A stretch of DNA of 64,000 nt from Candidatus Eisenbacteria bacterium (GTDB taxonomy: Bacteria; Eisenbacteria; RBG-16-71-46; CAIMUX01; JAHJDP01). This document shows, piece by piece, positions 1 through 64,000 of the stretch. The stretch spans positions 1-64,000 of the forward strand of contig JAHJDP010000034.1 of assembly GCA_018831195.1 (NCBI GenBank), written 5' to 3'. Below the pieces are notes generated by a model. That model was not told the origin of the DNA. It searched no databases and worked only from the letters and a program-made list of their open reading frames with translations. Position 1 is the first letter of the stretch, and each line of letters begins with the position of its first letter. The position numbers and the translations under genes are program-made.

Positions 1-609
1 TCCCGGAGCCGGTGGAACGGAGAGGACTTCAGCCTCTCTGCTTCCCGCAAGGCCGTCGATTTCAATATGGATCCGGCTGCCGGGCAGAAGGGTCATCGGT
101 TCCCGCTGGGAAACGTAGATCCGGGCTACAAGATCATCGATCGTTTCCACTTGGCACATGGCTCCGTCGCCGAGACGCAGCCGGCCGGATATCGGCGTGG
201 CGATATCATGCGCCAGACGGAAGAGACTCTCGACAGGCAAATTGAGGTCGCTCTCTTCAAGACCCGCGGGGGCGATGCGGGCGACGATTTGACCCGCTTC
301 CACCTGCACGCCCATGGAGGCATTGGAATGGATCGCCGGCGGCAGATGCATCGGGACCGCGATGCTGACGCGCGCCGGTCCCCCCACATCATGGCTCTCC
401 ACTTGCAGGGTTCCGCCTTGACGGTGATCGATTATCCGGCTCTGCCACCCTGACCTTGCTTCGCGCAGCTCCCATTTTTGAGCCGGAAGAAGTTCACAGG
501 GGGCCATAACCCTGGCTCGCCCGGGAACAAGAATCGCCAGCAGCACCAATCCCACAACGGACACAAAGATCAATAAGAGAGTTTCTCGTGTCGAACCCGC
601 CCTTTTCAC
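1..609 (-). CDS. HlyD-like membrane-fusion/periplasmic adaptor protein (partial, C-terminus outside window)
   Basis: An open frame of 203 codons runs from a GTG at 609 to the window edge with no stop. It was probably missed by ATG-based calling. The GTG overlaps the stop of the upstream PLD-like gene in a GTGA junction, which suggests translational coupling. One hydrophobic segment lies at about residues 10-27, followed by a polar, beta-rich region. Motifs such as GVQVEAGQIVARI and ISGRLRLGDG resemble the lipoyl/barrel-sandwich hybrid of membrane-fusion proteins, which carry substrates across the envelope or act as adaptors for RND and ABC pumps. A later stretch (YVSQREPMTLLPG) resembles the beta-barrel domain of the same family. 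The transporter partner is not in the window. The family call rests on this pattern only; another periplasmic lipoyl-like scaffold is possible. Confidence 0.55.
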   Translation of the reverse strand, partial: MKRAGSTRETLLLIFVSVVGLVLLAILVPGRARVMAPCELLPAQKWELREARSGWQSRIIDHRQGGTLQVESHDVGGPARVSIAVPMHLPPAIHSNASMGVQVEAGQIVARIAPAGLEESDLNLPVESLFRLAHDIATPISGRLRLGDGAMCQVETIDDLVARIYVSQREPMTLLPGSRIHIEIDGLAGSREAEVLSVPPAPG

Positions 610-1205
610 TTCTCATCCTCCCCCTGCAGGGGTTCAGCCGCCTGCCAAAGACTCCGGAATATTTCTTCGTAGGATGCCACAACAGAAGGTGTTCGGCTCC
701 AGAGCAGAACTTCGAAATTCCCAACCATGCCGCTGGAGGTCCAGTTGCTCGAACCGGTAAGGAGATCCGAACCATCTGCCAGTGCGAATTTTGCATGCAG
801 TTTGCCGGAGCGGGGCGGCCAGATCCTCAGCTGCATTCCCCGGGAGACGAGGGCCGCCCACGGTCTCTCATTCTCATCGACCGCTGCTTGTCCGTCCATA
901 ACCATTTCCACCACAACGCCTTGCTTGAGAAGAGTTTTAATCCACTGGGCCGTCTTCTTATCGGTGAACTTGTACATCACGATGCGCAGTGTATCCTGGC
1001 AACTTGCTAGAAAATGGCGGGTTACGGTTCTTGGATTCACGGCCTGGGAGTGAAATACAAGGGTCTCTCCCTCTCGGGGTTCCGAAAAGTCTGGATTAGA
1101 TTCTGCTCGTATCATGCTTGACCCAAGAATGAGAAGGAAGGAACAAAGAAAAAGGTGCTGTCGCGGCACCCGGATTAAATCGATCATCTCGTATGGCAAC
1201 TCCAT
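606..1205 (-). CDS. Exported single-HKD phospholipase D-family nuclease-like protein
   Basis: The protein has 199 residues. A hydrophobic segment at about residues 17-33 looks like a signal peptide or anchor. One PLD catalytic motif, HAKFALAD (HxKx4D), lies near residue 137 and is followed by GSSNWT, the usual Gly-Ser...Asn continuation. Proteins with a single HKD motif, such as Salmonella Nuc, dimerise to form one active site and cleave phosphodiester bonds in DNA or lipids. The length fits that group. The upstream part (VMYKFTDKKTAQWI, GVVVEMVMD) matches the first beta-alpha units of the fold. The gene overlaps the next gene by 4 bp. Substrate unknown; a periplasmic nuclease or phospholipase is inferred. 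Confidence 0.8.
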   Translation of the reverse strand: MELPYEMIDLIRVPRQHLFLCSFLLILGSSMIRAESNPDFSEPREGETLVFHSQAVNPRTVTRHFLASCQDTLRIVMYKFTDKKTAQWIKTLLKQGVVVEMVMDGQAAVDENERPWAALVSRGMQLRIWPPRSGKLHAKFALADGSDLLTGSSNWTSSGMVGNFEVLLWSRTPSVVASYEEIFRSLWQAAEPLQGEDEK

Positions 1206-1372
1206 CCGGCCTGCTGTGGTCTATCAGCCCATGTCATCTGATACACCTCAGTTTCCTAACAAATCATAGGACAACTCCGGGGGGATGGCAAGCGATCCCG
1301 GCCCAGGGTTGATCCATCGGCATCGAGGGATGTCGACTTATCTTGCATCACACCTTGATGTTACCGGAGAGG

Positions 1373-3130
1373 TTATCGGCTCACCAAGGGCCGGTGGGGC
1401 TTGTCCTGCCTTCCTTTGATGGGCAGATGCGTCCGGCTGAAGTAATCCTGTGTCATCGCCCGGACCTTGCCGTTGAGCGCGACCAATGCTATCAGATTCG
1501 GGACGGCCATGAGACCGAGCGCAAAATCGCCATAGGCCCAGACGATCTCGAGGGATTTCACGGCGCCGAGAAAAACAAATCCGACAAAGAAAAGTTTGTA
1601 GAATGGAACCCATCGGACACCAAAGAGATATTCGACACAACGATCGCCATAGTATGACCATGAGATGATGGTGGAGAGGGCGAAGAGAAAAACACAGAGG
1701 GTCACGACGAGATTGCCCCAGTTTCCAAAGGGGGCGAGACCCCGCTGGAAGGCCCATGCGGTAAGGGCCGAAGAGTTCTGCAACATGGCGCCTTTGAGCA
1801 TTGGTATCGCGCCGGCCCAGGGTCCATCCGTCAGAACGATCGAACCATCCTCACTCACTTCAAGAGATCCGGAGACCTCCTCATCGCCGACGATAAGACG
1901 GATATTGTCAACGATGCCGTCGTTGGCGAAAAAGGCCAATCCCTCGGGAACGCCATCTTGTACATTAACGGAGCCAATGAAAGGCTCCTGCTGCCGGATT
2001 TCATCCTCGGTCATGGGATGGAGCCTGTGGACTTCAGGAAGGGCGCGAACCTGGATGCGGCTGAGCGGCGCGATCGAATCGGGTTTGCGGTTATCCCAGA
2101 CGCCGGTGCTGAGGATGACGAGACCGGTAAATGTACAAATGACTATTGTATCTATGAAGGGGCCGATCATAGCGACGACGCCTTCACGCGCCGGCTCGGT
2201 CGTCTTCGCCGCGGCATGCGCGATCGGCGCGCTTCCCTGGCCCGCTTCGTTTGAGAAGAGCCCCCGTTTAACGCCCCAAAGCAGGGTAAGGCTGAAGATA
2301 CCGGCGGCCGTCCCGCCGAGACTGGCCCGCGGTGAAAAAGCCTCGGTGAGGATTTGAGCGAAAACGCCCGGGATCTTACCCGCATTGATGACGAGGATGG
2401 CAAGCGCGCCGACGGAGTAGATAATGGCCATGCCGGGCGCAAGACGGCTGGTGACATTGCCGATCCGCCGGATGCCGCCGAGGATAACCAGGGCGACCAA
2501 CGAAGCGAGGATAAGACCGACGATCCATGACGGCGCGCTGAAATCAGCGGCGGCGCTGACCGACACGGTATTGGCTTGATTCATATTGCCGCTGCCGAAG
2601 GAGGAGAAAACCCCGCAAACGGCAAAGAGGATGGCGAGGAATTTGAAGTTTTTGCCGAGGCCCTTCTCAATGAAATACATCGGCCCGCCGGAGGCTTTGC
2701 CGGCGCCATCGAAGGTGCGATAGCGCATCGCGAGGGTGCATTCGGCGTATTTTAGGGCCATCCCGAAGATGGCGGTGATCCACATCCAGAACATGGCGCC
2801 CGGTCCGCCGTAATGAATGGCGGTGGCGACGCCGGCGATATTTCCGACACCGACGGTGGCCGAAAGCGCGGTCGTGAGGGCTTGGAAGTGATTGATATCC
2901 CCCTCGTCATGGGGATCGTCATATTTCCCGCGGATGACATCAATACTGTGCCGGAATCCGCGGAACTGAATCCCACCCAAACGCACGGTGATAAAGATAC
3001 CCGTCCCCACCAGAAGAACCACCAGCCAAGGAAGTTTCTCCGGCGTCGACCAAACAAGGGTGTTGCCATGTTCGACGATATCTTCGAGGATATTCCAGGT
3101 CATTCCGGCGAAGGATAATACATTGATCAT
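1373..3130 (-). CDS. Na+:alanine/glycine symporter, AGCS family
   Basis: A 585-residue polytopic inner-membrane protein. The N-terminal half shows AGCS signatures: LSATVGVGNIAGVATAIHYGG, GAMFWMWITAIFGMALKYAE, GPMYFIEKGLG and KRGLFSNEAGQGSAPIAH. These line the Na+ and amino-acid sites in this family, which imports alanine or glycine with Na+. The C-terminal helices (LCVFLFALSTIISWSYYG) are also typical. Oddity: about 90 polar residues are inserted near residues 338-430, between two membrane helices, making the protein about 90-100 residues longer than the usual 450-490. The start at 3130 gives a short amphipathic N-terminus. No operon partner: its downstream neighbour is 170 bp away and its upstream neighbour is divergent. 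Confidence 0.93.
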   Translation of the reverse strand: MINVLSFAGMTWNILEDIVEHGNTLVWSTPEKLPWLVVLLVGTGIFITVRLGGIQFRGFRHSIDVIRGKYDDPHDEGDINHFQALTTALSATVGVGNIAGVATAIHYGGPGAMFWMWITAIFGMALKYAECTLAMRYRTFDGAGKASGGPMYFIEKGLGKNFKFLAILFAVCGVFSSFGSGNMNQANTVSVSAAADFSAPSWIVGLILASLVALVILGGIRRIGNVTSRLAPGMAIIYSVGALAILVINAGKIPGVFAQILTEAFSPRASLGGTAAGIFSLTLLWGVKRGLFSNEAGQGSAPIAHAAAKTTEPAREGVVAMIGPFIDTIVICTFTGLVILSTGVWDNRKPDSIAPLSRIQVRALPEVHRLHPMTEDEIRQQEPFIGSVNVQDGVPEGLAFFANDGIVDNIRLIVGDEEVSGSLEVSEDGSIVLTDGPWAGAIPMLKGAMLQNSSALTAWAFQRGLAPFGNWGNLVVTLCVFLFALSTIISWSYYGDRCVEYLFGVRWVPFYKLFFVGFVFLGAVKSLEIVWAYGDFALGLMAVPNLIALVALNGKVRAMTQDYFSRTHLPIKGRQDKPHRPLVSR

Positions 3131-3405
3131 GGGTTCGGTCCGTTTCTCTTTGTCCTATCCGAAGCCCCGCGCTCGAGGCGGCCGCCTGTTTCAAACATCC
3201 GTCGACCCCGGTCCTCCTCCTCGGGGGGACAGTGAACTTTATCGCGGCTTGGGGGGTGGCGAAAGGGGAAATTGCTTTTCATGCGGCCGCCGTGGCGGGG
3301 GAATTGTTTGTCTGTATCGAGCCTGAGGGGGCATACTGGTTCAGTTGGACGGAGATGGAAGGATTTACCGCTGGGATTCCAGCCATGGAAGAGAGGTATC
3401 GGATC

Positions 3406-4293
3406 ATGTTTAAGAAAATCCTACACCCAACGGATTTCTCACCGGTCGCTATCCAGGCTTTCGAGCAGGCGGTTTCCTTGGCTCAGCGATTCGGAGCGGA
3501 AGTGCAGGTGGTGCACGCCCTTGTGTTGCATGGCTATGATCCTGCCCTCATTCGCAAAGGCCTCCCGCTGCTCGAGAAAGCCTATGAGGCGATCGAATCC
3601 GAATTGGTTCCCACCATGAATGAGTTGGCGGGAAAGGCAAAAGAGATACAAATTAACACGGTCTTTCAAAGGGGATTCTCTCCTTGGAATGCCATACTGA
3701 ATCAGGCGGAAGAGTATAAGCCGGATCTGATTGTGATGGGCGCTCACGGCGCCGCTCCGGTCCGGCAATTCTTCCTGGGAAGCGTCGCCGAGAAAGTCGT
3801 TCGAAACGCTCCCTGTCCGGTCATGATTTTGAGGAAAGGACAACAGAGAATAAGCGCCTACCGGCGGATACTCCTGCCTGTCGATTTCTCCGAAGCTTCG
3901 AAACCGGCGATGGAATGCGCCATTAATCTCGCCCGTCATGACGGAGCGGAGGTCGCTCTCCTCCATGTTTTTCAGGAAGTGATGCCGCCATCTTTCTACG
4001 CGGCCGGTGGCGCCTTTCAATGGGACCCTGATCTAAAGGATCGATGCAAAGCTTCGATGAACGATCTACTCAGCGATTACCCATTGGAGGGATTGAGAAT
4101 CAAGAAGCTCGTGCGCGAAGGGAAGACCTGCAAGACGATTGTTGATGTGGCTGAGGAGGAAGAAGTAGACCTCATTGTGATGGGAACCCACGGCCTCTCG
4201 GGGCTTCCCCATATCTTTCTGGGTAGTGTCGCGGAACGCGTCTTGAGAAGGGCCGATTGCCCCGTTCTCACGGTAAGGGGAAAGAAGATATAG
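3406..4293 (+). CDS. Tandem-domain universal stress protein (UspA)
   Basis: The protein has 295 residues and two Usp domains, about 1-145 and 150-295. Each ends in the ATP-binding signature G-2x-G-9x-G-S: GAHGAAPVRQFFLGS and GTHGLSGLPHIFLGS. Both domains begin with the expected beta strand leading to an Asp (FKKILHPTDFS and YRRILLPVDFS). The start at 3406 is chosen because a GAGAGG ribosome-binding site lies 9 nt upstream and the Usp fold begins immediately; the frame is open further upstream but that part has no homology. Usp proteins are cytosolic ATP-binding proteins of stress and energy-starvation responses. The gene stands alone, convergent with the S9 peptidase gene and separated from it by a strong hairpin. 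Confidence 0.92.
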   Translation: MFKKILHPTDFSPVAIQAFEQAVSLAQRFGAEVQVVHALVLHGYDPALIRKGLPLLEKAYEAIESELVPTMNELAGKAKEIQINTVFQRGFSPWNAILNQAEEYKPDLIVMGAHGAAPVRQFFLGSVAEKVVRNAPCPVMILRKGQQRISAYRRILLPVDFSEASKPAMECAINLARHDGAEVALLHVFQEVMPPSFYAAGGAFQWDPDLKDRCKASMNDLLSDYPLEGLRIKKLVREGKTCKTIVDVAEEEEVDLIVMGTHGLSGLPHIFLGSVAERVLRRADCPVLTVRGKKI

Positions 4294-4333
4294 TCTCTGC
4301 GCCGAAGGATCCTGCCGCTGAAACCAAAAGAAA

Positions 4334-4363
4334 CCGGGGGTTCCCTGCAGAGGAAACCCCCGG
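4334..4363 (-). terminator. Hairpin terminator between convergent genes
   Basis: An 11-12 bp GC-rich stem (CCGGGGGTT..CC pairing with GGAAACCCCCGG, one bulge) with a 7-nt loop lies between the convergent Usp and S9 peptidase genes. On the minus strand it is followed by TTTCTTTTGGTTT, so it reads best as an intrinsic terminator for the peptidase transcript. It may also slow transcription from the Usp side, where no T-run follows. Confidence 0.75.
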
Positions 4364-4421
4364 GCGCCTATGATTGGGGCTTTTGCCGGGGAAGGCCCCG
4401 CCCTCAGGCCGTGGCCGGCGT

Positions 4422-6410
4422 CTACAGGTACCGCTGAAACCACGCGACGATACGGTTGAGCCGCTCCAACCGGTTCATCGGTTTTCCGCCCCGCGACAAC
4501 CCGTGGAATTCACCCTCGAATTGTACAAGCTCCACTGTCTTCTTCTGCAACTTCAGTGAGGTAAATAGTTCCTGCGCATTGATGAGCGGGCACCTCAGAT
4601 CATTTTCGCTGTGGATGATGAGAAGCGGGGTCTTCATCTTGCCTGCATAGAAATTCGGCGAGTCTTTCAAATACCGCATCGGATTTTCCCACGGATAAGC
4701 CTTGTATTTATACTTTCTGCTGTACCCGAAATCAGACGAACAATACATCGTGTACATATTTCCGGCCGATCGCTGTGTCACCGCCGCCTTGAACTTGTTG
4801 GTGTGTCCCACAACCCACGTGGTCATGAACCCGCCATAGCTGCCGCCGAGGATTCCCAGGCGCTTTGAATCGACATAACGCTTGCGGGTCATGGAGTTCA
4901 CGACGGCCATACAGTCGTCGTAATCGACCGTTCCCCATTTACCGTCGATGCAACTGCGGAATTTCGTTCCGTAGCCATCGCTTCCCCTGGGATTACAGAA
5001 GGTGACAACATACCCTTTCGCCGCCAACAGATGCATCTCATGAAAGAATGTGTAACCATATTGGCACATCGGGCCGCCGTGAACCTCAAGCAGCATCGGA
5101 TATTTGCGCTCCGGCTTGAATCCCGGCGGTTTCAGAACCCAGCCCTGAATTTTCGTCTGGCCGTTATGGAAGAGGATCTCTTCAGGTTCGGTCAGCCGGC
5201 ACGAATTAAAGACGGCCTTATTGACATGCGTCAAACGCCGCGCCGCGCCGGAACCATTGAGCGGCAGGGTATAAATATCGCCGGCATCCATCATTCTGGC
5301 CATGGCGACAGCGGCCTGGTTGCCATCACGATGAACGGAGACGCCGATCACATTGGCATCCTCGACAAATTCCCGGCGGAGCTTGCCGGTTTTAGTGGAG
5401 AGGGAATAGAGGCGTGTGCCGCCGCGCTCACTTGAGTAGATCAGAAGGCGCTCTTCGCCGTCGTCGGTATAGGGAAGCAGGATCGCGCCGGCCGAGGCCG
5501 AGGCCGTGTCGGTGACCATCATATTGAGTGTCCAGTAATCAAGTTTGGGGGTGAGGTTCTTTTCCCTTCCGCCGGAAGCAGAAATCTGGAAGACCTGCAT
5601 GGGGTGGGCATTCCACTCCCCGTCTTTGGCGTAATTGCCGAGATAGTAAATTGTTTTGCCGTCATTTGACCAGGTTGGAATCTCGCAGCTCCCGAACCGG
5701 GTCGTGAGTTTCCGCAGGCGCTTGCCATCGGCGTTGGCGAGATAGAGATCGCTGTTTTCGTAATGCCAATCAGCGTCTTCCAGCCGGTTCGAGATGAAGG
5801 CGATCCGCCGGCTGTCGGGACTCCAGGAGGCGCTGCTGTCATCATCCTCGCCAAAGGTGATCTGCCGCGCCTTGCCGCCGGCGACACCGATCGTCCAGAG
5901 ATGCCACCGTTCAGCCGGCCAGTACCCATCCCCATCCAATTTGTGGGTGAGCCGGGTGATATGTTTGTAGGTCGCTTTGAGTTTCTTCTTCTCCGGATCC
6001 TCTTTGGGTTGGATCCGGTGGCCGAAAAGAATCTTCCGGCTGTCGGGGGACCAGGCCAGATCCCGCACCGGCCCGCCGGCCAGGTTGGTCAAGGGCCTCG
6101 CCTCACCGCCATCGGCGGGCAACAACCAAATTTGGCTCTTATCCTCGCGGTTTGAGATGAAGGCGATCCAACGGCCATTGGGACTCCAGGCCGGTGATCC
6201 GTCGATCTGTTCCCCGGTGGTCATTTGCCGGGGCCGCCCCCCCTTGGTCGATATGCTGTAGATGTGGGAGAGATACCGGTTCTTTTTGGCATCGGTCTTC
6301 TTGACGGCAAAGGCGATCTGTGACCCATCGGGCGACAGACTGGGGGAACCGGGCAGGGCGATACGGAATAGATCCTCTGCCTGGATAAGGCGCTGGCGTG
6401 GTTGCGGCAT
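4422..6410 (-). CDS. S9 family prolyl oligopeptidase / acylaminoacyl-peptidase
   Basis: The protein has 662 residues. Residues 1-400 form WD40-like beta-propeller repeats (SPDGSQIAF, SPNGRWIAF, SPDSRKILF, SPDSRRIAF). Residues 410-662 form an alpha/beta-hydrolase domain. The catalytic triad is visible: Ser524 in GGSYGG, Asp604 in HSENDLRCPL and His636 in GEFHGLSRGG. These enzymes release acylated or proline-linked residues from oligopeptides. There is no signal peptide, so a cytosolic site is likely. The ATG at 6410 is preferred over one 12 bp upstream because GGAGG lies 5 nt before it. A second, exported S9 peptidase (58003-59964) lies elsewhere in the window; the two share only the family architecture. 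Confidence 0.93.
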   Translation of the reverse strand: MPQPRQRLIQAEDLFRIALPGSPSLSPDGSQIAFAVKKTDAKKNRYLSHIYSISTKGGRPRQMTTGEQIDGSPAWSPNGRWIAFISNREDKSQIWLLPADGGEARPLTNLAGGPVRDLAWSPDSRKILFGHRIQPKEDPEKKKLKATYKHITRLTHKLDGDGYWPAERWHLWTIGVAGGKARQITFGEDDDSSASWSPDSRRIAFISNRLEDADWHYENSDLYLANADGKRLRKLTTRFGSCEIPTWSNDGKTIYYLGNYAKDGEWNAHPMQVFQISASGGREKNLTPKLDYWTLNMMVTDTASASAGAILLPYTDDGEERLLIYSSERGGTRLYSLSTKTGKLRREFVEDANVIGVSVHRDGNQAAVAMARMMDAGDIYTLPLNGSGAARRLTHVNKAVFNSCRLTEPEEILFHNGQTKIQGWVLKPPGFKPERKYPMLLEVHGGPMCQYGYTFFHEMHLLAAKGYVVTFCNPRGSDGYGTKFRSCIDGKWGTVDYDDCMAVVNSMTRKRYVDSKRLGILGGSYGGFMTTWVVGHTNKFKAAVTQRSAGNMYTMYCSSDFGYSRKYKYKAYPWENPMRYLKDSPNFYAGKMKTPLLIIHSENDLRCPLINAQELFTSLKLQKKTVELVQFEGEFHGLSRGGKPMNRLERLNRIVAWFQRYL

Positions 6411-6699
6411 GCTGACCTCCATGATAAGTGGGCGATGATATTATCTCCCATAGGTTATCCCATAATATGAGGGGTCACAATCACCGGGTCGGGTGATGTC
6501 GCCGGCCGGGGAAGAGCCGGGACCGGGGCGGAACGAGGCTGAATGGGATGAAACGAGACCGGAATGAGATGAATGGGATAGGATGATGAACGAGAGAGGG
6601 CCCTCTTGGTTCGATGGACTAACTTGCGTACAATGGCGGGAGAGCCGCCCTTGTGACGGATCCCAAAATGATAGATCAGACCCGGATAGGGGAAGAATG

Positions 6700-8067
6700 A
6701 TGGACGAGAGGGGTTCAAAAAATCCTGTGGATGATTCTTCGACCGGGCCGCCCGTCAGGTTGAAGGCGTCCTGGGCCGATACGCCATCACCGTGGGGTTT
6801 CCCGTGGGAGGAGCTTACCGAAAGACCCGAATGGTATACCCTCTTCCCCGACCAACCGCCGTTCAATGCGGGATCCCTTCTCAAGCTCCGTCTCCTCCGC
6901 AAAAAACCGGAAGATTGCCCGCGGGTTTTGAGGGGATCGGAGCCCTGGCCGGGGAATCTCCTGACATCGGCCCTGGCGCGGCATATGGATCAGGGGCCCG
7001 CGCTGTCAAAGGAACGCCGGGCGGCTGTTGGGGCGGATGAGGTCGAAGAGATTCTGGACGGGCTTGCCGCGGGCGAGACGCTTTCCAATGACGGATTGGA
7101 GAAGCTGCTGGCCTCCGCGGCTGATCCCTACCGCTCCCGGCTCGTGGAACAGGCCACGGCTATGACCCGCCGGGTTTTCCACAATGAGATTCTCCTTTAC
7201 GCGCCCTTGTATCTTTCCAATAGCTGTACAAATTTGTGTGTTTACTGCGGCTTTAACTATAAAAACCCGCTGCCGCGCGTTACACTCTCTCCACAAGAAA
7301 TCAAAAACGAAGCGATGGCTCTGGCCGCTTCCGGCATCCGTCATGTTCTTCTGCTGACAGGCGAAGCTCCAAAAGAAGTCCGCGTCGACTACATCGAAAA
7401 TGCGGTACGCATTGTAAAACCCCACTTTGAAACGGTTTCGCTTGAAGTTTATCCCATGTCCACGGATGAATATGCCCGGGTGGTGCAGAGCGGCGCGACG
7501 GGTTTGACTCTCTATCAGGAGACATATGATCCGGAACTCTATCATGAAGTCCATCAGGGCGGCCGAAAGCGGAATCTTCTCTGGCGGCTCGAGGGGCCGG
7601 AGCGGGCGGCTCTCGGCGGCATGTCGAAGATCGGGATCGGCAGCCTGCTAGGGTTGGGTGACTGGCGGCATGAAGCCATGGCGTTGGGGCTTCACACCAG
7701 GGCGCTTCTGGATCTTTTCCCCGGCATCAGTATAACGGTCTCATTCCCGCGGTTGCGGCAGGCGCCGGGGGGGTACGAGCCCCCCCATCCGGTTGAAGAT
7801 GAAGATCTCATCCATATGATGGCTGTGCTGCGTCTCTATCTTCCCCAGGTCGGATTAGTTCTCTCGACCCGCGAATCCGCGGCGTTCCGGGACGCCATAG
7901 CGCCGCTTCTCGCCACCCAGGTGAGCGCCGGTTCGATGACGCACCCCGGTGGATATGCCGCATCGCGGAAAGAAGAGGCTCCGGGGCGTCAATTTGACAT
8001 TATAGATTCGCGGTCTCCATCGGAAGTTTCCGCCTATTTATTACGGCAAGGGACGAGGATTATTTGA
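6700..8067 (+). CDS. thiH: 2-iminoacetate synthase ThiH (radical SAM tyrosine lyase)
   Basis: The protein has 455 residues. The radical SAM motif CTNLCVYC (Cx3Cx2C) starts at residue 176 and is preceded by APLYLSNS, as in E. coli ThiH. Other ThiH matches include LLLTGEAP, YQETYD, SVSFPRLR-like TVSFPRLRQAPGG and LSTRESAAFRD. ThiH cleaves tyrosine to dehydroglycine and p-cresol for the thiamine thiazole ring. The related HydG is less likely because its Cys-rich C-terminal cluster is absent. An N-terminal extension of about 80 residues is not found in E. coli ThiH. The frame opens at 6583; the ATG pair at 6697/6700 follows an AGGGGA site. It is the first gene of a four-gene run, and no other thiamine gene is nearby. 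Confidence 0.88.
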   Translation: MDERGSKNPVDDSSTGPPVRLKASWADTPSPWGFPWEELTERPEWYTLFPDQPPFNAGSLLKLRLLRKKPEDCPRVLRGSEPWPGNLLTSALARHMDQGPALSKERRAAVGADEVEEILDGLAAGETLSNDGLEKLLASAADPYRSRLVEQATAMTRRVFHNEILLYAPLYLSNSCTNLCVYCGFNYKNPLPRVTLSPQEIKNEAMALAASGIRHVLLLTGEAPKEVRVDYIENAVRIVKPHFETVSLEVYPMSTDEYARVVQSGATGLTLYQETYDPELYHEVHQGGRKRNLLWRLEGPERAALGGMSKIGIGSLLGLGDWRHEAMALGLHTRALLDLFPGISITVSFPRLRQAPGGYEPPHPVEDEDLIHMMAVLRLYLPQVGLVLSTRESAAFRDAIAPLLATQVSAGSMTHPGGYAASRKEEAPGRQFDIIDSRSPSEVSAYLLRQGTRII

Positions 8068-9698
8068 TGCCCACAAGAAAGAAATTTTCCATGTTTCGGG
8101 GACTCGCTCTGCGATTGATCATCTATCTGACCACGGTTGTTGTCATTGCCGAAGGGATTTTTGCTTTTGTTAATGTCGATACGCAAGCGAAGCAGCTTTT
8201 GGATGAAATGGTTCTGAGCGCCGATTTAGTCTCCGAGACGGTTGTCAGCAGCACCTGGCGCGCCATGCTGGAAGACCAGCGGGACAATGCCTATGAGATG
8301 ATGAATAATGTCGGCCAGCAGAATAATATAGGCAAAGTCAGGATCTTTAACAAAGAAGGTCAAATCATGTTCTCCACCGGCCCCGACAGCGGGCAGGTGG
8401 TTGAGATGAATGCCGAAGCTTGCGATCTCTGTCATGCCGTCGAACAACCTCTGGTTCGTGTCGATATGCCGTCCCGGTCAAGGGTCTTTCACGAAGCCGG
8501 CGGCGGCCGGATGATGGGGATGGTGACCCCGATCTATAATGAGCCGGCCTGCAGCCAAGCCGATTGTCATGCCCATCCTGAGGATATCACTGTTTTGGGT
8601 GTCCTGGATGTGACGATGCCTTTGGATCGGATTGAAGAAAAGGTAGCTGATGTTCGTTTTCGAGCGGTCCTTCTTTCAGCGATTTCAGTCATCCTGCTGT
8701 CCTTCTTTATCATTTTCTTTACGCGCCGTCTTGTGGCGATGCCGGTGCGCCAACTCATCGCCGCGACGAAATCGGTCGGCGCGCTCGATCTTGACAAGCC
8801 GGTCACAATCGATACGGGGGATGAATTGGGCGCCCTCGTGCAATCGTTCAACCATATGAGGGAGCAACTCCAGGCTTCGCAGCAAGAGATCAACAATTTT
8901 ACGCATACGCTCGAACGCAAAGTGGAGGAGAGAACAAAACAACTGCAGGCCACAGAGATGAAGCTGATTCAGAGCGATCGATTGGCCTCCTTGGGCCAGC
9001 TGGCCGCCAGTGTGGCCCACGAGATCAATAATCCCCTTTCCGGAGTCCTGAATTTCGCCAAACTTATGCAGCGAATCCTGACGGATGAGGGAATACCGCC
9101 GGACAGGGTCGCTGAATTCCGGACTTATCTCGATCATGTGGTCACCGAGACGGCCCGTTCCGGGCGGATTGTCACCGATCTGCTGGCTTTCTCGCGGAGA
9201 TCGACCCCCCAGAGAACACCCCATGATCTGAATGAGATTATAAAAAAGACCATATCCGTCATCTCGCACCGGCTGGAACTGGGCGAGGTCGTACCGGAGC
9301 TTGATCTCAGCGATAGCCTGCCGCTGGTGACCTGTGATTCCTCGCAGGTCCAGCAGATCGTCATGAACCTCGTTCTCAACGGCGCCGAATCGATGATTGA
9401 TCCCGGTGCCGTGATTATAAGAACAAGGCTCGATTCAGCCGGGGCCAATGTGATTTTGGAAGTGATAGATTCCGGTGTGGGCATCCCAAAGGAGCATCTC
9501 ACGAAGATCTTTGATCCGTTTTTCAGCACAAAAGAGGAGGGCAAGGGAACCGGCCTCGGATTGGCCGTTGTTTACGGAATTGTGAATGCTCATGGAGGGC
9601 ATATCGACGTCGAGAGCAGGGTAGGGGAAGGGACGACATTCCGTGTCACATTGCCGTTGGGCGACGTGCCACGCGAGAGATTCGGACCAGAAGCCTGA
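8067..9698 (+). CDS. Membrane sensor histidine kinase with c-type haem-binding periplasmic domain
   Basis: The protein has 543 residues, and its ATG overlaps the thiH stop (TGATG). A membrane helix lies at about residues 10-30. A periplasmic domain of about 170 residues contains CDLCH at 119 (CxxCH) and CSQADCH at 162 (CX4CH), both covalent haem c attachment patterns. A second helix lies at about 195-220, followed by a HAMP linker, a coiled coil, the HisKA box with His318 (HEINNPLSG) and a catalytic ATPase domain ([32 protein letters not shown]). It probably senses redox state or a gas ligand through haem and phosphorylates the sigma54 regulator two genes downstream. The pairing is inferred from operon context. 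Confidence 0.93.
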
Positions 9699-9723
9699 AA
9701 GCCCGGATCACGGCTTAATCCCC

Positions 9724-10269
9724 ATGTTTTACCTGTTGCCAGTGGAACAAATCGAACCGGCCATCCAGGAGGAGATCGTCCGGTTCGTTGTGCGGATTTT
9801 CAGATGCGAGACAGCTGTTCTCGCCCCGATGGATATGCCGGAAGAGGCGTTTGATCCGGACAGAAAACAATATAATGCAACGCTCATTATGCGGGATATT
9901 ATCGGAAGGTGCCCGGCGGATACGGTGAGATTGCTGGGGGTCACCGAGAAAGACATTTTTATCCCGATGCTGACATATATCTTTGGTCAGGCGCAGGTCG
10001 AGGGCCCGGTTGCATTTCTGTCGCTGGCCCGGCTCCGGCAGGAATTTTACGGCCTGCCGGCCTATCACGATCTGCTTCTTTCAAGGATTCTCAAGGAGAC
10101 ATTACATGAGCTGGGCCACACATTCGGATTGGTCCATTGTCTCGACCCCGAATGCGCCATGTCCCTCTCAATTAATGTCGGGGATATTGATAACAAGATG
10201 ATCGAGCTTTGTGGAAGTTGCCATGTCCGTCTTCAAGATAAGCTTGATGATTTAGGCTGCAGTAAGTAG
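9724..10269 (+). CDS. amzA: Archaemetzincin-type zinc metalloprotease
   Basis: The protein has 181 residues. The zinc motif HELGHTFGLVHC begins at residue 128 and continues as the archaemetzincin signature HExxHxxGxxHCx4CxM (CLDPECAM). Two further cysteines (CGSC) in the tail complete the second, structural zinc site of the family. Archaemetzincins are small cytosolic proteases of unknown physiological substrate. The ATG at 9724 gives a length that fits the family, although its ribosome-binding site is weak. The gene sits 25 bp after the kinase gene and 18 bp before the response-regulator gene. That placement inside a two-component pair is unusual and suggests a role in the same regulatory pathway, but this is inference. 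Confidence 0.9.
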   Translation: MFYLLPVEQIEPAIQEEIVRFVVRIFRCETAVLAPMDMPEEAFDPDRKQYNATLIMRDIIGRCPADTVRLLGVTEKDIFIPMLTYIFGQAQVEGPVAFLSLARLRQEFYGLPAYHDLLLSRILKETLHELGHTFGLVHCLDPECAMSLSINVGDIDNKMIELCGSCHVRLQDKLDDLGCSK

Positions 10270-10287
10270 GACCAAGAGGAGCGAGTT

Positions 10288-11646
10288 ATGAACAGCCAGT
10301 GGAAAATCCTGGTGGTGGATGACGAAATGGCCATGCGCGAATCCTTGGCGGCTTGGCTGAGAGAGGACGGCTATACCGTCGATGTCGCCGCCTCCGGCCG
10401 TGAGGCGTTGGAAATGGCCCGGGTGACTGAATATGATATCTCCTTTATTGATATGAAAATGCCGCCGGGGATCAATGGCATCGAGACAATGATTGAAATT
10501 CGCAAGGGGAATCCGGAAGCGACCGTGGTCATTGTGACCGCCTATGCGACCGTTGATACGGCCATCGCGGCCATAAAAGAGGGCGCCCGCGAGTATCTTG
10601 TTAAACCTTGCAATCCCGAAGAGATCTCGCTTCTTGTCGAGAGAATCATCCGGTTGAAAAACCTCCAAAAAGAAAATGTCTATCTTCGAAAAAAACTGAC
10701 AAAGCAATACAGTTTTCAAGACATCATCAGCAAGAACGCGAAGATGCACGATATCTTCGAACTGATAGGGGAAGTCGCCGTTCAGAGAAGCACCGTCTTG
10801 ATTCAGGGCGCCAGTGGCACAGGGAAGGAACTGATCGCCCGGGCGATCCACCAGGCGGGGAATAGGGCGGACAAACCGTTTGTCGGAGTTTCCTGCGCCG
10901 CCCTGGCTGAGACTCTGCTTGAGTCTGAGTTGTTTGGGCACGAAAAGGGATCTTTTACGGGAGCCATTGCACAGAGGATGGGGAAGTTCGAGTTGGCCGA
11001 CGGCGGCACGATCTTTCTCGATGAGATAGGGGATATCTCGCCCAAACTGCAAATGGATTTGCTGCGGGTTCTGCAGGAGAGGAAGTTCTTCCGTATCGGC
11101 GGGACGGAAGAGATATCGGTTGATGTCAGGGTGATTGCTGCGACCAATAAAAATCTCCAGGAAGCGGTGGAAATGGGCACCTTCCGGGATGACCTCTACT
11201 ATCGCCTCAATGTGATCAATATCCAAATTCCACGCTTGCGGGACCGCACAGAAGATATCCCCCTCCTCGCCCGTCATTTTATCGAACGGCTCGCGATCGA
11301 GACCGGCAAACCGGTTCGGGACATTTCCGCGAGCGCTCTAAAACTTCTGCTGGATCACAATTGGCCGGGGAATGTCCGGGAGCTCGAAAACGCGATCGAG
11401 CGGGCGATAGTGACTTGTCGGGGGACAATTCTCGAACCGGGCGATTTTGATTTCCTGCAGCTTACGGAAGTGAAAACGCAGAGGTGGGATGTTCCGACCG
11501 ACATGCCGCTTGAACAGGTGGAGAAGCTTCTTTTTGAAGGTGTTTTGGAACGGACAAACGGCAATATAAAAGAAGCGTCGGATATCCTGGGTATCGATCG
11601 TTCAACACTCTATGCCAAGATCAAGCGGTACAATATACAGAGATAG
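10288..11646 (+). CDS. Sigma54-dependent response regulator (NtrC family)
   Basis: The protein has 452 residues. The receiver domain (1-125) has the acidic pocket Asp11/Asp12 and the phosphoacceptor Asp55 (SFIDMKMP). The AAA+ domain (about 145-380) has Walker A GASGTGKE at 174, the sigma54-contact loop GSFTGA at 221 (Ser in place of the usual Ala), Walker B GTIFLDEIGDI and the arginine-finger region. The C-terminal Fis-type helix-turn-helix (NIKEASDILGIDRSTLYAKI) binds DNA. The start follows an AGAGGAGCGAG ribosome-binding site. It is the output of the haem kinase encoded upstream. A matching enhancer with two divergent sigma54 promoters lies at 17.79-18.07 kb, making the Qrc operon its likely target. 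Confidence 0.95.
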   Translation: MNSQWKILVVDDEMAMRESLAAWLREDGYTVDVAASGREALEMARVTEYDISFIDMKMPPGINGIETMIEIRKGNPEATVVIVTAYATVDTAIAAIKEGAREYLVKPCNPEEISLLVERIIRLKNLQKENVYLRKKLTKQYSFQDIISKNAKMHDIFELIGEVAVQRSTVLIQGASGTGKELIARAIHQAGNRADKPFVGVSCAALAETLLESELFGHEKGSFTGAIAQRMGKFELADGGTIFLDEIGDISPKLQMDLLRVLQERKFFRIGGTEEISVDVRVIAATNKNLQEAVEMGTFRDDLYYRLNVINIQIPRLRDRTEDIPLLARHFIERLAIETGKPVRDISASALKLLLDHNWPGNVRELENAIERAIVTCRGTILEPGDFDFLQLTEVKTQRWDVPTDMPLEQVEKLLFEGVLERTNGNIKEASDILGIDRSTLYAKIKRYNIQR

Positions 11647-11675
11647 CCATGCGGAGCGATGGCCATAAAAGAAAT

Positions 11676-11750
11676 TTGTATAAAGATGGCTGTATAAAAA
11701 ACGACTGTACAAAGATATCGGTACAAAGAAACCTTTGCAAAGATGACCGG
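11676..11750. repeat. Five degenerate ~14.5-bp tandem units
   Basis: Between the response-regulator stop and the end of the NrfD-like gene, five imperfect units follow each other: TTGTATAAAGATGGC, TGTATAAAAAACGAC, TGTACAAAGATATCG, a GTACAAAGAAACC unit, and TGCAAAGATGACCGG. The consensus is roughly TGTAYAAAGATnnC, repeating every 14-15 bp. AT-richness contrasts with the flanking genes. Function unknown. Confidence 0.6.
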
Positions 11751-11780
11751 TGGCGGCTATACCATCTTAATTTCCCGGGG

Positions 11781-13025
11781 TTAATCGTTTCGGCGCGGCG
11801 CCTGCAGATCCTTTTCTCTGGGAAAGAGGGGCAGGTACCGAAATGAAAGTGAGTAGAGGATGACCCCATAGGCGATGACGGCGCCGACGATCGCCCATTC
11901 CTGCCATGTCGGCCAGTAAATCATGAATCGATCGAATGACAAGACCGGCACCGATTGAGATTGCAGGGTCACGACGAATCGATTAAATGCGATTCCAAAA
12001 CAGGTGAGAAACCCGCCGAGGACGAGCCATTTTGTCTGCCGTGTCCTATTGCGGTTCAGCAGGATCGTTGCGGGTAAAAGGCCGAAGATTGTCAGCTCGG
12101 CAAAGAGAACCCATGTGCCAAAGGGCTCATTCCGGTAGAATTCGGCGACATCGAATCCGCTCGACGGCGCGGTGACGACGATCCAGGCGATCGTGTCTAT
12201 CAGTTTGGCAATGACATAAACCGACATGAGGATGCCCGAAATGCGGCCCAATCTCGAAAGGACATCCCTTGAGACCAGCCGCTTGTTCGACAATTTAGAG
12301 ACGATCATTGATATCAGCATGATAAATGAAGGCCCGGAAGCGATGGCGGAGAGGATAAAAAGAAAGAAGGTTGTCGGCCAGATGGCGAATCCTTCGCGGA
12401 AGGCGAAAGGTTTTCCATTCAAGACGCCGAACATCCCGCCCAGTGATCCCTGGTGGAAAAATGAAAGGAAGGTTCCCAATCCGGCGAAAAGAAACATGAT
12501 CCTATGAAGATTGAACTCGAGCACCAAGAATAAGGGGATCTGTTTCAACTTCCGGTTCCTGAGGATGATGGGAATATACTCTATAGCGAGCACCATTAGA
12601 TATATCGAGATGCAAAAAGTCACCTCGGTGAGCATCGAGTGGACGTTTGCGTGCCAATAGGCATACCAAAACCGGATCGGTTGGCCGATATCGACGGCGA
12701 GCGTAATGATGGCGCCGCTATAGCAAATAAAACCGACGATCACCGCGGTATTCAGAACCTCTCTCATCTCTTTTTGCTTCATTAAATAGGTGAGAAATCC
12801 GAGGAAAAAGGCGCCGGCGCCGAGGGCAATAATGATGAGATCCAGAACGATCCACAGCCCGAAGGCGAAACGGTTGTCCATATTCGTGTGAAAGAGGCCT
12901 TGGCCGAGACAAAGTTTCATCGCCCAAATGCCGCATCCCAAAATTAAAACCCAGGGCAGGAGCCATGCGAGGAAGCGCGGAAGGGAGGTTCGTTCAACCT
13001 CACTCGATATAAGACCCTTATCCAT
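11781..13025 (-). CDS. qrcD: NrfD/PsrC-family quinone-interacting membrane subunit (QrcD-like)
   Basis: The protein has 414 residues and about ten hydrophobic helices, for example WIVLDLIIIALGAGAFFLGF and FAGLGTFLSFFHQGSLGG, in the NrfD/HybB pattern. Such subunits bind menaquinone or ubiquinone and pass electrons between the quinone pool and a periplasmic FeS subunit. The ATG at 13025 overlaps the stop of the FeS gene by 8 bp, so coupled translation is likely; the frame is open further upstream but lies inside that gene. The gene order cytochrome, molybdopterin-fold, FeS and NrfD subunit matches the Qrc complex of sulfate reducers. A polysulfide- or thiosulfate-reductase-type role is the alternative. 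Confidence 0.88.
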   Translation of the reverse strand: MDKGLISSEVERTSLPRFLAWLLPWVLILGCGIWAMKLCLGQGLFHTNMDNRFAFGLWIVLDLIIIALGAGAFFLGFLTYLMKQKEMREVLNTAVIVGFICYSGAIITLAVDIGQPIRFWYAYWHANVHSMLTEVTFCISIYLMVLAIEYIPIILRNRKLKQIPLFLVLEFNLHRIMFLFAGLGTFLSFFHQGSLGGMFGVLNGKPFAFREGFAIWPTTFFLFILSAIASGPSFIMLISMIVSKLSNKRLVSRDVLSRLGRISGILMSVYVIAKLIDTIAWIVVTAPSSGFDVAEFYRNEPFGTWVLFAELTIFGLLPATILLNRNRTRQTKWLVLGGFLTCFGIAFNRFVVTLQSQSVPVLSFDRFMIYWPTWQEWAIVGAVIAYGVILYSLSFRYLPLFPREKDLQAPRRND

Positions 13026-13809
13026 TTGATTCACTCTCCGAATCACGATAGATATCTTTTCTGAGCATTTCCAGCCGGCTTTTTCCGACATCCTTTACCC
13101 AATCCTGGCGGGAGAGATAAAAGACTTTTGGAAAAGTCCGTAATGATTCCAGCAAGCGGAAGGCATGGGGGCTCTTTGACAGCTTGGCCACTGGATCCTC
13201 GCTATCCTGGAGATCGCCGAAGTGGATCGCGCGGGTTGGGCAGGCCTCGACGCAGGCGGGGATATATTCGCCCGGGTTCAGATCCCTGCGGCCCTCAGAC
13301 GCTGCTTTTTCGCGCGCCCGGTGGAGCCTGCCATGACAAAAGTTGCATTTTTCCGCAGTGCCCCGCATGCGGGGGGAGACATCGGGATTCAAGCTCTTTT
13401 CCATCCCTTTGGGCCAAACCGGATCCCACCAGTTGAAGGTCCGGGCGTGATAGGGGCAGGCGGCCATACAATACCGGCACCCCATACACCGCTCGGGTAT
13501 TTGGCCGACAATACCGGTCTCTGTGTCATAGTCGACAGCCGTTACCGGGCAGACATGGATGCAAGGCGCATGATCGCATTGCATACAGGGCACCGGAATG
13601 AAGACCGTTTTGAAATCGGGAAAGGTGCGGCCGTTGCCGCACTGATACACACGCAACCATGTCAGCCCGCGGTTGTCCTGAGCTTCAACCGGCGGTGTGG
13701 GGAGATTGTTCTCAACGGCGCAGGCGACCATGCAGGCGCCACAACCCGTGCAGCGATCGAGATCGATGACCATCCCATAACGTTTATCTTTTGGTTTCTT
13801 CTCACTCAC
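13018..13809 (-). CDS. qrcC: Four-cluster [4Fe-4S] ferredoxin subunit (QrcC-like)
   Basis: The protein has 263 residues with four cysteine groups: CTGCGACMVAC, CMQCDHAPCIHVCP, CMGCRYCMAACP, and CNFC with PACVEACP. This is the arrangement of DMSO-reductase-family electron-transfer subunits (PsrB, NrfC, HybA), which bind four [4Fe-4S] clusters and wire a catalytic or haem subunit to the NrfD-type membrane protein. The GTG at 13809 is preferred over an ATG at 13872 that lies inside the upstream gene: it sits 2 bp after that gene's stop, with AGGA about 10 nt before it. There is no signal peptide, so export probably depends on the Tat signal of the partner subunit. Confidence 0.9.
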   Translation of the reverse strand: MSEKKPKDKRYGMVIDLDRCTGCGACMVACAVENNLPTPPVEAQDNRGLTWLRVYQCGNGRTFPDFKTVFIPVPCMQCDHAPCIHVCPVTAVDYDTETGIVGQIPERCMGCRYCMAACPYHARTFNWWDPVWPKGMEKSLNPDVSPRMRGTAEKCNFCHGRLHRAREKAASEGRRDLNPGEYIPACVEACPTRAIHFGDLQDSEDPVAKLSKSPHAFRLLESLRTFPKVFYLSRQDWVKDVGKSRLEMLRKDIYRDSESESNG

Positions 13810-13811
13810 AG

Positions 13812-16046
13812 CTAAATCATCCTCAGGGCTGCCCGGCTCACCCGCCGGACTGACCGTTCCGTGATGGCACAAAGTTGGAGAATATCCGGCCCTTTTCCGG
13901 ATTTTAAATCTCCAAGGGAAACAGGATCAGGTCCGGTGGCGACCCTGACAACACCGGGCATCACCGATTCGTTAAACAATATCCACACCTGCAGGCTTCC
14001 GGCCGGTGTTGAGAGCTCCCCGGAACTTCTGTTTTTAAGTCCGAGTTTCCGCCCCGTGGCGGGATTGATCTGAGCCTGCGCCGGGAAGGGACGAAGATTC
14101 GATTCCCGATGGAGTTTTGTCAGGACCGGCGGCACGGCGCCCCCACCCGCGATGCCGGAGGAGCCGTGGGGCATGAGAATCAGCGGATACTCTTTCTCGG
14201 ATACGGTCAGCAGCTCCAACCTTCCGTTGGTTACACATTCGATGGCGGGGCGCATCCGGCCCTCTTTCCCGAAAAATCGGAAGGATGTGACCGGGACCGG
14301 TTCCGCCTGATCAATCCAGCAGCCTCCGCGGTTCAGTATGGCGCGGAGTTCCTCGGCATCACGGAGTTCATTCGATGGTTTGATTTCCGTTGCTGCGGGA
14401 TCGAAAATGCCGCCCCGGCCGCTGTTATAGAGCGCCTCAATACGATCTTGAATCCGGCGTTCCACCGCTTCATCACCCGACGCTCCCGGCGGCTGTAGAC
14501 CGGCCGCAATGGCAATGTTTGCCAGGATCGTTCCCGGATGAAGGGCAAAGCTCGGGGCCGGATTGATGGAAGGTGCGAGGCCATAGGTATTTTTCATCGC
14601 CAGGATTTGGGGCGGGATATCCTCAAGCCATTCGCCCGGCGCCGGTGTCGGAAGGAGCAGGTCGGCCATTTCCGCAATGCCGGATAGGAACGGCGTCAAG
14701 CAGACGATGCGGGCGGAGGGGGCCAATTTTCTCTCAAGCAGTTGTTTCGGCCAGGCGAATCCGGGATTGGCGCCGTCAGCGATCAAGAGATGGATCGATT
14801 CATCGGGGAGATCCCAGATGGAGCGGGGTTCCAATGTCCATGGATGCTTTAACGCTGAATCCTTGCCGACGGATGCGGGCAACGCCGGACGCGTGAGGAT
14901 ACTGCCGCGTCGCCCTAATCCATTCAGGAGGCAATTAAGCCCCCAGATCGCCGCTTCTTCGCCGCTACCGAGCGGCCCGCCGCCGGCATCCCCTGCGCCG
15001 ATCGCGATGGAGGGTTGCTGATGAGCTAAATCCCGCGCCGTTTGCGCAATCACCTGCGGCGCAAGTCCGGTGATGTCGCTGACCCTTTGCGGCGTGAAAT
15101 GCCGGACATAACTTCTGAATCCGGGTTGTGGGCCGTCTTCAAGATCCAGAACGGCGGGTCCCGCATCCTTATTGTATAATTCCTCGTCAAGAATGACGTG
15201 AGCCAATCCCAAAGCGAGGGTCGTCTCCGTGCCCGGTTTGATCGCAAGCCAGCGGCCGGCCTTCGCCGCGGTGGGGGATTGATTCGGCTCCACTTGTATA
15301 ACACCCGGCGGGTTGCCGGCCCGAATGCCGGTCAATCGAAGCGCCAGCTCGGGGACAGGACCCGCTCCTGTCCATCCGTCATAAAGCGGCGCGCCGAAAC
15401 TGAGAATCATGCGGGAATGAAGAAGATCGTAACCGGGGGCGCCGGCAAGGTCATCCGCCATCTCTTTAAATACGGTTCCGGAGAGATCCCTGCCTGATGG
15501 AATGGTCAGGTATTGTCCGCCGCCGGCGAGTTTTAGAAAGTCAGTGTACAGATCCGAGATGGCTCTTCCGGGCCGCAAGTCCAAGACCGCGAGTCCGTCG
15601 CACTTGCCGGAAGCTCTCAATTCGGCGAGAATCTTCCCGGTTTCGGCGATGGCGGTTTCGGTCGCGATCGGAGTCCAGGCATTTCCACGGCCGGAGCCGT
15701 TCCTCTGAATCGCCCGTTCAATCCGCGCCGGATGAAACCGGAGCTGCGCCGCGCCGAGGCCGATGGGGCAAATTGTCCCGCGGCTGACCGGATGATTTTG
15801 TTGAGCCCACACTGAAACGGGATTCTCTCCGACCATCCGCACGCGTACACCGCATCCTTCCGGACAGAGTGTACAGGTTGTAAATTTGGTGCTGATCGGA
15901 CCGCGCAGGGTCCTGGCCATCCAAGACCAATTTTGCGTCCAGATCGTCCCGTCAGCGATGAGTTTCCAAGGTAGCGGAGAGATGATTGATCCGGCGGCGA
16001 CCCCGCCAAACATTTTCAGAATTGTCCGCCGTGTGATCGACATCAT
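13812..16046 (-). CDS. qrcB: Molybdopterin-oxidoreductase-fold subunit (QrcB-like), Tat-exported
   Basis: The protein has 744 residues. A Tat signal (TRRTILKMFGGVAAG) starts the protein. A [4Fe-4S] motif of CTLCPEGC with a fourth cysteine in GTICPIG lies at about residues 58-93. The rest follows the DMSO-reductase fold (SFGAPLYDGWTGAG, IAIGAGDAGGGPLGSG, LLIADGANPGFAWP). I see no Cys, selenocysteine codon or obvious Ser ligand near residues 175-200, where molybdenum is usually held. This matches Qrc-complex QrcB, which lacks molybdenum, rather than an active polysulfide reductase. It probably serves as an electron-transfer scaffold between the cytochrome and FeS subunits. The stop lies 2 bp before the preferred qrcC-like start. 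Confidence 0.86.
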   Translation of the reverse strand: MMSITRRTILKMFGGVAAGSIISPLPWKLIADGTIWTQNWSWMARTLRGPISTKFTTCTLCPEGCGVRVRMVGENPVSVWAQQNHPVSRGTICPIGLGAAQLRFHPARIERAIQRNGSGRGNAWTPIATETAIAETGKILAELRASGKCDGLAVLDLRPGRAISDLYTDFLKLAGGGQYLTIPSGRDLSGTVFKEMADDLAGAPGYDLLHSRMILSFGAPLYDGWTGAGPVPELALRLTGIRAGNPPGVIQVEPNQSPTAAKAGRWLAIKPGTETTLALGLAHVILDEELYNKDAGPAVLDLEDGPQPGFRSYVRHFTPQRVSDITGLAPQVIAQTARDLAHQQPSIAIGAGDAGGGPLGSGEEAAIWGLNCLLNGLGRRGSILTRPALPASVGKDSALKHPWTLEPRSIWDLPDESIHLLIADGANPGFAWPKQLLERKLAPSARIVCLTPFLSGIAEMADLLLPTPAPGEWLEDIPPQILAMKNTYGLAPSINPAPSFALHPGTILANIAIAAGLQPPGASGDEAVERRIQDRIEALYNSGRGGIFDPAATEIKPSNELRDAEELRAILNRGGCWIDQAEPVPVTSFRFFGKEGRMRPAIECVTNGRLELLTVSEKEYPLILMPHGSSGIAGGGAVPPVLTKLHRESNLRPFPAQAQINPATGRKLGLKNRSSGELSTPAGSLQVWILFNESVMPGVVRVATGPDPVSLGDLKSGKGPDILQLCAITERSVRRVSRAALRMI

Positions 16047-16061
16047 TCAGGCTCCAATAGA

Positions 16062-16712
16062 TTACTTGTGGCAGTTGAGACAGCAGTCGTCGACGCCCTT
16101 GTCTTTATGGCAGTCTTCGCAATCGTCCATCTTCATTGAGCTCCATGGATCAGGCCCGCCGCCCGATATCCGATGGCCCCAAATATCGCGGCTGTAGGTG
16201 CTGAGCCGATTCCTTTCGAAGGGGCGGAGGGTTTCTGTCGTTCCATGATCTCCATGACAGCGCCGGCACTCGAGCTTGGCCAGATGGATATGGGGGGCGT
16301 GAGAGAAGTAGACATTTTCCGGCTGCCTCGAGTAGACAAGCCAGGGAATCTCCAATCCCTTGGAGATATAGGAACCCGCCAGCTCGATTTCATCTTTCGA
16401 CTCACCGATGGGCGCTTCATGGCAGCCCATACAGTTTTCGATTCCGGGAATCCCCGTGAAGCTGCCATCATCGCGGAAGGAATGGCATTCCTCACAGGTG
16501 AGGCCAACATCTTCGCCCGTGTGCAAAGCATGATTGAATGATAGGGGTTGTTCGATACGCTCGTAGAGAACAGCGGGCAGCCAAAGCCATCCAAGGGCGA
16601 GGCCTCCCAGGAGTCCAAGTAGGAAGGCCATCTTGCCGAGGTGTCTTGTCACGAGTGACCGCCGCCCCCCGGAAGGTTGTGAGGAATCCTCTGGGACAGA
16701 AGTCTCGTCCAT
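16062..16712 (-). CDS. qrcA: Membrane-anchored pentahaem cytochrome c (QrcA-like)
   Basis: The protein has 216 residues. A single N-terminal membrane helix (about 27-47, MAFLLGLLGGLALGWLWL) anchors a periplasmic domain with five CxxCH haem motifs: CEECH, CMGCH, CRRCH, CEDCH and CLNCH. Extra His residues (SFNHALHTGED, FSHAPHIHLA) can act as distal ligands. It opens the gene set whose order matches Qrc of Desulfovibrio. There QrcA takes electrons from periplasmic cytochrome c3 and passes them to menaquinone. QrcA of Desulfovibrio has six haems as I recall, so one fewer here is a difference. It lies 15 bp before the molybdopterin-fold gene. Confidence 0.88.
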   Translation of the reverse strand: MDETSVPEDSSQPSGGRRSLVTRHLGKMAFLLGLLGGLALGWLWLPAVLYERIEQPLSFNHALHTGEDVGLTCEECHSFRDDGSFTGIPGIENCMGCHEAPIGESKDEIELAGSYISKGLEIPWLVYSRQPENVYFSHAPHIHLAKLECRRCHGDHGTTETLRPFERNRLSTYSRDIWGHRISGGGPDPWSSMKMDDCEDCHKDKGVDDCCLNCHK

Positions 16713-16736
16713 CTTCCCTGCCGCATTTCTAGTCGA

Positions 16737-17747
16737 CTAATGTCGATAAGGCAGCGAGAAAAACTCGCTGTGTAATCTGACCAATCCGGCGCGATCCAAT
16801 GTTCCAGCGAGGTTGCCGGCAATCCAACCACCGTCTTGCATTACATGTCCAACTTCCGGATGATGCTTGGAATGTTGATCCTGCATGAATTGTGCAATTC
16901 GGTTCGTCTCATTCCGCATCCAGCCTGTGGCCTCTGATCCGGTAAACATATTTTTGTCCGGGTCACCGCCAATACCTGGAAACTGGATACCTTCAAAGAG
17001 CCAGCCTCGCCCATAAGGATCTTGGATCAAATCCGACGGATCAACCGTCAGATGCGCGTTGATCTCCGTCACGTTGATAGAACTGGGGAAAACCAGATCA
17101 AAATCAACGCCCGATATACCGAACCTGACGACCGGCCGGCCTTCTCCTCGGTGTGAAGGGAAGGAAACCTGATCGACCCGGCCCAGTACCTTCACGAAAA
17201 AAGCATCCACTCCGACATAATACGATTGGCCGTCACTGGAATCCACCCACATATGATTGGGTGTGAAAGATAAATCGATCGGCACCGGGATATCCTCGAC
17301 ATACTCAACCCTGACCCCGACAGGTGCAGTGAGCGCCTGGGAAGATACGCGTCTTTGCGGTGAGGTGATCGATCGCGGCTGCAACCCATCGGAAGATCCG
17401 GAGTCCGTTCTCCGCGGGAGATCCTTCACTTGCGGTCGAGCCAGCGAGAGATACAACTGGCAGTAGCGATGACCGTCTCCTGTGCATCGGGATGTCCGAT
17501 CTTCTTCACAGGGAATGAGTTTCGGGACCGAGGAAGCTGAGCAATACTGAACCTTTTGCTCGCAAAGGAACGGGCATCTCTCTTGAGGTTGCATCCCCTT
17601 ATAATGTGATTGAGCCAATGTACATTTGGAATAATCTCTGCTGGAACATCTCTCATCTTCAGGCTGAGCATGGGTCTGGGGGATCATCTTCAGCCGACAG
17701 AGTTGACAGTATTTTACACTCATCTCTTTCAGGAATGGACATTTCAT
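16737..17747 (-). CDS. Cys-rich protein with GcvH-like domain lacking the lipoyl lysine
   Basis: The protein has 336 residues. The N-terminus (1-110) holds two copies of a cysteine module, each starting CPFL, followed by a YC pair and later Cys residues (KYCQLC, QYCSAS, RYCQLY). This suggests metal binding. After a low-complexity linker, residues 140-260 match the glycine-cleavage H-protein fold (FTPNHMWVDSSDGQSYYVG, DPYGRGWLFEG). The segment where H proteins have ESVKA with the lipoylated Lys reads FGISGVDFDLVFPSS here, with no Lys, so it cannot be lipoylated there. The start has a GGAGGAGG ribosome-binding site. It is the first gene behind the minus-strand sigma54 promoter and lies 24 bp before the Qrc genes. 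Function unknown. Confidence 0.8.
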   Translation of the reverse strand: MKCPFLKEMSVKYCQLCRLKMIPQTHAQPEDERCSSRDYSKCTLAQSHYKGMQPQERCPFLCEQKVQYCSASSVPKLIPCEEDRTSRCTGDGHRYCQLYLSLARPQVKDLPRRTDSGSSDGLQPRSITSPQRRVSSQALTAPVGVRVEYVEDIPVPIDLSFTPNHMWVDSSDGQSYYVGVDAFFVKVLGRVDQVSFPSHRGEGRPVVRFGISGVDFDLVFPSSINVTEINAHLTVDPSDLIQDPYGRGWLFEGIQFPGIGGDPDKNMFTGSEATGWMRNETNRIAQFMQDQHSKHHPEVGHVMQDGGWIAGNLAGTLDRAGLVRLHSEFFSLPYRH

Positions 17748-17787
17748 GACCTATCCTCCTCCAGATTCCAAAGTCCGCCTTATTCCA

Positions 17788-17806
17788 CTGCAAGACTGAT
17801 ACCAAA
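17788..17806 (-). promoter_or_regulatory. Sigma54 (-24/-12) promoter for the GcvH-like/Qrc operon
   Basis: Read on the minus strand the sequence is TTTGGTATCAGTCTTGCAGT. GG (17803-17802) and GC (17791-17790) are separated by exactly 10 nt, with a good -12 element TTGCA. Transcription would start near 17778, about 30 bp before the ATG at 17747. The paired enhancer upstream and the divergent second promoter support the call. Confidence 0.75.
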
Positions 17807-17911
17807 GAGGGAGCACCGGCTGCTGTTCCCCAGGAAAGCTTATCCCGAGGTCCTTTCCGGCGTTTTTACCTATCCGGAAGATGTTGATGGGATCCCGGCA
17901 TGATCTCGAAT

Positions 17912-17950
17912 GTGTTGGATTCCCCGGCACCGTGTTGGGATTTCCTACAC
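17912..17950. promoter_or_regulatory. Tandem palindromic enhancer (UAS) for a sigma54 activator
   Basis: Two 19-bp imperfect palindromes start 20 bp apart. The right one (17932-17950) reads GTGTTGGGATTTCCTACAC and fits GTGT-n-GG-n-A-n-T-n-CC-n-ACAC. The left one (17912-17930) reads GTGTTGGATTCCCCGGCAC and keeps GTG..GG..CC..CAC. The pair lies about 110-145 bp from both sigma54 promoters, at almost equal distances, as expected for a shared enhancer. The binding protein is likely the regulator encoded at 10288-11646, but this is inferred. Confidence 0.6.
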
Positions 17951-18054
17951 AAAAAAGAATGGATGCCTCTTTAAAAATTCAACGTGCGCCGGGGAGGAGG
18001 TCTCAATAGGCCTTCATACCGCATTAACTGATCCCTTCACTTTTTTTTCAGAAT

Positions 18055-18072
18055 TTGGCAAGGCTTATGCAT
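18055..18072 (+). promoter_or_regulatory. Sigma54 (-24/-12) promoter for the small membrane protein gene
   Basis: The sequence TTGGCAAGGCTTATGCATAA has GG at 18057-18058 and GC at 18069-18070, separated by exactly 10 nt, with a strong TTGGCA -24 element. The predicted transcription start near 18082 is about 40 bp before the ATG at 18122. Confidence 0.75.
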
Positions 18073-18121
18073 AACCTAGGGATCGTAAGTTTGGACAAGA
18101 CCTGAAACGGAGGGTAGTAAA

Positions 18122-18391
18122 ATGGATACCAACACAATGACATTCAGTGAGCTTCTCTTTCACGGCCGCTATCACATCATCGGCGGCGTTCTCCTTCTCG
18201 TCTTCCTTGGCGCTTTTCTCTGGGAAGGTGTGAAAGAGATCAGATCTTCTCTCGCGCAGCGGCGGTCCGTCACCCGCGAAGTCGGCTTCGGCGTTCTTCA
18301 TGAGGATCTGCTGGTCGGTCAGACCATGACCGATGGCGGCGAGCCGGTTCAGAGTGAGAAGGCTCGGAAAGAGAAGAAGAAGAAGGCTTAG
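18122..18391 (+). CDS. Small single-pass membrane protein
   Basis: The protein has 89 residues. A GGAGGG ribosome-binding site lies 8 nt upstream of the ATG, and a sigma54 promoter precedes the gene, so it is very probably real. One membrane helix (about 20-36, HIIGGVLLLVFLGAFLW) is followed by a charged cytosolic tail ending in a lysine run (KARKEKKKKA). I do not recognise the family. Its divergent position opposite the GcvH-like/Qrc operon, with a shared enhancer, suggests a linked role in respiratory electron transfer or its assembly. Confidence 0.8.
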   Translation: MDTNTMTFSELLFHGRYHIIGGVLLLVFLGAFLWEGVKEIRSSLAQRRSVTREVGFGVLHEDLLVGQTMTDGGEPVQSEKARKEKKKKA

Positions 18392-18803
18392 GTCTCTGAT
18401 AGATGCACCCGTAGTTGCCTTTTGTAGCTGTCTTTTGTGGCCATTGAGAAGCCGCCGGGAATTCCCGACACTGTGAGAGCGATGAGTAAGGCGTTTATTC
18501 AGGTCTTGCCCAATCCCAGTGCGGGGTGTGCCGACGGCTTCTTTCGGCTTCCAGCGGTCTCAGGCAGTCTCTAGCGGCTTTTCATCCCCAGGCTCGTCCT
18601 TAAGCTCATTCCAGACACGTTCCCGGCTCGTTCTCAGGCTCATTCCAGACACGTTCCCGGCTCGTTCCCAGGCTCATTCCCCTCTCTATTCCAGACCCAT
18701 CGAATATTCTAATTTTATACTCTTGATTTACTAATTTTGGTCGATTATTATCACACCAGTTAGGATATGCTGGATTCAGGATTCAGTCTATGGGGATCAA
18801 GCC
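18392..18803. other. Intergenic region without a convincing gene
   Basis: About 410 bp between the small membrane protein gene and the multihaem cytochrome gene. It holds a perfect 12-bp palindrome CGGGAATTCCCG (18456-18467), a 34-bp tandem repeat (18604-18680) and an AT-rich stretch before 18760 that may contain the cytochrome promoter (TATACT near 18717). I see no supported open frame. Confidence 0.55.
18604..18680. repeat. 34-bp tandem repeat, 2.3 copies
   Basis: Unit 18604-18637 starts GCTCATTCCAGACACGTTCC. It is repeated with one mismatch at 18638-18671, and the first 9 bases recur at 18672-18680. Noncoding, upstream of the multihaem cytochrome gene. Confidence 0.85.
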
Positions 18804-20288
18804 ATGATATACTACCACAACTACTTACGACGGATTCTCATTTCAGCGACCATACTCATCCTACTCGCCGGATGGGTGCCTTCGTCGATGGCCGCCGATC
18901 GATTGGGCGACCATGTCATCTTAAGTTGGAATGATCTGGGTATGCATTGCATGAACAAGGATCACCAGAATATCTCCATCCTGCCGCCGTACAATAACCT
19001 GTGGGCGCAGGTCATCCAGAGGGGCGACGAGCTGACCCTGCCTTCCCTAGTGACGCAAGATGTCACGGTAGAGTACTCAATCCCCGGAAACACCTATTCA
19101 GTTGGGAAGACCGATTTTTGGGACTACGCGTACAAACTCTTTGGCGTGAATCTGCCGGATGATATCGGTCTGACCGGCAAGGGCCTGAATGATGTGATGG
19201 ATCCGCATGGAACCCACTTTTCCGCCGAAGGGATCCCCCTCACTCCCTTCACCGACGCCGACCCCACGAATGAAGATCCCTATCAGCAGGCCCTCGTGAT
19301 CGCCAGGGACTTGCAGGGAGTTGAATTGGCCCGAAGTGAGCCGGTCATCCCCGTTTCCACTGAGGTGGGCTGCGTCAGCGCCAGCTGCCATAGCAGCGAA
19401 AGCAGCCTTCTGAACATGCATGAGGAAGAGGGCGGGTTTAATCCGAACAATACGCCGATCCTCTGCGCCAGCTGCCACGCCGATCCGGCCTTGGGAACGC
19501 AGGGGATACCCGATGCCGATTATTTCTCAAAGGCCATCCACAGCGCGCACAAGTTCATCGATGAGCTTTATTCCGGTATCGACGGTTGCTACAAATGCCA
19601 CCCAGGTGAAGAAACCGGATGTCTGCGCGGAACGATGGCGAATGATTACAACATGATCTGCCAGGATTGCCACGGGGATATGGACCACGTTCAGCAAACG
19701 ATCAGCAACGGCCGCACCCCCTGGGTCGACGAGCCCTCCTGCCGGGAATGTCATACGGCCACCTATGGTGAACCGGCCGGCCAGCTTTTCAGGAACAGCA
19801 CCGGGCATGGCGGTGTGATGTGCTCCGCCTGCCATGGCAGCCCGCACGCGATTTATCCCAGCCGGGAGGCGCGGGATAACGCCAACAATATCACCTTGCA
19901 GGGGCATGCCGGCATACTCAGTGATTGCACCGTCTGTCATGGCCATGTCCCCGCCGGCCCGGGTCCTCACGGTCTCATCTCATCCGATGTCACCGCGTCC
20001 GAATTGACTGGATCGGTGCGTTCCCTGCAGGTGCATCCCAGCCCGATGCGATTCTCCTGCACGATTGAATTTGCCGCGGACAACGCCGAGTCGGGACGTT
20101 TGCTCGTTTTCGATGCGCAGGGCCGGACGCTACGGATGCTCAGACCCGTCGCAAAGGGGAATGGAATATTCAATGCGACATGGGATGGGATCGGCCGCGC
20201 GGGGCGCAGGGTGTCACCCGGTGTCTATTTCATCCGTTGGGAAAATGGGACGCAAAGCGCCGCCGGAAAGGTGACGGTGACCGGATAG
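18804..20288 (+). CDS. Secreted multihaem cytochrome c with C-terminal FlgD-like sorting domain
   Basis: The protein has 494 residues. A signal peptide (about 1-30, ending SSMAAD) precedes an N-terminal domain with the motif SWNDLGMHCMNKDHQNIS. Haem motifs follow in the middle: CVSASCH (CX4CH), then CASCH, CYKCH, CQDCH, CRECH, CSACH and CTVCH, so about seven c-type haems. The last 95 residues form an FlgD/Ig-like beta domain (VFDAQGRTLRML, WDGIGRAGRRVSPGVYFIR). Such domains direct or anchor proteins at the surface in FCB bacteria. It probably carries electrons in the periplasm or at the cell surface. No operon partner; the partner reductase is unknown. Confidence 0.88.
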   Translation: MIYYHNYLRRILISATILILLAGWVPSSMAADRLGDHVILSWNDLGMHCMNKDHQNISILPPYNNLWAQVIQRGDELTLPSLVTQDVTVEYSIPGNTYSVGKTDFWDYAYKLFGVNLPDDIGLTGKGLNDVMDPHGTHFSAEGIPLTPFTDADPTNEDPYQQALVIARDLQGVELARSEPVIPVSTEVGCVSASCHSSESSLLNMHEEEGGFNPNNTPILCASCHADPALGTQGIPDADYFSKAIHSAHKFIDELYSGIDGCYKCHPGEETGCLRGTMANDYNMICQDCHGDMDHVQQTISNGRTPWVDEPSCRECHTATYGEPAGQLFRNSTGHGGVMCSACHGSPHAIYPSREARDNANNITLQGHAGILSDCTVCHGHVPAGPGPHGLISSDVTASELTGSVRSLQVHPSPMRFSCTIEFAADNAESGRLLVFDAQGRTLRMLRPVAKGNGIFNATWDGIGRAGRRVSPGVYFIRWENGTQSAAGKVTVTG

Positions 20289-20361
20289 GTCTTACGGCAG
20301 CCGCGCATGTCGCAATCGCCGGATGGATCCCGGCCTTGGTTCGGTAAGAATGAATCGACTC

Positions 20362-20408
20362 GGGGAGCTGAAGCTCGGGACGGCTATCGCCCAAGCTTCA
20401 GCCTCCCC
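20362..20408. terminator. Strong hairpin at convergent gene ends
   Basis: The sequence GGGGAGCTGAAGCT pairs with AGCTTCAGCCTCCCC across an 18-nt loop, giving about 13 paired bases with a small bulge. It lies after the multihaem cytochrome stop and overlaps the last codons of the convergent beta-helix gene. No T-run follows on either strand, so it may act as a bidirectional barrier rather than a classical intrinsic terminator. Confidence 0.55.
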
Positions 20409-21529
20409 CAGCTTATCGACAGGGTGGGGGAGGGGATGGTGCAGCCCGCGCCCAAGGCCCCGATGAGCCGGCCGCAGGGGCTCGATTCCGGAAGACAAGG
20501 AGAGCTGCCCGCGAGTGTATAATTCCCCAAAGGCGTCGGCGCTTCATCGCACGGCTCCGGTTCGCAAAAGAGGGGATCTTCCACGACCTGAAGACTGTTC
20601 ACAATAAGCTGATGATTGGTTCCTTCGATCCCATCCCACCGCAGCGCGTTGCAGGTCAAGGAAAACCCGGACCATTTCAATTGAGCGTCTTGCCCGCCGA
20701 CGGCGGCGCAATTCCCTCTTAGGATCACCCGTTCCAACTCCACCGGAGTACTGGTCAAGAAGCAGTAGAATCCTCCACCCCGATAGGTGGCCTCATTCCC
20801 GGAAATAGTGCAGCCAAGAAAGACCGAGGCGTCATAGGTTGTATAGATGCCGCCGCCCGACTCGCCCCGGTTCCCTGTGATGATACAATTCTCGAATGTC
20901 GGCTCCGAGGAAGAGATAAATATGCCCCCGCCCCTGTAGAGCGCTTCATTCGACATGAAGGTACAATTCAAGAACGAAGGCGCCGATCCATTGATACAGT
21001 AAAGCCCGCCGCCGTGATCGGCGACATTGCCCGTGATAACGCAATCCCTGAAGGCAGGGGATGAGGCGGAGCATAAGATGCCGCCGCCGAAGATATCGGG
21101 GTAATCTCCCGATGACTCTCCGCGGGCGATGGTAAATCCCTCGATGATCGTCGCTGCACCCACATCATTGGCGTAAAGAACGGTTCCCTCCCGCTCGCCA
21201 TCCAAAACGGTGGCGGAGGGGCCGCCTTCACTCAGCAAGGTGATGCCGTTTTTCAAAATGTATTTCGCGGAGCCCAATTCGGTATCGTGATTCCTCTCCC
21301 GATAGGTCCCAGGTCCCACCAGAACGGTGTCCCCCCAAGCAGCGACCCCGATGGCGGATCCGATGGATGGATAATCTCCCGGAACGTGGTAGGTCTCGGC
21401 GATCGCTCCGGTGGACAGAAAGGCGGGAAGAAGCAAAGACGGAAGTGCGGATAGAAAGAAGGATGAAAATGCGCACGGAAATATCGCGACGGCGATAGGT
21501 CTCCGGGGGTTTTGTCTCACTCGCTTCAT
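20384..21529 (-). CDS. Exported right-handed parallel beta-helix repeat protein
   Basis: The protein has 381 residues. A long signal peptide (about 1-45, with a hydrophobic run ending TGAIAE) is followed by repeated beta-helix rungs with glycine-rich turns: GGGILCSASSPAFRDCVI, HGGGLYCINGSAPSFLNCTF, RGGGIFISSSEPTFENCII, SGGGIYTTYDASVFLGCTI and RGGGFYCF. The C-terminal SSPCGRLIGALGAGC is a common ending of this family. These proteins are surface or periplasmic carbohydrate-binding or lyase-like proteins; no catalytic residues can be assigned. The helix is short, with five clear rungs. The last codons lie within the hairpin shared with the convergent cytochrome gene. Confidence 0.82.
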   Translation of the reverse strand: MKRVRQNPRRPIAVAIFPCAFSSFFLSALPSLLLPAFLSTGAIAETYHVPGDYPSIGSAIGVAAWGDTVLVGPGTYRERNHDTELGSAKYILKNGITLLSEGGPSATVLDGEREGTVLYANDVGAATIIEGFTIARGESSGDYPDIFGGGILCSASSPAFRDCVITGNVADHGGGLYCINGSAPSFLNCTFMSNEALYRGGGIFISSSEPTFENCIITGNRGESGGGIYTTYDASVFLGCTISGNEATYRGGGFYCFLTSTPVELERVILRGNCAAVGGQDAQLKWSGFSLTCNALRWDGIEGTNHQLIVNSLQVVEDPLFCEPEPCDEAPTPLGNYTLAGSSPCLPESSPCGRLIGALGAGCTIPSPTLSISWGRLKLGR

Positions 21530-21646
21530 CGTAAACCACCCCAGTGCAAGAAAGGCTCTGCCAAGTTTCCTGCTTTTAAGTGTAAGGGGTCAGATCCGCC
21601 GGGAACAGAGCAGGCTGACCATTAGGTCAAGTTCAGCAGCCCGTAG

Positions 21647-22786
21647 CTATGGGAGTTTCGGTAGGGAGTTCATCGCCTCCAGGAGGGCGGTGGCAAATCC
21701 GTCGCGATCATCATTCTCAACGAGTCCGGTCAACCGCCTCAGCGTCTTCGAAAGTGCCTCGTAAACCTCTCCCCGGAAAGGGTTTAAACGCTGGATGGCG
21801 AAATAAAGGTGGGGATCTTCTTCGAGAACCGATCGCGCCGTGGCCACCTGGCGGATGAAGGTTGTGGAGGCGGCCCGCCCCAGCTCTTGGGGGTCGAGGC
21901 CCGATTGGGTGAGGGCTGAAGCAAAAAGCATCCCGGTCAGGTGAGCCATCCCGAGCAGCCATCCCATCAGCTGATCGTGGCGATCGAAGGGCAGGCTCAC
22001 CAGATCGAGATAGGGATGGGCGAGAAGCTCCTGGATCATCCGTCTCTCTAACGCCTCGTTTTCCCCGACGGCATGAACCATTGTGAGGGGCTCATAGGGA
22101 TTTTTTGAGGGGCCGAACATCGGATGCAGCGAGATGGTCATCGTTCCCGCCTTGCGAAGGGCGTCGAGATCTTTTTTAAGATGGGATTTAATCGAGGTGA
22201 TTTCAAAAATAGGAGGACCGGGGGGGGCGCCTATCATTTCCTGCAGCACCGATGCCGTCGATTCCAAAGGAACCGAGACAAAGAGCGCATCAAAATCCGC
22301 GACCTGCTCTACATCTTGCAAGTTTCCATATCGGCCTTTGACCTTCGGCAGAGAACGCCACGCCGGATCAACACCCGTTGTTGTATGACCGATCCCCTCG
22401 AGAAAATGCCGCAGCCAGACACCCATCCCGCCGGCCGCCCCGAGAATCAAAATTTGCGCGCCGCCTTTGGCTCTTCGCTTAACGCCGACCCGGTGCTGCC
22501 GCTCAACCGAAGCATTGATAATGGCGGTGAAGATCGATTCCATCACCTCAATCGAGATACCGCAATGTTCCGCTGCTTGCCGCGCCCGGCTGAGGACCCG
22601 CTGCTCGACCTTGTGAACGACGACGGGTTGATTCATCTCCGCTTTGAGATTGCCGACTTCGGCGGCTAGATTGAAGCGCCGTTCAAGAAGCTCAAGCAAA
22701 GCCCCGTCGAGATCGGCGATCTCTTCCCGGAGGCGCCCCAGCGCCTTCTCGGGTGAGGGGCTGCTGTTCTGTTGGTCTTCACTCAT
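21647..22786 (-). CDS. tyrA: Bifunctional chorismate mutase / prephenate dehydrogenase
   Basis: The protein has 379 residues from the ATG at 22786; the frame is open to 22921 but that part lies mostly within the end of proC. Residues 10-95 form an AroQ-type chorismate mutase (LREEIADLDGALLELLERR, Arg-rich, with KVEQRVLSRARQAAE). Residues 110-379 form the NAD-dependent dehydrogenase, with a nucleotide-binding GAAGGMGVW turn and the substrate region SLHPMFGPS. Together they convert chorismate to prephenate and then to 4-hydroxyphenylpyruvate for tyrosine. Order and length match E. coli TyrA (373 aa). It is co-directional with proC, 83 bp downstream of its stop. Confidence 0.9.
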   Translation of the reverse strand: MSEDQQNSSPSPEKALGRLREEIADLDGALLELLERRFNLAAEVGNLKAEMNQPVVVHKVEQRVLSRARQAAEHCGISIEVMESIFTAIINASVERQHRVGVKRRAKGGAQILILGAAGGMGVWLRHFLEGIGHTTTGVDPAWRSLPKVKGRYGNLQDVEQVADFDALFVSVPLESTASVLQEMIGAPPGPPIFEITSIKSHLKKDLDALRKAGTMTISLHPMFGPSKNPYEPLTMVHAVGENEALERRMIQELLAHPYLDLVSLPFDRHDQLMGWLLGMAHLTGMLFASALTQSGLDPQELGRAASTTFIRQVATARSVLEEDPHLYFAIQRLNPFRGEVYEALSKTLRRLTGLVENDDRDGFATALLEAMNSLPKLP

Positions 22787-22868
22787 CTCAAACTCATCTC
22801 CCGGTGGCGGATTCCGGTTCTTATCATTTCTCCGGTTGATCCCGCTTCTCGAAGCCGGACGCCTGCCT

Positions 22869-23690
22869 TCACTTTGCGGGGCGGCTGTAGAGCTGCGCCG
22901 CCTTCTCCGCGGAAAGGACAATACCGCGGATCATCGATGAGCTGAAACCTTCATGTTCCATCTTGTTCAACCCTGAAATTGTACAACCCCGTGGTGTTGT
23001 GACCTTGTCGATCTCCTGTTCGGGGTGTTTCTCGTGGCTCAACAGCAATGAGGCCGCCCCCTTCGCCGTCTGCGAGGCGATGAGCAGGGAATCATCGGGA
23101 TGAAAACCAATCTCGATGCCGCCTTGGGAAGCGGCGCGGATCGCCCTCAAGAAGAAAGCAATACCGCAGGCGCAAAGCGCCGTCGCCGGGACGATCTGGT
23201 CTTCTGCCATGACAAGGGTTTTCCCAAGGGGATCAAAGATCTGCTTGGCGATTTCGATGGCGTGCTCGGAGCCGGGCAGGGCGGCCAGCGCCGTCATCGA
23301 TTCCTGTATCGCGATGGCGGTATTCGGCATCGCCCGGACCACGGGGAGTTCCTTGCCGATGAGGGAGATGATCTCCACGATGCTGACACCCGAGACGATG
23401 GAGATGATGACATGCCGGGATGGATCGAGGGCCGGTGAGATCTCGTGAATCAGACCATCGAGATTCAGAGGGTCGACGGTGAGGAAGATGAGGGCGGCGC
23501 TTGTTACGGCTTCAACATTATCTCCCGTGACGTGAAATCCGCGATCAGCCAAAGCCTGCAACCGATCGAGTTTCCTGCGCGTGATGGTGATCTGCTCCGG
23601 TCGATACTGTCCCGATCCGACCAGACCCCTCGCGATCGCCGTCCCGATACTCCCGCCGCCCAGCACCGCAATCCTTTTAACGGTATTCAT
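22869..23690 (-). CDS. proC: Pyrroline-5-carboxylate reductase
   Basis: The protein has 273 residues and its length is typical. The NAD(P)-binding turn AVLGGGSIGTAIARGL opens the protein. RAMPNTAIAI and the C-terminal dimer and active-site signature TPRGCTISGLNKMEHEGF (TPGGTT type) identify ProC, which reduces pyrroline-5-carboxylate to proline in the cytosol. Residue choices such as RGC for GGT in the signature are unusual but within family variation. It is followed by tyrA on the same strand, so the two amino-acid genes probably form a small operon. The promoter region lies in 23.70-23.85 kb. Confidence 0.92.
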   Translation of the reverse strand: MNTVKRIAVLGGGSIGTAIARGLVGSGQYRPEQITITRRKLDRLQALADRGFHVTGDNVEAVTSAALIFLTVDPLNLDGLIHEISPALDPSRHVIISIVSGVSIVEIISLIGKELPVVRAMPNTAIAIQESMTALAALPGSEHAIEIAKQIFDPLGKTLVMAEDQIVPATALCACGIAFFLRAIRAASQGGIEIGFHPDDSLLIASQTAKGAASLLLSHEKHPEQEIDKVTTPRGCTISGLNKMEHEGFSSSMIRGIVLSAEKAAQLYSRPAK

Positions 23691-23892
23691 GCATCGTCTC
23701 CATTCATCAATTCCATTCTCCAGCTCCAGCCGGCGACTTCATCAATTATCGCTGGCCTCCCTCCATCGTCTCCGTCCTCTCAACTAAGGATTGATCGGCG
23801 GACCGACTTGTTTTCGTAACTCTTGAGGCGAGCCGAAGCGGAGGATACGGTCAAGGGTCGATCTCGTATCTTGTATTATAGAAACAAGTTAT

Positions 23893-23919
23893 AGAGTCCA
23901 GCCGGCGAGACTTTTTCTG
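23893..23919. repeat. 27-bp direct repeat, left copy
   Basis: The sequence begins AGAGTCCAGCCGGCGAGACT and ends TTTTCTG. An identical 27-bp copy lies at 26548-26574, so the two bracket the C25 protease gene. Each copy can fold as a 6-bp stem (AGAGTC with GACTTT, one G-T pair) around a loop containing GCCGGC. Confidence 0.9.
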
Positions 23920-24011
23920 GAGGTGATCGGATGGCCCTCGCCCGGTTCAGGATCCCGAAGCGGATGAGTCATCATTGAATCCTATATCCGGACGCATCGA
24001 TTCTTTGCTGG

Positions 24012-24017
24012 TATAAT
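24012..24017 (+). promoter_or_regulatory. Candidate -10 element for the C25 protease gene
   Basis: Perfect TATAAT 46 bp upstream of the ATG at 24063. The expected -35 position (CGGACG) does not match the consensus, so an activator or extended element may be needed. Confidence 0.35.
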
Positions 24018-24062
24018 AACAGCGAGGAATTACGGGGGTTTTCAGGGTACTGGAGGGTTAAT

Positions 24063-26429
24063 ATGCCTCGCATTCTGCGCAAAAGGGGACTGACCTTCCC
24101 AAATCGGTATTTCAGAGACTCACTCTCCACGAGAAAGAGGCCGGTCCCGGATATGAGAAAAACATTCATCATTGGCCTCTTCATCATTCTCTGCCTTTGC
24201 TCCCCGGCTCTCGGATCTTATACAATCAACCTCGTTTCTGATACGCCATCTGAAGTCGTTCTGACCTTCTCCCTTGACGCGTATGACATCCACAGGGTAG
24301 AGACCGGGAGGGGCTCATTTCAGGTGATTGATTTGAAGGATGCCGCTTATCCACATGAAATCGGAATTCCTGATCTTCCCTATGTGACTCGAGACATCAT
24401 CATTCCTGATCCCGCCGGCATCTCCTTGGACATTGTTCATGTTCAAGTTATCGAGAAACCGGGCGGCATCATCCTTCCTTCCGCCGGGCCGGTTCCGCGG
24501 ACGGAAGATCAGATACTAAATCCCCCGGCGCCCGGGATAACGTACCAACGTGATGAGGAGAGTCCCGGCCGGTTTGCCCAACTCGGTGATCCCTATGTAT
24601 TGCGGGATTTTCATGGGATTACCGTCATCTTCCGCCCTTTTCTCTATAATCCTGTTCAACAAACGTTAAGGATTGCCTCTGTCATCACGGTGAGGATCCG
24701 TATGGATGAAAAACTCCAGGGGATCACCCCAAACACCTGCCACCGAACCATACCGGGAGCCTTCGAGGGGGTTTATCAGACTCATTTCCTGAACTATGAA
24801 AATTATAGGAGCCGGTATCCGACTATCTCTGAAGAAGGACGGATGATTGTTATTACGACCGCGGCGATGGATCAGGAGGTTTTTCCCTTTATTGAGTGGA
24901 AGAATCGCAAGGGAATCCCGACCGCGCTTTATCTTTATCCGAACGACACCGGGAACACCCCGGCTCAGATAAAGACGTTTATTAAAAATCTCTATGATTC
25001 GGCTGAAAGCCTCTGTTACATCCTCATCGTGGGGGATGCCGAGGATGTCCCGCCCGCCATCGGTACCTCAGGATGGGCCAACGGGGCCGCCGCCGATCCC
25101 GTTTATACATTACTGGCGGGGGATGACCAGTATCCCGATGCTTTCATCGGCCGATTCTCCGTGGAGGATGCGGCTCAGGCCGGAACAGTCATTTATAAGA
25201 ACCTTCAATATGAGATGGCGCCCGATCCTGCGGCCGATTGGTATCATAAGGCGGCCGGTATCGCCAGCAACGTGGCCTTTGATCCTTATCCCGAGGATTG
25301 GATTCTCATGGAAGGTCTCCGTGTGCTGATGCAGGCTTACAATTATTCTGAATTTACAACGATCTATGATCCGGGTGCGGCGGCCTACCAGGTCACCACG
25401 GCGATTAATGACGGCAGGGGATGGGTGAATTATCTGGGTCATGGCGGTCCCACCGGCTGGAATACCTCGGCTTTTTCGAACACGCATGCCGCGCAACTCC
25501 AAAACGATGCCATGACCCCGGTCATCATTTCCGTCGCTTGCAGCAATGGAGACTTCGAGGGGCAGACCTGCTTTGCTGAAGCGTGGCAGAGGGTGGGAAC
25601 ACCTGAAGCGGCGAGGGGATCGATCGTTTTCATGGGATCCTCCGTCGGACAGACGACGGCGGCTTGGGTGGGGCAGGAAGAGATCATTCATCGCTTGGTC
25701 GAGGATGTCCACCATACCATCGGAGGACTCACCTTTAACGGCGAGATGAAGGCGATCAGCGACCACCCCGGATTGGGTAATGGGACCGGATCGGAATGTG
25801 TTCAATCGTGGCATCTCTTCGGCGATCCCTCCCTCTTTTTCTACACCGATACGCCTGGAGCGATGACCGTCGCGCATGATGAAGCGATTCCGATCGGGGC
25901 GACGGGGGCGGAAGTTCTCGTGGAAGATGCCGAGGGGCCTATTGAAGGGGCTTTGGTGGCCTTCTATGGGGATGGGATTCTTTACGGCTCCGCCTATACC
26001 GATCTGACCGGCTTGGCCTATGTTGAGTTTGCCGAGGCGCCCAATAGCGCTGGTTTTCTGGAGGTCAATGCCACCGCCTTTAACAAGATCCCATCCTTTG
26101 GGTCGATTGAGGTCAGAGCATCGGATTCAATACCAACCCATTCCTCTCAGGTCATACAAAGGTTCGAGGTGCGTCCGAATCCGTTCCAGGATCAGATAAC
26201 TCTCCGCTACGGATTAGCTGCGGAAGGAGATTTTCATATTGGTGTCTATGATATTTCAGGGCGCTTGATCCGAACCTTGTATCATCGTAACCAGACACAA
26301 GGTTCCCATGCGCTGAAATGGGATGGTTTGGATGAATTGGGAAATTCAATCCCGGCAGGGATTTACTTTATCAAAGCGAGTCATTCGGAGGGCGGAGCAG
26401 CAAAGATCAAGTGTCTGTATATCGAGTGA
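24063..26429 (+). CDS. Gingipain-like C25 cysteine protease with C-terminal FlgD-like sorting domain
   Basis: The protein has 788 residues. GGAGGG 6 nt before the ATG at 24063 supports this start; starting there, the signal peptide (FIIGLFIILCLCSPALGS) has a long n-region of about 35 residues. An ATG at 24153 would give a conventional signal. A propeptide-like region (50-260) precedes the C25 domain (260-600). The catalytic dyad is His461 (NYLGHGGPTGW; first codon of GHGG at 460) and Cys493 (ISVACSNGDF). A beta-sandwich domain follows, and residues 700-788 form the FlgD-like domain (RFEVRPNPF, YDISGRLIRTLYH, SIPAGIYFIKA). It is probably secreted and digests external protein. 27-bp direct repeats flank the gene. 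Confidence 0.9.
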   Translation: MPRILRKRGLTFPNRYFRDSLSTRKRPVPDMRKTFIIGLFIILCLCSPALGSYTINLVSDTPSEVVLTFSLDAYDIHRVETGRGSFQVIDLKDAAYPHEIGIPDLPYVTRDIIIPDPAGISLDIVHVQVIEKPGGIILPSAGPVPRTEDQILNPPAPGITYQRDEESPGRFAQLGDPYVLRDFHGITVIFRPFLYNPVQQTLRIASVITVRIRMDEKLQGITPNTCHRTIPGAFEGVYQTHFLNYENYRSRYPTISEEGRMIVITTAAMDQEVFPFIEWKNRKGIPTALYLYPNDTGNTPAQIKTFIKNLYDSAESLCYILIVGDAEDVPPAIGTSGWANGAAADPVYTLLAGDDQYPDAFIGRFSVEDAAQAGTVIYKNLQYEMAPDPAADWYHKAAGIASNVAFDPYPEDWILMEGLRVLMQAYNYSEFTTIYDPGAAAYQVTTAINDGRGWVNYLGHGGPTGWNTSAFSNTHAAQLQNDAMTPVIISVACSNGDFEGQTCFAEAWQRVGTPEAARGSIVFMGSSVGQTTAAWVGQEEIIHRLVEDVHHTIGGLTFNGEMKAISDHPGLGNGTGSECVQSWHLFGDPSLFFYTDTPGAMTVAHDEAIPIGATGAEVLVEDAEGPIEGALVAFYGDGILYGSAYTDLTGLAYVEFAEAPNSAGFLEVNATAFNKIPSFGSIEVRASDSIPTHSSQVIQRFEVRPNPFQDQITLRYGLAAEGDFHIGVYDISGRLIRTLYHRNQTQGSHALKWDGLDELGNSIPAGIYFIKASHSEGGAAKIKCLYIE

Positions 26430-26547
26430 TCATTTTGTCCAGCTCCGCTATTTTCAGTCAGCTGGTTCTTACAACCTCCGACTCAAAACAAGAAGGTGGG
26501 ATCTGCCGCGGGCCGATCCTATAACTCCTTGTATGGCAGTATATTGC

Positions 26548-26574
26548 AGAGTCCAGCCGGCGAGACTTTTTCTG
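26548..26574. repeat. 27-bp direct repeat, right copy
   Basis: Identical to 23893-23919. It lies 118 bp after the protease stop, so the segment between the copies is about 2.6 kb and contains only that gene. Confidence 0.9.
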
Positions 26575-26614
26575 AGCGGGGCCAGGTGATTCCTCCCGCC
26601 GGCGATCCCGGCCC

Positions 26615-27679
26615 TTAGGGTGACAGGCGTGGTAGCTCATGCGTCACGATCAGCCGATTTTTCATCCCCGATGTCGTATGAACTTCATTCGATGCGTCAA
26701 TCAGAACAGCTTCTACATCCGGAAGTGTCTCGGCCAGAGCCAGCGCCGGATCGACACCCATCACCATGAAGGCCGTCGAGAGGGCATCGGCGAGGGTGGC
26801 GTCGGAGCTGATGACGGTGGCGCTGCGGAGTCCGCGGGCCGGCCGGCCGGTTCGTGGATCCAGGATATGGTGATAGCGAATCCCATCCAAAATGAAGAAA
26901 CGTTCGTAATCGCCGCTCGTCGATACTGAGGCGTCGCTGACTTCCATGGTAGCAAAATAATCGTCGATCTCTCCGCGCGGATTCCGGATCCCGACCCGCC
27001 ACTTCCGGTCGCCCCGCATCCCGGAGGCATAGACCTGCCCGCCGGCTGAGAGAAGAAATGAGGTGACGCCCTTTTCCTTTAACAAAGCCGTCGCTCGATC
27101 GAGAGCATAACCCTTGGCGATGCCGCCCAGGCCGATCTTCATCCCCTCTGCGGGGAGACGGATTGTTCCCGCCGCGTCATCAACCTGGAGCTGTTTGTAA
27201 TCGACCAGGGCGGTGCGGGCGCGGATAGCCTCCACATCGGGTACGAAGGGATGCTCCGCCTTGAAATCCCAAAGCCCCCACAGAGCGGCCCAGGTTATAT
27301 CAAAGGCGCCGCCGGTGAGATCGCCCAATGCCAATCCCCTTTGGATCACGGCCAGTAGATCCTCAGGGATGGGGACGGGATCACCGCCGGCGTGCTGATT
27401 GACGACGGCAAGGGGAGATCCCTCGCGCCACTCACTCATCCGCAATTCGATATCGTTGAAAAGGGTAAAGACGGCCTGAGCCTGTGCCGCCGCCGCTTCG
27501 TTTTCCGGAACCATCACCTCGATGGTGGTTCCCATCATCGGTTCGGCGAAGATCTGATAGGGGGGGGCTTCAGATGTGTCGGTCCTCTCCGAGGTGCAGG
27601 AGAGGAGGAGGGTCGGCAGAGCGAGAATGATAAGAGCGATACGAGCTAATAGATGGGAATTCATAAGATCTTTCGACAC
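26615..27679 (-). CDS. apbE: FAD:protein FMN transferase ApbE (lipoprotein)
   Basis: The protein has 354 residues. The lipoprotein signal LALPTLLLSCTS has a lipobox Cys near residue 28. ApbE motifs follow: MMGTTIEVMV, GGAFDITWAAL, KIGLGGIAKGYALD, LLSAGGQVYASG, HHILDPRTGRPA and SSDATLADALSTA. ApbE moves FMN from FAD onto a Thr of RnfG and RnfD (or NqrC and NqrB) on the periplasmic side. Its place at the end of the Rnf gene run fits that job exactly. The GTG start at 27679 is supported by GGAGG 6-7 nt upstream; an in-frame ATG lies 15 bp further on. Confidence 0.93.
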   Translation of the reverse strand: MSKDLMNSHLLARIALIILALPTLLLSCTSERTDTSEAPPYQIFAEPMMGTTIEVMVPENEAAAAQAQAVFTLFNDIELRMSEWREGSPLAVVNQHAGGDPVPIPEDLLAVIQRGLALGDLTGGAFDITWAALWGLWDFKAEHPFVPDVEAIRARTALVDYKQLQVDDAAGTIRLPAEGMKIGLGGIAKGYALDRATALLKEKGVTSFLLSAGGQVYASGMRGDRKWRVGIRNPRGEIDDYFATMEVSDASVSTSGDYERFFILDGIRYHHILDPRTGRPARGLRSATVISSDATLADALSTAFMVMGVDPALALAETLPDVEAVLIDASNEVHTTSGMKNRLIVTHELPRLSP

Positions 27680-27774
27680 ATCCGGCCTCCGAGGGCCCTT
27701 TGATCGTAAAGGAAATGCTCAGCGGTTCTGATCCATAGGGCGTCGTCTGACGGCTCCAATGCACAGGGATTCGC

Positions 27775-27972
27775 TTAGCGGTTCTGATCCATCCGGCATG
27801 TCTTGCCGTCATCATCCACCGTGCAGTCCTCGCCGCAGCACCCGCAATTCCGCTCGATCGTGGGCGCTTCCGGATCATGGCGTGAAATGAAGCGTTGTAC
27901 AATGATCCATCCAGAACAGAGGACGGCGAGACCGATGATGGCGAGAATATGAACCGGCATATCACCCTTCAT
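27775..27972 (-). CDS. Small Cys-rich membrane protein, NqrM-like
   Basis: The protein has 65 residues. One N-terminal membrane helix (HILAIIGLAVLCSGWIIVQRF) is followed by a short Cys-rich tail with RNCGCCGEDC and a later Cys (KTCRMDQNR). NqrM, needed for assembly of the membrane Fe centre in Na+-NQR, has the same layout of one helix plus a Cys cluster, and Rnf needs a similar centre between RnfA and RnfE. The call is by architecture and context, not by close sequence match. The ATG at 27972 follows GAGG at an 11-nt spacing; an earlier start at 27984 is also open. It lies between rnfA and apbE. Confidence 0.6.
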   Translation of the reverse strand: MKGDMPVHILAIIGLAVLCSGWIIVQRFISRHDPEAPTIERNCGCCGEDCTVDDDGKTCRMDQNR

Positions 27973-27999
27973 TAGGACCGGCACCTCGCCGGACTCCTC

Positions 28000-28090
28000 A
28001 AAACCTCAAGCCCGCTGCTGAGCCTGATATTGTTAAAACCTCAGGCGCCGCTGCTGAGCCTGATAGTGTCAAAATCTCAAGCGCCGCTGA
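28000..28090. repeat. ~36-bp tandem repeat (2.5 copies) at the 3' end of rnfA
   Basis: Units 28000-28034 and 28035-28070 are nearly identical (AAAACCTCA...GCTGCTGAGCCTGATA). A partial third at 28071-28090 runs into the rnfA stop codon and last codons. Read in the rnfA direction, the repeats lie after the stop and echo its last codons (SGA-stop). Confidence 0.8.
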
Positions 28091-28655
28091 ACAGGCCTGC
28101 GAATCCCATAAAGGCCAAAGAGAGAATACCGGCGATAAGGAGATTCATCGCCGTGCCCCGCACGACGGCGGGGATGTCGGAAAGCTCCGCTTCCTCCCGC
28201 AATCCGGCCATCAGAACCAGGGCGAGGGTCAAACCCGCGCCGGCGCCAAGGGCGAAGACCAATCCCTGCGCCAGGCCGTATCCCCGATTTGTCTGAAAGA
28301 TGGCGAGACCCAGGATGGCGCAGTTTGTCGTAATCAGCGGCAGGAAGATACCCAGGGCGCGGAAGAGGGCCGGGCTCAGTTTTTTGATCACCATCTCCAC
28401 AAACTGCACGGTACTGGCGATAACGACGATGTAGCTGATCAGCTGCAGATAGGGCGCGTGGACCAGAATGTAGGTGTTGAGGGTCCAGGCGCAGATCGAG
28501 GTGATCACCATGACGAAGATATTCGCCAGACCGAGCCGGAAGGCGACGATGAGGCGTCCCGAAACACCGAAGAAAGGACAGAGGCCGAGGAAATAGGTCA
28601 GCGTGAAATTGTTAATGATCATGGCGCTGATGAAGATCCAGAAGAGATATGCCAT
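28077..28655 (-). CDS. rnfA: Rnf complex subunit A
   Basis: The protein has 192 residues and six membrane helices. The family signature is clear: INNFTLTYFLGLCPFFGV, VIASTVQFVEMVIKK, LPLITTNCAILGLAIF and a GAGAGLTLALVLMAGLREE C-terminal half. RnfA and RnfE form the membrane core that holds a [2Fe-2S] or Fe centre through two conserved Cys, here in GLCPFF and TNCAIL. Rnf couples electron flow between ferredoxin and NAD+ to Na+ or H+ pumping. The ATG overlaps the rnfE stop (ATTAA junction). Its 3' end runs into a 36-bp tandem repeat. Confidence 0.95.
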   Translation of the reverse strand: MAYLFWIFISAMIINNFTLTYFLGLCPFFGVSGRLIVAFRLGLANIFVMVITSICAWTLNTYILVHAPYLQLISYIVVIASTVQFVEMVIKKLSPALFRALGIFLPLITTNCAILGLAIFQTNRGYGLAQGLVFALGAGAGLTLALVLMAGLREEAELSDIPAVVRGTAMNLLIAGILSLAFMGFAGLFSGA

Positions 28656-29302
28656 TAGGCCGTCCTCCTCGCCAGCGCCTTAGCCCGGTTCAGGCGCCGC
28701 TGTGTCATGGCGTTGAAGACAAGCAGGATCAGACCCAGCATGATGAAGCCTCCCGGCGGCAGGATCATGATGACCCACGGCTCAAAGCTGGGGCCGAAGA
28801 GATCAATGCCGAAGAGCGAGCCGCTGCCGAGGATCTCCCGGACGGAGCCGAGACAGAGCAGGGCGAAAGCAAATCCGATGGCCATCCCCAGAGCGTCCAG
28901 AACCGACATCCAGACGGTGTTTCGCGACGCAAAAGCCTCCTGCCGGCCCAGAATGATGCAGTTGACGACGATGAGGGCGATAAAGGCGCCCAGCGCGCGG
29001 TGCACATCGGGGACCAGCGCTTTCAACGCGAAGTCGGCGACGGTGACGAAGGTCGCGATAATAATGATATAAGTCGAGATCCGCACCTGTTTGGGAATAT
29101 AGTTCCGCAGCAAGGAAACGAGGAAACTCGAGCCGACCAAAACAAAGAAGGTCGCCGCTCCCATGGCGAGGGCGTTGATGGCGCTGTTGGTGACGGCCAG
29201 CATGGGGCACATGCCAAGAACTTGCACAAAGATCGGGTTTTCCTTCCAGATCCCTTTAACAAATTCGGCGTAGGCCGCGCCCGGATCTTTAATTTCGGCC
29301 AT
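28655..29302 (-). CDS. rnfE: Rnf complex subunit E
   Basis: The protein has 215 residues and six membrane helices. Signatures: NPIFVQVLGMCPMLAVTNSA, YIIIIATFVTVADFALKAL, GAFIALIVVNCIILGRQEAF and GNP-like tail residues ending RAKALARRTA. It is the inverted partner of RnfA, contributing the second Cys pair (GMCPML, VNCIIL) to the membrane Fe centre. It follows rnfG by 3 bp and overlaps rnfA, as in other Rnf operons (order C-D-G-E-A). Confidence 0.95.
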   Translation of the reverse strand: MAEIKDPGAAYAEFVKGIWKENPIFVQVLGMCPMLAVTNSAINALAMGAATFFVLVGSSFLVSLLRNYIPKQVRISTYIIIIATFVTVADFALKALVPDVHRALGAFIALIVVNCIILGRQEAFASRNTVWMSVLDALGMAIGFAFALLCLGSVREILGSGSLFGIDLFGPSFEPWVIMILPPGGFIMLGLILLVFNAMTQRRLNRAKALARRTA

Positions 29303-29305
29303 GAA

Positions 29306-30046
29306 TTATTGCCCCCCCTCGTTGGCTGGAGGATGGTCGTCGTTCATCGAAGGCGCTTGGCCCTCGGCCGGAGCCTCGCCACGGGCCGCCGGCGGTTCGC
29401 TTCCCGGTTCCGGCAGCAGCGGGACCCATGTGGCATTCCCCGCGTTGAGGATTTTGACGACCGCTTTGGATGAGATCGTGGCGCCGGTAATCGCATCAAT
29501 CTCATTCGCGGCCGATTTTGCGCCCTTCTTGACGGCGCGGATCTCCGGCTCAACGCTGAGCCGCTGGAAGTTCTGTTTAAAATCGGCGTCCTTGATAATC
29601 TTGTCGCCCAGCCCGGGTGTCTCGCGGCTTTCGAGGATCTGAAGTCCGACGACTGTTTTTTCCGCCGGATTGTAGCCATAGATCAATTTGATCACATCCT
29701 GGAACCCCGAGCCTTCATGCGGGATGGCGTAGCCGAGGAATTGCGCGTCGGCATTATAAGCGGCATAGATCGCCGCCGCGCCTTTCGCCTCCTCCTCGCC
29801 GACAACGATGAGGCGTCCATCTTGTACAATAAGTTTCTGCATCGTGCTGGACCCTGGAACGACCTGAAAAACAGCCGCCCGCAGAGCCCGCGCCTGATTT
29901 TCCGTGATTCTCGGCAAGGTCCATTCATACATCCCGACAATCATCAGGCCGGAAAAGAGACCGGCCAGCCCCAGCGTCATGATCATCCGCAGCGAACTCA
30001 CCTGGGACGCGGCGGGGGTGGCGTCGGTTTGGCCTGCCTGGCTCAT
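29306..30046 (-). CDS. rnfG: Rnf complex subunit G (covalent FMN subunit)
   Basis: The protein has 246 residues. One N-terminal membrane helix (about 20-42) anchors a periplasmic FMN-binding domain. The flavinylation site is DAITGATISSKAV near residue 190, matching the [S/D]GAT consensus with a Thr for FMN attachment by ApbE, which is encoded in the same run. A Pro/Ala-rich tail of about 40 residues (EPGSEPPAARGEAPAEG) extends past the domain and is longer than in typical RnfG. The ATG overlaps the rnfD stop (ATGA). Confidence 0.94.
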   Translation of the reverse strand: MSQAGQTDATPAASQVSSLRMIMTLGLAGLFSGLMIVGMYEWTLPRITENQARALRAAVFQVVPGSSTMQKLIVQDGRLIVVGEEEAKGAAAIYAAYNADAQFLGYAIPHEGSGFQDVIKLIYGYNPAEKTVVGLQILESRETPGLGDKIIKDADFKQNFQRLSVEPEIRAVKKGAKSAANEIDAITGATISSKAVVKILNAGNATWVPLLPEPGSEPPAARGEAPAEGQAPSMNDDHPPANEGGQ

Positions 30047-31062
30047 GAAGATCTCCCCCGTCCAAAGGCCCGCGGTTGAATGGATCGTTCAATCAGCGGC
30101 GCGGCCGCATTCATAAGAAGGATCGCGTACATCACACCCTCGGGAAGACCGCCGAAGAGGCGGATCAGGACAACGAGCACACCGATCCCCGCGCCGAAAA
30201 TCCAAGTCGCTTTCGGCGACAGGGGCGAGGTGACCGGATCGGTCGCCATATAAATAGTGCCGAAGAGCAAACCACCGGAGAGAAGCATGAACCACGGGGC
30301 CGGATACTGCTGCGGCGCAATGAGAAAAAGGAGCGTCGAGAAGACCGCCACCGACAGCAGAATCGAGACAGGGATGCGCCAGTCAAAAATCCGCCGGGCC
30401 AGCATAACAGCGCCGCAAAGGATAATGATGAGGGCGCTTGTTTCACCGAGCGAACCGCCGGTCTGGCCGATCAGCAGAGCCTGCCAATCGGTCGACTGAT
30501 GCTGAAATTTCATGAGGGCGAGGGGCGTGGCGGTCGTGACGGCGTCGGCGGCGCCGTGAAGAAAGGGGAGGGCCAGATTCTGCCCGCGGATCGAGAGGAA
30601 TTCGTTAAAGCCGCCGTGAACCGACCAGGAGGTCAGGGTTGTGGGAAAGGAAGCCTGAAGAAAGGCTCTTCCGACAAGGGCCGGATTGAAAAGGTTTTGC
30701 CCCAGTCCGCCCCAAATGAGTTTGCCGAGACCGATGCCGACAACGCCCCCGATAAAGGCCATCCAGAGCGGGATGCCGGGCGGCAATGTGAGCCCGAGGA
30801 GAAGGCCGGTGAGGATCGCGCTTCCATCACGCAGGGTGACCCAGCGCGGCCGCTGCGATCCCAATCCCCATTCGGTGGCGATCGCGCCGAGGATCGCGGC
30901 GAAAACGACCAGGAGCGCGCTGAGGCCGAAGAAATAGATGGCGGCGATGAGGACCGGCAGTACGGAAAGGATCACCTCGAGCATCAATCGGGGCGTCGAT
31001 ATTTCCCGTTTGAGGAAGGGGGATGTTTGTATAAGAAGCCTATGATCAAGAGAAGGGGCCAT
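30043..31062 (-). CDS. rnfD: Rnf complex subunit D (membrane FMN subunit)
   Basis: The protein has 339 residues and about ten membrane helices. The FMN-attachment region DAVTTATPLALMK near residue 165 matches the covalent Thr site of RnfD and NqrB. TGLLLGLTLPPGIPLW and GGLLFGTIYMATDPVTSP are also typical. The ATG at 31062 overlaps the rnfC stop (TGATG); a GTG 3 bp earlier would also overlap. RnfD moves electrons across the membrane between RnfC/RnfB on one side and RnfG on the other. Confidence 0.95.
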   Translation of the reverse strand: MAPSLDHRLLIQTSPFLKREISTPRLMLEVILSVLPVLIAAIYFFGLSALLVVFAAILGAIATEWGLGSQRPRWVTLRDGSAILTGLLLGLTLPPGIPLWMAFIGGVVGIGLGKLIWGGLGQNLFNPALVGRAFLQASFPTTLTSWSVHGGFNEFLSIRGQNLALPFLHGAADAVTTATPLALMKFQHQSTDWQALLIGQTGGSLGETSALIIILCGAVMLARRIFDWRIPVSILLSVAVFSTLLFLIAPQQYPAPWFMLLSGGLLFGTIYMATDPVTSPLSPKATWIFGAGIGVLVVLIRLFGGLPEGVMYAILLMNAAAPLIERSIQPRAFGRGRSS

Positions 31063-32393
31063 CACTTTGCCTTCCGCTCACGGAGGGCCCCCTTGGCCAC
31101 TCGGATGAGTTGAATAATCGGAATATGCGAGGGACATGAAAACGAGCAGGATCCGCACTCCATGCAGTCCATAATGTGCATCTTCTCCATCTCTTCGTAC
31201 CGGCCTGCTTTGGCAAGACGTCCCAGCAGTGACGCGTTTAGAAAGTTTGGACAGGCGTCCAGGCATCGCCCGCAGCGAACGCAAGCATATTCGGTCGGGA
31301 AATGAGTTTCCACCTCTGTGAAGGCGAGCAGGCCGGATGTTCCTTTTAAAACCGGAACATCGAGGCTCGCGAGGGGCATCCCCATCATCGGCCCGCCCAT
31401 CACAACCAATTTTGTCTCGGGGAGGAGGCCGCCGCAATGATCGAGAACGTCCCGCACCAGCGTGCCGATCGGAATCATGAGATTCGCCGGCCGTTTGATA
31501 CCCGGTCCGGAGACGGTCACCATCCGTTCGATCATGGGGATGCCGCGATCGAAATAATCAGCCAGCGCCGCCATCGTGCCCACATTGTTGACGACGATAT
31601 TGACATCGAGCGGAAGCTTGCCCGCCGGCACCTCGACACCGAAAAGGGCCTTGATGAGCATCTTCTCCGCGCCTTGCGGATATTTAACTTTGAGGGGCAC
31701 GACATGGACCGGCCGGCCGCCGGTGGCGGGGCGGCGCAGCGCCTCAACCGCATCGGGCTTGTTTTGTTCAATGCCGATCGTTGTCGATTTAACCCCGAGT
31801 TTTTCCGCGACGATCTCGATCCCGCGGAGGATCGCATCGGCCCGCTCCACCATGATCCGGTGGTCGCACGTGAGGAAGGGCTCGCATTCGCATCCGTTGA
31901 TGACGAGCCGCTCGATCTGCTTTCCCTCCGGCACGGCATATTTGACATGCGTCGGAAAGGCCGCGCCTCCCAGCCCGACCAAGCCTGCCTTTTGCACATG
32001 ATCGACAAATTCTTTTGAGCTCATCGAACGCCAATCCAAGGGAGGCTTTGCCGCGAGTTTCTGTGTTGCGAAGGGATCGGCTTCGATTTCGATCGCCGGC
32101 TGAAGTTGTCCGTTGGGATGGCGATGCACCGCGATCGACGTGACGGTTCCGGACACGGGGCTGTGCAGGGCCATCGAGACAAAAGCGCCCGGCTCGGCGA
32201 TCAGCTGCCCCCGCCTGACCGTTTCACCCGGACGGACAATCGGCTTGACCGGTGCGCCGGTGTGCTGGCTCAGCGGCAGGATATACCGTTTTGTGAACGG
32301 CATCCGCTCGACCGGCATGCATTCGGTGGCCTTTTTGTATTCCTCGGGATGGATGCCGTGCCGGAAAGTCGGTAATGTTAAAGATAAACTCAC
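31062..32393 (-). CDS. rnfC: Rnf complex subunit C (NADH/FMN/FeS)
   Basis: The protein has 443 residues. It contains the lipoyl-like N-terminus (HTGAPVKPIVRPGETVRRGQ), the FMN/NADH Rossmann-like core (GLGGAAFPTHVKY, INGCECEPFLTCDH) and two [4Fe-4S] motifs near the C-terminus (CVRCGRCLDACP and CMECGSCSFSCP). RnfC is the cytosolic NADH-oxidising or NAD+-reducing subunit. The GTG at 32393 overlaps the stop of the 1571-residue PFOR-like gene by 4 bp (GTGA). At 443 residues it lacks the long Ala/Lys-rich C-terminal tail of E. coli RsxC. Confidence 0.95.
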   Translation of the reverse strand: MSLSLTLPTFRHGIHPEEYKKATECMPVERMPFTKRYILPLSQHTGAPVKPIVRPGETVRRGQLIAEPGAFVSMALHSPVSGTVTSIAVHRHPNGQLQPAIEIEADPFATQKLAAKPPLDWRSMSSKEFVDHVQKAGLVGLGGAAFPTHVKYAVPEGKQIERLVINGCECEPFLTCDHRIMVERADAILRGIEIVAEKLGVKSTTIGIEQNKPDAVEALRRPATGGRPVHVVPLKVKYPQGAEKMLIKALFGVEVPAGKLPLDVNIVVNNVGTMAALADYFDRGIPMIERMVTVSGPGIKRPANLMIPIGTLVRDVLDHCGGLLPETKLVVMGGPMMGMPLASLDVPVLKGTSGLLAFTEVETHFPTEYACVRCGRCLDACPNFLNASLLGRLAKAGRYEEMEKMHIMDCMECGSCSFSCPSHIPIIQLIRVAKGALRERKAK

Positions 32394-35300
32394 GATGCCG
32401 CATCCTCATCCTGTCCGTTGCCGGGTGATCGCCGATGTCCGGCCAATGCCATCATCCGCTGCTGGAGGCGCTGGGCCATCTCGGCGCGGATTTCATCGCC
32501 GATGTCGTTGATCCGCCCTTCATAGTCATTGCGGAGAGCGGCCAGCTGCGCTTCATGATGAGCCTGAACTTCCGCTGCGGCCTCTTCCTTGACCCTCTGC
32601 GTGAAGGGCGTGACAAGACCCGCCCACTCCTGAAGCATCCGCCAGATATCGAGGCGCCATTGGGCAAAGGCCACCGCTGCGGGTGAACATTTTAAACGTC
32701 TTTCCGCGCTCTCACGGGTGGCATCTCTGTTTTTCCCCGCCGTCTTCACCACAACGAGGGGTGTTTTCCCGAAACGCTGAAGCGCCGGCAATCTGAGGTA
32801 ATCGATGATGGGAGTCGGAGATGGATCGCTCGCTTGGAGATCGCTGAAATGGTGGACGAAACGGCGCTCCGTCACCATCCAATCGAAAACGGTGGTGAAG
32901 GATCCCTCTTTGCTCTGGATCCCATCACCCTGGACCCCCTCGGCCTGGGTCCAGTCGGCTTTCATATTCTGATTGCCGGAAAGATCAAGCCGGGCGCCGA
33001 AGACGCCTTCGGCGGCGGGATCATAGGTATAAAGCGGGAAGGCCCGCGAGCGTACCGCCAGGCCGGCGTGTTCCACCGCGATATCTTCCGCGAAGCCGTG
33101 CCGATCCGGTTTCGGCGCATGAATGTGAATCAAGGCCGGGCCGGGATGGCGGAGAGCCTTCAGGACCCCCTCGGTGAGATGGGCGCCGTGCGCGATCGAT
33201 GATTGTACAATATAGGCGTTGCGCTGCATCAGTCCCAGGATCCCCGGGTCGCCGCCGGCGCCTCCAGTAGAGAGGCCCGGGTTGAGGGCATCCATGCCGG
33301 GATCCAGATTCTCAGCAAGATCGGACAATAGAACGACCTTGACCGGGAGATCCGAACCGAGCAGAGAAGCCAGTTGCGCCGCGCTTTCACCGCCCAGAAC
33401 CCGTCCGTCGCCGACAAGGATCAAGGACGGGCATAACGACCTTTCTTCAGGTGTCAGATCGCGCCAGGTTAACTTTTCCAACCCCCGCACAGAGCGAATC
33501 GCCTCGAGCGGCTTGTCCAGCTCCAAGAGAGCCCGCCGAATGTCCCGGAAATCCTCGAGCACCTCATCGAGGAGCCCCTCGGCCAGCCCCTTGGCCAATT
33601 CCACTGTTTCGCCGCTGTCATCGAGGACGATCGGAAGGGCGTAGGGATTATAGGGGAACGATCCGGCCCATGAGGTTGTGGAGCCCTCCGCCACGGCCAT
33701 CGCCGCGCGGGCGCGGCCCATCCCCGCCGGTCCCTTTTCCAAACGCCATCGATGATCAACCAGCCGCTGTGCTGAATCGACAAGCCGGCCCAGCCTTTCG
33801 CCGTCGACCTGCTTTGTTTTGCAGGCTTCGTTGATCTTTTCAGCAAAGGCGGCCAGATCGAGATCCTGCCGGCCCAGGGAATCCAATCCCGATGAGAGCA
33901 GCTGGAGATCTTCGGTGGGAAGGGCGTCGGCCAGTGTTTCCCGGATCTTCGCGGCGAGACGATCCTGCAAGGATGCGATCTTCTTAAGATGATCTTGAAG
34001 GAGGGGCTGAAGATGGTACTCCGCCGCCGCCAGCACCCATCGCAGGGCGGTCTTTTCGCCGGATCCGGCTTCGGCGCCGTCGCCGCCGGCGGGAGAGAGG
34101 CTGCAATGGCGTGATAACAACATCGCTGCGGGCTGCCCGACATCGGGATGATGCGACAGCCGGGAGATATTTTCACCGCTCGTATCGGGAAGCTCTTCCC
34201 ACACTTTGCGGAGGGCCTGCGCCGCGGCCTGCCGATCCGGCGTTTGCGGTCCGGCGGTCATGGCGCCCGGCTCGCAGGATGTGATGCAGGCGGAGCAACC
34301 CTTGCACGTTTCCGGATTGATGACGACGGAAAGCAGACTCCCGCTTCCCGGCGCTTTCTTTTCAGGTTCCTCAAGGAAGGGAATTGTACAAGCCACGGGA
34401 AGTTTTCCGACAGCCGCGGCCACCGGTTTGAAGGCGCTCTCCAGCTCTTTCCGTCGCTCCGCGGAGGGGGCCATCTTTTCCATCAGCCAGTTGAAGGCCG
34501 TCGTGAGGGGTCCGCCCAGTGTTTCATCCGAAGGCGCCTCGGCCTTCCCCTTAAGTAGCAGGGAGTGGGTTCGCGCGGCCAGCTTTGCAACAACCGGCCG
34601 GAGGGCATCGGCCTGATCTCCCCGAGCCTTGGCCATTCTGATACCGGCCTCCAGCAGTTCGACGGCGCTCAGGGCGATCGGCCCGATAGCCCCTTCGGGG
34701 CACACGGACCAGCAGTTCCCGCAACCGGTGCAGGGCGCCGGATTGAAGTGGGGCATAATCTTGCGGTTTTTAGAGAGATCCCGGAATGTTGAAGAGAGGG
34801 GCGGAACGGTTCCCAGAGCGAGGTAGGGGTCGGGTGTGATCTGCTCTTCTTCGTCCTTTTGATAGAGAACCCCCACCTGATCCCAAAACCGGGAAAGGTT
34901 GTCATCATCGGCGTCGATCCGGCCGAGACGGCGCACCGACATCGGGATTTCGGGATCCGCCTCGACCGCGGCGGCCCTCTCCGCGATGCCCGGGTCTTGA
35001 ATCAGTTGTACATTCTCCATGCCGCTCCGGAAGCTGTCGAGGCGACTGGCCCCTTCCGCGTCATCCTGCTCATGCAGAAATTCTTCATAGGACGAAAGAA
35101 TTTTTCGCGGTTTTAAATCGCTGTCCCGTTTCGCCAACAATCCCGTCAAGGCTCCCAAAATCCGTTCTGAAATCCTTGAAGGGAAATCGCCGGATGCGGG
35201 ATCAGCGGATAAGGAATCGCCCGATGCGGGTTCATTAGCCGGCACGGCATAAAGATCGAGTTGCCACTCTTCTCTCTTTTGGTGGAGAGCGGGGGCCAAA

Positions 35301-37105
35301 CGGAGAGGCTCTTCTTCCCCTCCGCGGGTGACGACAAGCAACGCGCCGCCGACAGCCATTCTTGGAAGCGTGACGTTGAGATCAGAATCCGTCACGACCG
35401 CAACATCGATCGGGTGATCATCACCCGGCTCGAGGATCGAATCCTCCCCCAAAACGATGCGGTCTATGCAGACACGGTCCCGCCGGTCCCAGATCAATTC
35501 GGGCCGACACCGGGCCCCGCCGCCAAAGGATTTGTAAAGCAGGGCGGCCGCCTCTGCCGCGATGGCGCCGGTCTCTTCTCCTTCATTTCGTATAAAGGCC
35601 ACCGAAAGCTTCGCACCGCAACCGGCGGCCTTATCCGCGGAGAGCACTGATGTGGAATGCACGCCGAGTTCAGCCACATCCGGGTAATCCCGCCGGACTC
35701 TTTCGAGGAGGATCTCTCGTTTCGGATAGGAGGAATGGGCGGGAAGAAAATCGATCCCCAAATAAACGCGGCTCCGCCCCCCCTTGGCTACTTCATGGAT
35801 CCATTTCTCAAGGTCGGCTTCCCGGAGCGGGAAACCGCCGATCCCATAGATTGCGGAATGGAGATGCGGAGGGGGGCCGCTCCATGATGGGGCGCCCTCA
35901 CGGGACGGCGCCGCGGATCCATTCTCGATTGCTTCATCGATGAGGGCTCGGAGTTCCCGCGTGAGCGGGGGATCGGTGGAGAGTGGGGTATCGACGCGTT
36001 CCAGAACAATCACCCTCTTCTTGCCGCGTAGGATCGCGGTCAGTTCCCTGGCGGGGAAAGGGCGAAGGGTTCGGATGCCCAGCACGCCGATCTTCATCTT
36101 TTCCCGGTCCCGGAGTCTTGACGCGACGCGCTCCAACGTTTCGACCGCCGCACCCTGGCCGACGAGAAGAATTTCCGCATCGCCCTCTCTAAAAACCGAT
36201 ATGGGATCCAAAAGGCGCCCGGTCTTTTTCGCAAAGGACGCCATCGCTTCGTCCAGGCAGCTTGAGAGATGATTGTAAAAGAAGGGCCGCCGGGCCGCCA
36301 TGCCGAGTCCCCACATATCGGCTTTTTTATAAGCGCCTTGCAGGGCCGGGCGGTCGAGATTAAAACGGCGGGGGACGCGCCGGCGCATGGGGCCGAAGAG
36401 CATTTCCTGTGACGGCGTCGGCGCCGGGATTTCATCCTGCGGATTGCCGGTGAATTTGCGGATCGTTGCGGGACCCAGAAGTTGTACATTTTGAGGCGCC
36501 AGGGCCGTGAGATGTCCGTCCATGGCCACGAGTCCTGGAATGAGAGCCCGCTCGGCGACGCGCCGGGCGATAAGATTGAGATCGACGGCTTCTTGTACAT
36601 TGCGGGCAAAGAGCAAAAAGAAACCGGTGTCGGCCGCGAGGTGATAAGCGTCATGTCCTGATCCGGCGGACGCTCCGTTGGCGGAGAGGACCCGGCAGGA
36701 CATATTAATGACGAGGGGAAGGTGCCGGCCCGCGGCGAGGGTCATCAGGTCGAGGGCGGAGGCGACATCGGATCCGGCCATAAAGATCGCCGGGCGGACA
36801 CCGGCGAGAGAGAGACCCATGCCGGTTGATAGGGATCCGCGGGAACGGCCGGACGCCATGGTTATCAGCGATCGGCCGAAGAGGTTCACCTCTTCCCGGT
36901 TTCTTTCGTTGTTCCACGCGCGAACAGCCCGCGCGGCGGGGAAGGAGGCGGCATTGGGAAGGGCGCCGGCCAGGCAGGCCTCGGTCATGGCGACGGCGGT
37001 GGCGCCGTCAAGCAGGGCCTCAATTCCTTCCTTGGGGTTCTCTGCGAGGTCTCTCTTTGGGCCGTCTCCACGAAATCGGCGCAGGAACTCAGTGAGACTT
37101 GGCAT
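32390..37105 (-). CDS. 1571-residue PFOR-derived iron-sulfur protein embedded in the Rnf operon
   Basis: Domains follow pyruvate:ferredoxin oxidoreductase order: I/II (about 20-430; SRGSLSTGMGLSLAG, IGVLGIRTLRPFPARE), a gamma-like domain (about 490-620; VAFIRNEGEETGAIAAEAA), a two-cluster ferredoxin domain (CTGCGNCWSVCP near 790, CKGCSACITSCEPG near 933) and a domain VI-like region (about 1100-1500). GDG survives near 1230, but the rest of the thiamine-diphosphate motif (the ...NT/LDTEVYSNTGGQ part in nifJ here) is replaced by PVKVVLLSDL. Catalysis is therefore doubtful. A charged helical tail ends the protein. It overlaps rnfB by 17 bp and rnfC by 4 bp. Likely role, inferred: electron transfer between ferredoxin or Kor and Rnf. 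Confidence 0.8.
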   Translation of the reverse strand: MPSLTEFLRRFRGDGPKRDLAENPKEGIEALLDGATAVAMTEACLAGALPNAASFPAARAVRAWNNERNREEVNLFGRSLITMASGRSRGSLSTGMGLSLAGVRPAIFMAGSDVASALDLMTLAAGRHLPLVINMSCRVLSANGASAGSGHDAYHLAADTGFFLLFARNVQEAVDLNLIARRVAERALIPGLVAMDGHLTALAPQNVQLLGPATIRKFTGNPQDEIPAPTPSQEMLFGPMRRRVPRRFNLDRPALQGAYKKADMWGLGMAARRPFFYNHLSSCLDEAMASFAKKTGRLLDPISVFREGDAEILLVGQGAAVETLERVASRLRDREKMKIGVLGIRTLRPFPARELTAILRGKKRVIVLERVDTPLSTDPPLTRELRALIDEAIENGSAAPSREGAPSWSGPPPHLHSAIYGIGGFPLREADLEKWIHEVAKGGRSRVYLGIDFLPAHSSYPKREILLERVRRDYPDVAELGVHSTSVLSADKAAGCGAKLSVAFIRNEGEETGAIAAEAAALLYKSFGGGARCRPELIWDRRDRVCIDRIVLGEDSILEPGDDHPIDVAVVTDSDLNVTLPRMAVGGALLVVTRGGEEEPLRLAPALHQKREEWQLDLYAVPANEPASGDSLSADPASGDFPSRISERILGALTGLLAKRDSDLKPRKILSSYEEFLHEQDDAEGASRLDSFRSGMENVQLIQDPGIAERAAAVEADPEIPMSVRRLGRIDADDDNLSRFWDQVGVLYQKDEEEQITPDPYLALGTVPPLSSTFRDLSKNRKIMPHFNPAPCTGCGNCWSVCPEGAIGPIALSAVELLEAGIRMAKARGDQADALRPVVAKLAARTHSLLLKGKAEAPSDETLGGPLTTAFNWLMEKMAPSAERRKELESAFKPVAAAVGKLPVACTIPFLEEPEKKAPGSGSLLSVVINPETCKGCSACITSCEPGAMTAGPQTPDRQAAAQALRKVWEELPDTSGENISRLSHHPDVGQPAAMLLSRHCSLSPAGGDGAEAGSGEKTALRWVLAAAEYHLQPLLQDHLKKIASLQDRLAAKIRETLADALPTEDLQLLSSGLDSLGRQDLDLAAFAEKINEACKTKQVDGERLGRLVDSAQRLVDHRWRLEKGPAGMGRARAAMAVAEGSTTSWAGSFPYNPYALPIVLDDSGETVELAKGLAEGLLDEVLEDFRDIRRALLELDKPLEAIRSVRGLEKLTWRDLTPEERSLCPSLILVGDGRVLGGESAAQLASLLGSDLPVKVVLLSDLAENLDPGMDALNPGLSTGGAGGDPGILGLMQRNAYIVQSSIAHGAHLTEGVLKALRHPGPALIHIHAPKPDRHGFAEDIAVEHAGLAVRSRAFPLYTYDPAAEGVFGARLDLSGNQNMKADWTQAEGVQGDGIQSKEGSFTTVFDWMVTERRFVHHFSDLQASDPSPTPIIDYLRLPALQRFGKTPLVVVKTAGKNRDATRESAERRLKCSPAAVAFAQWRLDIWRMLQEWAGLVTPFTQRVKEEAAAEVQAHHEAQLAALRNDYEGRINDIGDEIRAEMAQRLQQRMMALAGHRRSPGNGQDEDAAS

Positions 37106-37964
37106 AACGTCTCCCGATCCCGGACAGAGGATCTTCGGTTATAAATTGTCGTCCGGTGACCCACTGGATCGCACCCGTGGGGCAGCGGAATGTGGCTTCA
37201 GGTTTCATCCGGATCGAACTATTGTAGCTGACCACCGGCAGGTTATTCACCGTCGCTATGAGACCGGCGGGCGCGTCCTGAACGCACCGGCCGCAGGCGT
37301 CGCAGGCGACACGGCATAGCGCCAAGGCCTCTTCTCCGGCCAGGGGCACGCTGCACTGCACCAGGAGAGGTTTATCCAAGGGCAGGATCTCGAAAAGATT
37401 CCTGGGGCAAACCTCAACGCAATCGCCGCAGGCGGTGCATTTTTCAATGTCTACTATCGGAAGTCCGTCGGCATTCATATGAATGGCGTCGAAAGTACAA
37501 GCCGTGTCGCAATCGCCCAAGCCCAGGCATCCCCAGGCGCACCCTTTGCCGCCGCCTGAAACGATCGCCGCCGCGCGGCAGGTGCCGTATCCCTCATAGG
37601 CGGCGATTTGAAGGGCCTGGGAACGTCCGCCCGCGCAATGCAGGCGGGCGACGCGCTTCTCCTGAGTGCCGGGATCGACGCCGAGGAACTCAGCGATCGC
37701 CTCGACGGCGTCAGGGCTCGAAACGGTGCATCCTCCGGGAAGCCGGCGTCCCTCGAGAAGGGCCTCGGCGAAGGCATGGCAGCCGGGTTCCCCGCAGGCG
37801 CCGCAATTGGTGCCGGGGAGCATCGCTTCGACACTCTCCAAACGGGGATCCTCCGGGACATTCAAAAAACGGTATGCGACAGCCAGGACTCCGGCAAAGA
37901 AGAAGCCAAGACCGGCCATGATCCCCGCGGCCATGATGACGCTGCTCAAGCGTCCTCCCTCCAC
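37089..37964 (-). CDS. rnfB: Rnf complex subunit B (multi-FeS)
   Basis: The protein has 291 residues. One N-terminal membrane helix is followed by the Fe4S4 domain NCGACGEPGCHAFAEAL, a second Cys group (CAWGCLGLGDCDTAC), and ferredoxin motifs CTACGDCVEVCP and CDACGRCVQDAP. The CP of the last motif is changed to QD. RnfB is the subunit that exchanges electrons with soluble ferredoxin. It normally precedes or follows the other rnf genes directly; here it lies between the two PFOR-like genes, which suggests that those proteins contact it. Confidence 0.93.
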   Translation of the reverse strand: MEGGRLSSVIMAAGIMAGLGFFFAGVLAVAYRFLNVPEDPRLESVEAMLPGTNCGACGEPGCHAFAEALLEGRRLPGGCTVSSPDAVEAIAEFLGVDPGTQEKRVARLHCAGGRSQALQIAAYEGYGTCRAAAIVSGGGKGCAWGCLGLGDCDTACTFDAIHMNADGLPIVDIEKCTACGDCVEVCPRNLFEILPLDKPLLVQCSVPLAGEEALALCRVACDACGRCVQDAPAGLIATVNNLPVVSYNSSIRMKPEATFRCPTGAIQWVTGRQFITEDPLSGIGRRYAKSH

Positions 37965-37967
37965 TCG

Positions 37968-40511
37968 TTAAACGTTGAATGGCTCCGCGCGCCGGATCAA
38001 ATCTTCGAGATTCGGCTCATCAGGATTTAATGGTTTTCCGGGATGGATGCAGCGACCCGGGCACTTTTCCGCGGCAGCCACCAGCTGAGCGAATGTGCCG
38101 GCATGTGGATCGCCGATACGAACCTGTTTATTTTCGTCATAAACGAAAAGCAGCGGATTGATAACAGTGCAATCATTGCAACTTGTACAAAGCGGTGTGC
38201 CGACCCAAGGCTCATCGAAGGATATATCCTCCTCCGCCTCCGCCGGTCCGGCCGCTTCCGCCCGCGTCTCAGCCTCTGCCGGATCAGAGGGAGCCGGCGC
38301 GGTGGGAGCTTTCGACCTCGCCGGCGCCGCCGGGGACGCCGCCCTCGGGGTCGATAGCGGCGCCGTCATGGCTCCGGCATCCAGATCCAGGAGCATGGCC
38401 GCCAGGCCGCCCATCGCCTCCGAGGCGGCTTCTTCTCTCATCCTCTTAAGTTCATCGGCATGCGTTGCCTGCAGTTGCTCCCGCTCGACGCGATACTTTG
38501 CTTCTGCTTCCGCTTGCGCCTTCCGCGTCGCCTCTCGGACATATTCGTTGCGGATCCCAGCCAGTTCTTGAAGGGTGCGCCAGTAATCCAGCCGGTCTTT
38601 GCAGGCCAAGGCCAGGCGCCGGGTGATGGCGAGGCGCTGCAAGCGCCCCTCGTGATCAACGCCCCAGACAAAGGGGATTCGGACAATAGCTTCATCCCGC
38701 TCAAGATCGAGGTAGTCGGCGATCGAAACGAGATCTTCGCTGACGATAGGTTCGGGGATAGCCTTAAAATGGCGGCGAAAATCGGGCTCCAACAGGGCGA
38801 AGTCGGCGAATGTGAAGGCCGCGGTGATGGAAATTTCTTCGCCACCGGATTTCCGGCAGGTGAGATTGTGGATGGACCAGTTCTCTTCAGCATTCGGGTT
38901 CCCGCTGAAATGCAAGCGGCTTGCCCAGCTGGATCCGGATTCAGGATTGTAACGGAACAGGGGATGAGCCCGGCTCTCAATGGCGGCGCCGGCATGAAGC
39001 CAGGCATCAAGCCGGCCTTGCATCCGGCTTGAATCAAAGCCGCAGGCGATGAGGTGCAACGAGGCGTGGGTTGCCGCGAGTCCGGCGAGATACCCTTCCA
39101 TAAGATGATCGGGACGGGCGGCGGAGGATTGTTGAACCAGCGCTTCCCGGTGTCCGATTCCGAGGAATCCTAATTCCAAATGGTATCCGTGAAGGGCCTT
39201 TTGACCCCGGGCGGCGGGATTCTGTGCCGGGTCATGCGGGACCAGGACTTGAATCGGCTTTCCGGAAAGAATCAATTGTGAAAGTGAAAGCATTCCTTTT
39301 CCGGCAAGGCGCTCTGATGACTCCAGCGCTATAACAACCGGGAGCAGTAGGAACTCCTCTTTCGAAAAGGATTCCCAATCGAATTCCGCAAACCAGGGAT
39401 CGTGATGCTCAGGATGGTAGGATCCCTCAATCTCCAAAGTAGCGATGCGAACGGCTCGGAATATTTCGGTAAATTGGGCCGCATGCCGCTGAAAATGTAT
39501 CAGGGCGCCGGCGCAGGGGTCGGGCTCCTCAATCAGCCGTCCATTGCACTCATCCTCGGAAACCGGCAATGGCAGCGATCCGTCATGGACAATCGCGACG
39601 ATCGGATCGGAGTCCTGGGCCAGATAGCTTTCAAGCAGCCCCAGGACATGCTCAATCCGCCGTTTTCGTTCCGGCGCCATGAGCGGCGCACCCCGCCAGG
39701 AACCAAGGACACTGGAGAGCTTTCGCGGATCCACAAAATCGGCGCCGGTACCGCCGAGCTCCCCGCGCAGAGCCTCCGGCATTCTGGAAGCAGGACCCTT
39801 ATGCCGTTCAATAGTGAGAAGCTCCTTCAGATGATGGCGAAGCTGTTTTACATTATCTCTGAAGGCGGCGCGGCGGGGATTCAGTTTGTGATGCGCCGCG
39901 TGAATCAGAAGGCGCAGCGATGAAGAGTCCGTGAAGGAGAGAAACCATCCACCCTGGGGCGCTTGTTTGAGAAATGTTTCAAGATCGGCTCCGAGGTTTT
40001 CGGCGTTCTCTCCGGCCAGCGAAAGATTTCTTTTTAGCTGTTCCCCCGCCTGCGCCAGGACCTTTCCCGCCGGATGGAGACCCGGTTTCTTGTATAACGC
40101 CTCACGGATGTCGCGCTCGAGACGCAGCAGATTATCGCGCAGGATGCGGGCTTGGCCCGGATTCGGCGCGAAGGAATCAAGGGTTTCCGAAAGCAATTCG
40201 GAGAGGGGAAGAATCAATCGCTCTCCATCACCGCTCTTTGATGGGTAAAGATAAAGAGGGTAGTTTGTCCGGACCCGGGAAGCATCTTTGAAGCGATAGA
40301 GAAGAGCGGGGGAGAACTCCTCTGGTGATGAATCGCCGGAACCGGGTTCATCATTGAGGGAGAGATGAAAGTGGCGAAGCGCGTTCAGGCTCTCGGGGTC
40401 CGCCTCACGGCCGGAGTCGGACCCGGTGTCGGGCAGGAGGGGCCGTTCCTGCATTCCAGCCGGGGATCCGGCTGGTGGCGCTGATTCGACTTCGGGATAA
40501 GCAGGGTCCAT
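37968..40511 (-). CDS. 847-residue PFOR domain VI-like protein with C-terminal ferredoxin module
   Basis: The N-terminal 380 residues are helical and unassigned. Residues of about 380-690 align with the domain VI-like region of the 1571-residue neighbour: ALVQQSSAARPDHLMEGYL against YIVQSSIAHGAHLTEGVL, and FADFALLEPDFRRHF against FDWMVTERRFVHHF. No GDG thiamine motif remains. A charged coiled coil (about 655-710) and an Ala/Pro-rich linker lead to a ferredoxin-like module with CTSCNDC near 774 and CPGRCIHPGKP near 816. The ATG at 40511 has GAGGA 7 nt upstream; a GTG at 40547 also has a ribosome-binding site. It lies 3 bp before rnfB. Confidence 0.75.
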   Translation of the reverse strand: MDPAYPEVESAPPAGSPAGMQERPLLPDTGSDSGREADPESLNALRHFHLSLNDEPGSGDSSPEEFSPALLYRFKDASRVRTNYPLYLYPSKSGDGERLILPLSELLSETLDSFAPNPGQARILRDNLLRLERDIREALYKKPGLHPAGKVLAQAGEQLKRNLSLAGENAENLGADLETFLKQAPQGGWFLSFTDSSSLRLLIHAAHHKLNPRRAAFRDNVKQLRHHLKELLTIERHKGPASRMPEALRGELGGTGADFVDPRKLSSVLGSWRGAPLMAPERKRRIEHVLGLLESYLAQDSDPIVAIVHDGSLPLPVSEDECNGRLIEEPDPCAGALIHFQRHAAQFTEIFRAVRIATLEIEGSYHPEHHDPWFAEFDWESFSKEEFLLLPVVIALESSERLAGKGMLSLSQLILSGKPIQVLVPHDPAQNPAARGQKALHGYHLELGFLGIGHREALVQQSSAARPDHLMEGYLAGLAATHASLHLIACGFDSSRMQGRLDAWLHAGAAIESRAHPLFRYNPESGSSWASRLHFSGNPNAEENWSIHNLTCRKSGGEEISITAAFTFADFALLEPDFRRHFKAIPEPIVSEDLVSIADYLDLERDEAIVRIPFVWGVDHEGRLQRLAITRRLALACKDRLDYWRTLQELAGIRNEYVREATRKAQAEAEAKYRVEREQLQATHADELKRMREEAASEAMGGLAAMLLDLDAGAMTAPLSTPRAASPAAPARSKAPTAPAPSDPAEAETRAEAAGPAEAEEDISFDEPWVGTPLCTSCNDCTVINPLLFVYDENKQVRIGDPHAGTFAQLVAAAEKCPGRCIHPGKPLNPDEPNLEDLIRRAEPFNV

Positions 40512-40565
40512 TGAAGGTTCCTCTTTTTTTTCGGCGATTTTGGTCACGGTATCCTCGATAAAATG

Positions 40566-41519
40566 TTAAATGGCGAACCGGTCCAGTTCTTTTTCGAGGG
40601 CCGTCAATTTGTCTTCGACGGGCATGTCCATGCCGACCGCCGTGTGATCGTTGTAGCACGGCCGGTCCGGGTCGCAGAAGAGCAGCCCGATAGGCAGAGG
40701 GTCGTGTTCCAGAGCCAGTTTTTGGGCTCCCGCGAGATCGAGAGGGTTGTGTTCCTGCTGGGTTTTATACATTTTGGCGACGGCGGGGTCCACTTGGATG
40801 CCCTTGTCATGGGTCAGCAGGTTCAGATGTGAGGGGTCCTGCTGCATTTCATCGTACATTTTCCCGGTATAGGTCGGGCAGCGCTGCAGAATCCGGACAA
40901 AGCTGAATCCCTTATGCTTGTGGGCGGCCTGGAGAGTGGCCAACAGATGCGCCGGGTTCCAATCGACCGTCTGCGCCACGAAGGAGACATTGGTGACGCC
41001 CAGGGTGACGCCAAGAGGATTCAATGGCGGCAGCCAGGCGCCCTCGGGGTGCGTGTTCGTTGATAGCCCCTTGGGGCTGGTCGGCGAGGTTTGGTTTTTT
41101 GTCAGCCCGTAGACATGATTGTCAAAAAGCATCACCGTCATGTCCATGTTGTATCGGATGGCGTGAACCCAATGCGCCGTCCCGATCGAGCAACAATCCC
41201 CATCACCCGTCGCCACAAAGAGGGTCAGGTCGGGGCGTCGCGACTTGATCCCGCAGGCCACCGGAAAAGCCCGCCCGTGAAGCCCATGAAAACCATAGGT
41301 ATTCATGTAGTGAGGGAAACGACTCGAACAACCGATCCCGGAAACCGACACGATTTTCTCGGGGGGAATCTGCTCGTCACGGCAGATCCGCTGCACCGCG
41401 GTGAGGATGGCAAGGTCGCCGCAACCCGGACACCAGCGGGGTTCGCCGCCCTCGTAGTCTTCTAATGTGAAATACCGGGGGGATACATCCAATGGCCAAT
41501 CCGCTTTAAGCCCGAACAT
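40566..41519 (-). CDS. korB: 2-oxoacid:ferredoxin oxidoreductase, beta subunit
   Basis: The protein has 317 residues. Thiamine-diphosphate motifs are complete: WCPGCGDLAILTAVQR, SGIGCSSRFPHYMNTYGFHG, GDGDCCSIGTAHWVHAIRYN and DNHVYGLTKNQTSPT. The Cys residues of the first two motifs and a later Cys hold one [4Fe-4S] cluster. With the alpha subunit it oxidises a 2-oxoacid (2-oxoglutarate or pyruvate) and CoA to acyl-CoA and CO2, reducing ferredoxin. Substrate cannot be fixed from sequence. Its ATG overlaps the korA stop (TAATG). The next gene, 55 bp downstream, is the 847-residue PFOR-like gene. Confidence 0.92.
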   Translation of the reverse strand: MFGLKADWPLDVSPRYFTLEDYEGGEPRWCPGCGDLAILTAVQRICRDEQIPPEKIVSVSGIGCSSRFPHYMNTYGFHGLHGRAFPVACGIKSRRPDLTLFVATGDGDCCSIGTAHWVHAIRYNMDMTVMLFDNHVYGLTKNQTSPTSPKGLSTNTHPEGAWLPPLNPLGVTLGVTNVSFVAQTVDWNPAHLLATLQAAHKHKGFSFVRILQRCPTYTGKMYDEMQQDPSHLNLLTHDKGIQVDPAVAKMYKTQQEHNPLDLAGAQKLALEHDPLPIGLLFCDPDRPCYNDHTAVGMDMPVEDKLTALEKELDRFAI

Positions 41520-43390
41520 TATACGTCTCCTTTCATCGCGTCATGTATCCGGATGATCTCTTTATATACAAGTCCGGGCGGCAAGGGTTGACCTGGCACG
41601 GTGGACCAGAAGTCGACATCGACCGCAGTCATCGCCCGCAAAATATAGGCCAGCTGGGCGGGGCGGCGGTTTTCCGGTGTGATCCCCGGTTGATCGAGCT
41701 GATCACTGTAGTTGATTTCGACCGTCATGACTTTGCGGAAGCGCGCAAAGATCTCCTTCAAGCCGGGTTCCAGCGGGGACAGAAATCGCAGGTGGAGGGA
41801 GGAAATCTTCCGTCCTTCGGCGCGGATCCGGTCGACGGCCTCATCAATCGATCCCAGCGTCGATCCCCAGCCGACGACGAGCAGGTCACCTTCCGGATCG
41901 CCGTGAATCTTCGGCGGTTTCAGTGTCTGTTGCAGGGTCGCCATCTTGCGGCTGCGCATATTGCAGCCGATCTGGTTGGAGTACGGATCGTAGGCCACCT
42001 TGCTGTAATTCGTGTGGGCCAGCCCCGTGAGGACATATTCGCCGCCTGGCTGTCCCGGTATCGGCCGCGGCGACAAACCGGTTTGTTCATCCCAATCGTA
42101 GGGTGGTGTGTTCTTATCCCAAGGGGATTGATCCAATGGAGGAGGGTACCACTCGGCATTGACTTGTGGACGGGGGTAGGGTTGGACCCCTGTGGCGAGA
42201 TTCGCGTCGGTGAGAACCATGACCGGCGTCCGGAAGGCCTCAGCCAACCGCCGCGCTGTTATCATGAAATGAAAACACTCCTCGATCGTCGCGGCCGCCA
42301 TGATGACTTTGGGGGCGTCACCCGGCGCGCCGAAAGCGGCTGCCAACAGGTCCCCCTGTTCCACCTTCGTCGGAAGCCCTGTGCTCGGCCCCCCGCGTTG
42401 AACCACGACGATCACCAGCGGAATCTCGGCCATGACGCCGAGACCGATAAACTCGGTTTTCAACGCCATTCCCGGACCGGAGGTGATGGTGCAGGTCGTC
42501 TTGCCGGCATAGGAGGAACCTAGAGCAAAACCGATGGCGGCGATCTCATCCTCGGCCTGATGGAGACAACCGCCGACCTTGTGAATGATACTGGCTATGT
42601 AGTGAGAGGCCGATGTCGCCGGGGTGATCGGGTACATGGCGACGGTCTCCATCCCGGCCGCCATGACGCCGAGACCGATGGCCTGGTTTCCATTGGAGAC
42701 GATGAGGGGCTTGTCATTCGGCCAGGGGGGGATCTCGTAACAGAGATCCAGGTTTTCCGCCGCGAAGATCTCTCCCGCTTCGAGAAGTCTGTGGTTCAGC
42801 GAGATGACTTTCTCGCCCTTCCGGGAGAATATCAGCGCGATCTCATTTTTCGCCTCTTCGAGTCCCCGCTGATAGATGTGGCAGAGCATGCCGAGGACGA
42901 ACATATTTTTGCCGAGCAGGGGGTTGGGTGTGATCTCCCGGCAGGCCGCTTCCATCGGTAATTCGTGTACGATATAACCGCGGTTTTCGAAATCCTGCAG
43001 GGCGGCCGCATATTGACCGCGGATCGCTTCGATCGGATCATCGGCCCATTTATTTTCCAGAATGACGTGGGTTCCCTTTTTGTAGGCGCCTTGGGCGATC
43101 CGTCCATAGAGGACCTGCTCGTTAAAAGCGACGACCAAATCGGCCTCATCACCCATATTGGTCATATCGGTGGAGCCGATTCGGACTCGGATGCCGCTGG
43201 CCCCGGCTGGTGATCGGGAGGGCGGCTTGATTTCGGCAGGGATGATCTCCACGGTCCAAACGCCGTTCCCCTTCTTGGCGCTGACCATGCCGAATGTCTG
43301 TCCAGCCTTTTGAGCCCCTTCACCGGAGTCACTCACGATCTCGACAATATGCTCGCCAAGTCGTACAGGCGCCCTGTGTTGGGTCTCCAT
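41519..43390 (-). CDS. korA: 2-oxoacid:ferredoxin oxidoreductase, gamma-alpha fused subunit
   Basis: The protein has 623 residues. The gamma domain (about 1-190; GEGAQKAGQTFGMVSA, RIGSTDMTNMGDEADLVVA) is fused to the alpha domain, which has YPITPATSASHYI, EDEIAAIGFALGSSYAG and TSGPGMALKTEFIGL. The fused gamma-alpha form is the usual two-subunit Kor layout. The ATG at 43390 is chosen because AAGGAGGG lies 7 nt upstream; the frame is open 48 bp further but without a ribosome-binding site. It heads the run of twelve co-directional genes ending with apbE, and so probably follows the main promoter of the Kor-Rnf operon. Confidence 0.93.
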   Translation of the reverse strand: METQHRAPVRLGEHIVEIVSDSGEGAQKAGQTFGMVSAKKGNGVWTVEIIPAEIKPPSRSPAGASGIRVRIGSTDMTNMGDEADLVVAFNEQVLYGRIAQGAYKKGTHVILENKWADDPIEAIRGQYAAALQDFENRGYIVHELPMEAACREITPNPLLGKNMFVLGMLCHIYQRGLEEAKNEIALIFSRKGEKVISLNHRLLEAGEIFAAENLDLCYEIPPWPNDKPLIVSNGNQAIGLGVMAAGMETVAMYPITPATSASHYIASIIHKVGGCLHQAEDEIAAIGFALGSSYAGKTTCTITSGPGMALKTEFIGLGVMAEIPLVIVVVQRGGPSTGLPTKVEQGDLLAAAFGAPGDAPKVIMAAATIEECFHFMITARRLAEAFRTPVMVLTDANLATGVQPYPRPQVNAEWYPPPLDQSPWDKNTPPYDWDEQTGLSPRPIPGQPGGEYVLTGLAHTNYSKVAYDPYSNQIGCNMRSRKMATLQQTLKPPKIHGDPEGDLLVVGWGSTLGSIDEAVDRIRAEGRKISSLHLRFLSPLEPGLKEIFARFRKVMTVEINYSDQLDQPGITPENRRPAQLAYILRAMTAVDVDFWSTVPGQPLPPGLVYKEIIRIHDAMKGDV

Positions 43391-44027
43391 GGATTTTCCC
43401 TCCTTGGGAATAACCGAGGTCTTTGAAGGTGTCGTCATCTGGTTCGTCCCCCAGAACTCTGTTCACAACAGAAGGGCATCCTCACTTTTCCAAAACCATC
43501 AGGACGATTCTTCCAGGCTCTTCAATATCTCAAGCGCCTGGAAGTGTCCCAGGTGTTCATGGGAAAGGGGATGCTTCTTGGTTTCTTAGTTTTTTGAAAG
43601 GTCTCCCGCCGTCTGCTCTGCGTCTCAGGGCGGAATGTGAGCCGTGCAAGAGAGGCTTTGGATCAGAGGACTTCAGGTGGCCTTCGGCCCTGCTCAGGAT
43701 CTCAGTGAGATTCGGGGAGTCCTCGAAGATCTGGTCCCTCGCGCCCCGGGCCGGGTGCACGGCACGCGAGCTGCTCTCGGACAACGGATACCTCCTGCGG
43801 CCGAATCCGCGTCGCCAGGATCCATAAGGTGTAGCGGCCTAAGCTTTTGTCTATAAAGATCGGCCCCTTCTAAACGACGCTTCAAAGGTCATTGTATATG
43901 CCGCAAACATGGTTGCCAAGATACAACATCATCATGCCTGCATGCAAGTGGCCCTAATACGCACACCCGGTCCATCTTCTCGATGAAACCGGGTGTGAGC
44001 CCTCTGCAGCCATGTTCAGCGCCAGCA
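43391..44027. other. 637-bp intergenic region between nifJ and korA
   Basis: I find no supported gene. It holds the nifJ terminator hairpin (43962-43997), a CCTGG...CCAGG inverted repeat near 43541-43557 and the strong korA ribosome-binding site. A short minus-strand frame near 43557-43784 (75 codons) has neither a good start nor recognisable features. The korA promoter should lie here but no consensus element stands out. Confidence 0.5.
43962..43997 (-). terminator. Hairpin downstream of nifJ
   Basis: A perfect 10-bp stem, CACACCCGGT with ACCGGGTGTG, encloses a 16-nt loop that has its own CATC/GATG pairing. It lies 30 bp after the nifJ stop. The T-run is weak (CGTATTAGG on the minus strand), so termination may be partial and could allow readthrough into korA. 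Confidence 0.6.
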
Positions 44028-47000
44028 TTACTTTTTATCGCTGGATTTCCCCGAAGCCATATATTGGTAGAAGTCCCATTGAGTCTTGACCTCATCCTCC
44101 GCCAGTTTCAGGAGACGCTGCGCTTCCTCGGGTCTGCTGTTCCTCAACATTGTGTACCGTGTCTCATTATAAATGTAATCCGTCAGATTGAGCGTCGGCG
44201 GCTTGGAGTCGAGGATGAAGGGATTCTTGCCCTCGAGAGCGAGCATGGGGTTGTAACGGAAGAGGATCCAGTATCCGGATTTTACAGCCTTCTCCTGCTG
44301 CTGCAGCCCTTTGATAAGATTATAGCCGTGAGCAATACAATGGCTATAAGCGATGATAATGGAGGGTCCATTAAAGGCCTCGGCTTCAAGAAAGGCCTTC
44401 ACGGCTTGTCCATCATTCGCCCCCAGGGCAATGCGGGCCACATAAACATTTCTGTAGTTGGTGGCCATCATCGCAAGGTCTTTCTTGGGAGTCCCTTTTC
44501 CCCCGGCGGCGAATTTGGCGACGGCGCCGAGCGGTGTGGCCTTCGACATCTGGCCGCCGGTGTTGGAGTAGACCTCCGTGTCCAGGACGAGGATATTGAC
44601 ATTCCGCCCGGAGGCCAGGACATGATCCAATCCGCCGTAACCGATATCATAGGCCCATCCGTCACCGCCCAGAATCCAGACACTGCGCTTGACCAGCGAG
44701 TCAGCGAGGCTGAGAAGATCTTTGGCCGCCGGTGATCCGATCCCCGCGAGCTTCTCTTTCAACGCCTTGACACTGTCGCGCTGCTCTTCGATCCCCTCCT
44801 CGGTTGACTGATCGGCGGTGAGGAGTTTCTCCGCCATGCCCGGCGGAAGCTGGCTTGAGAGACCCTGCAGCAGCTCGCGGGCATACTCGGTCTGCTTGTC
44901 GACCGCCAGCCGCATCCCCATACCGAACTCGGCGTTGTCCTCGAAGAGGGAGTTCGACCAGGCCGGACCGCGTCCGTCGGCGTTGCTGGTGTAGGGCGTT
45001 GTCGGCAGATTGCCGCCGTAGATCGAGGAACAGCCGGTGGCATTGGCGATGAGAGCCCGGTCTCCGAAGAGCTGGCTCAACAGCTTCACATAGGGTGTTT
45101 CGCCGCAGCCGCCGCAGGCCCCCGAGAACTCAAAGAGCGGCTCGAGCAACTGCACATCTTTTACCAGACTCATTTTTAATTTCTTGCGATCAGCTTCTGG
45201 AATTTTAAGGAAGTAATTCCAATTCTCCCGCTCCGACTCTCGCAACGGCACCTGATCCGCCATCTTGAGCGCCTTTTCCTTCGGAGGGCAGACATCGACG
45301 CAGAGGGTGCAGCCGGTGCAGTCTTCGGGTGCGATCTGAATCGTATAGAGCCATTCGTCAAATCCCTTCCATTTGGCAGGGATGGCCTTGAAGGTCTCCG
45401 GCGCCTCATCCTTGTATTTCTTCTCGTAGATCTTTCCGCGGATCACACTGTGAGGGCAGACGAGGACGCATTTCCCGCAGCGAATGCAGTTATCTTCCAA
45501 CCAGATCGGAATCGAGAGGGAGATGTTCCGTTTTTCCCACTTGGTCGTGCCGGTGGGGAAGGTCCCATCGATGGGCATGGCGCTGACCGGAAGCTGATCA
45601 CCGCGACCCGCGATAATCTCGGCGGTGACCTTTTGTACGAACTCCGGCGCCTCAGCGGGAACGGGCAGCCGCATCATGATGGTGCTGGTCGACTTCGCGG
45701 GGACCTTGATTTGATGGAGATTCTCCACCGAACCGTCGACGGCGGCGTAGTTCTTCGACACCACCTCTTCACCCCGGCGGCCGTAGGTCTTTTGAATGGT
45801 CCGCTTGATCTCTTCAACCGCCCTTTCCAACGGCAGGATGTTGCTGATCGCGAAGAAGCAGGTCTGCATGATCGTATTGATCCTGTTGCCCATCCCCGTC
45901 GCTTTGCCCAGCTTGTATCCGTCGATCACATAGAATTTCAGCTTCTTCTTGATGATCTGTTCCTGGATATGGAGGGGCAGATGATCCCAAACCTCGCCGG
46001 TCGGCATGGGGGCGTTGAGCAGGAATGTGGCTCCCGGCTCGGCGACCTGGAGAACGTCCATTCTCTCGAGGAATGAGAACTGATGGCAGGCGACGAAATT
46101 CGCGCGGCTGATCAGATAGGTCGAGCGGATTGGATTGGGTCCGAAACGAAGATGGGATACGGTGATCGATCCGGCCTTCTTGGAATCATAAACGAAATAG
46201 CCCTGAGCATAATTGTCTGTGTTATCTCCGATGATCTTGATGGAGTTTTTGTTCGCCCCGACCGTTCCGTCGGCGCCAAGGCCGTAAAAGACGGCGCGGA
46301 CACCCTGGGGATCTTCACTCGAGAACTCCGGATCGTAATCGAGGCTTGTGTGGGTGACATCGTCATTGATTCCGATGGTGAAATGGTTCTTCGGCTTTTC
46401 CTTTAACATTTCATTAAAGACGCCATTCACCATGGCGGGTGTGAACTCTTTCGAAGAGAGGCCGTAGCGCCCGCCCCGGATCATGGGCATTGTTCCGCCC
46501 CGTTCGGCGAAGGCGGTTACAATATCGAGATACAGCGGCTCGCCGGGGCCTCCCGGCTCTTTGGTGCGATCCAGCACCGTAATCGACTTTGTGCTCTTCG
46601 GCAGCGCGCTCAGGAAATGCTCGCTTGAGAAAGGCCTGTACAACCGGATTTTGAGCAGGCCGACATTCCCGCCGGCCTTGTTCAATGCCAAAACCGCTTC
46701 ATGGGCCGCTTCGGCGCCTGAGCCCATCATGACGATGACTCGTTCGGCGTCGGGGGATCCGATATAGTCAAAGAGATTGTAACGGCGGCCGATTTTCTCG
46801 GCGAAATTGTCCATGGTTTTTTGTACAATGCCGGGACACTCGAGGTAGTAGGGGTTGACCGTCTCGCGCCCCTGGAAGAAAACATCTGGGTTTTGGGCCG
46901 TTCCACGGATCACGGGATGATCGGGGGAGAGGGCTCTGAGGCGATGCGCGTGAACGAACTCATCATTGATCATCGATCGAATTTCATCATTGCTGAGAGG

Positions 47001-47552
47001 CGTGATCTTCATCACTTCGCTGGAGGAGCGGAAGCCGTCAAAGAAATGAATAAAGGGTACCCGGCTCTCCAGCGTCGCGGCATGAGCGATCAGCGCCAAA
47101 TCCATGATCTCTTGGATCGATCCGGACGCCAGCATGGCGAATCCGGTGGAGCGTATCGCCATGACGTCGCTATGATCCCCGAATATGGAGAGGGCCTGTG
47201 CGGCGAGGGAGCGGGCGGCGACATGGAAAACGGCCGGTGTCAGCTCCCCGGCGATTTTATACATATTGGGGATCATGAGCAGCAGACCCTGAGAGGCGGT
47301 AAAAGTCGTGCTGAGCGCGCCGCCCTGAAGAGCTCCATGGACGGCCCCGGACGCGCCGCCTTCACTCTGCATCTCGACAACATGGGGAATCGTTCCCCAT
47401 ATATTTTTTTGACCTTTCGCCGACCACTCATCGGCGAACTCCCCCATGGGTGATGACGGGGTAATGGGATATATGGCGCAAACCTCACTGACGCGGTGAG
47501 CGACATATGAAGCGGCTTCATTCCCGTCGATCATGATTTTGGATCCAGACAT
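44028..47552 (-). CDS. nifJ: Pyruvate:ferredoxin (flavodoxin) oxidoreductase
   Basis: The protein has 1174 residues, the normal length for the single-chain enzyme. Domain I has YPITPSSPMGEFADEW. The ferredoxin domain has CIRCGKCVLVCP and CTGCTLCVDVCPP. Domain VI has the proximal-cluster Cys (GACGGCGETPY, NATGCSSIYGG) and a complete thiamine-diphosphate motif (GGDGWAYDIGYGGLDHVL ... LDTEVYSNTGGQMSKATP). It oxidises pyruvate and CoA to acetyl-CoA and CO2 with reduction of ferredoxin. It lies just upstream of the Kor-Rnf run on the same strand. It serves as the intact reference for the two degenerate PFOR-like proteins downstream. Confidence 0.97.
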   Translation of the reverse strand: MSGSKIMIDGNEAASYVAHRVSEVCAIYPITPSSPMGEFADEWSAKGQKNIWGTIPHVVEMQSEGGASGAVHGALQGGALSTTFTASQGLLLMIPNMYKIAGELTPAVFHVAARSLAAQALSIFGDHSDVMAIRSTGFAMLASGSIQEIMDLALIAHAATLESRVPFIHFFDGFRSSSEVMKITPLSNDEIRSMINDEFVHAHRLRALSPDHPVIRGTAQNPDVFFQGRETVNPYYLECPGIVQKTMDNFAEKIGRRYNLFDYIGSPDAERVIVMMGSGAEAAHEAVLALNKAGGNVGLLKIRLYRPFSSEHFLSALPKSTKSITVLDRTKEPGGPGEPLYLDIVTAFAERGGTMPMIRGGRYGLSSKEFTPAMVNGVFNEMLKEKPKNHFTIGINDDVTHTSLDYDPEFSSEDPQGVRAVFYGLGADGTVGANKNSIKIIGDNTDNYAQGYFVYDSKKAGSITVSHLRFGPNPIRSTYLISRANFVACHQFSFLERMDVLQVAEPGATFLLNAPMPTGEVWDHLPLHIQEQIIKKKLKFYVIDGYKLGKATGMGNRINTIMQTCFFAISNILPLERAVEEIKRTIQKTYGRRGEEVVSKNYAAVDGSVENLHQIKVPAKSTSTIMMRLPVPAEAPEFVQKVTAEIIAGRGDQLPVSAMPIDGTFPTGTTKWEKRNISLSIPIWLEDNCIRCGKCVLVCPHSVIRGKIYEKKYKDEAPETFKAIPAKWKGFDEWLYTIQIAPEDCTGCTLCVDVCPPKEKALKMADQVPLRESERENWNYFLKIPEADRKKLKMSLVKDVQLLEPLFEFSGACGGCGETPYVKLLSQLFGDRALIANATGCSSIYGGNLPTTPYTSNADGRGPAWSNSLFEDNAEFGMGMRLAVDKQTEYARELLQGLSSQLPPGMAEKLLTADQSTEEGIEEQRDSVKALKEKLAGIGSPAAKDLLSLADSLVKRSVWILGGDGWAYDIGYGGLDHVLASGRNVNILVLDTEVYSNTGGQMSKATPLGAVAKFAAGGKGTPKKDLAMMATNYRNVYVARIALGANDGQAVKAFLEAEAFNGPSIIIAYSHCIAHGYNLIKGLQQQEKAVKSGYWILFRYNPMLALEGKNPFILDSKPPTLNLTDYIYNETRYTMLRNSRPEEAQRLLKLAEDEVKTQWDFYQYMASGKSSDKK

Positions 47553-47884
47553 CCGTTTGCCTCCTTGACATCATACAAACCCGCACCACCAACCCAGCCC
47601 TCAGGCTTCCCGGGGCCCGGCCCTTGATCGAGAGTCCCGGACGCATTTCCCGGGCCGATCCATGAGTGCGGTCCAAATTTCGACCGGGCGCCCCGGCTGA
47701 TGTTAGTACTTCTGCCACAGTTGGAAAAGATGTGGCATCGTCGAAACGGTATTAATTTAAAGAAAATTAATAGAAGTGGCTATCCTCTGCCGTCGAGGGC
47801 TGGGAGAACTTCAATTCCTGCGGCCGGTTATGGGAATTCGGTCAACCTTCGACCCGATGGGCCTCGATCTGCGTCCGGCTTTTC
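47553..47884. other. nifJ upstream region with two inverted repeats
   Basis: About 330 bp. GCCACA (47714-47719) pairs with TGTGGC (47731-47736). ATTAATTT (47751-47758) pairs with AAATTAAT (47764-47771) in an AT-rich patch about 200 bp before the nifJ start. Either may be an operator or the core of the nifJ promoter. I see no open frame worth calling. Confidence 0.45.
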
Positions 47885-49150
47885 TTACGAAGCCTCACCT
47901 TTCGATGCCTTCCAGTCCTTCAGCTTTTTATTCAGGGTCCGGTAATACCCCGCGGAGTAAATCTTGGATAGCGTCTTCAGCTTCATCTCCTTGAGTTTGT
48001 ATTTCCCGGGTTTATCGACGAGCCACTTCCCCTCTTCAGGGAGCATGACCAGGCTGACATGGATGTTCGGCGCCACCCCGATGGGTAGGTTGTTGTCCAT
48101 GCAAGTTTCATACAGCCGCCGGAAGATTGGAACCATGTCCTCTGTCTTCGGGGGGGCGACATCCGCATAATCGGTTCCGATGAGCGGCCTGAAAACACAA
48201 ACGGTGGGTATCGCACCGACGGATGTGATCCACTCGATCGCCTTAATGGAGGATTTCGGCTCCTCCAAACCGACGATGATCTCGCCGTTGCTGACCCATG
48301 GATCGAAAGAGACGCCACCTTTGCCCATTTTGGCGCAGTATTCCACGGCGTCGAGGTAGCCCTTAAGCCCGTATTCACGGGCTTTGCCCGGGCAGACCTC
48401 TTCGAATCGCTTGGGATCCCAGATTTCAAAGCAGAAGGAGACGCGATTCACACCGATCTCCCGCATATGATCAAAGCGGGACATATCGGGATGAGGCGGC
48501 GTCTGAATACCGATCAACAACCCGGTCTGCTTCTTAATTTCTACAATGTAGGGTTCGAGGATGTCGAGGAAGGTATGGCCCGAATAGTGTCCTGTATTGA
48601 AATCGATATAGGTGATATTCGATTCTTCCCGGGCCGCCCAGATGACCTCCATCACTTCCCTGACCGATTTTTCATCCGCATCGTCGACACCGAGATTGAG
48701 ACCAACCGAGCAGAATTTGCAATTCGTCTTGGGCTTCTCGGTCCAGTACTCGCAGACTTTGGAAGGATAGATGCCGAGATAGGTGCCCTGAAGAGAACCG
48801 ATCTTTGTCATCAGCTTGCCGGTTGAGGTTCGCTTGTCATACCAATTGGGGCGGGGCGAAAGGCGGATCGGGGAGATCAGCTCGTTATCCCCATCCCGCC
48901 GGATGACATAGGTGTCGTTCTCCCTATAGAGGATATAGGGGGATGATTTGGCGAACGTCTCAGCGACGGGGATATTCGTCCACAAATCACCGGGGAGGAC
49001 CGCCTCCAGGCCGCTACCGAGGCCGGCGCGGGTTCTCATTATGGAGCGGCCGCCGTCCTTCTCGATGAAACAGGATTCATCCATTCGAATGCCCTTGCAG
49101 TAGAGATCGAGTTTCAGTAGTCCAGGATTGTGGCGGACATCGGTTTCCAT
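47885..49150 (-). CDS. Radical SAM protein with unusual Cx10Cx2C motif
   Basis: The protein has 421 residues. The cluster-binding cysteines are Cys133, Cys144 and Cys147 (CEYWTEKPKTNCKFC), spaced Cx10Cx2C instead of the usual Cx3Cx2C. Later SAM-barrel features are present: YIDFNTGHYSG, GLLIGIQTPPHPDMSRFDHMR, GVNRVSFCFEIWDP and the beta-5/6 region. The first 125 residues form an N-terminal domain (ESCFIEKDGGRS, IPVAETFAKSSPYILYREN). I do not recognise the reaction. It is monocistronic, upstream of nifJ, and divergent from a tetrahaem cytochrome gene. Confidence 0.82.
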   Translation of the reverse strand: METDVRHNPGLLKLDLYCKGIRMDESCFIEKDGGRSIMRTRAGLGSGLEAVLPGDLWTNIPVAETFAKSSPYILYRENDTYVIRRDGDNELISPIRLSPRPNWYDKRTSTGKLMTKIGSLQGTYLGIYPSKVCEYWTEKPKTNCKFCSVGLNLGVDDADEKSVREVMEVIWAAREESNITYIDFNTGHYSGHTFLDILEPYIVEIKKQTGLLIGIQTPPHPDMSRFDHMREIGVNRVSFCFEIWDPKRFEEVCPGKAREYGLKGYLDAVEYCAKMGKGGVSFDPWVSNGEIIVGLEEPKSSIKAIEWITSVGAIPTVCVFRPLIGTDYADVAPPKTEDMVPIFRRLYETCMDNNLPIGVAPNIHVSLVMLPEEGKWLVDKPGKYKLKEMKLKTLSKIYSAGYYRTLNKKLKDWKASKGEAS

Positions 49151-49306
49151 CGAGTTTCCTCCTACGGCGACGTGTGAGTGGTGGCGGCCTCTACATCTAT
49201 CATAGCAGTCTTTGTCCCAAATCTAAATATCGGCCGGGGAGAGGGGAGAACCTTGGCGGGATTTCAGGGTAGAAAGGTCGGATCCCGAGGGCCGGGGGCA
49301 TCCGAT

Positions 49307-49333
49307 CCGATCATGCTCCTTGATTATGATCGG
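49307..49333. promoter_or_regulatory. Inverted repeat upstream of the tetrahaem cytochrome gene
   Basis: Perfect 8-bp arms, CCGATCAT and ATGATCGG, separated by 11 bp, in the divergent region between the radical SAM gene and the cytochrome gene. It lies 77 bp before the cytochrome ATG and could be an operator for either gene. Confidence 0.4.
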
Positions 49334-49409
49334 CTTGGTTTTGATGATGAAGGGTTCGAATCCGGAATGAAGCCGGAAACCATTCGGAAGTGGAGAAGGA
49401 GGGCAGAAG

Positions 49410-50006
49410 ATGAAGGGGTTCCGTATCCTTGGGTCGGTTGTGCTGTTCCTGGCAATCCTGGGGCTGTTCCTGTGGACATCTTCCGGGGTGAAGGCCGGGG
49501 ATGAGATCAAAGCAGGTGAAGAGGTCAAAGCGGCTGAAGGGGTCAAAGCGGCTGAAGCGGCCTTCACCTATATCGGGTCTGAGAAGTGCAAGATGTGCCA
49601 CAAGGGAGAAACAAAGGGCGCGATTTTTGAGAAGTGGCTTGAAACGCCTCACGCCAAGGCTTTTGAGAATCTTCCGGCAGCTTCTCAAAAAGATGAGAAA
49701 TGTCTGGTTTGTCACACGACCGCGTTTGGAGCCGGCGGCTATGTCGTCGGCGCTGAAGGCGCTGAGGCTTTTGCCGGCGTCGGTTGCGAGGCATGCCATG
49801 GTCCGGGAAGTGAATATAAGAGCATGAAGATTATGAAAGATCGTGCCCTGGCCCTCAAGGCCGGCATGATTGTCCCGACGGCAAAAGAATGTGCAGCTTG
49901 TCACACGGCTGAGATTCCGAAGGCCTGCTGGGGCGGCGCCGAGGCGGCACCGAAATTCGATTTCGCCGTGGCTTCCAAGGCTATCGCGCATTCGATACCC
50001 AAGTAG
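49410..50006 (+). CDS. Tetrahaem cytochrome c554-family protein
   Basis: The protein has 198 residues. A signal peptide or anchor (about 5-27) is followed by a short repetitive segment of alternating KAGEEVKAAEGVKAAEA type. Four haem motifs follow: CKMCH, CLVCH, CEACH and CAACH, with GPGSEY after the third as in cytochrome c554/c-prime families. The spacing and length fit that family of periplasmic electron carriers. GGAGGG lies 6-10 nt before the ATG. It is a single gene divergent from the radical SAM gene. Its partner could be the Qrc-like complex, by analogy with c3-Qrc, but there is no direct evidence. Confidence 0.88.
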   Translation: MKGFRILGSVVLFLAILGLFLWTSSGVKAGDEIKAGEEVKAAEGVKAAEAAFTYIGSEKCKMCHKGETKGAIFEKWLETPHAKAFENLPAASQKDEKCLVCHTTAFGAGGYVVGAEGAEAFAGVGCEACHGPGSEYKSMKIMKDRALALKAGMIVPTAKECAACHTAEIPKACWGGAEAAPKFDFAVASKAIAHSIPK

Positions 50007-50193
50007 GTTTTCACTTGAATTCAACAGAATGTTTAATTGGGACGGCGGGGGTTCTGCTTCCGCCGTCTTCAATTTAATTATGAAATGTATCTTGTTTGGC
50101 TTGATTCGTTTAGAGCGGCACGGTAGATTAGTTTCCTGACGCCGGGCACCCGAGGGCCTGGAGGCAGGTGCGTCTGGAGGGACATCTCAGGGA

Positions 50194-51009
50194 ATGGAAG
50201 CGATTCTGAGTCAGGAGACGCGGAGTAAAAGTAAAAGGAAGGGCCGCCAGGAAGCCGCCCGCATCAATCCCCTTCCCCCGCCGGAGCGCGAGGAGTGGGT
50301 TTGCCGTATCTGCGGCTGGCACGCGATACAGGAATCTCAACCCGAGGAGTGTGCTCTTTGCAGCGCGGGCCCGGGAGCCTTCATCCAGGAATACGAGATG
50401 GAGGTTTCTCCCGAATCCGAAGTGCAGATTGAGGCCCTCGACGAGGGGCTCTGGAGTCTGAAAAGCGCCTTTGCCTGGGGGCATGCCAGCTATCTGCTTG
50501 AAAAGCCGACAGGTCCCATCCTCATCGATTGCCCCGATGTTTTCACCCCCGAGTTGGTTGATTTTTTAAAGACACGCGGCGGCGTTCATCAAATCCTGTA
50601 CTGCCACCATCATTTTCTGGGGGCGGGGCAGCGCGCGCGCCAGCTCTTCTCGGCGGAGACATTTTTGCACGAAGAGGATAAGCATCCCAAAATCGTGACC
50701 GTTCCGGTCGATAATTGGGTTGCGACAGAGGAATCGGCGATCAATGGGCGCGGTGGTGAACCGATTCGAGGCCTGTTGGTGGGCGGGCATACGCCCGGCT
50801 CGACCTTCTTTCACTATGACGGGATGCTCTTCACCGGTGACGCCTTCAGCGGTTGGACGGGACCGCTGGAATGGTATTACACCGAGTTGACCGCTGTCCA
50901 AAGTGCCCGCAAGAAACTGGCCGATCTTCCCATAAAGGGGATCTACTCTTGCTGCGGGCATCTGACACGCGGCGCATCGCGCCAGATACTCGGGAGCAAA
51001 TCGCGCTAA
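50194..51009 (+). CDS. Rubredoxin-like / metallo-beta-lactamase-fold fusion protein
   Basis: The protein has 271 residues. A basic N-terminus is followed by a rubredoxin-type knuckle pair (about 36-57, VCRICGWHAI...CALC) that can bind Fe or Zn. Residues 85-271 have the metallo-beta-lactamase fold, with GLLVGGHTPGSTFF and LFTGDAFSG conserved. The first metal motif, normally HxHxDH, reads CHHHFLGAG: the Asp and last His are gone. Hydrolase activity is therefore uncertain. Flavodiiron-type redox enzymes combine the same two modules, so a redox or oxygen-protection role is possible. The last 4 bp overlap the convergent methyltransferase gene. Confidence 0.75.
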   Translation: MEAILSQETRSKSKRKGRQEAARINPLPPPEREEWVCRICGWHAIQESQPEECALCSAGPGAFIQEYEMEVSPESEVQIEALDEGLWSLKSAFAWGHASYLLEKPTGPILIDCPDVFTPELVDFLKTRGGVHQILYCHHHFLGAGQRARQLFSAETFLHEEDKHPKIVTVPVDNWVATEESAINGRGGEPIRGLLVGGHTPGSTFFHYDGMLFTGDAFSGWTGPLEWYYTELTAVQSARKKLADLPIKGIYSCCGHLTRGASRQILGSKSR

Positions 51010-51836
51010 GACGACTCTGCGGCAAGGCGTTTCCCGGTGATGGCCAAGGCCTTTTTTGAGATGTCACAGGTTATCCAATAACGCTGGGATGACTCGGCCG
51101 CGACGGCTGTTGTTCCTGAACCGCAAAATGGATCGCAGATCAGATCGCCCGGGTCTGATGCGATCTGCAAAATTCTCTTCAACAGAGCCAGCGGTTTCTG
51201 AGTTGGATAGCCGCTGGCTTCTGATTGATTGCCCCGCAGCGCCGGGATCTCCCATACATCCCGAAGATACGTTTCACGGTACAGACCTTCGCTGTCCCGC
51301 TCAATTTTGACATTTGAAAATCCGTAATGATGGCGCAGGCGGGAACGTTCCGTTGACCGGTTGAAAGTGTATCCGTCTGTTTTGGCGTAATAGAGGATCG
51401 TGTCATGCTTCCGCGCCAGATGCCGGCGGGGGACACCCCCCGTGCGATAGGCCCAGATGATCTCATTGACGAGACGGGATACGCCGAAGATACGATCCAG
51501 GATGATTCGGGCATAGGGAGCGGCCCGCCAATCGAGATGGATAAAGAGCGATCCCTTGTCGGAAAGGACCCGGTGACCCGCTTGAAGGATCCCTTCGAGC
51601 CAGCGGAAGTAGGCCTCTCCCCCCGGGTCGTCATAGCGGCCGGTGCGTGAGACCTTTTGCCGGCCTGTTCCAAAGGGTGGATCGGCATAGAGGAGGTCGA
51701 CTGAACCCACCGGCAGGGCGGCCAGTAGAACCTCCGCCGGCAGATGATAGGCAAGACCCCGGACGGTATCCTTCCCCGGCTGGAGAGATGGAGATTGGGC
51801 CACGGAACGGAGTCCAATTTTCAGTTTTTGGTCCAT
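51006..51836 (-). CDS. Orphan DNA methyltransferase (beta-type order, N6-adenine or N4-cytosine)
   Basis: The protein has 276 residues. Catalytic motif IV DPPFGTGRQK lies near residue 51 and the S-adenosylmethionine motif FCGSGTTAVAAE near 245, so the order is IV before I, as in beta-class enzymes. TQKPLALLKRIL is the usual lead-in to motif I. DPPF favours N6-adenine. No restriction endonuclease gene is adjacent, so it may be a solitary regulatory or protective methylase. Recognition sequence unknown. It overlaps the end of the convergent fusion-protein gene by 4 bp. Confidence 0.88.
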   Translation of the reverse strand: MDQKLKIGLRSVAQSPSLQPGKDTVRGLAYHLPAEVLLAALPVGSVDLLYADPPFGTGRQKVSRTGRYDDPGGEAYFRWLEGILQAGHRVLSDKGSLFIHLDWRAAPYARIILDRIFGVSRLVNEIIWAYRTGGVPRRHLARKHDTILYYAKTDGYTFNRSTERSRLRHHYGFSNVKIERDSEGLYRETYLRDVWEIPALRGNQSEASGYPTQKPLALLKRILQIASDPGDLICDPFCGSGTTAVAAESSQRYWITCDISKKALAITGKRLAAESS

Positions 51837-51957
51837 TTTCTTATGCCTCTTCGATCCTCAGGGAAATCCATTCGCAGTCGATACTTACTATATATCCGGA
51901 TTCCTGTCATGACGTGTGAGGATTCCGCGTGTCACACCGCAACAAGGGGGAATTGGC

Positions 51958-53955
51958 ATGTCCGATACGATGCCTCGAGGAGAAGAACTGGTCGCGCAAG
52001 GCTATCTCACCCGAAACCAGCTGGAAACGGCCTTGAATCGTTCGAGGGAAGCACCACATCTGAGCCTTGAGGAGATCAGTCTTCAACAAGGGTTCATCAG
52101 TGAGGGAACCTTCAAGGAAATCATTTCCGAACCACCCGGGAATCTGCGACCCCGGCTTGGGACTCTTCTCGTGCAGCAGGAATTGGTGACGGAGGGGCAG
52201 CTGGCCAAGGCCTTGGCGATACAAAGCCGGACCGGTGGGCTTCTTGGGCAGATCTTAATCCGTCTCGGGCACCTCAACGAGGATCAGCTCGTGGAGACGC
52301 TGGCTTCCCAGTTTGCTTTACCCTTTGTCCCCATCGGGCATCTGCGACCGAACCGGTCCCTCCGCCGGGTTCTCAACTCGACCTATGCCCTCCGCAACGG
52401 GGTCGTCCCGATCGGGTTGATCGGCCGGCGGCTGACCGTCGCCCTCTCTGATCCAACCTATCGGAAGCCGGTGGAAGAGCTGGCTTCCCTTACGGGATAT
52501 GATATCGATATTGTTCTCTCGACCCACGCCCAAGTAGAGCAGCTCCGCGCCTATCTTTATGGGGATGATGAACCTGATGTGGCATCGACCGGCACGGAAT
52601 CCCATTCCACGACGATCCCGGTCACCAACAGCCCCGTGGCGAAGAGAGCTCCCAAATCGCAGATGTCGACCGATGCGCTTCTCATGGCTGTTTTTGAGAA
52701 GGGGGTGCAGGAAAACGCGACGACCGTTCATCTCGACCCCAGCCCGCGCGGGCCCCGTCTTTACTTCCGTGTCGAAGGGGAACTTCAAGACTACAGCGCC
52801 GGTGAACTGGGAACACAAATCGCCCTTTCCTACCGGGCGATTGTGCACCGGTTGAAAACATTGGCGAAACTCGATCTCACCGAGAGGCGGCGTCCCCAGG
52901 TCGGACAGATCAAATTGGAACAGGGCAAACGGGATGAAGCCCGAACGGTGGAATTCTATCTCAATGTTATGCCGACGCGTGAGGGTGAGGCGATCACCAT
53001 CCGGATAACGGAATGCAATGAGGTGAGAAAATCTCTTGATGATCTCCAATTCTGCAGTGATGTCCTTCCCCGTCTCTATGATATTGTACAAGCACCTCAC
53101 GGCATCTTCCTTTGCACCGGCCCCTCTTCATCCGGCAAATCGACGACATTATGGGCCGCCGCTGATTTCTTAAACGCCAAGGGGCGCAAGGTAGTCGCGA
53201 TTTCGACACGCCCCGGCCCGGTCATCTCCAATATCCTGCGGGTGCCGATGCCGCAGGAGGGATCGCCCGATTTTCCGATCCTGCTTGAGCATGTCGATAA
53301 GCTGGATCCCGATGTGATACTGATCGATGAAATTCAATCGTCCGATACGGCCGAGTGGGTTGTCGAATGGGCTCGATCGGGACGGAAGGTCTTGGCCTCG
53401 CTGCGGTCAATGGGCTCGCGCGCCGCGATGGGCACCTTCAATCGTTTGGCGGGGGACGAATTGGGGTTGGGTGAACATTTATCGGGTCTGGTCGGCCAGA
53501 GGCTTCTGCGCGCCGTCTGCCCCGATTGCTCAAAGGAATACTCACCGGATCAGAAGATCATCGCACGGCTTGGAGATCTCCTGCCCGCCGAGGCCCAATG
53601 GCGCAGCGGCGAGGGATGCGCGCAGTGCGGCTTTACCGGCATCCGCGGACGAATCCCGGTGGTCGAGATGTGGATCCCCGGACCGACGCGGAATGTAACC
53701 CCGTGGTTTCAAGAATCGCAGGACGAGGCTGGTTCGGGGGGATGGTCCTATACTCTGGGCGGCGCGCCGCGCCCGATTATAGAAGCGATCACCCAAGTGG
53801 TGGATGCGATCGGCGCCGCGGCGAGGGGAAAGATAACATTGGAAGAGGTGGTCCGGTCCTTTGACTTCTGGGAACTCGGTGCGACTTCGACCCTGATGCC
53901 CTCTGGACGAGCGGCGTTGCAATCCGGGGAGCCGGGCGGTAGGGCCGCCGCTTAG
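51958..53955 (+). CDS. Type II secretion / type IV pilus-like assembly ATPase (GspE/PilB family)
   Basis: The protein has 665 residues from the ATG at 51958, which follows an AAGGGGG ribosome-binding site. Two or three MshEN-type N-terminal modules (LGTLLVQQELVTEGQLAKAL, LGQILIRLGHLNEDQLVETL) bind nucleotides or c-di-GMP in relatives. The ATPase core has Walker A GPSSSGKSTT and a Walker B-like VILIDEIQSSDTAEW, differing from the usual GEIRDxETA. A four-Cys zinc site (CPDC...CAQCGFTG) follows. The last 100 residues diverge from PilB. No other pilus or secretion gene is in the window. The altered Asp/His-box region makes activity less certain. Confidence 0.85.
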   Translation: MSDTMPRGEELVAQGYLTRNQLETALNRSREAPHLSLEEISLQQGFISEGTFKEIISEPPGNLRPRLGTLLVQQELVTEGQLAKALAIQSRTGGLLGQILIRLGHLNEDQLVETLASQFALPFVPIGHLRPNRSLRRVLNSTYALRNGVVPIGLIGRRLTVALSDPTYRKPVEELASLTGYDIDIVLSTHAQVEQLRAYLYGDDEPDVASTGTESHSTTIPVTNSPVAKRAPKSQMSTDALLMAVFEKGVQENATTVHLDPSPRGPRLYFRVEGELQDYSAGELGTQIALSYRAIVHRLKTLAKLDLTERRRPQVGQIKLEQGKRDEARTVEFYLNVMPTREGEAITIRITECNEVRKSLDDLQFCSDVLPRLYDIVQAPHGIFLCTGPSSSGKSTTLWAAADFLNAKGRKVVAISTRPGPVISNILRVPMPQEGSPDFPILLEHVDKLDPDVILIDEIQSSDTAEWVVEWARSGRKVLASLRSMGSRAAMGTFNRLAGDELGLGEHLSGLVGQRLLRAVCPDCSKEYSPDQKIIARLGDLLPAEAQWRSGEGCAQCGFTGIRGRIPVVEMWIPGPTRNVTPWFQESQDEAGSGGWSYTLGGAPRPIIEAITQVVDAIGAAARGKITLEEVVRSFDFWELGATSTLMPSGRAALQSGEPGGRAAA

Positions 53956-53998
53956 ATGGGCGCAGGACCGGGCGGTTGGATTGGATCGCCCGGCGTAC

Positions 53999-55567
53999 TC
54001 AATCAGATTCTTCGAACAACTGAGCCTGAAATGTGTAAAATATCGTTTCAGGCTCTTTCCATGCCCTTTCCCGCAACCCTGCCTTTTGTGAAAGATGGGT
54101 CAGCGTCGTGTGAAGATCCCATCCTTGTTCCGTCGCCACCTGCGGCAGGAAGACGGCCCGGTAGGGACCCTGCTCCAGAAGGATGCCGTCGCGTCCGATG
54201 ACGATCTCTTTGATATCCGCGACCGGTTTCATGGGTGTCAGAACCGAGATCTCAATCCGGACGTGCGGCAGTTCATCTTTGGTCAATGGTGAGAAACGCG
54301 GATCGTGAAAGGCGGACTGGATAGCTTGATGGGCGACACCCTCGGCGAGGGGCTCATGCCCGGCGATTGACCCGATGCATCCCCGGAGGCGGTTCCGAAG
54401 TTGGAGAGTGACAAAGACGCCCCGCTCTTCTTCGAGGGGGCCCCCGGTAAACTCATTGGGGAGCGGCTTGCTTTTGCTCCTCCCGAGGGCAAAAGTCTCT
54501 TCGAGCGTTTGGCGCGCCAGATTGAGAAGATACGCCTGTTCTTCCTTTGAAAGTTTTTTCTCTGGATTTTCGTCAGTTGGAATTTCGTCAGTTATATCTT
54601 TCTCAAGCGTATTTCCATCAGGGGCCGCATCAGAACCCGCCTGTTGGAAGAGGATCGCCGCATAGCTCACGGAAGAGCTGAAATCGCCGTTGATATCGCC
54701 GGAACGAGTATAATTCAACAATTGCCCTTCAAAATTCAACGGCGGCGTCTGTGCGTCCGCCAGGCGTTTCACCAGGGTGAGAACAATCCCCACCGGTTCG
54801 TAGCCGCAAACGGTAATGCCGGTGTTGCGATAATACCTTGTCCATCCCGCCGGATCGATTTTCAGCGCCTGCGCCACGGCGCCCATATCAAGCTTCTTTA
54901 GATTTTCGGGGATCTCATCCGAGAAGGGAGTATAGCCGAACCGGTCGCCGAAATGTGTAAAGTCGGTGCTGGCGATGATCAATGTTTCATTGTTGATCCA
55001 GGGGAGCAGAGATCCGGCGATCCCGTCCCAGTCGGCCGGATCGGTTCCCTGCACCACCAGATCGACCAGCTTCCATCGACCCCTCAGCACTGTTTGGAGA
55101 AAGGGGAGTTGAATCTCATCGGCGTGCTCTTCCCGATGCGCCCCTTTGACGGTCTTGAAGCCGGGACGCGTCAACAGCTCTGCGACCATCAGACGGTCAA
55201 TCGGCACCCGGCCGAGGGGGGTTTCATAGGCATCGATGGGAAGGGTGGAGATGCCCCGAACCGAGGCATGGTGGCTTGGGGCGAGAAGGATGACACGCCG
55301 GATTCGATCTGCCACGGGGCCCTGTAGGGATCGGTAGAGATGCGCCGCGCACGGGCCGGACCACTGATAGCCGGCGTGCGGGGTTACGATCGCCGCCGGA
55401 AGGTGTTGCAACTCAACGGGGTCCTTGACACTGTCAAGGAGCTCCTGGATTTCCCGTTGCAAGGCCGGAGGATGAGCGGAATACCACCGCCCGGCGATCG
55501 CCGAGGCGCGAACAACTTGAGATTCATGGGGATAAGGAATTTCAGGGTCCTTGTCTGAGCCGCCCAT
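53999..55567 (-). CDS. Memo-like / AMMECR1 fusion (AmmeMemoRadiSam system proteins B and A)
   Basis: The protein has 522 residues from the ATG at 55567, which has GAGGAG 8 nt upstream; the frame is open to 55663. Residues 15-310 form a Memo domain, a non-haem-iron-dioxygenase-like fold, with TPHAGYQWSG, LAPSHHASVRG, STDFTHFGDR and TVCGYEPVG holding the usual His/His/Cys ligands. After a charged linker, residues 350-522 form an AMMECR1 domain with the hallmark LRGCIGSI. Fusion or adjacency of these two with a radical SAM gene defines the uncharacterised AmmeMemoRadiSam system. The third partner (Cx3Cx2C type) is not next to it here. Confidence 0.92.
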   Translation of the reverse strand: MGGSDKDPEIPYPHESQVVRASAIAGRWYSAHPPALQREIQELLDSVKDPVELQHLPAAIVTPHAGYQWSGPCAAHLYRSLQGPVADRIRRVILLAPSHHASVRGISTLPIDAYETPLGRVPIDRLMVAELLTRPGFKTVKGAHREEHADEIQLPFLQTVLRGRWKLVDLVVQGTDPADWDGIAGSLLPWINNETLIIASTDFTHFGDRFGYTPFSDEIPENLKKLDMGAVAQALKIDPAGWTRYYRNTGITVCGYEPVGIVLTLVKRLADAQTPPLNFEGQLLNYTRSGDINGDFSSSVSYAAILFQQAGSDAAPDGNTLEKDITDEIPTDENPEKKLSKEEQAYLLNLARQTLEETFALGRSKSKPLPNEFTGGPLEEERGVFVTLQLRNRLRGCIGSIAGHEPLAEGVAHQAIQSAFHDPRFSPLTKDELPHVRIEISVLTPMKPVADIKEIVIGRDGILLEQGPYRAVFLPQVATEQGWDLHTTLTHLSQKAGLRERAWKEPETIFYTFQAQLFEESD

Positions 55568-55805
55568 CGTCTGGTCTCCTCTGCCGGACTGTTTTGTCGC
55601 AATGAATTCATTATTAAGGCTCCAGCCCACTGGATCCATAGATAAAGATCGTGTGACCGGCAAATGAAACGAAGTTTTGGGTGGAAAAATAGGAAGATGG
55701 GATACACCCTACTTGACTCTCGCGGTGATTTCTTGGTATCCTTTAATTGCTAGAATAAAGCTGGGTGCTCAAGGCGTTTTGATAATTTGAGTACCGAGCT
55801 CCATT

Positions 55806-55849
55806 GAGGAATGGGACGGCTTATCGGAGCTGTCCCTTTCCTCGTTTTT
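55806..55849 (+). terminator. Rho-independent terminator-like hairpin with T-run
   Basis: GAGGAATGGGAC pairs with GTCCCTTTCCTC (a T-T mismatch within about 12 bp), with CGGCTTATCGGAGCT as the loop, and GTTTTTG follows on the plus strand. It lies 6 bp beyond the CaCA gene stop. The T-run is on the plus strand, so it would stop a plus-strand transcript. On the minus strand it provides only a stem for the CaCA transcript. Confidence 0.6.
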
Positions 55850-55854
55850 GAGAA

Positions 55855-56913
55855 TTAATGAGCTGGTATTTGAAATTCCGGAAAGACGTAACTCAAGATT
55901 GTCACAAGGGCATAGACCGCCAGAAGCACAATTCCGAATCCCCGTTTCATCTGATCGCCGGACGCCATAACCCCCACACGGAAGACGATGAGAACACCGA
56001 GCATCGCGGGAAAGAGCAGCCGGAAGAAATGAGGACCCGCCTGCAATCCGCCGCCGGTGACCGCGGCCGCGGCGCCCGCCACAAAGAGAACATTCAGGAT
56101 ATCGGCTCCGACGATATTCCCGATCGCCAATTCGCCATGACCCTTGCGGGCCGCCGTCACGGCGGTGACCAGCTCAGGCAGGGATGTGCCGAAGGCGACC
56201 AGGGTCGCGGCGATGACACTGTCGGGGACATGAAGGCGCAAGGCCGCCTCGGTTACCCCGGGAATCAGGAGGCGGGCGGAACCGACGACAAGGATGATGG
56301 CGCCGATGAGTTTTAAAACGATGAGAAGGTTGGACTTTTGCGCACCCGCTTCTTCAAACGCCTCAAGATTCACCGCACCAGCCTGCCGGGACCAGCGCAC
56401 CGAGAGCCACATATAGGCGGCCAGAAGGGCGAGAAAGACAAACCCCATGAACTGCGGGAGGTTGCCGCCGGCGACAAAAATACCGCGGGGATTTAACTTG
56501 GAGCTGAATATGGGAATGCAGGCGAGAACGAGCAGGAGCCCCGCGCCGAGTTGAATCCAGCCTTGCCGGTTGACGATGCGGCGATCTAATGTTAAAGGTG
56601 CGATGATCGCCGCGAGACCGAGGATCAAGCCGGTGTCGCAGATGATCGATCCGACGGCATTGCCGAGGGCGAGACCGGGATTTCCTTGAATGGCCGCAAG
56701 GACGGAGACGGCCACTTCGGGCGCGGTGGTGCCGATACTGACGATGGTCGCCCCAATGACGATTTTCGGAATACCCGATCGTTCCGAGAGGGTGACCGCT
56801 TCAACGACCAGCCAGTCGGCGCCTTTGCCGAGCAGTGATAGGGCGACGGCGATCCAGAGTCCCAGAAGGGACCAGTGGAGTTGACCGATAAAGTGATTGA
56901 GGGCTTCTTCCAT
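55855..56913 (-). CDS. CaCA-family cation exchanger (Na+/Ca2+ antiporter-like, YrbG type)
   Basis: The protein has 352 residues and about ten membrane helices. The two inverted alpha repeats are clear: GATIVSIGTTAPEVAVSVLAA near residue 50 and ATLVAFGTSLPELVTAVTAAR near 235, each with the acidic ion-binding Glu after Pro. GNAVGSIICDTGLILG and GNIVGADILNVLFVAG follow each repeat, as in the family. It exports Ca2+ (or Na+) in exchange for Na+ or H+ across the inner membrane. The ATG at 56913 follows AGGGATG; a GTG 3 bp upstream is open. It stands alone. Confidence 0.92.
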   Translation of the reverse strand: MEEALNHFIGQLHWSLLGLWIAVALSLLGKGADWLVVEAVTLSERSGIPKIVIGATIVSIGTTAPEVAVSVLAAIQGNPGLALGNAVGSIICDTGLILGLAAIIAPLTLDRRIVNRQGWIQLGAGLLLVLACIPIFSSKLNPRGIFVAGGNLPQFMGFVFLALLAAYMWLSVRWSRQAGAVNLEAFEEAGAQKSNLLIVLKLIGAIILVVGSARLLIPGVTEAALRLHVPDSVIAATLVAFGTSLPELVTAVTAARKGHGELAIGNIVGADILNVLFVAGAAAAVTGGGLQAGPHFFRLLFPAMLGVLIVFRVGVMASGDQMKRGFGIVLLAVYALVTILSYVFPEFQIPAH

Positions 56914-56959
56914 CACATCCCTGTGTTGTTGGTTCCGCTACCGCCCGCGAGATGATACT

Positions 56960-57961
56960 TCAAGATACAATAAGATAATCGGTTGTTTCTCGATAATTCC
57001 ACTCTGTCAATTGCCGGCGGATCAGATCCCTCGCGCCATGCACACCGACACAAACAAGGAGTTTTTGATGAGCGACCGGCCCCCCTTTGAGGATGGAGAG
57101 GTCCTCGACGCGCGCCCCTTGCACCATCCGTCCGACCCTCAACCGGTCGATGTCGAGGAATCCATGGATCGTAATGCCGGCATCATCCAGCGCCCGGGCC
57201 AGTTTCCGGCCAAAGGGTCCGGCGCCGCAGATCCAGATCTTTTGATCGCCCAGGATCCGGCTGAGGTGATGCGCTTTGCAGCGGCGAAAAGCCTCGGCGG
57301 AGTAGTTATCATGGGTCCGGCTCAATCGGCCCGGAGAATCCCGCCAGGCATAAAGGACCTTTGGAATTTTGGCGAACCCTTTTCCTTGCAGATGAAGACG
57401 GAGCCAGAGGTCATAATCTTCGGGCCAACCCATATCACGGTAGCCGCCGGCTTCTTCGAAGGTCTCGCGGCGCATCGCGACGGTCGGATGGGGAATGGGG
57501 GATTCGATCCAGATGTCGCGGGCGATCTCTTCCGGTGTGATGACCGAGTTGATCCAGTTTTGATAACGGGAGAGGCCGGGGGCCGGTTCGGGGAAGATGG
57601 TGACGCCGGTGGCGATGACATCCCATTCGGGATGATTCAGCAGGGCCTGGATTTGTTCCTGAAAGCGATCCGGGTGGGAGGTGTCATCGGCGTCTTGACG
57701 GAAGAAGGTGCGGCCGCGCGCTTTCGATGCGGCGAAGTTGAGGGAGATGATCAATCCTTGAGGCGGTGTGTTGAAGGGGCGGATGCGGGGATCGCGATGA
57801 GACCAGTCGCGCAGGATCCGTCCGGTCGCGTCTTGGGAACCGTCATTCACAATGACGGCCTCCCACTCTTTAAATGACTGGGCCGCCAGAGAGGCGAGAC
57901 ACATCTCTATTGTCTCCGCCCCGTCTCTGACGGCCATGATCACGCTGATGGTTGGATCCAC
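56960..57961 (-). CDS. Family 2 glycosyltransferase with C-terminal Rossmann-like domain
   Basis: The protein has 333 residues with a GTG start and a weak GGA site. Residues 1-215 form the GT-A fold: SVIMAVRDGAETIEMCL, VIVNDGSQDATG, a DxD-type metal site FFRQDADDTSHPDRF, and acceptor-side residues WPEDYDLWLRL. Residues 240-333 add a nucleotide-binding-like turn (WICGAGPFGRKLARAL) and GFLDID, resembling sugar-modifying oxidoreductase or sensory Rossmann domains. It transfers a nucleotide sugar to an unknown acceptor, probably in glycan or polysaccharide synthesis. No other polysaccharide genes are nearby. Confidence 0.87.
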   Translation of the reverse strand: MDPTISVIMAVRDGAETIEMCLASLAAQSFKEWEAVIVNDGSQDATGRILRDWSHRDPRIRPFNTPPQGLIISLNFAASKARGRTFFRQDADDTSHPDRFQEQIQALLNHPEWDVIATGVTIFPEPAPGLSRYQNWINSVITPEEIARDIWIESPIPHPTVAMRRETFEEAGGYRDMGWPEDYDLWLRLHLQGKGFAKIPKVLYAWRDSPGRLSRTHDNYSAEAFRRCKAHHLSRILGDQKIWICGAGPFGRKLARALDDAGITIHGFLDIDRLRVGRMVQGARVEDLSILKGGPVAHQKLLVCVGVHGARDLIRRQLTEWNYRETTDYLIVS

Positions 57962-58002
57962 ATCGTTTCCAGCCCGCCGCCTTCTAAGGCAGGACGGGTT
58001 TG

Positions 58003-59964
58003 TTAAGGGGTCATCCCCGATTTTAGGTGCATTAAAAAGAAATCGACCATCTTGCGATAGAGAATGAGACGGTTTTCCCGTTTCCCCACGCCGTGCCCTT
58101 CATCAGAGAAGATCAGGGTATCGACCGGGGCGCCGCGATCGGAGAGGGCCTTGGCAATCTGGCGCGCTTCACCCACCGGCACGCGCGGATCGTTCTCTCC
58201 GTGGATCACGAGCAAAGCCCCCTTGATCCGATCAACATGGGTCATCGGAGAGATTTCGTGCAAAAATTCCGGATCGCTGAGGGGCCCGTATTCGGCTTCA
58301 CGGAGATGACGCCGGTAGTCGGCGGTGTTTTTCAAGAAGGTCTCGAAATCGGCGATGCCGACTTCGTCACAACCGGCGGCGAAAAGATCGGGGTAGGTTG
58401 TCAGCGCGGCCAATGTCATATACCCGCCGTAAGAGCCGCCTTTAACACCAAGCATCTCTGGTTTTGTATAACCATTATCGATGAGCCACTGCGCGCCGGC
58501 ACCCATATCCTTAACCGAATCCATCCGTTTTTTGTAGTCATCCATCATGGAGAATTCTCTGCCGTAGCCTGAGGAGCCGCGGACATTCGGCGCGAGGAGG
58601 CCAAAACCGTGCTGCATGAGATAGGTGAAGTGGCGGTTGAAGTGGGGGCGGAATTGTCCTTCGGGGCCGCCGTGCATATCCATGATAAAGGGGATCGGTC
58701 CCCCTTTGTAGTGGGGCGGCAGATATAGAAAAGCCGGAATTTCCAAGCCGTCGAAGCTTTTATAATGTATGAGTTTCGGATCGGTGAAGACCGCCGGGTC
58801 GACACCGGCATAGGTTGAGAAGGTGACGCGCTTCAGCTCTCTCGTGTCCCAATTCCATCTCCAAACATCGGGTGATTGGGTCGGGCTGCTGAAGCCGAAG
58901 GTGATCTCATGCGTGTTGGAAAGGCTCACCGATGAAACGATGCCGTCCAACTCCGGCACGGGCATTTCCTTTCCCTTTTCAATGTCAAAGATCGAGAGGC
59001 GGCCGTATCCTTCTTCGTTATAGACGAGGGCGGTATAGCGGCGGTCGGGGGAGAGCTCACCCTCTTCCAGCTCCCAGGGAGAATCGCCCTTGAAGGGGAA
59101 GGTGATCTTTCGTGTTTCCAAATTCATCATCGCCGGTTTGAGAAGTCCCTGTGCGTTATCACTGGTGAGGATGAAGATCGACTGTTCATCGGCGGAGAAA
59201 ACCCCGCCGACATAATACTTATCCCCCTCATGCTCGGTTAGATTTGTGACTTCTTTCGTCTCCAGATCGATAAGAAGAATATCGGTGTCTTGGCTGGAGC
59301 GATACTCAATCAACGTCAGCCGGCGCCCCGCTTTATCAAGATCACTGGCGATATTATAGCTGGGCGACTCATAAACGACCTGCGGCTCGCCATCAGGAAG
59401 GACCCGGCTATAAATGTAAAAGTCGCGTCCGTTCGCCTCGTTGCTCGGATAATAGATTGAACGACCGTCGCGCGCCCAGATCGGCTGGATGAAGCGGGTT
59501 TCAGGAGCGTCGGTGAGTTGCTTCAGCGCGCCGGTCTTGCCGTCCATCAGAAGGAGCTGGCTCTGTTCATTGCCGCCGACACTGGCGCCGATGATGACCC
59601 ACCGGTCGTTGGGGGAGATGGTGTAGTAGTCGACGCCGTCGGGAAAGACGGTGAGCTGATAAGGCCATCCCCCGGGGAGCATCCGGAAGAGCTGATTGAC
59701 CCCCGGCATGCCGGAGGTGAGATAGATCGTCTTCCCATCCGCCGATATCCTCGGATCACCCGACCACCCGATCTGCATGAAGGTGTCGATATCGGGCAGG
59801 GGCGCGATGAAGGCCTCCTCGATCGGGTCGGTCTCGTCACCTGTGGGAAGTCCCGCAGAGAGCTGGCCTGCGAGGCAGGGGGCCGCGGCGAGACTTCCGG
59901 CGAGGCATAGGATCGCCAGGGTCAAACCGGCGTGAGGGATCCGGTTTTGGTTCGATTTCATCAT
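58003..59964 (-). CDS. Exported S9 family prolyl oligopeptidase
   Basis: The protein has 653 residues. AAGGAG precedes the ATG at 59964, and the signal peptide (about 8-35, LTLAILCLAGSLAAAPCLAG) follows directly; a longer frame to 59994 is open. The N-terminal beta-propeller (40-390) carries repeats such as SPNDRWVIIGA and SPDRRYTALVY. The hydrolase domain has the nucleophile GVKGGSYGGYMT, the Asp HGENDPRVPV and the His DEGHGVG. It is a periplasmic or secreted dipeptidyl or acylaminoacyl peptidase that may work with the C25 protease in protein scavenging. It is co-directional with the glycosyltransferase gene but 40 bp apart, so co-transcription is possible. Confidence 0.92.
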   Translation of the reverse strand: MMKSNQNRIPHAGLTLAILCLAGSLAAAPCLAGQLSAGLPTGDETDPIEEAFIAPLPDIDTFMQIGWSGDPRISADGKTIYLTSGMPGVNQLFRMLPGGWPYQLTVFPDGVDYYTISPNDRWVIIGASVGGNEQSQLLLMDGKTGALKQLTDAPETRFIQPIWARDGRSIYYPSNEANGRDFYIYSRVLPDGEPQVVYESPSYNIASDLDKAGRRLTLIEYRSSQDTDILLIDLETKEVTNLTEHEGDKYYVGGVFSADEQSIFILTSDNAQGLLKPAMMNLETRKITFPFKGDSPWELEEGELSPDRRYTALVYNEEGYGRLSIFDIEKGKEMPVPELDGIVSSVSLSNTHEITFGFSSPTQSPDVWRWNWDTRELKRVTFSTYAGVDPAVFTDPKLIHYKSFDGLEIPAFLYLPPHYKGGPIPFIMDMHGGPEGQFRPHFNRHFTYLMQHGFGLLAPNVRGSSGYGREFSMMDDYKKRMDSVKDMGAGAQWLIDNGYTKPEMLGVKGGSYGGYMTLAALTTYPDLFAAGCDEVGIADFETFLKNTADYRRHLREAEYGPLSDPEFLHEISPMTHVDRIKGALLVIHGENDPRVPVGEARQIAKALSDRGAPVDTLIFSDEGHGVGKRENRLILYRKMVDFFLMHLKSGMTP

Positions 59965-60469
59965 GAGGTCATTTCTCCTTCGTCGATTCGTCATATCCGA
60001 GCGCTGTTCGACTCACCGCCGCCGGCTTCGCCGCTCTTTCTATAGAGCGGATGTCCAGCTGACTCCGATCATCCGGCGTTGTCCTCTGTATACGTCCCTT
60101 TTCGAGGCTCTGTTTCCCAGGGTACGAAAGCCCACCGGCAGGTTCAACCGCTCTTGAGCGCATGGACCTTACAATTCCATGCCGGCCAAATGACGCCCCG
60201 GTCCCGGCGCAACTCCAATCGCAGCAGCGTGGACGGGGTTTCAGGAGGCACCGGGGAGTTGTCCGGCAAGGGGAAGTTACGGGGTTTTCGCGGATGACAG
60301 CGATGAGTCCATCCGATACGCTATTTATACACGGGGAGTTAGTTCAGTGGGCGCCTTGCGGTGACCCGCCGCATATCGTCGAGTGGAGATTCCCCGGCGA
60401 TATCACGTCCCGAAACCAAACAACATGTCGTATTGATCAAGGGTTGTTGGGGTTGTAGTGGGAGTGAAC
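59965..60469. other. Divergent intergenic region
   Basis: About 500 bp between the exported S9 peptidase and the lipoprotein gene. It contains a 7-bp inverted repeat, CCGCTCT with AGAGCGG (60031-60050), which would fold in the peptidase leader RNA, and a GC-rich stretch without a supported frame. Confidence 0.45.
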
Positions 60470-61315
60470 ATGAAATCGATGAAAATTCTATTGCCGCTAT
60501 TGTTCATCATGGTTCTGTGGGTTACGGCTTGTGAGGATACGCAAAAGCCCGGTGATGATGACTGGGTTGAAGAAAAGCCTCCTATAACGCATGGCATTGT
60601 CTCCGATCCGGACTCGTTCACCGTGGAAGCATCCCCGCAGTACACGGTCTCGCGGGATGATCTGGATCTTAACGGCATTCAAATGGCGATGGTCGGACTC
60701 CTTCTACCGCACGGTGAAAATTCCTTTCCCGAGAATCGCGTCTCAAGAGAATTCGTCATCACACCCGGAGATTCGATTTCGGTGACTGTCTCTGATTGCC
60801 CGCCCGGTGTTCCATGGGTGCACTTCATTGATGGGGATGACCTGGTGCTATCGCGGGAAGATTCAACCAATACCGGCCCCGGCACATGCAATCGCATCTT
60901 CGTCTTCACCGCGACGGAGAGGGATAAGGGTTATTTCGCTCTGGTGGAGACTAATCCTGCTACCGGCGGCCAATGTATATCCTCAAGCTCACCGGCGTTG
61001 ATGCTCTCTTATACGGCGGGACCGGTAGACAGTTTGTGGGTGGATCTCCAGCAGATCATTTGGGAATATACGGCGTCACCTCACAGTAATTTGCGCCTTA
61101 ACCTTCAGGGGGTCACCAATGCCAGCCGGTTGAGGATTGAGACCTATGGTGACGGGGCGATCGGCTCTGAACCCATCCCTCTGAATCTCGACGGCAGTTT
61201 TCATGCGGAAATTGGAATCGCTTTCAGCCATTTGCCGCGGGTGCTATTGGAGACGTCCAGCATGCTCTGTGTCTATGGAGCGCCCGGATGTCCCGTTGTC
61301 ATCGAGCTGGAATAG
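60470..61315 (+). CDS. Hypothetical lipoprotein
   Basis: The protein has 281 residues. GGGAGTG precedes the ATG at 60470. The lipoprotein signal ends in LWVTACEDTQK, with the lipobox Cys near residue 21, so it should be anchored to the inner or outer membrane. The rest is acidic and beta-rich, with two Cys pairs (DCPPGV, GTCNRIF, GGQCISS, GAPGCPVVIELE) that may form disulfides. I recognise no domain. It has no operon partner; the end overlaps the decayed ATPase by 17 bp on the opposite strand. Confidence 0.75.
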   Translation: MKSMKILLPLLFIMVLWVTACEDTQKPGDDDWVEEKPPITHGIVSDPDSFTVEASPQYTVSRDDLDLNGIQMAMVGLLLPHGENSFPENRVSREFVITPGDSISVTVSDCPPGVPWVHFIDGDDLVLSREDSTNTGPGTCNRIFVFTATERDKGYFALVETNPATGGQCISSSSPALMLSYTAGPVDSLWVDLQQIIWEYTASPHSNLRLNLQGVTNASRLRIETYGDGAIGSEPIPLNLDGSFHAEIGIAFSHLPRVLLETSSMLCVYGAPGCPVVIELE

Positions 61316-61933
61316 TTTTATCGCCGCCGACGGGAAATCTTGTGGCTTTCCCGGGGCTTGTTGGCGTCGGCGAGCGGGTGATTTTAGGCGCTGATGTTCG
61401 CTTGAATTCGAGACCCCACCGATTTTGACCTTGCACGATCAATAAATCGAGCTCGGCACCGGCATGGGTCGCCCAGTAATAACATTGTTCGCGTCGTGCA
61501 TTCACTTGCCTGATCACAGCGCTCATCGCAAACCACTCCCATGACGCCCCTGGTTTTGGGTGGCCTTCGAGAGAATGAGGAAGCTTGCCGGGCGCCGAGG
61601 GCGATCCGCAAGCACGCGCAACACGGGAAAGAGATCCGGGACGCGCTGGATCTCATCGATCACCACGAGGCCTCGCAGGTCCTTGAGTGCCAGCATAGGT
61701 TCCGAGAGGCGTGAAAGATCGTCAGGATTTTCGAGATCGAAGACGGCGGTCGGACCGTAGTGCCGTTCGACGATCTGTCTGGCCAGCGTCGTCTTGCCAA
61801 CCTGCCGGGCGCCGATAATGCCGACGACCCGATGCTCGCGCAGCAGTTGGCGGATACGTTTGATCTGTTGGGGGCGAGTCTTCGTGATTGCCGGGGTACC
61901 TTGAAATCTCGTCGGTATCCATCGAAATTTCAA
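61299..61933 (-). pseudogene. Decayed AAA-14/DUF4143 ATPase
   Basis: The first fragment (61523-61933) encodes the N-terminal ATPase: Walker A GARQVGKTTLARQI and Walker B GLVVIDEIQRVPDLF, ending in LLADRPRRPASFLIL-type sequence and then LSKATQNQGRH junk. The second frame (61299-61526) resumes at the C-terminal DUF4143 part (YYWATHAGAELDLLIV, GLEFKRTSAPKITRS) and then loses the family match. About 200 residues of the middle are missing, so an internal deletion plus a frame change has destroyed the gene. Intact relatives have about 380-400 residues and often behave as mobile or toxin-like ATPases of unknown role. Confidence 0.75.
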
Positions 61934-62020
61934 GGTTCAACCGATGCCTCCGGGAACAAGACCCGGCTCTGGGCTGAGGAGTAGGGCGCGACGACCATCG
62001 TTTATTCATGAATGAATGTA

Positions 62021-62056
62021 AAGCGACCGCCCCCGATCCTGCAGAGGCGGTCGCTT
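62021..62056 (-). terminator. Hairpin downstream of the formylglycine-enzyme-like gene
   Basis: A perfect 11-bp stem, AAGCGACCGCC with GGCGGTCGCTT, and a 14-nt loop start 18 bp after the gene's stop (62075). Only scattered Ts follow on the minus strand (TACATTCATTC), so it is a probable rather than certain terminator. Confidence 0.65.
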
Positions 62057-62074
62057 CAGATACCGCGCAGATTA

Positions 62075-63358
62075 TTATCTTGCCAATATCATCCGCTGCG
62101 TTTCGCTTCTCCCGTTCCATTGCAGGCGATAGAAATAGACACCAGGCGCCACGGGGACGCCGGAATTGTCGGCGCCGTTCCAGGCGATGCAATAACTCCC
62201 CTCCGGCTTGTACGAATCAATTAATGTGCGAACCAGCCTTCCGGCGGGATTGTAGATGCGCAATTCGAGCGGCGCGCCGCTCACGCTCGCGGGGACGCGG
62301 AAGGAGATACTGGTGCTGAAGACAAATGGATTCGGGGCGTTGCCGGCAAGGAGCCCGACCGGAGTTGTCCCGATTTGATTTTCAGCGTGGGACGTGTCAT
62401 AGGTTCGTGCGGCGCGAAAACCAAGAAGAAAAGAGCTGGTATTGGGATTCTGGTTGGTGGGTCGCAAGGCGTTCGGCATGTAGGAACTACTGTGGTCCCA
62501 ACACCCTCCATGAATAACCCGGTAGGTACCGCTGCCGGGGCCTGCCGGATCAATCGCGGGAGCGGTCCCAAGTTCGCACACATGCCAATCGTTGCACCAC
62601 TCGAAAATATTTCCAGCCATCTCCGTGAGACCCAGCGCTTGGGGCGCGCCCGGGTAAGTTTCCGCCGGGGCGGTCCAGTGAACGCAGTTGCGCGAATTGG
62701 CCAGGCTGCAGGTCGGCGCTTGATTCCCCCAAGGATAGATGCGCTCATCGTCATATTGCGCCGCATACTCCCACTCGGCATCCGTCGGCAGTCGGTATCC
62801 CTCGGCGCCGTAGGGATCGCCTCCATGGCACGCCCAATTGCCGTTGTGATCGTAAGCCCGCGTCAATCCGTCCTGAAGGCTGAGCCAATCGCAGTAGCGC
62901 GCCGCTCCGTACCAGGTCACCATTAAGGCGGGATGGCTCGCCGGATTATATCCGCTTGGGTAGGCGGTCTGCGCCTGGGTAGACGGCGACTGCCGGAGAT
63001 AAAATATCCCGGCGCCGTTAAACTGAATCTCACAAAAGTCATTATTCATTTGAAGAAGCACCAGCGTGCTTCCATCGAGATTGTCCCACACCGTCGCCGT
63101 CGAAGCCGTCACATAGCCGCTGTTATACGCCCATTGGAGCGCTTCCATAAATTCCTGGTTTGTCACCTCGTGGCGGCAGATGTCGAAATCGCGGGTGAGA
63201 GTTACCGTGCGCTGATTAATGCCGCACGTTGATGTACCGTCGCCCATGATAAAAACCCCGGCGGGAACCGTGACCATCTCCGGCGCAGCTTCGGCCGGAT
63301 TGGGAACGGCGAAGGTCACGATGAGGAGCACAAGGAGACCAGAAATTCGATGCTGCAT
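62075..63358 (-). CDS. Exported formylglycine-generating-enzyme-fold protein with FlgD-like sorting domain
   Basis: The protein has 427 residues. A signal peptide (about 1-24) precedes a SUMF1/FGE-type domain (28-320): VPAGVFIMGDG, HEVTNQEFMEAL, YRLPTDAEWEYAA, WGNQAP, EMAGNIFEWCNDWH, GCWDHSS and GFRAAR. The Cys-x4-Cys catalytic pair of true formylglycine enzymes is absent from the last part, so it probably does not modify sulfatases. The last 90 residues form an FlgD-like sorting domain (LELRIYNPAGRLVRTLI, VPVAPGVYFYRLQ). It is likely a surface or periplasmic binding protein. Single gene with its own hairpin terminator. Confidence 0.85.
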   Translation of the reverse strand: MQHRISGLLVLLIVTFAVPNPAEAAPEMVTVPAGVFIMGDGTSTCGINQRTVTLTRDFDICRHEVTNQEFMEALQWAYNSGYVTASTATVWDNLDGSTLVLLQMNNDFCEIQFNGAGIFYLRQSPSTQAQTAYPSGYNPASHPALMVTWYGAARYCDWLSLQDGLTRAYDHNGNWACHGGDPYGAEGYRLPTDAEWEYAAQYDDERIYPWGNQAPTCSLANSRNCVHWTAPAETYPGAPQALGLTEMAGNIFEWCNDWHVCELGTAPAIDPAGPGSGTYRVIHGGCWDHSSSYMPNALRPTNQNPNTSSFLLGFRAARTYDTSHAENQIGTTPVGLLAGNAPNPFVFSTSISFRVPASVSGAPLELRIYNPAGRLVRTLIDSYKPEGSYCIAWNGADNSGVPVAPGVYFYRLQWNGRSETQRMILAR

Positions 63359-63618
63359 AGCTATTATCCTCTCTCATACTTCAGATTAACGGGGATAGCA
63401 GGACACCGGGTTTGTCCTGTCGTTTAATTGATCAGCCGAAGGATAGCAGAGTTATGCCATTGAATCAAGATGACACAGAACGAAGAACTCGAAAGCCACC
63501 CCTCCCATTTAATCCGTCCGCATTGAGTGACTAGCGGTGAGAGAATGTCTCGATCACATAATCGGAGCCGACTATTTTGGGCGGGATGAGATTTGTAAAA
63601 GGGACAACCATCCCCATT

Positions 63619-64000
63619 CTAGAGGGGCGCGTCTCCGAAATCCTTCACGTGGCATTTATTGCACAATGAACGCTGGTTGGGGCTGGTATAGGGATCCTCA
63701 ATAGGGTATGAACCGGAGGCCACGCCGTCATCTGAGAGATAGGTAATAGAGAAATCCCAACGGCCCGCGTCAGGAGCGGAGCTGGCATGGGCCCGATGAC
63801 AGGTCAGGCACATGACCTGGCTTGTAGCGGTCGGGCCATCATCGCTATTGATCGTCATATTCTGATCTTCAAAGGGTACAAGTGCGAGATAGGCGGTGCG
63901 CCGTGTATTCGATTCATATCCGTGATAGATCGACGCCCCGGAGGCATCGGGGGCGGGAACTTGATAGGCAAAGAGCTCGTGTTGCGCCACGCCTCCATCC
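63619..64000 (-). CDS. Multihaem cytochrome c, C-terminal fragment (5' end outside window)
   Basis: The frame is open to the window edge, so the N-terminus is missing; at least 127 residues are seen. Two haem motifs, CLTCH and CNKCH, lie in a doubled-CxxCH-type context (QVMCLTCHRAHASSAPDAG, SLCNKCHVKDF), as in tandem multihaem proteins from anaerobes. It probably belongs to a larger periplasmic or surface cytochrome. The upstream gene content cannot be seen. No terminator is evident in the 63359-63618 stretch, which holds no gene. Confidence 0.78.
   Translation of the reverse strand, partial: DGGVAQHELFAYQVPAPDASGASIYHGYESNTRRTAYLALVPFEDQNMTINSDDGPTATSQVMCLTCHRAHASSAPDAGRWDFSITYLSDDGVASGSYPIEDPYTSPNQRSLCNKCHVKDFGDAPL

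Follow-up and report, generated by a model that had tools for sequence, protein, structure and literature searches.

Organization of the operon

The window, 64,000 nucleotides of contig JAHJDP010000034.1 from a Candidatus Eisenbacteria bacterium (GCA_018831195.1), carries the gene order korA-korB-P847-rnfB-P1571-rnfC-D-G-E-A, all on the minus strand (Table 1). The rnfB, C, D, G, E, and A genes are all complete and adjacent, encoding an Rnf complex with the complete BCDGEA order of known RnfABCDGE systems (A. woodii, T. maritima, and A. vinelandii), from which the window differs in that enzyme-derived genes separate rnfB from korB on one side and from rnfC on the other. P847 and rnfB are 3 bp apart, P1571 overlaps rnfB by 17 bp, and rnfC and P1571 overlap by 4 bp. 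The open reading frames and these spacings agree with a preliminary description of the locus, which had also placed a complete nifJ upstream.

Table 1. Genes, domains, and motifs of the rnf region in the window (P847 and P1571 denote the 847-aa and 1571-aa proteins)
Feature	Position	Strand	Remarks
nifJ, complete	44028-47552		TIGR02176 1842 bits (cut-off 911)
korA	41519-43438	-	alpha(+gamma) subunit of 2-oxoacid oxidoreductase; TIGR03710 489 bits; catalytic motifs intact
korB	40566-41519	-	TPP/4Fe-4S subunit; TPP_enzyme_C E 5e-26; four cluster Cys and Mg-TPP motif intact
P847	37968-40511	-	PFOR domain V-VI remnant and terminal ferredoxin domain; alternative GTG start 40547
P847, dead domain-VI-like region	38562-39476	-	residues 346-650; includes ALVQQSSAARPDHLMEGYL
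P847, terminal 4Fe-4S ferredoxin domain	38049-38189	-	CTSCNDC...CPGRC; Fer4_13 24.0 bits
rnfB	37089-37964	-	FeS PF04060 4e-13; RnfB-type models 1e-56
P1571	32390-37105	-	PFOR-like pseudoenzyme of full length that has lost the TPP site and the proximal cluster
P1571, domain I remnant (POR_N)	36398-36838	-	E 1.1e-17; T31 and E64 equivalents lost
P1571, domain II (PFOR_II)	35933-36178	-	E 3.1e-13
P1571, first 4Fe-4S motif	34700-34732	-	CTGCGNCWSVC
P1571, second 4Fe-4S motif	34274-34306	-	CKGCSACITSC
P1571, degenerate domain VI	32456-34084	-	GDGAEAGSG, GDGRVLGG, and SDLAENLD replace cluster and Mg-TPP motifs
rnfC, complete	31062-32393	-	TIGR01945 527 bits (cut-off 246)
rnfD	30043-31065	-	ORF
rnfG	29306-30046	-	ORF
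rnfE	28655-29302	-	ORF
rnfA	28077-28655	-	ORF
apbE-like flavin transferase	26615-27679	-	downstream of rnfA; name from sequence

Two catalytically dead relatives of PFOR

P1571 belongs to the PFOR fold superfamily by its POR_N and PFOR_II domains, by profile alignment, and by structure. It matches residues 15–1537 of an intact PFOR-ferredoxin relative (hhalign, E 6e-200), and the best match of an AF2 model of its residues 1–1195, which at pLDDT 69 serves for fold and not for pocket geometry, is PFOR 6ciq (Foldseek, E 6e-35). Against the PFOR equivalog model TIGR02176 it scores 114 bits, below the cut-off of 911. P847 gives no match to TIGR02176, and Pfam finds in it only the terminal Fer4_13-like site, just below the 24.5-bit cut-off; it nevertheless aligns with residues 730–1648 of the intact relative, from domain V onward (hhalign, E 3e-110), and all best PDB matches of its AF2 model (pLDDT 80) are PFOR (Foldseek).

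The two proteins are paralogous, as originally claimed (29% identity over P1571 residues 1183–1548, E 7e-25). Their shared match to PFOR domain VI also stands, but the homology of both proteins is wider than that domain. The reported loss of the thiamine site is borne out: P1571 lacks the TPP-activating Glu, Thr31, and the domain VI Mg-TPP ligands, and P847 is likewise PFOR-derived and dead. So are the reported Cys clusters, with two 4Fe-4S motifs in P1571 and the terminal ferredoxin-like site in P847. At the proximal 4Fe-4S cluster of P1571, the Cys positions read E, S, S, and K.

Four types of homologous loci

Searching the genome collection with a P847 alignment yielded 38 loci, while P1571 as a single-protein query of the same collection found nothing. 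About 70 homologous loci are distributed over Planctomycetota, Eisenbacteria, Myxococcota, and Beta/Gammaproteobacteria. In type B, the gene between rnfB and rnfC encodes a single protein of 1640–1700 aa, a complete PFOR extended at its C terminus by a further ferredoxin domain. Type AB has the same arrangement preceded by korA, korB, and the gene for a small paralogue of 332 aa, which corresponds to P847 residues 206–553 (E 1.6e-10). Type A, the form of the window, has a dead large protein in 19/19 loci, carries the ferredoxin domain on P847, and keeps KorAB intact. Type C consists of korAB and P847 and has no rnf. The order of rnfD, G, E, and A is the same across homologous loci, and an apbE-like ORF follows rnfA in type AB loci too.

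The TPP, Mg, proximal, medial/distal, and terminal-ferredoxin residues are all intact in the type B/AB proteins (31/31), including the four proximal Cys and each TPP residue missing from P1571. An intact thiamine enzyme, which in the 1571-aa protein would have spoken against the preliminary description, is not seen in that protein itself but is predicted for its type B/AB relatives. These resemble PFOR/NifJ (TIGR02176; D. africanus and M. thermoacetica; 1b0p, 6cin) in domain order (I, II, III, V, VI) and in TPP, proximal, and ferredoxin-domain residues. They differ in falling short of the NifJ cut-off of 911 bits (scores of 426 and 402), in being ∼450 residues longer with a terminal Fer4_13 domain, and in their place inside rnf; P1571 and P847 of the window differ in being dead. 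Because the rnfB-rnfC slot of type B/AB holds an intact TPP enzyme, as judged from its residues, this comparison shows the window form to be a decayed derivative and not the basic form.

All examined loci with a large protein bearing the terminal ferredoxin domain and with enough contig have rnf neighbours (Planctomycetota, Myxococcota, and Proteobacteria), and type A is also present in Eisenbacteria. Relatives of 1482 and 1472 aa that lack this domain (53% and 51% identity to the type B reference) have no rnf nearby, so that the domain is present in large proteins that are rnf-linked and intact and absent from unlinked ones. The constant rnfB/rnfC neighbourhood looked for at the outset holds across phyla for the full-length ferredoxin-bearing family, but not for type C P847, which lies away from rnf.

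Homology, residue losses, gene order, and clade structure can be read directly from the sequences. In these operons, RnfC falls into a single clade (SH-aLRT 98; 57 rows), separate from ordinary RnfC; the linked KorA (95) and P1571 (100) each form one clade as well. A KorA tree was used in place of a KorB tree since ordinary KorB rows were too distant. The P1571 clade sits on long branches, and its position with respect to types AB and B is uncertain.

Proposed roles: P1571 as a scaffold and P847 as a partner of KorAB

The TPP glutamate, the threonine, and the proximal Cys are lost in all 19 type A large proteins. The eight medial/distal Cys are kept in 13 of them; the six that have lost cluster Cys are from Planctomycetota. 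Because of these six losses, the P1571 clusters are, as far as sequence tells, dispensable, and we dropped P1571 as an obligatory electron wire. Electrons need not pass through it and it could have another role; scaffolding seems to fit it better than service as an obligatory wire. Loss of catalytic residues and fast evolution of P1571 on long branches would also fit decaying pseudogenes, a reading of both proteins that we regard as highly improbable: the frames are open and full-length, the operon position is retained, and among nine P1571 relatives in other lineages, eight are 34–42% identical to the window protein (mean column identity 49%).

KorAB has the residues of a working 2-oxoacid:acceptor oxidoreductase, with the KorA motifs YPITPATS, E, and R conserved in 40/40 sequences and the KorB residues C30, C33, C64, and C214 and the GDGD/DN motifs in 41/41. 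It is likely the entry point for electrons. One type C locus adjoins odhA; this neighbour and the family name are the whole basis for linking KorAB to 2-oxoglutarate. Since korAB and P847 persist together in genomes without an rnfC match (type C), comparison of loci shows that P847 belongs with KorAB, and these genomes weaken the case for P847 as an Rnf subunit proper. In type C, P847 would work without Rnf and may pass electrons through its ferredoxin domain to a different acceptor.

The preliminary description had taken the two large proteins for a soluble electron-input module of Rnf. They are indeed PFOR-derived paralogues tied to rnf, and cluster motifs on both, a nifJ upstream, and the constant proximity of the type A proteins to rnfB would suit a module that draws electrons from NifJ or general ferredoxin and is not specially tied to KorAB. 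We nevertheless find this unlikely, given the six P1571 proteins with lost clusters, the attachment of P847 to korAB even without rnf, the presence of korAB upstream of P847 wherever the sequence of a type A locus extends far enough, and the intact relatives in the same slot, which are enzymes and not carriers; the likelier entry is intact KorAB with P847.

A proposed 2-oxoacid oxidoreductase docked on Rnf

The reading we favour, and consider somewhat probable, is a 2-oxoacid oxidoreductase docked on Rnf, with KorAB as catalyst, P847 as its ferredoxin-bearing partner, and P1571 as a scaffold derived from a dead enzyme. The ancestor of P847 and P1571 would have been an intact PFOR-ferredoxin fusion such as lies between rnfB and rnfC in related operons. 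In the window, KorAB would perform the 2-oxoacid chemistry; P847 would dock on KorAB and take or deliver its electrons through the terminal ferredoxin domain; and P1571 would be a PFOR-shaped scaffold holding KorAB-P847 at RnfB/RnfC, with two additional 4Fe-4S clusters, which have been lost in some relatives. The order of the genes and the domains they encode lead us to infer physical docking and direct electron transfer; the electron path, substrate, and direction are also inferred.

Joint expression of 2-oxoacid oxidation and ferredoxin recycling, by proteins that never touch Rnf, is quite unlikely: operon co-location alone cannot prove contact, but dozens of loci in several phyla have the insertion mid-rnf, with rnfB on one side and rnfC on the other, one RnfC clade is specific to it, and the embedded enzyme has its own acceptor domain. 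A regulatory or assembly role for P1571 and P847 (e.g. a 2-oxoacid/CoA sensor or a chaperone gating Rnf), with KorAB reducing ordinary ferredoxin, would account for a kept fold with its active site gone and for dispensable P1571 clusters. It too appears improbable, since the first four Cys of the P847 terminal ferredoxin domain are invariant in 15/15 proteins, and the large proteins keep theirs when rnf-linked and intact and lack it when unlinked.

The docked complex would act as a 2-oxoacid:NAD+ oxidoreductase and store the potential drop in an ion gradient; run backwards, it would be a reductive carboxylase powered by that gradient. Neither direction would need a diffusible ferredoxin. More tentatively, and with slightly less confidence than in its opposite, we envisage a ferredoxin-free supercomplex permanently docked on Rnf, in which type B carries an intact pyruvate synthase/oxidoreductase and type A a KorAB held by dead PFOR relatives. 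PEP synthase adjoins four type B operons, which would fit reverse flow.

Relation to known systems and implications

Rnf is known to exchange electrons with free ferredoxin (or flavodoxin). The interleaved PFOR relatives suggest instead an Rnf wired directly to 2-oxoacid chemistry and not reliant on free ferredoxin. Two-subunit KorAB enzymes (Magnetococcus OGOR 6n2n and Sulfolobus OFOR 5b46) share KorA, KorB, and all catalytic motifs with the window, which differs by a separate KorA clade and by P847 as a third, PFOR-derived and ferredoxin-bearing partner. In pyruvate:NADP+ oxidoreductase (Euglena and Cryptosporidium), too, a PFOR carries its own electron acceptor as a fused module, but that module is a domain resembling cytochrome P450 reductase, and there is no membrane pump. 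The Campylobacter/Helicobacter enzymes feed complex I via flavodoxin. Helicobacter OorDABC (8ys5) is likewise a 2-oxoacid oxidoreductase with a ferredoxin-type subunit, but is soluble, lies outside any ion-pump operon, and has no dead PFOR paralogues.

A 2025 review (PMC12174285) names RnfH and a multihaem cytochrome as extra Rnf subunits; neither is related to P847 or P1571. In Gallionellaceae, PFOR has been read as fermentation and Rnf as nitrogenase supply or as of unknown function (PMC10734482, PMC10734462). We found no PFOR-Rnf link in the open-licence literature, where the two are mentioned only separately, and no description of the module, in keeping with the claim that it was undescribed.

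If true, an Rnf lineage equipped with a 2-oxoacid oxidoreductase of its own would couple central carbon chemistry to ion pumping in a new way, and could account for low-potential 2-oxoacid reactions in aerobic or autotrophic bacteria (Thiobacillaceae, Gallionellaceae, and Planctomycetota). The supercomplex would make 2-oxoacid oxidation by NAD+ ion-pumping; in reverse, NADH and the ion gradient would drive CO2 fixation into pyruvate or 2-oxoglutarate. The series of locus types further suggests the conversion of an enzyme into a scaffold, its active site dead where a second catalyst is present and its position and fold kept. Type B is present in a cultured strain, Parasulfuritortus cantonensis (locus L067).

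Gene order and operon types

ORF analysis of the window bore out the gene order and spacing claimed in the preliminary description, in which P847 and P1571 (847-aa and 1571-aa PFOR-derived proteins) flank rnfB. The nifJ gene upstream of the module, for pyruvate:ferredoxin oxidoreductase (PFOR), proved complete as claimed (1842 bits against a cut-off of 911) and is separated from korA, on the same strand, by a 589-bp gap. The window genome (99% complete) has one true rnfC and, on contig C23, a second, ordinary KorA; counting nifJ and this KorA, it encodes at least three 2-oxoacid oxidoreductases.

Using the P847 alignment as query, we obtained 38 named loci; a further search covered sampled genomes (392 Planctomycetota and 369 Gammaproteobacteria), with ∼50 neighbourhoods examined. 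All counts below derive from samples, and many of the genomes, including that of the window, are draft or metagenome-assembled. The operons fall into types A, B, AB, and C (table). Type B occurs in Thiobacillaceae, Hydrogenophilaceae, Gallionellaceae, many Gammaproteobacteria, and a few Planctomycetota. Types can share a genome: A and B in gammaproteobacterial genomes G808 and G677 and in G054, and A and AB in G053. In type AB, one Rnf operon is common to KorAB and an intact PFOR.

Operon arrangements and coordinates of module genes and their relatives
Feature	Position	Strand	Remarks
nifJ, korA, korB, P847, rnfB, P1571, rnfC, rnfD, rnfG, rnfE, rnfA, apbE	window	minus	in this order
nifJ	window:44028-47552	minus	complete
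Type A: korA-korB-P847-rnfB-P1571-rnfC-D-G-E-A			as in window
Type B: rnfB-[1640-1700 aa]-rnfC-D-G-E-A			without adjoining korAB
Type AB: korA-korB-[~332 aa]-rnfB-[1680-1790 aa or more]-rnfC-D-G-E-A			frequently includes apbE; chiefly Planctomycetota
Type C: korA-korB-P847			without rnf; Burkholderiales
korAB-P847	L066:9905-12115, L069:9731-12100, L071:9965-12166, L073:9899-12124, L074:9911-12106		Burkholderiales (Rubrivivax, Rhizobacter)
332-aa protein	L114:10709-11707, L117:4599-5606, L120:15870-16871, L122:13659-14657		type AB, between korB and rnfB
CysB-like LysR regulator	L061:4371-5363	divergent	upstream of type B rnf operon
PEP synthase	L061:16252-18648		downstream of type B rnf operon
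1550-1630-aa intact PFOR relatives	L128:9469-14169, L129:9575-14470, L130:5421-10070		Planctomycetota, free-standing
Two-gene PFOR-branch version (~650-680 aa + 530-540 aa)	L166:8469-12022, L167:8030-11736		Gammaproteobacteria

Descent of the large proteins

P847 and P1571 are paralogous, as previously proposed (29% identity over ∼360 residues, E 7e-25). P1571 matches PFOR domains I (POR_N) and II and two 4Fe-4S motifs in Pfam, and the sole match of P847 is a weak terminal Fer4_13. The type B/AB large protein, a PFOR relative, is complete: it has domains I, II, and III, ferredoxin motifs, the TPP-binding domain VI, and an additional terminal ferredoxin domain scoring over the Pfam cut-off. In profile comparisons, P847 aligns to residues 730-1648 of this intact protein and P1571 to residues 15-1537; by sequence, therefore, P847 is a truncated paralogue retaining the terminal ferredoxin, and P1571 a near-full-length paralogue that has lost it. 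PFOR was also the best PDB match of both predicted structures, in agreement with the profiles; in membership tests both proteins fail as PFORs and lie inside the PFOR fold family. The 332-aa type AB protein has no Pfam match and aligns to P847 206-553; it is a shortened P847 that lacks the ferredoxin domain.

We scored 22 functional positions (equivalents of Thr31, Glu64, and Arg114; proximal-cluster, medial, and distal Cys; Mg-TPP ligands; terminal ferredoxin Cys), all intact in 31 of 31 type B/AB sequences. Type A P1571 has lost the Glu and Thr equivalents and every proximal Cys (19/19), and its domain VI motif is destroyed, confirming for this protein the suspected lack of an intact thiamine site. 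The eight medial/distal Cys are kept in 13 of the 19 and not in six, all Planctomycetota.

Linkage to Rnf

Wherever a fetched locus has a full-length large protein with the terminal ferredoxin and enough contig, that protein lies between rnfB and rnfC. Within the fetched stretches, no rnf occurs near L248 and L249 (relatives 51–53% identical to the type B reference, without terminal ferredoxin) or three remoter relatives, L128–L130; these act as an internal control for the linkage. The expected neighbourhood with rnfB/rnfC holds for the full-length ferredoxin-bearing proteins and fails for type C P847, which has no rnf beside it. The L128–L130 family is ∼35% identical to the rnf-embedded enzyme and has no terminal ferredoxin domain. 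A two-gene version of the same PFOR branch (L166, L167) also lies away from rnf.

In quick-search trees that also included 51 ordinary RnfC from these phyla, the 57 RnfC of module operons form a single clade (SH-aLRT 98), in which types B, AB, and A each group together (one type A row excepted). Module Rnf is therefore a distinct lineage that moved together with its partner. Most Rnf are not of this lineage: rnfC is present in 101 of 392 sampled Planctomycetota genomes and the module in ∼23, and in the window's phylum the figures are 16 and 3 of 47.

The extra Rnf subunits listed in a recent review are RnfH and a multihaem cytochrome, neither resembling this module (PMC12174285); searching a paper on rnf operon organisation turned up no such subunits either (PMC4014512). 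Our search of open-access literature found no earlier description.

KorAB and the proposed mechanism

All catalytic and cluster motifs are present in KorA (40/40) and KorB (41/41) of types A, AB, and C, and linked KorA groups in its own clade (SH-aLRT 95), apart from the ordinary KorA that these genomes encode. No rnfC match was found in the three type C genomes tested, so P847 must have some KorAB-related role without Rnf; this makes it primarily a KorAB partner, and it counts as no more than a candidate Rnf subunit. In one type C locus, odhA (2-oxoglutarate dehydrogenase E1) is close by, consistent with 2-oxoglutarate as KorAB substrate.

Beside the descent, residue loss, gene order, and clades demonstrated at sequence level, we propose the following mechanism. 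In type B, the PFOR-type enzyme would exchange electrons with RnfB, in either direction, via its own terminal ferredoxin. Type AB would add KorAB and a small partner, giving two catalysts per Rnf. The PFOR-type catalyst of type A would be dead, leaving KorAB as the operon's sole TPP enzyme, with P847 carrying the ferredoxin domain and P1571 persisting as a scaffold. With 2-oxoacid couples near -0.5 V and NAD+/NADH at -0.32 V, 2-oxoacid oxidation could drive ion pumping by Rnf, and the reverse would require an ion gradient.

Among 30 type B loci, four (L060, L061, L169, and L172) have a PEP synthase gene immediately after rnfA (family confirmed for three). This hints that pyruvate is the metabolite and agrees with a biosynthetic (reverse) role in those loci. 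In 15 of the 30, a related LysR-type regulator gene lies upstream of rnfB in divergent orientation.
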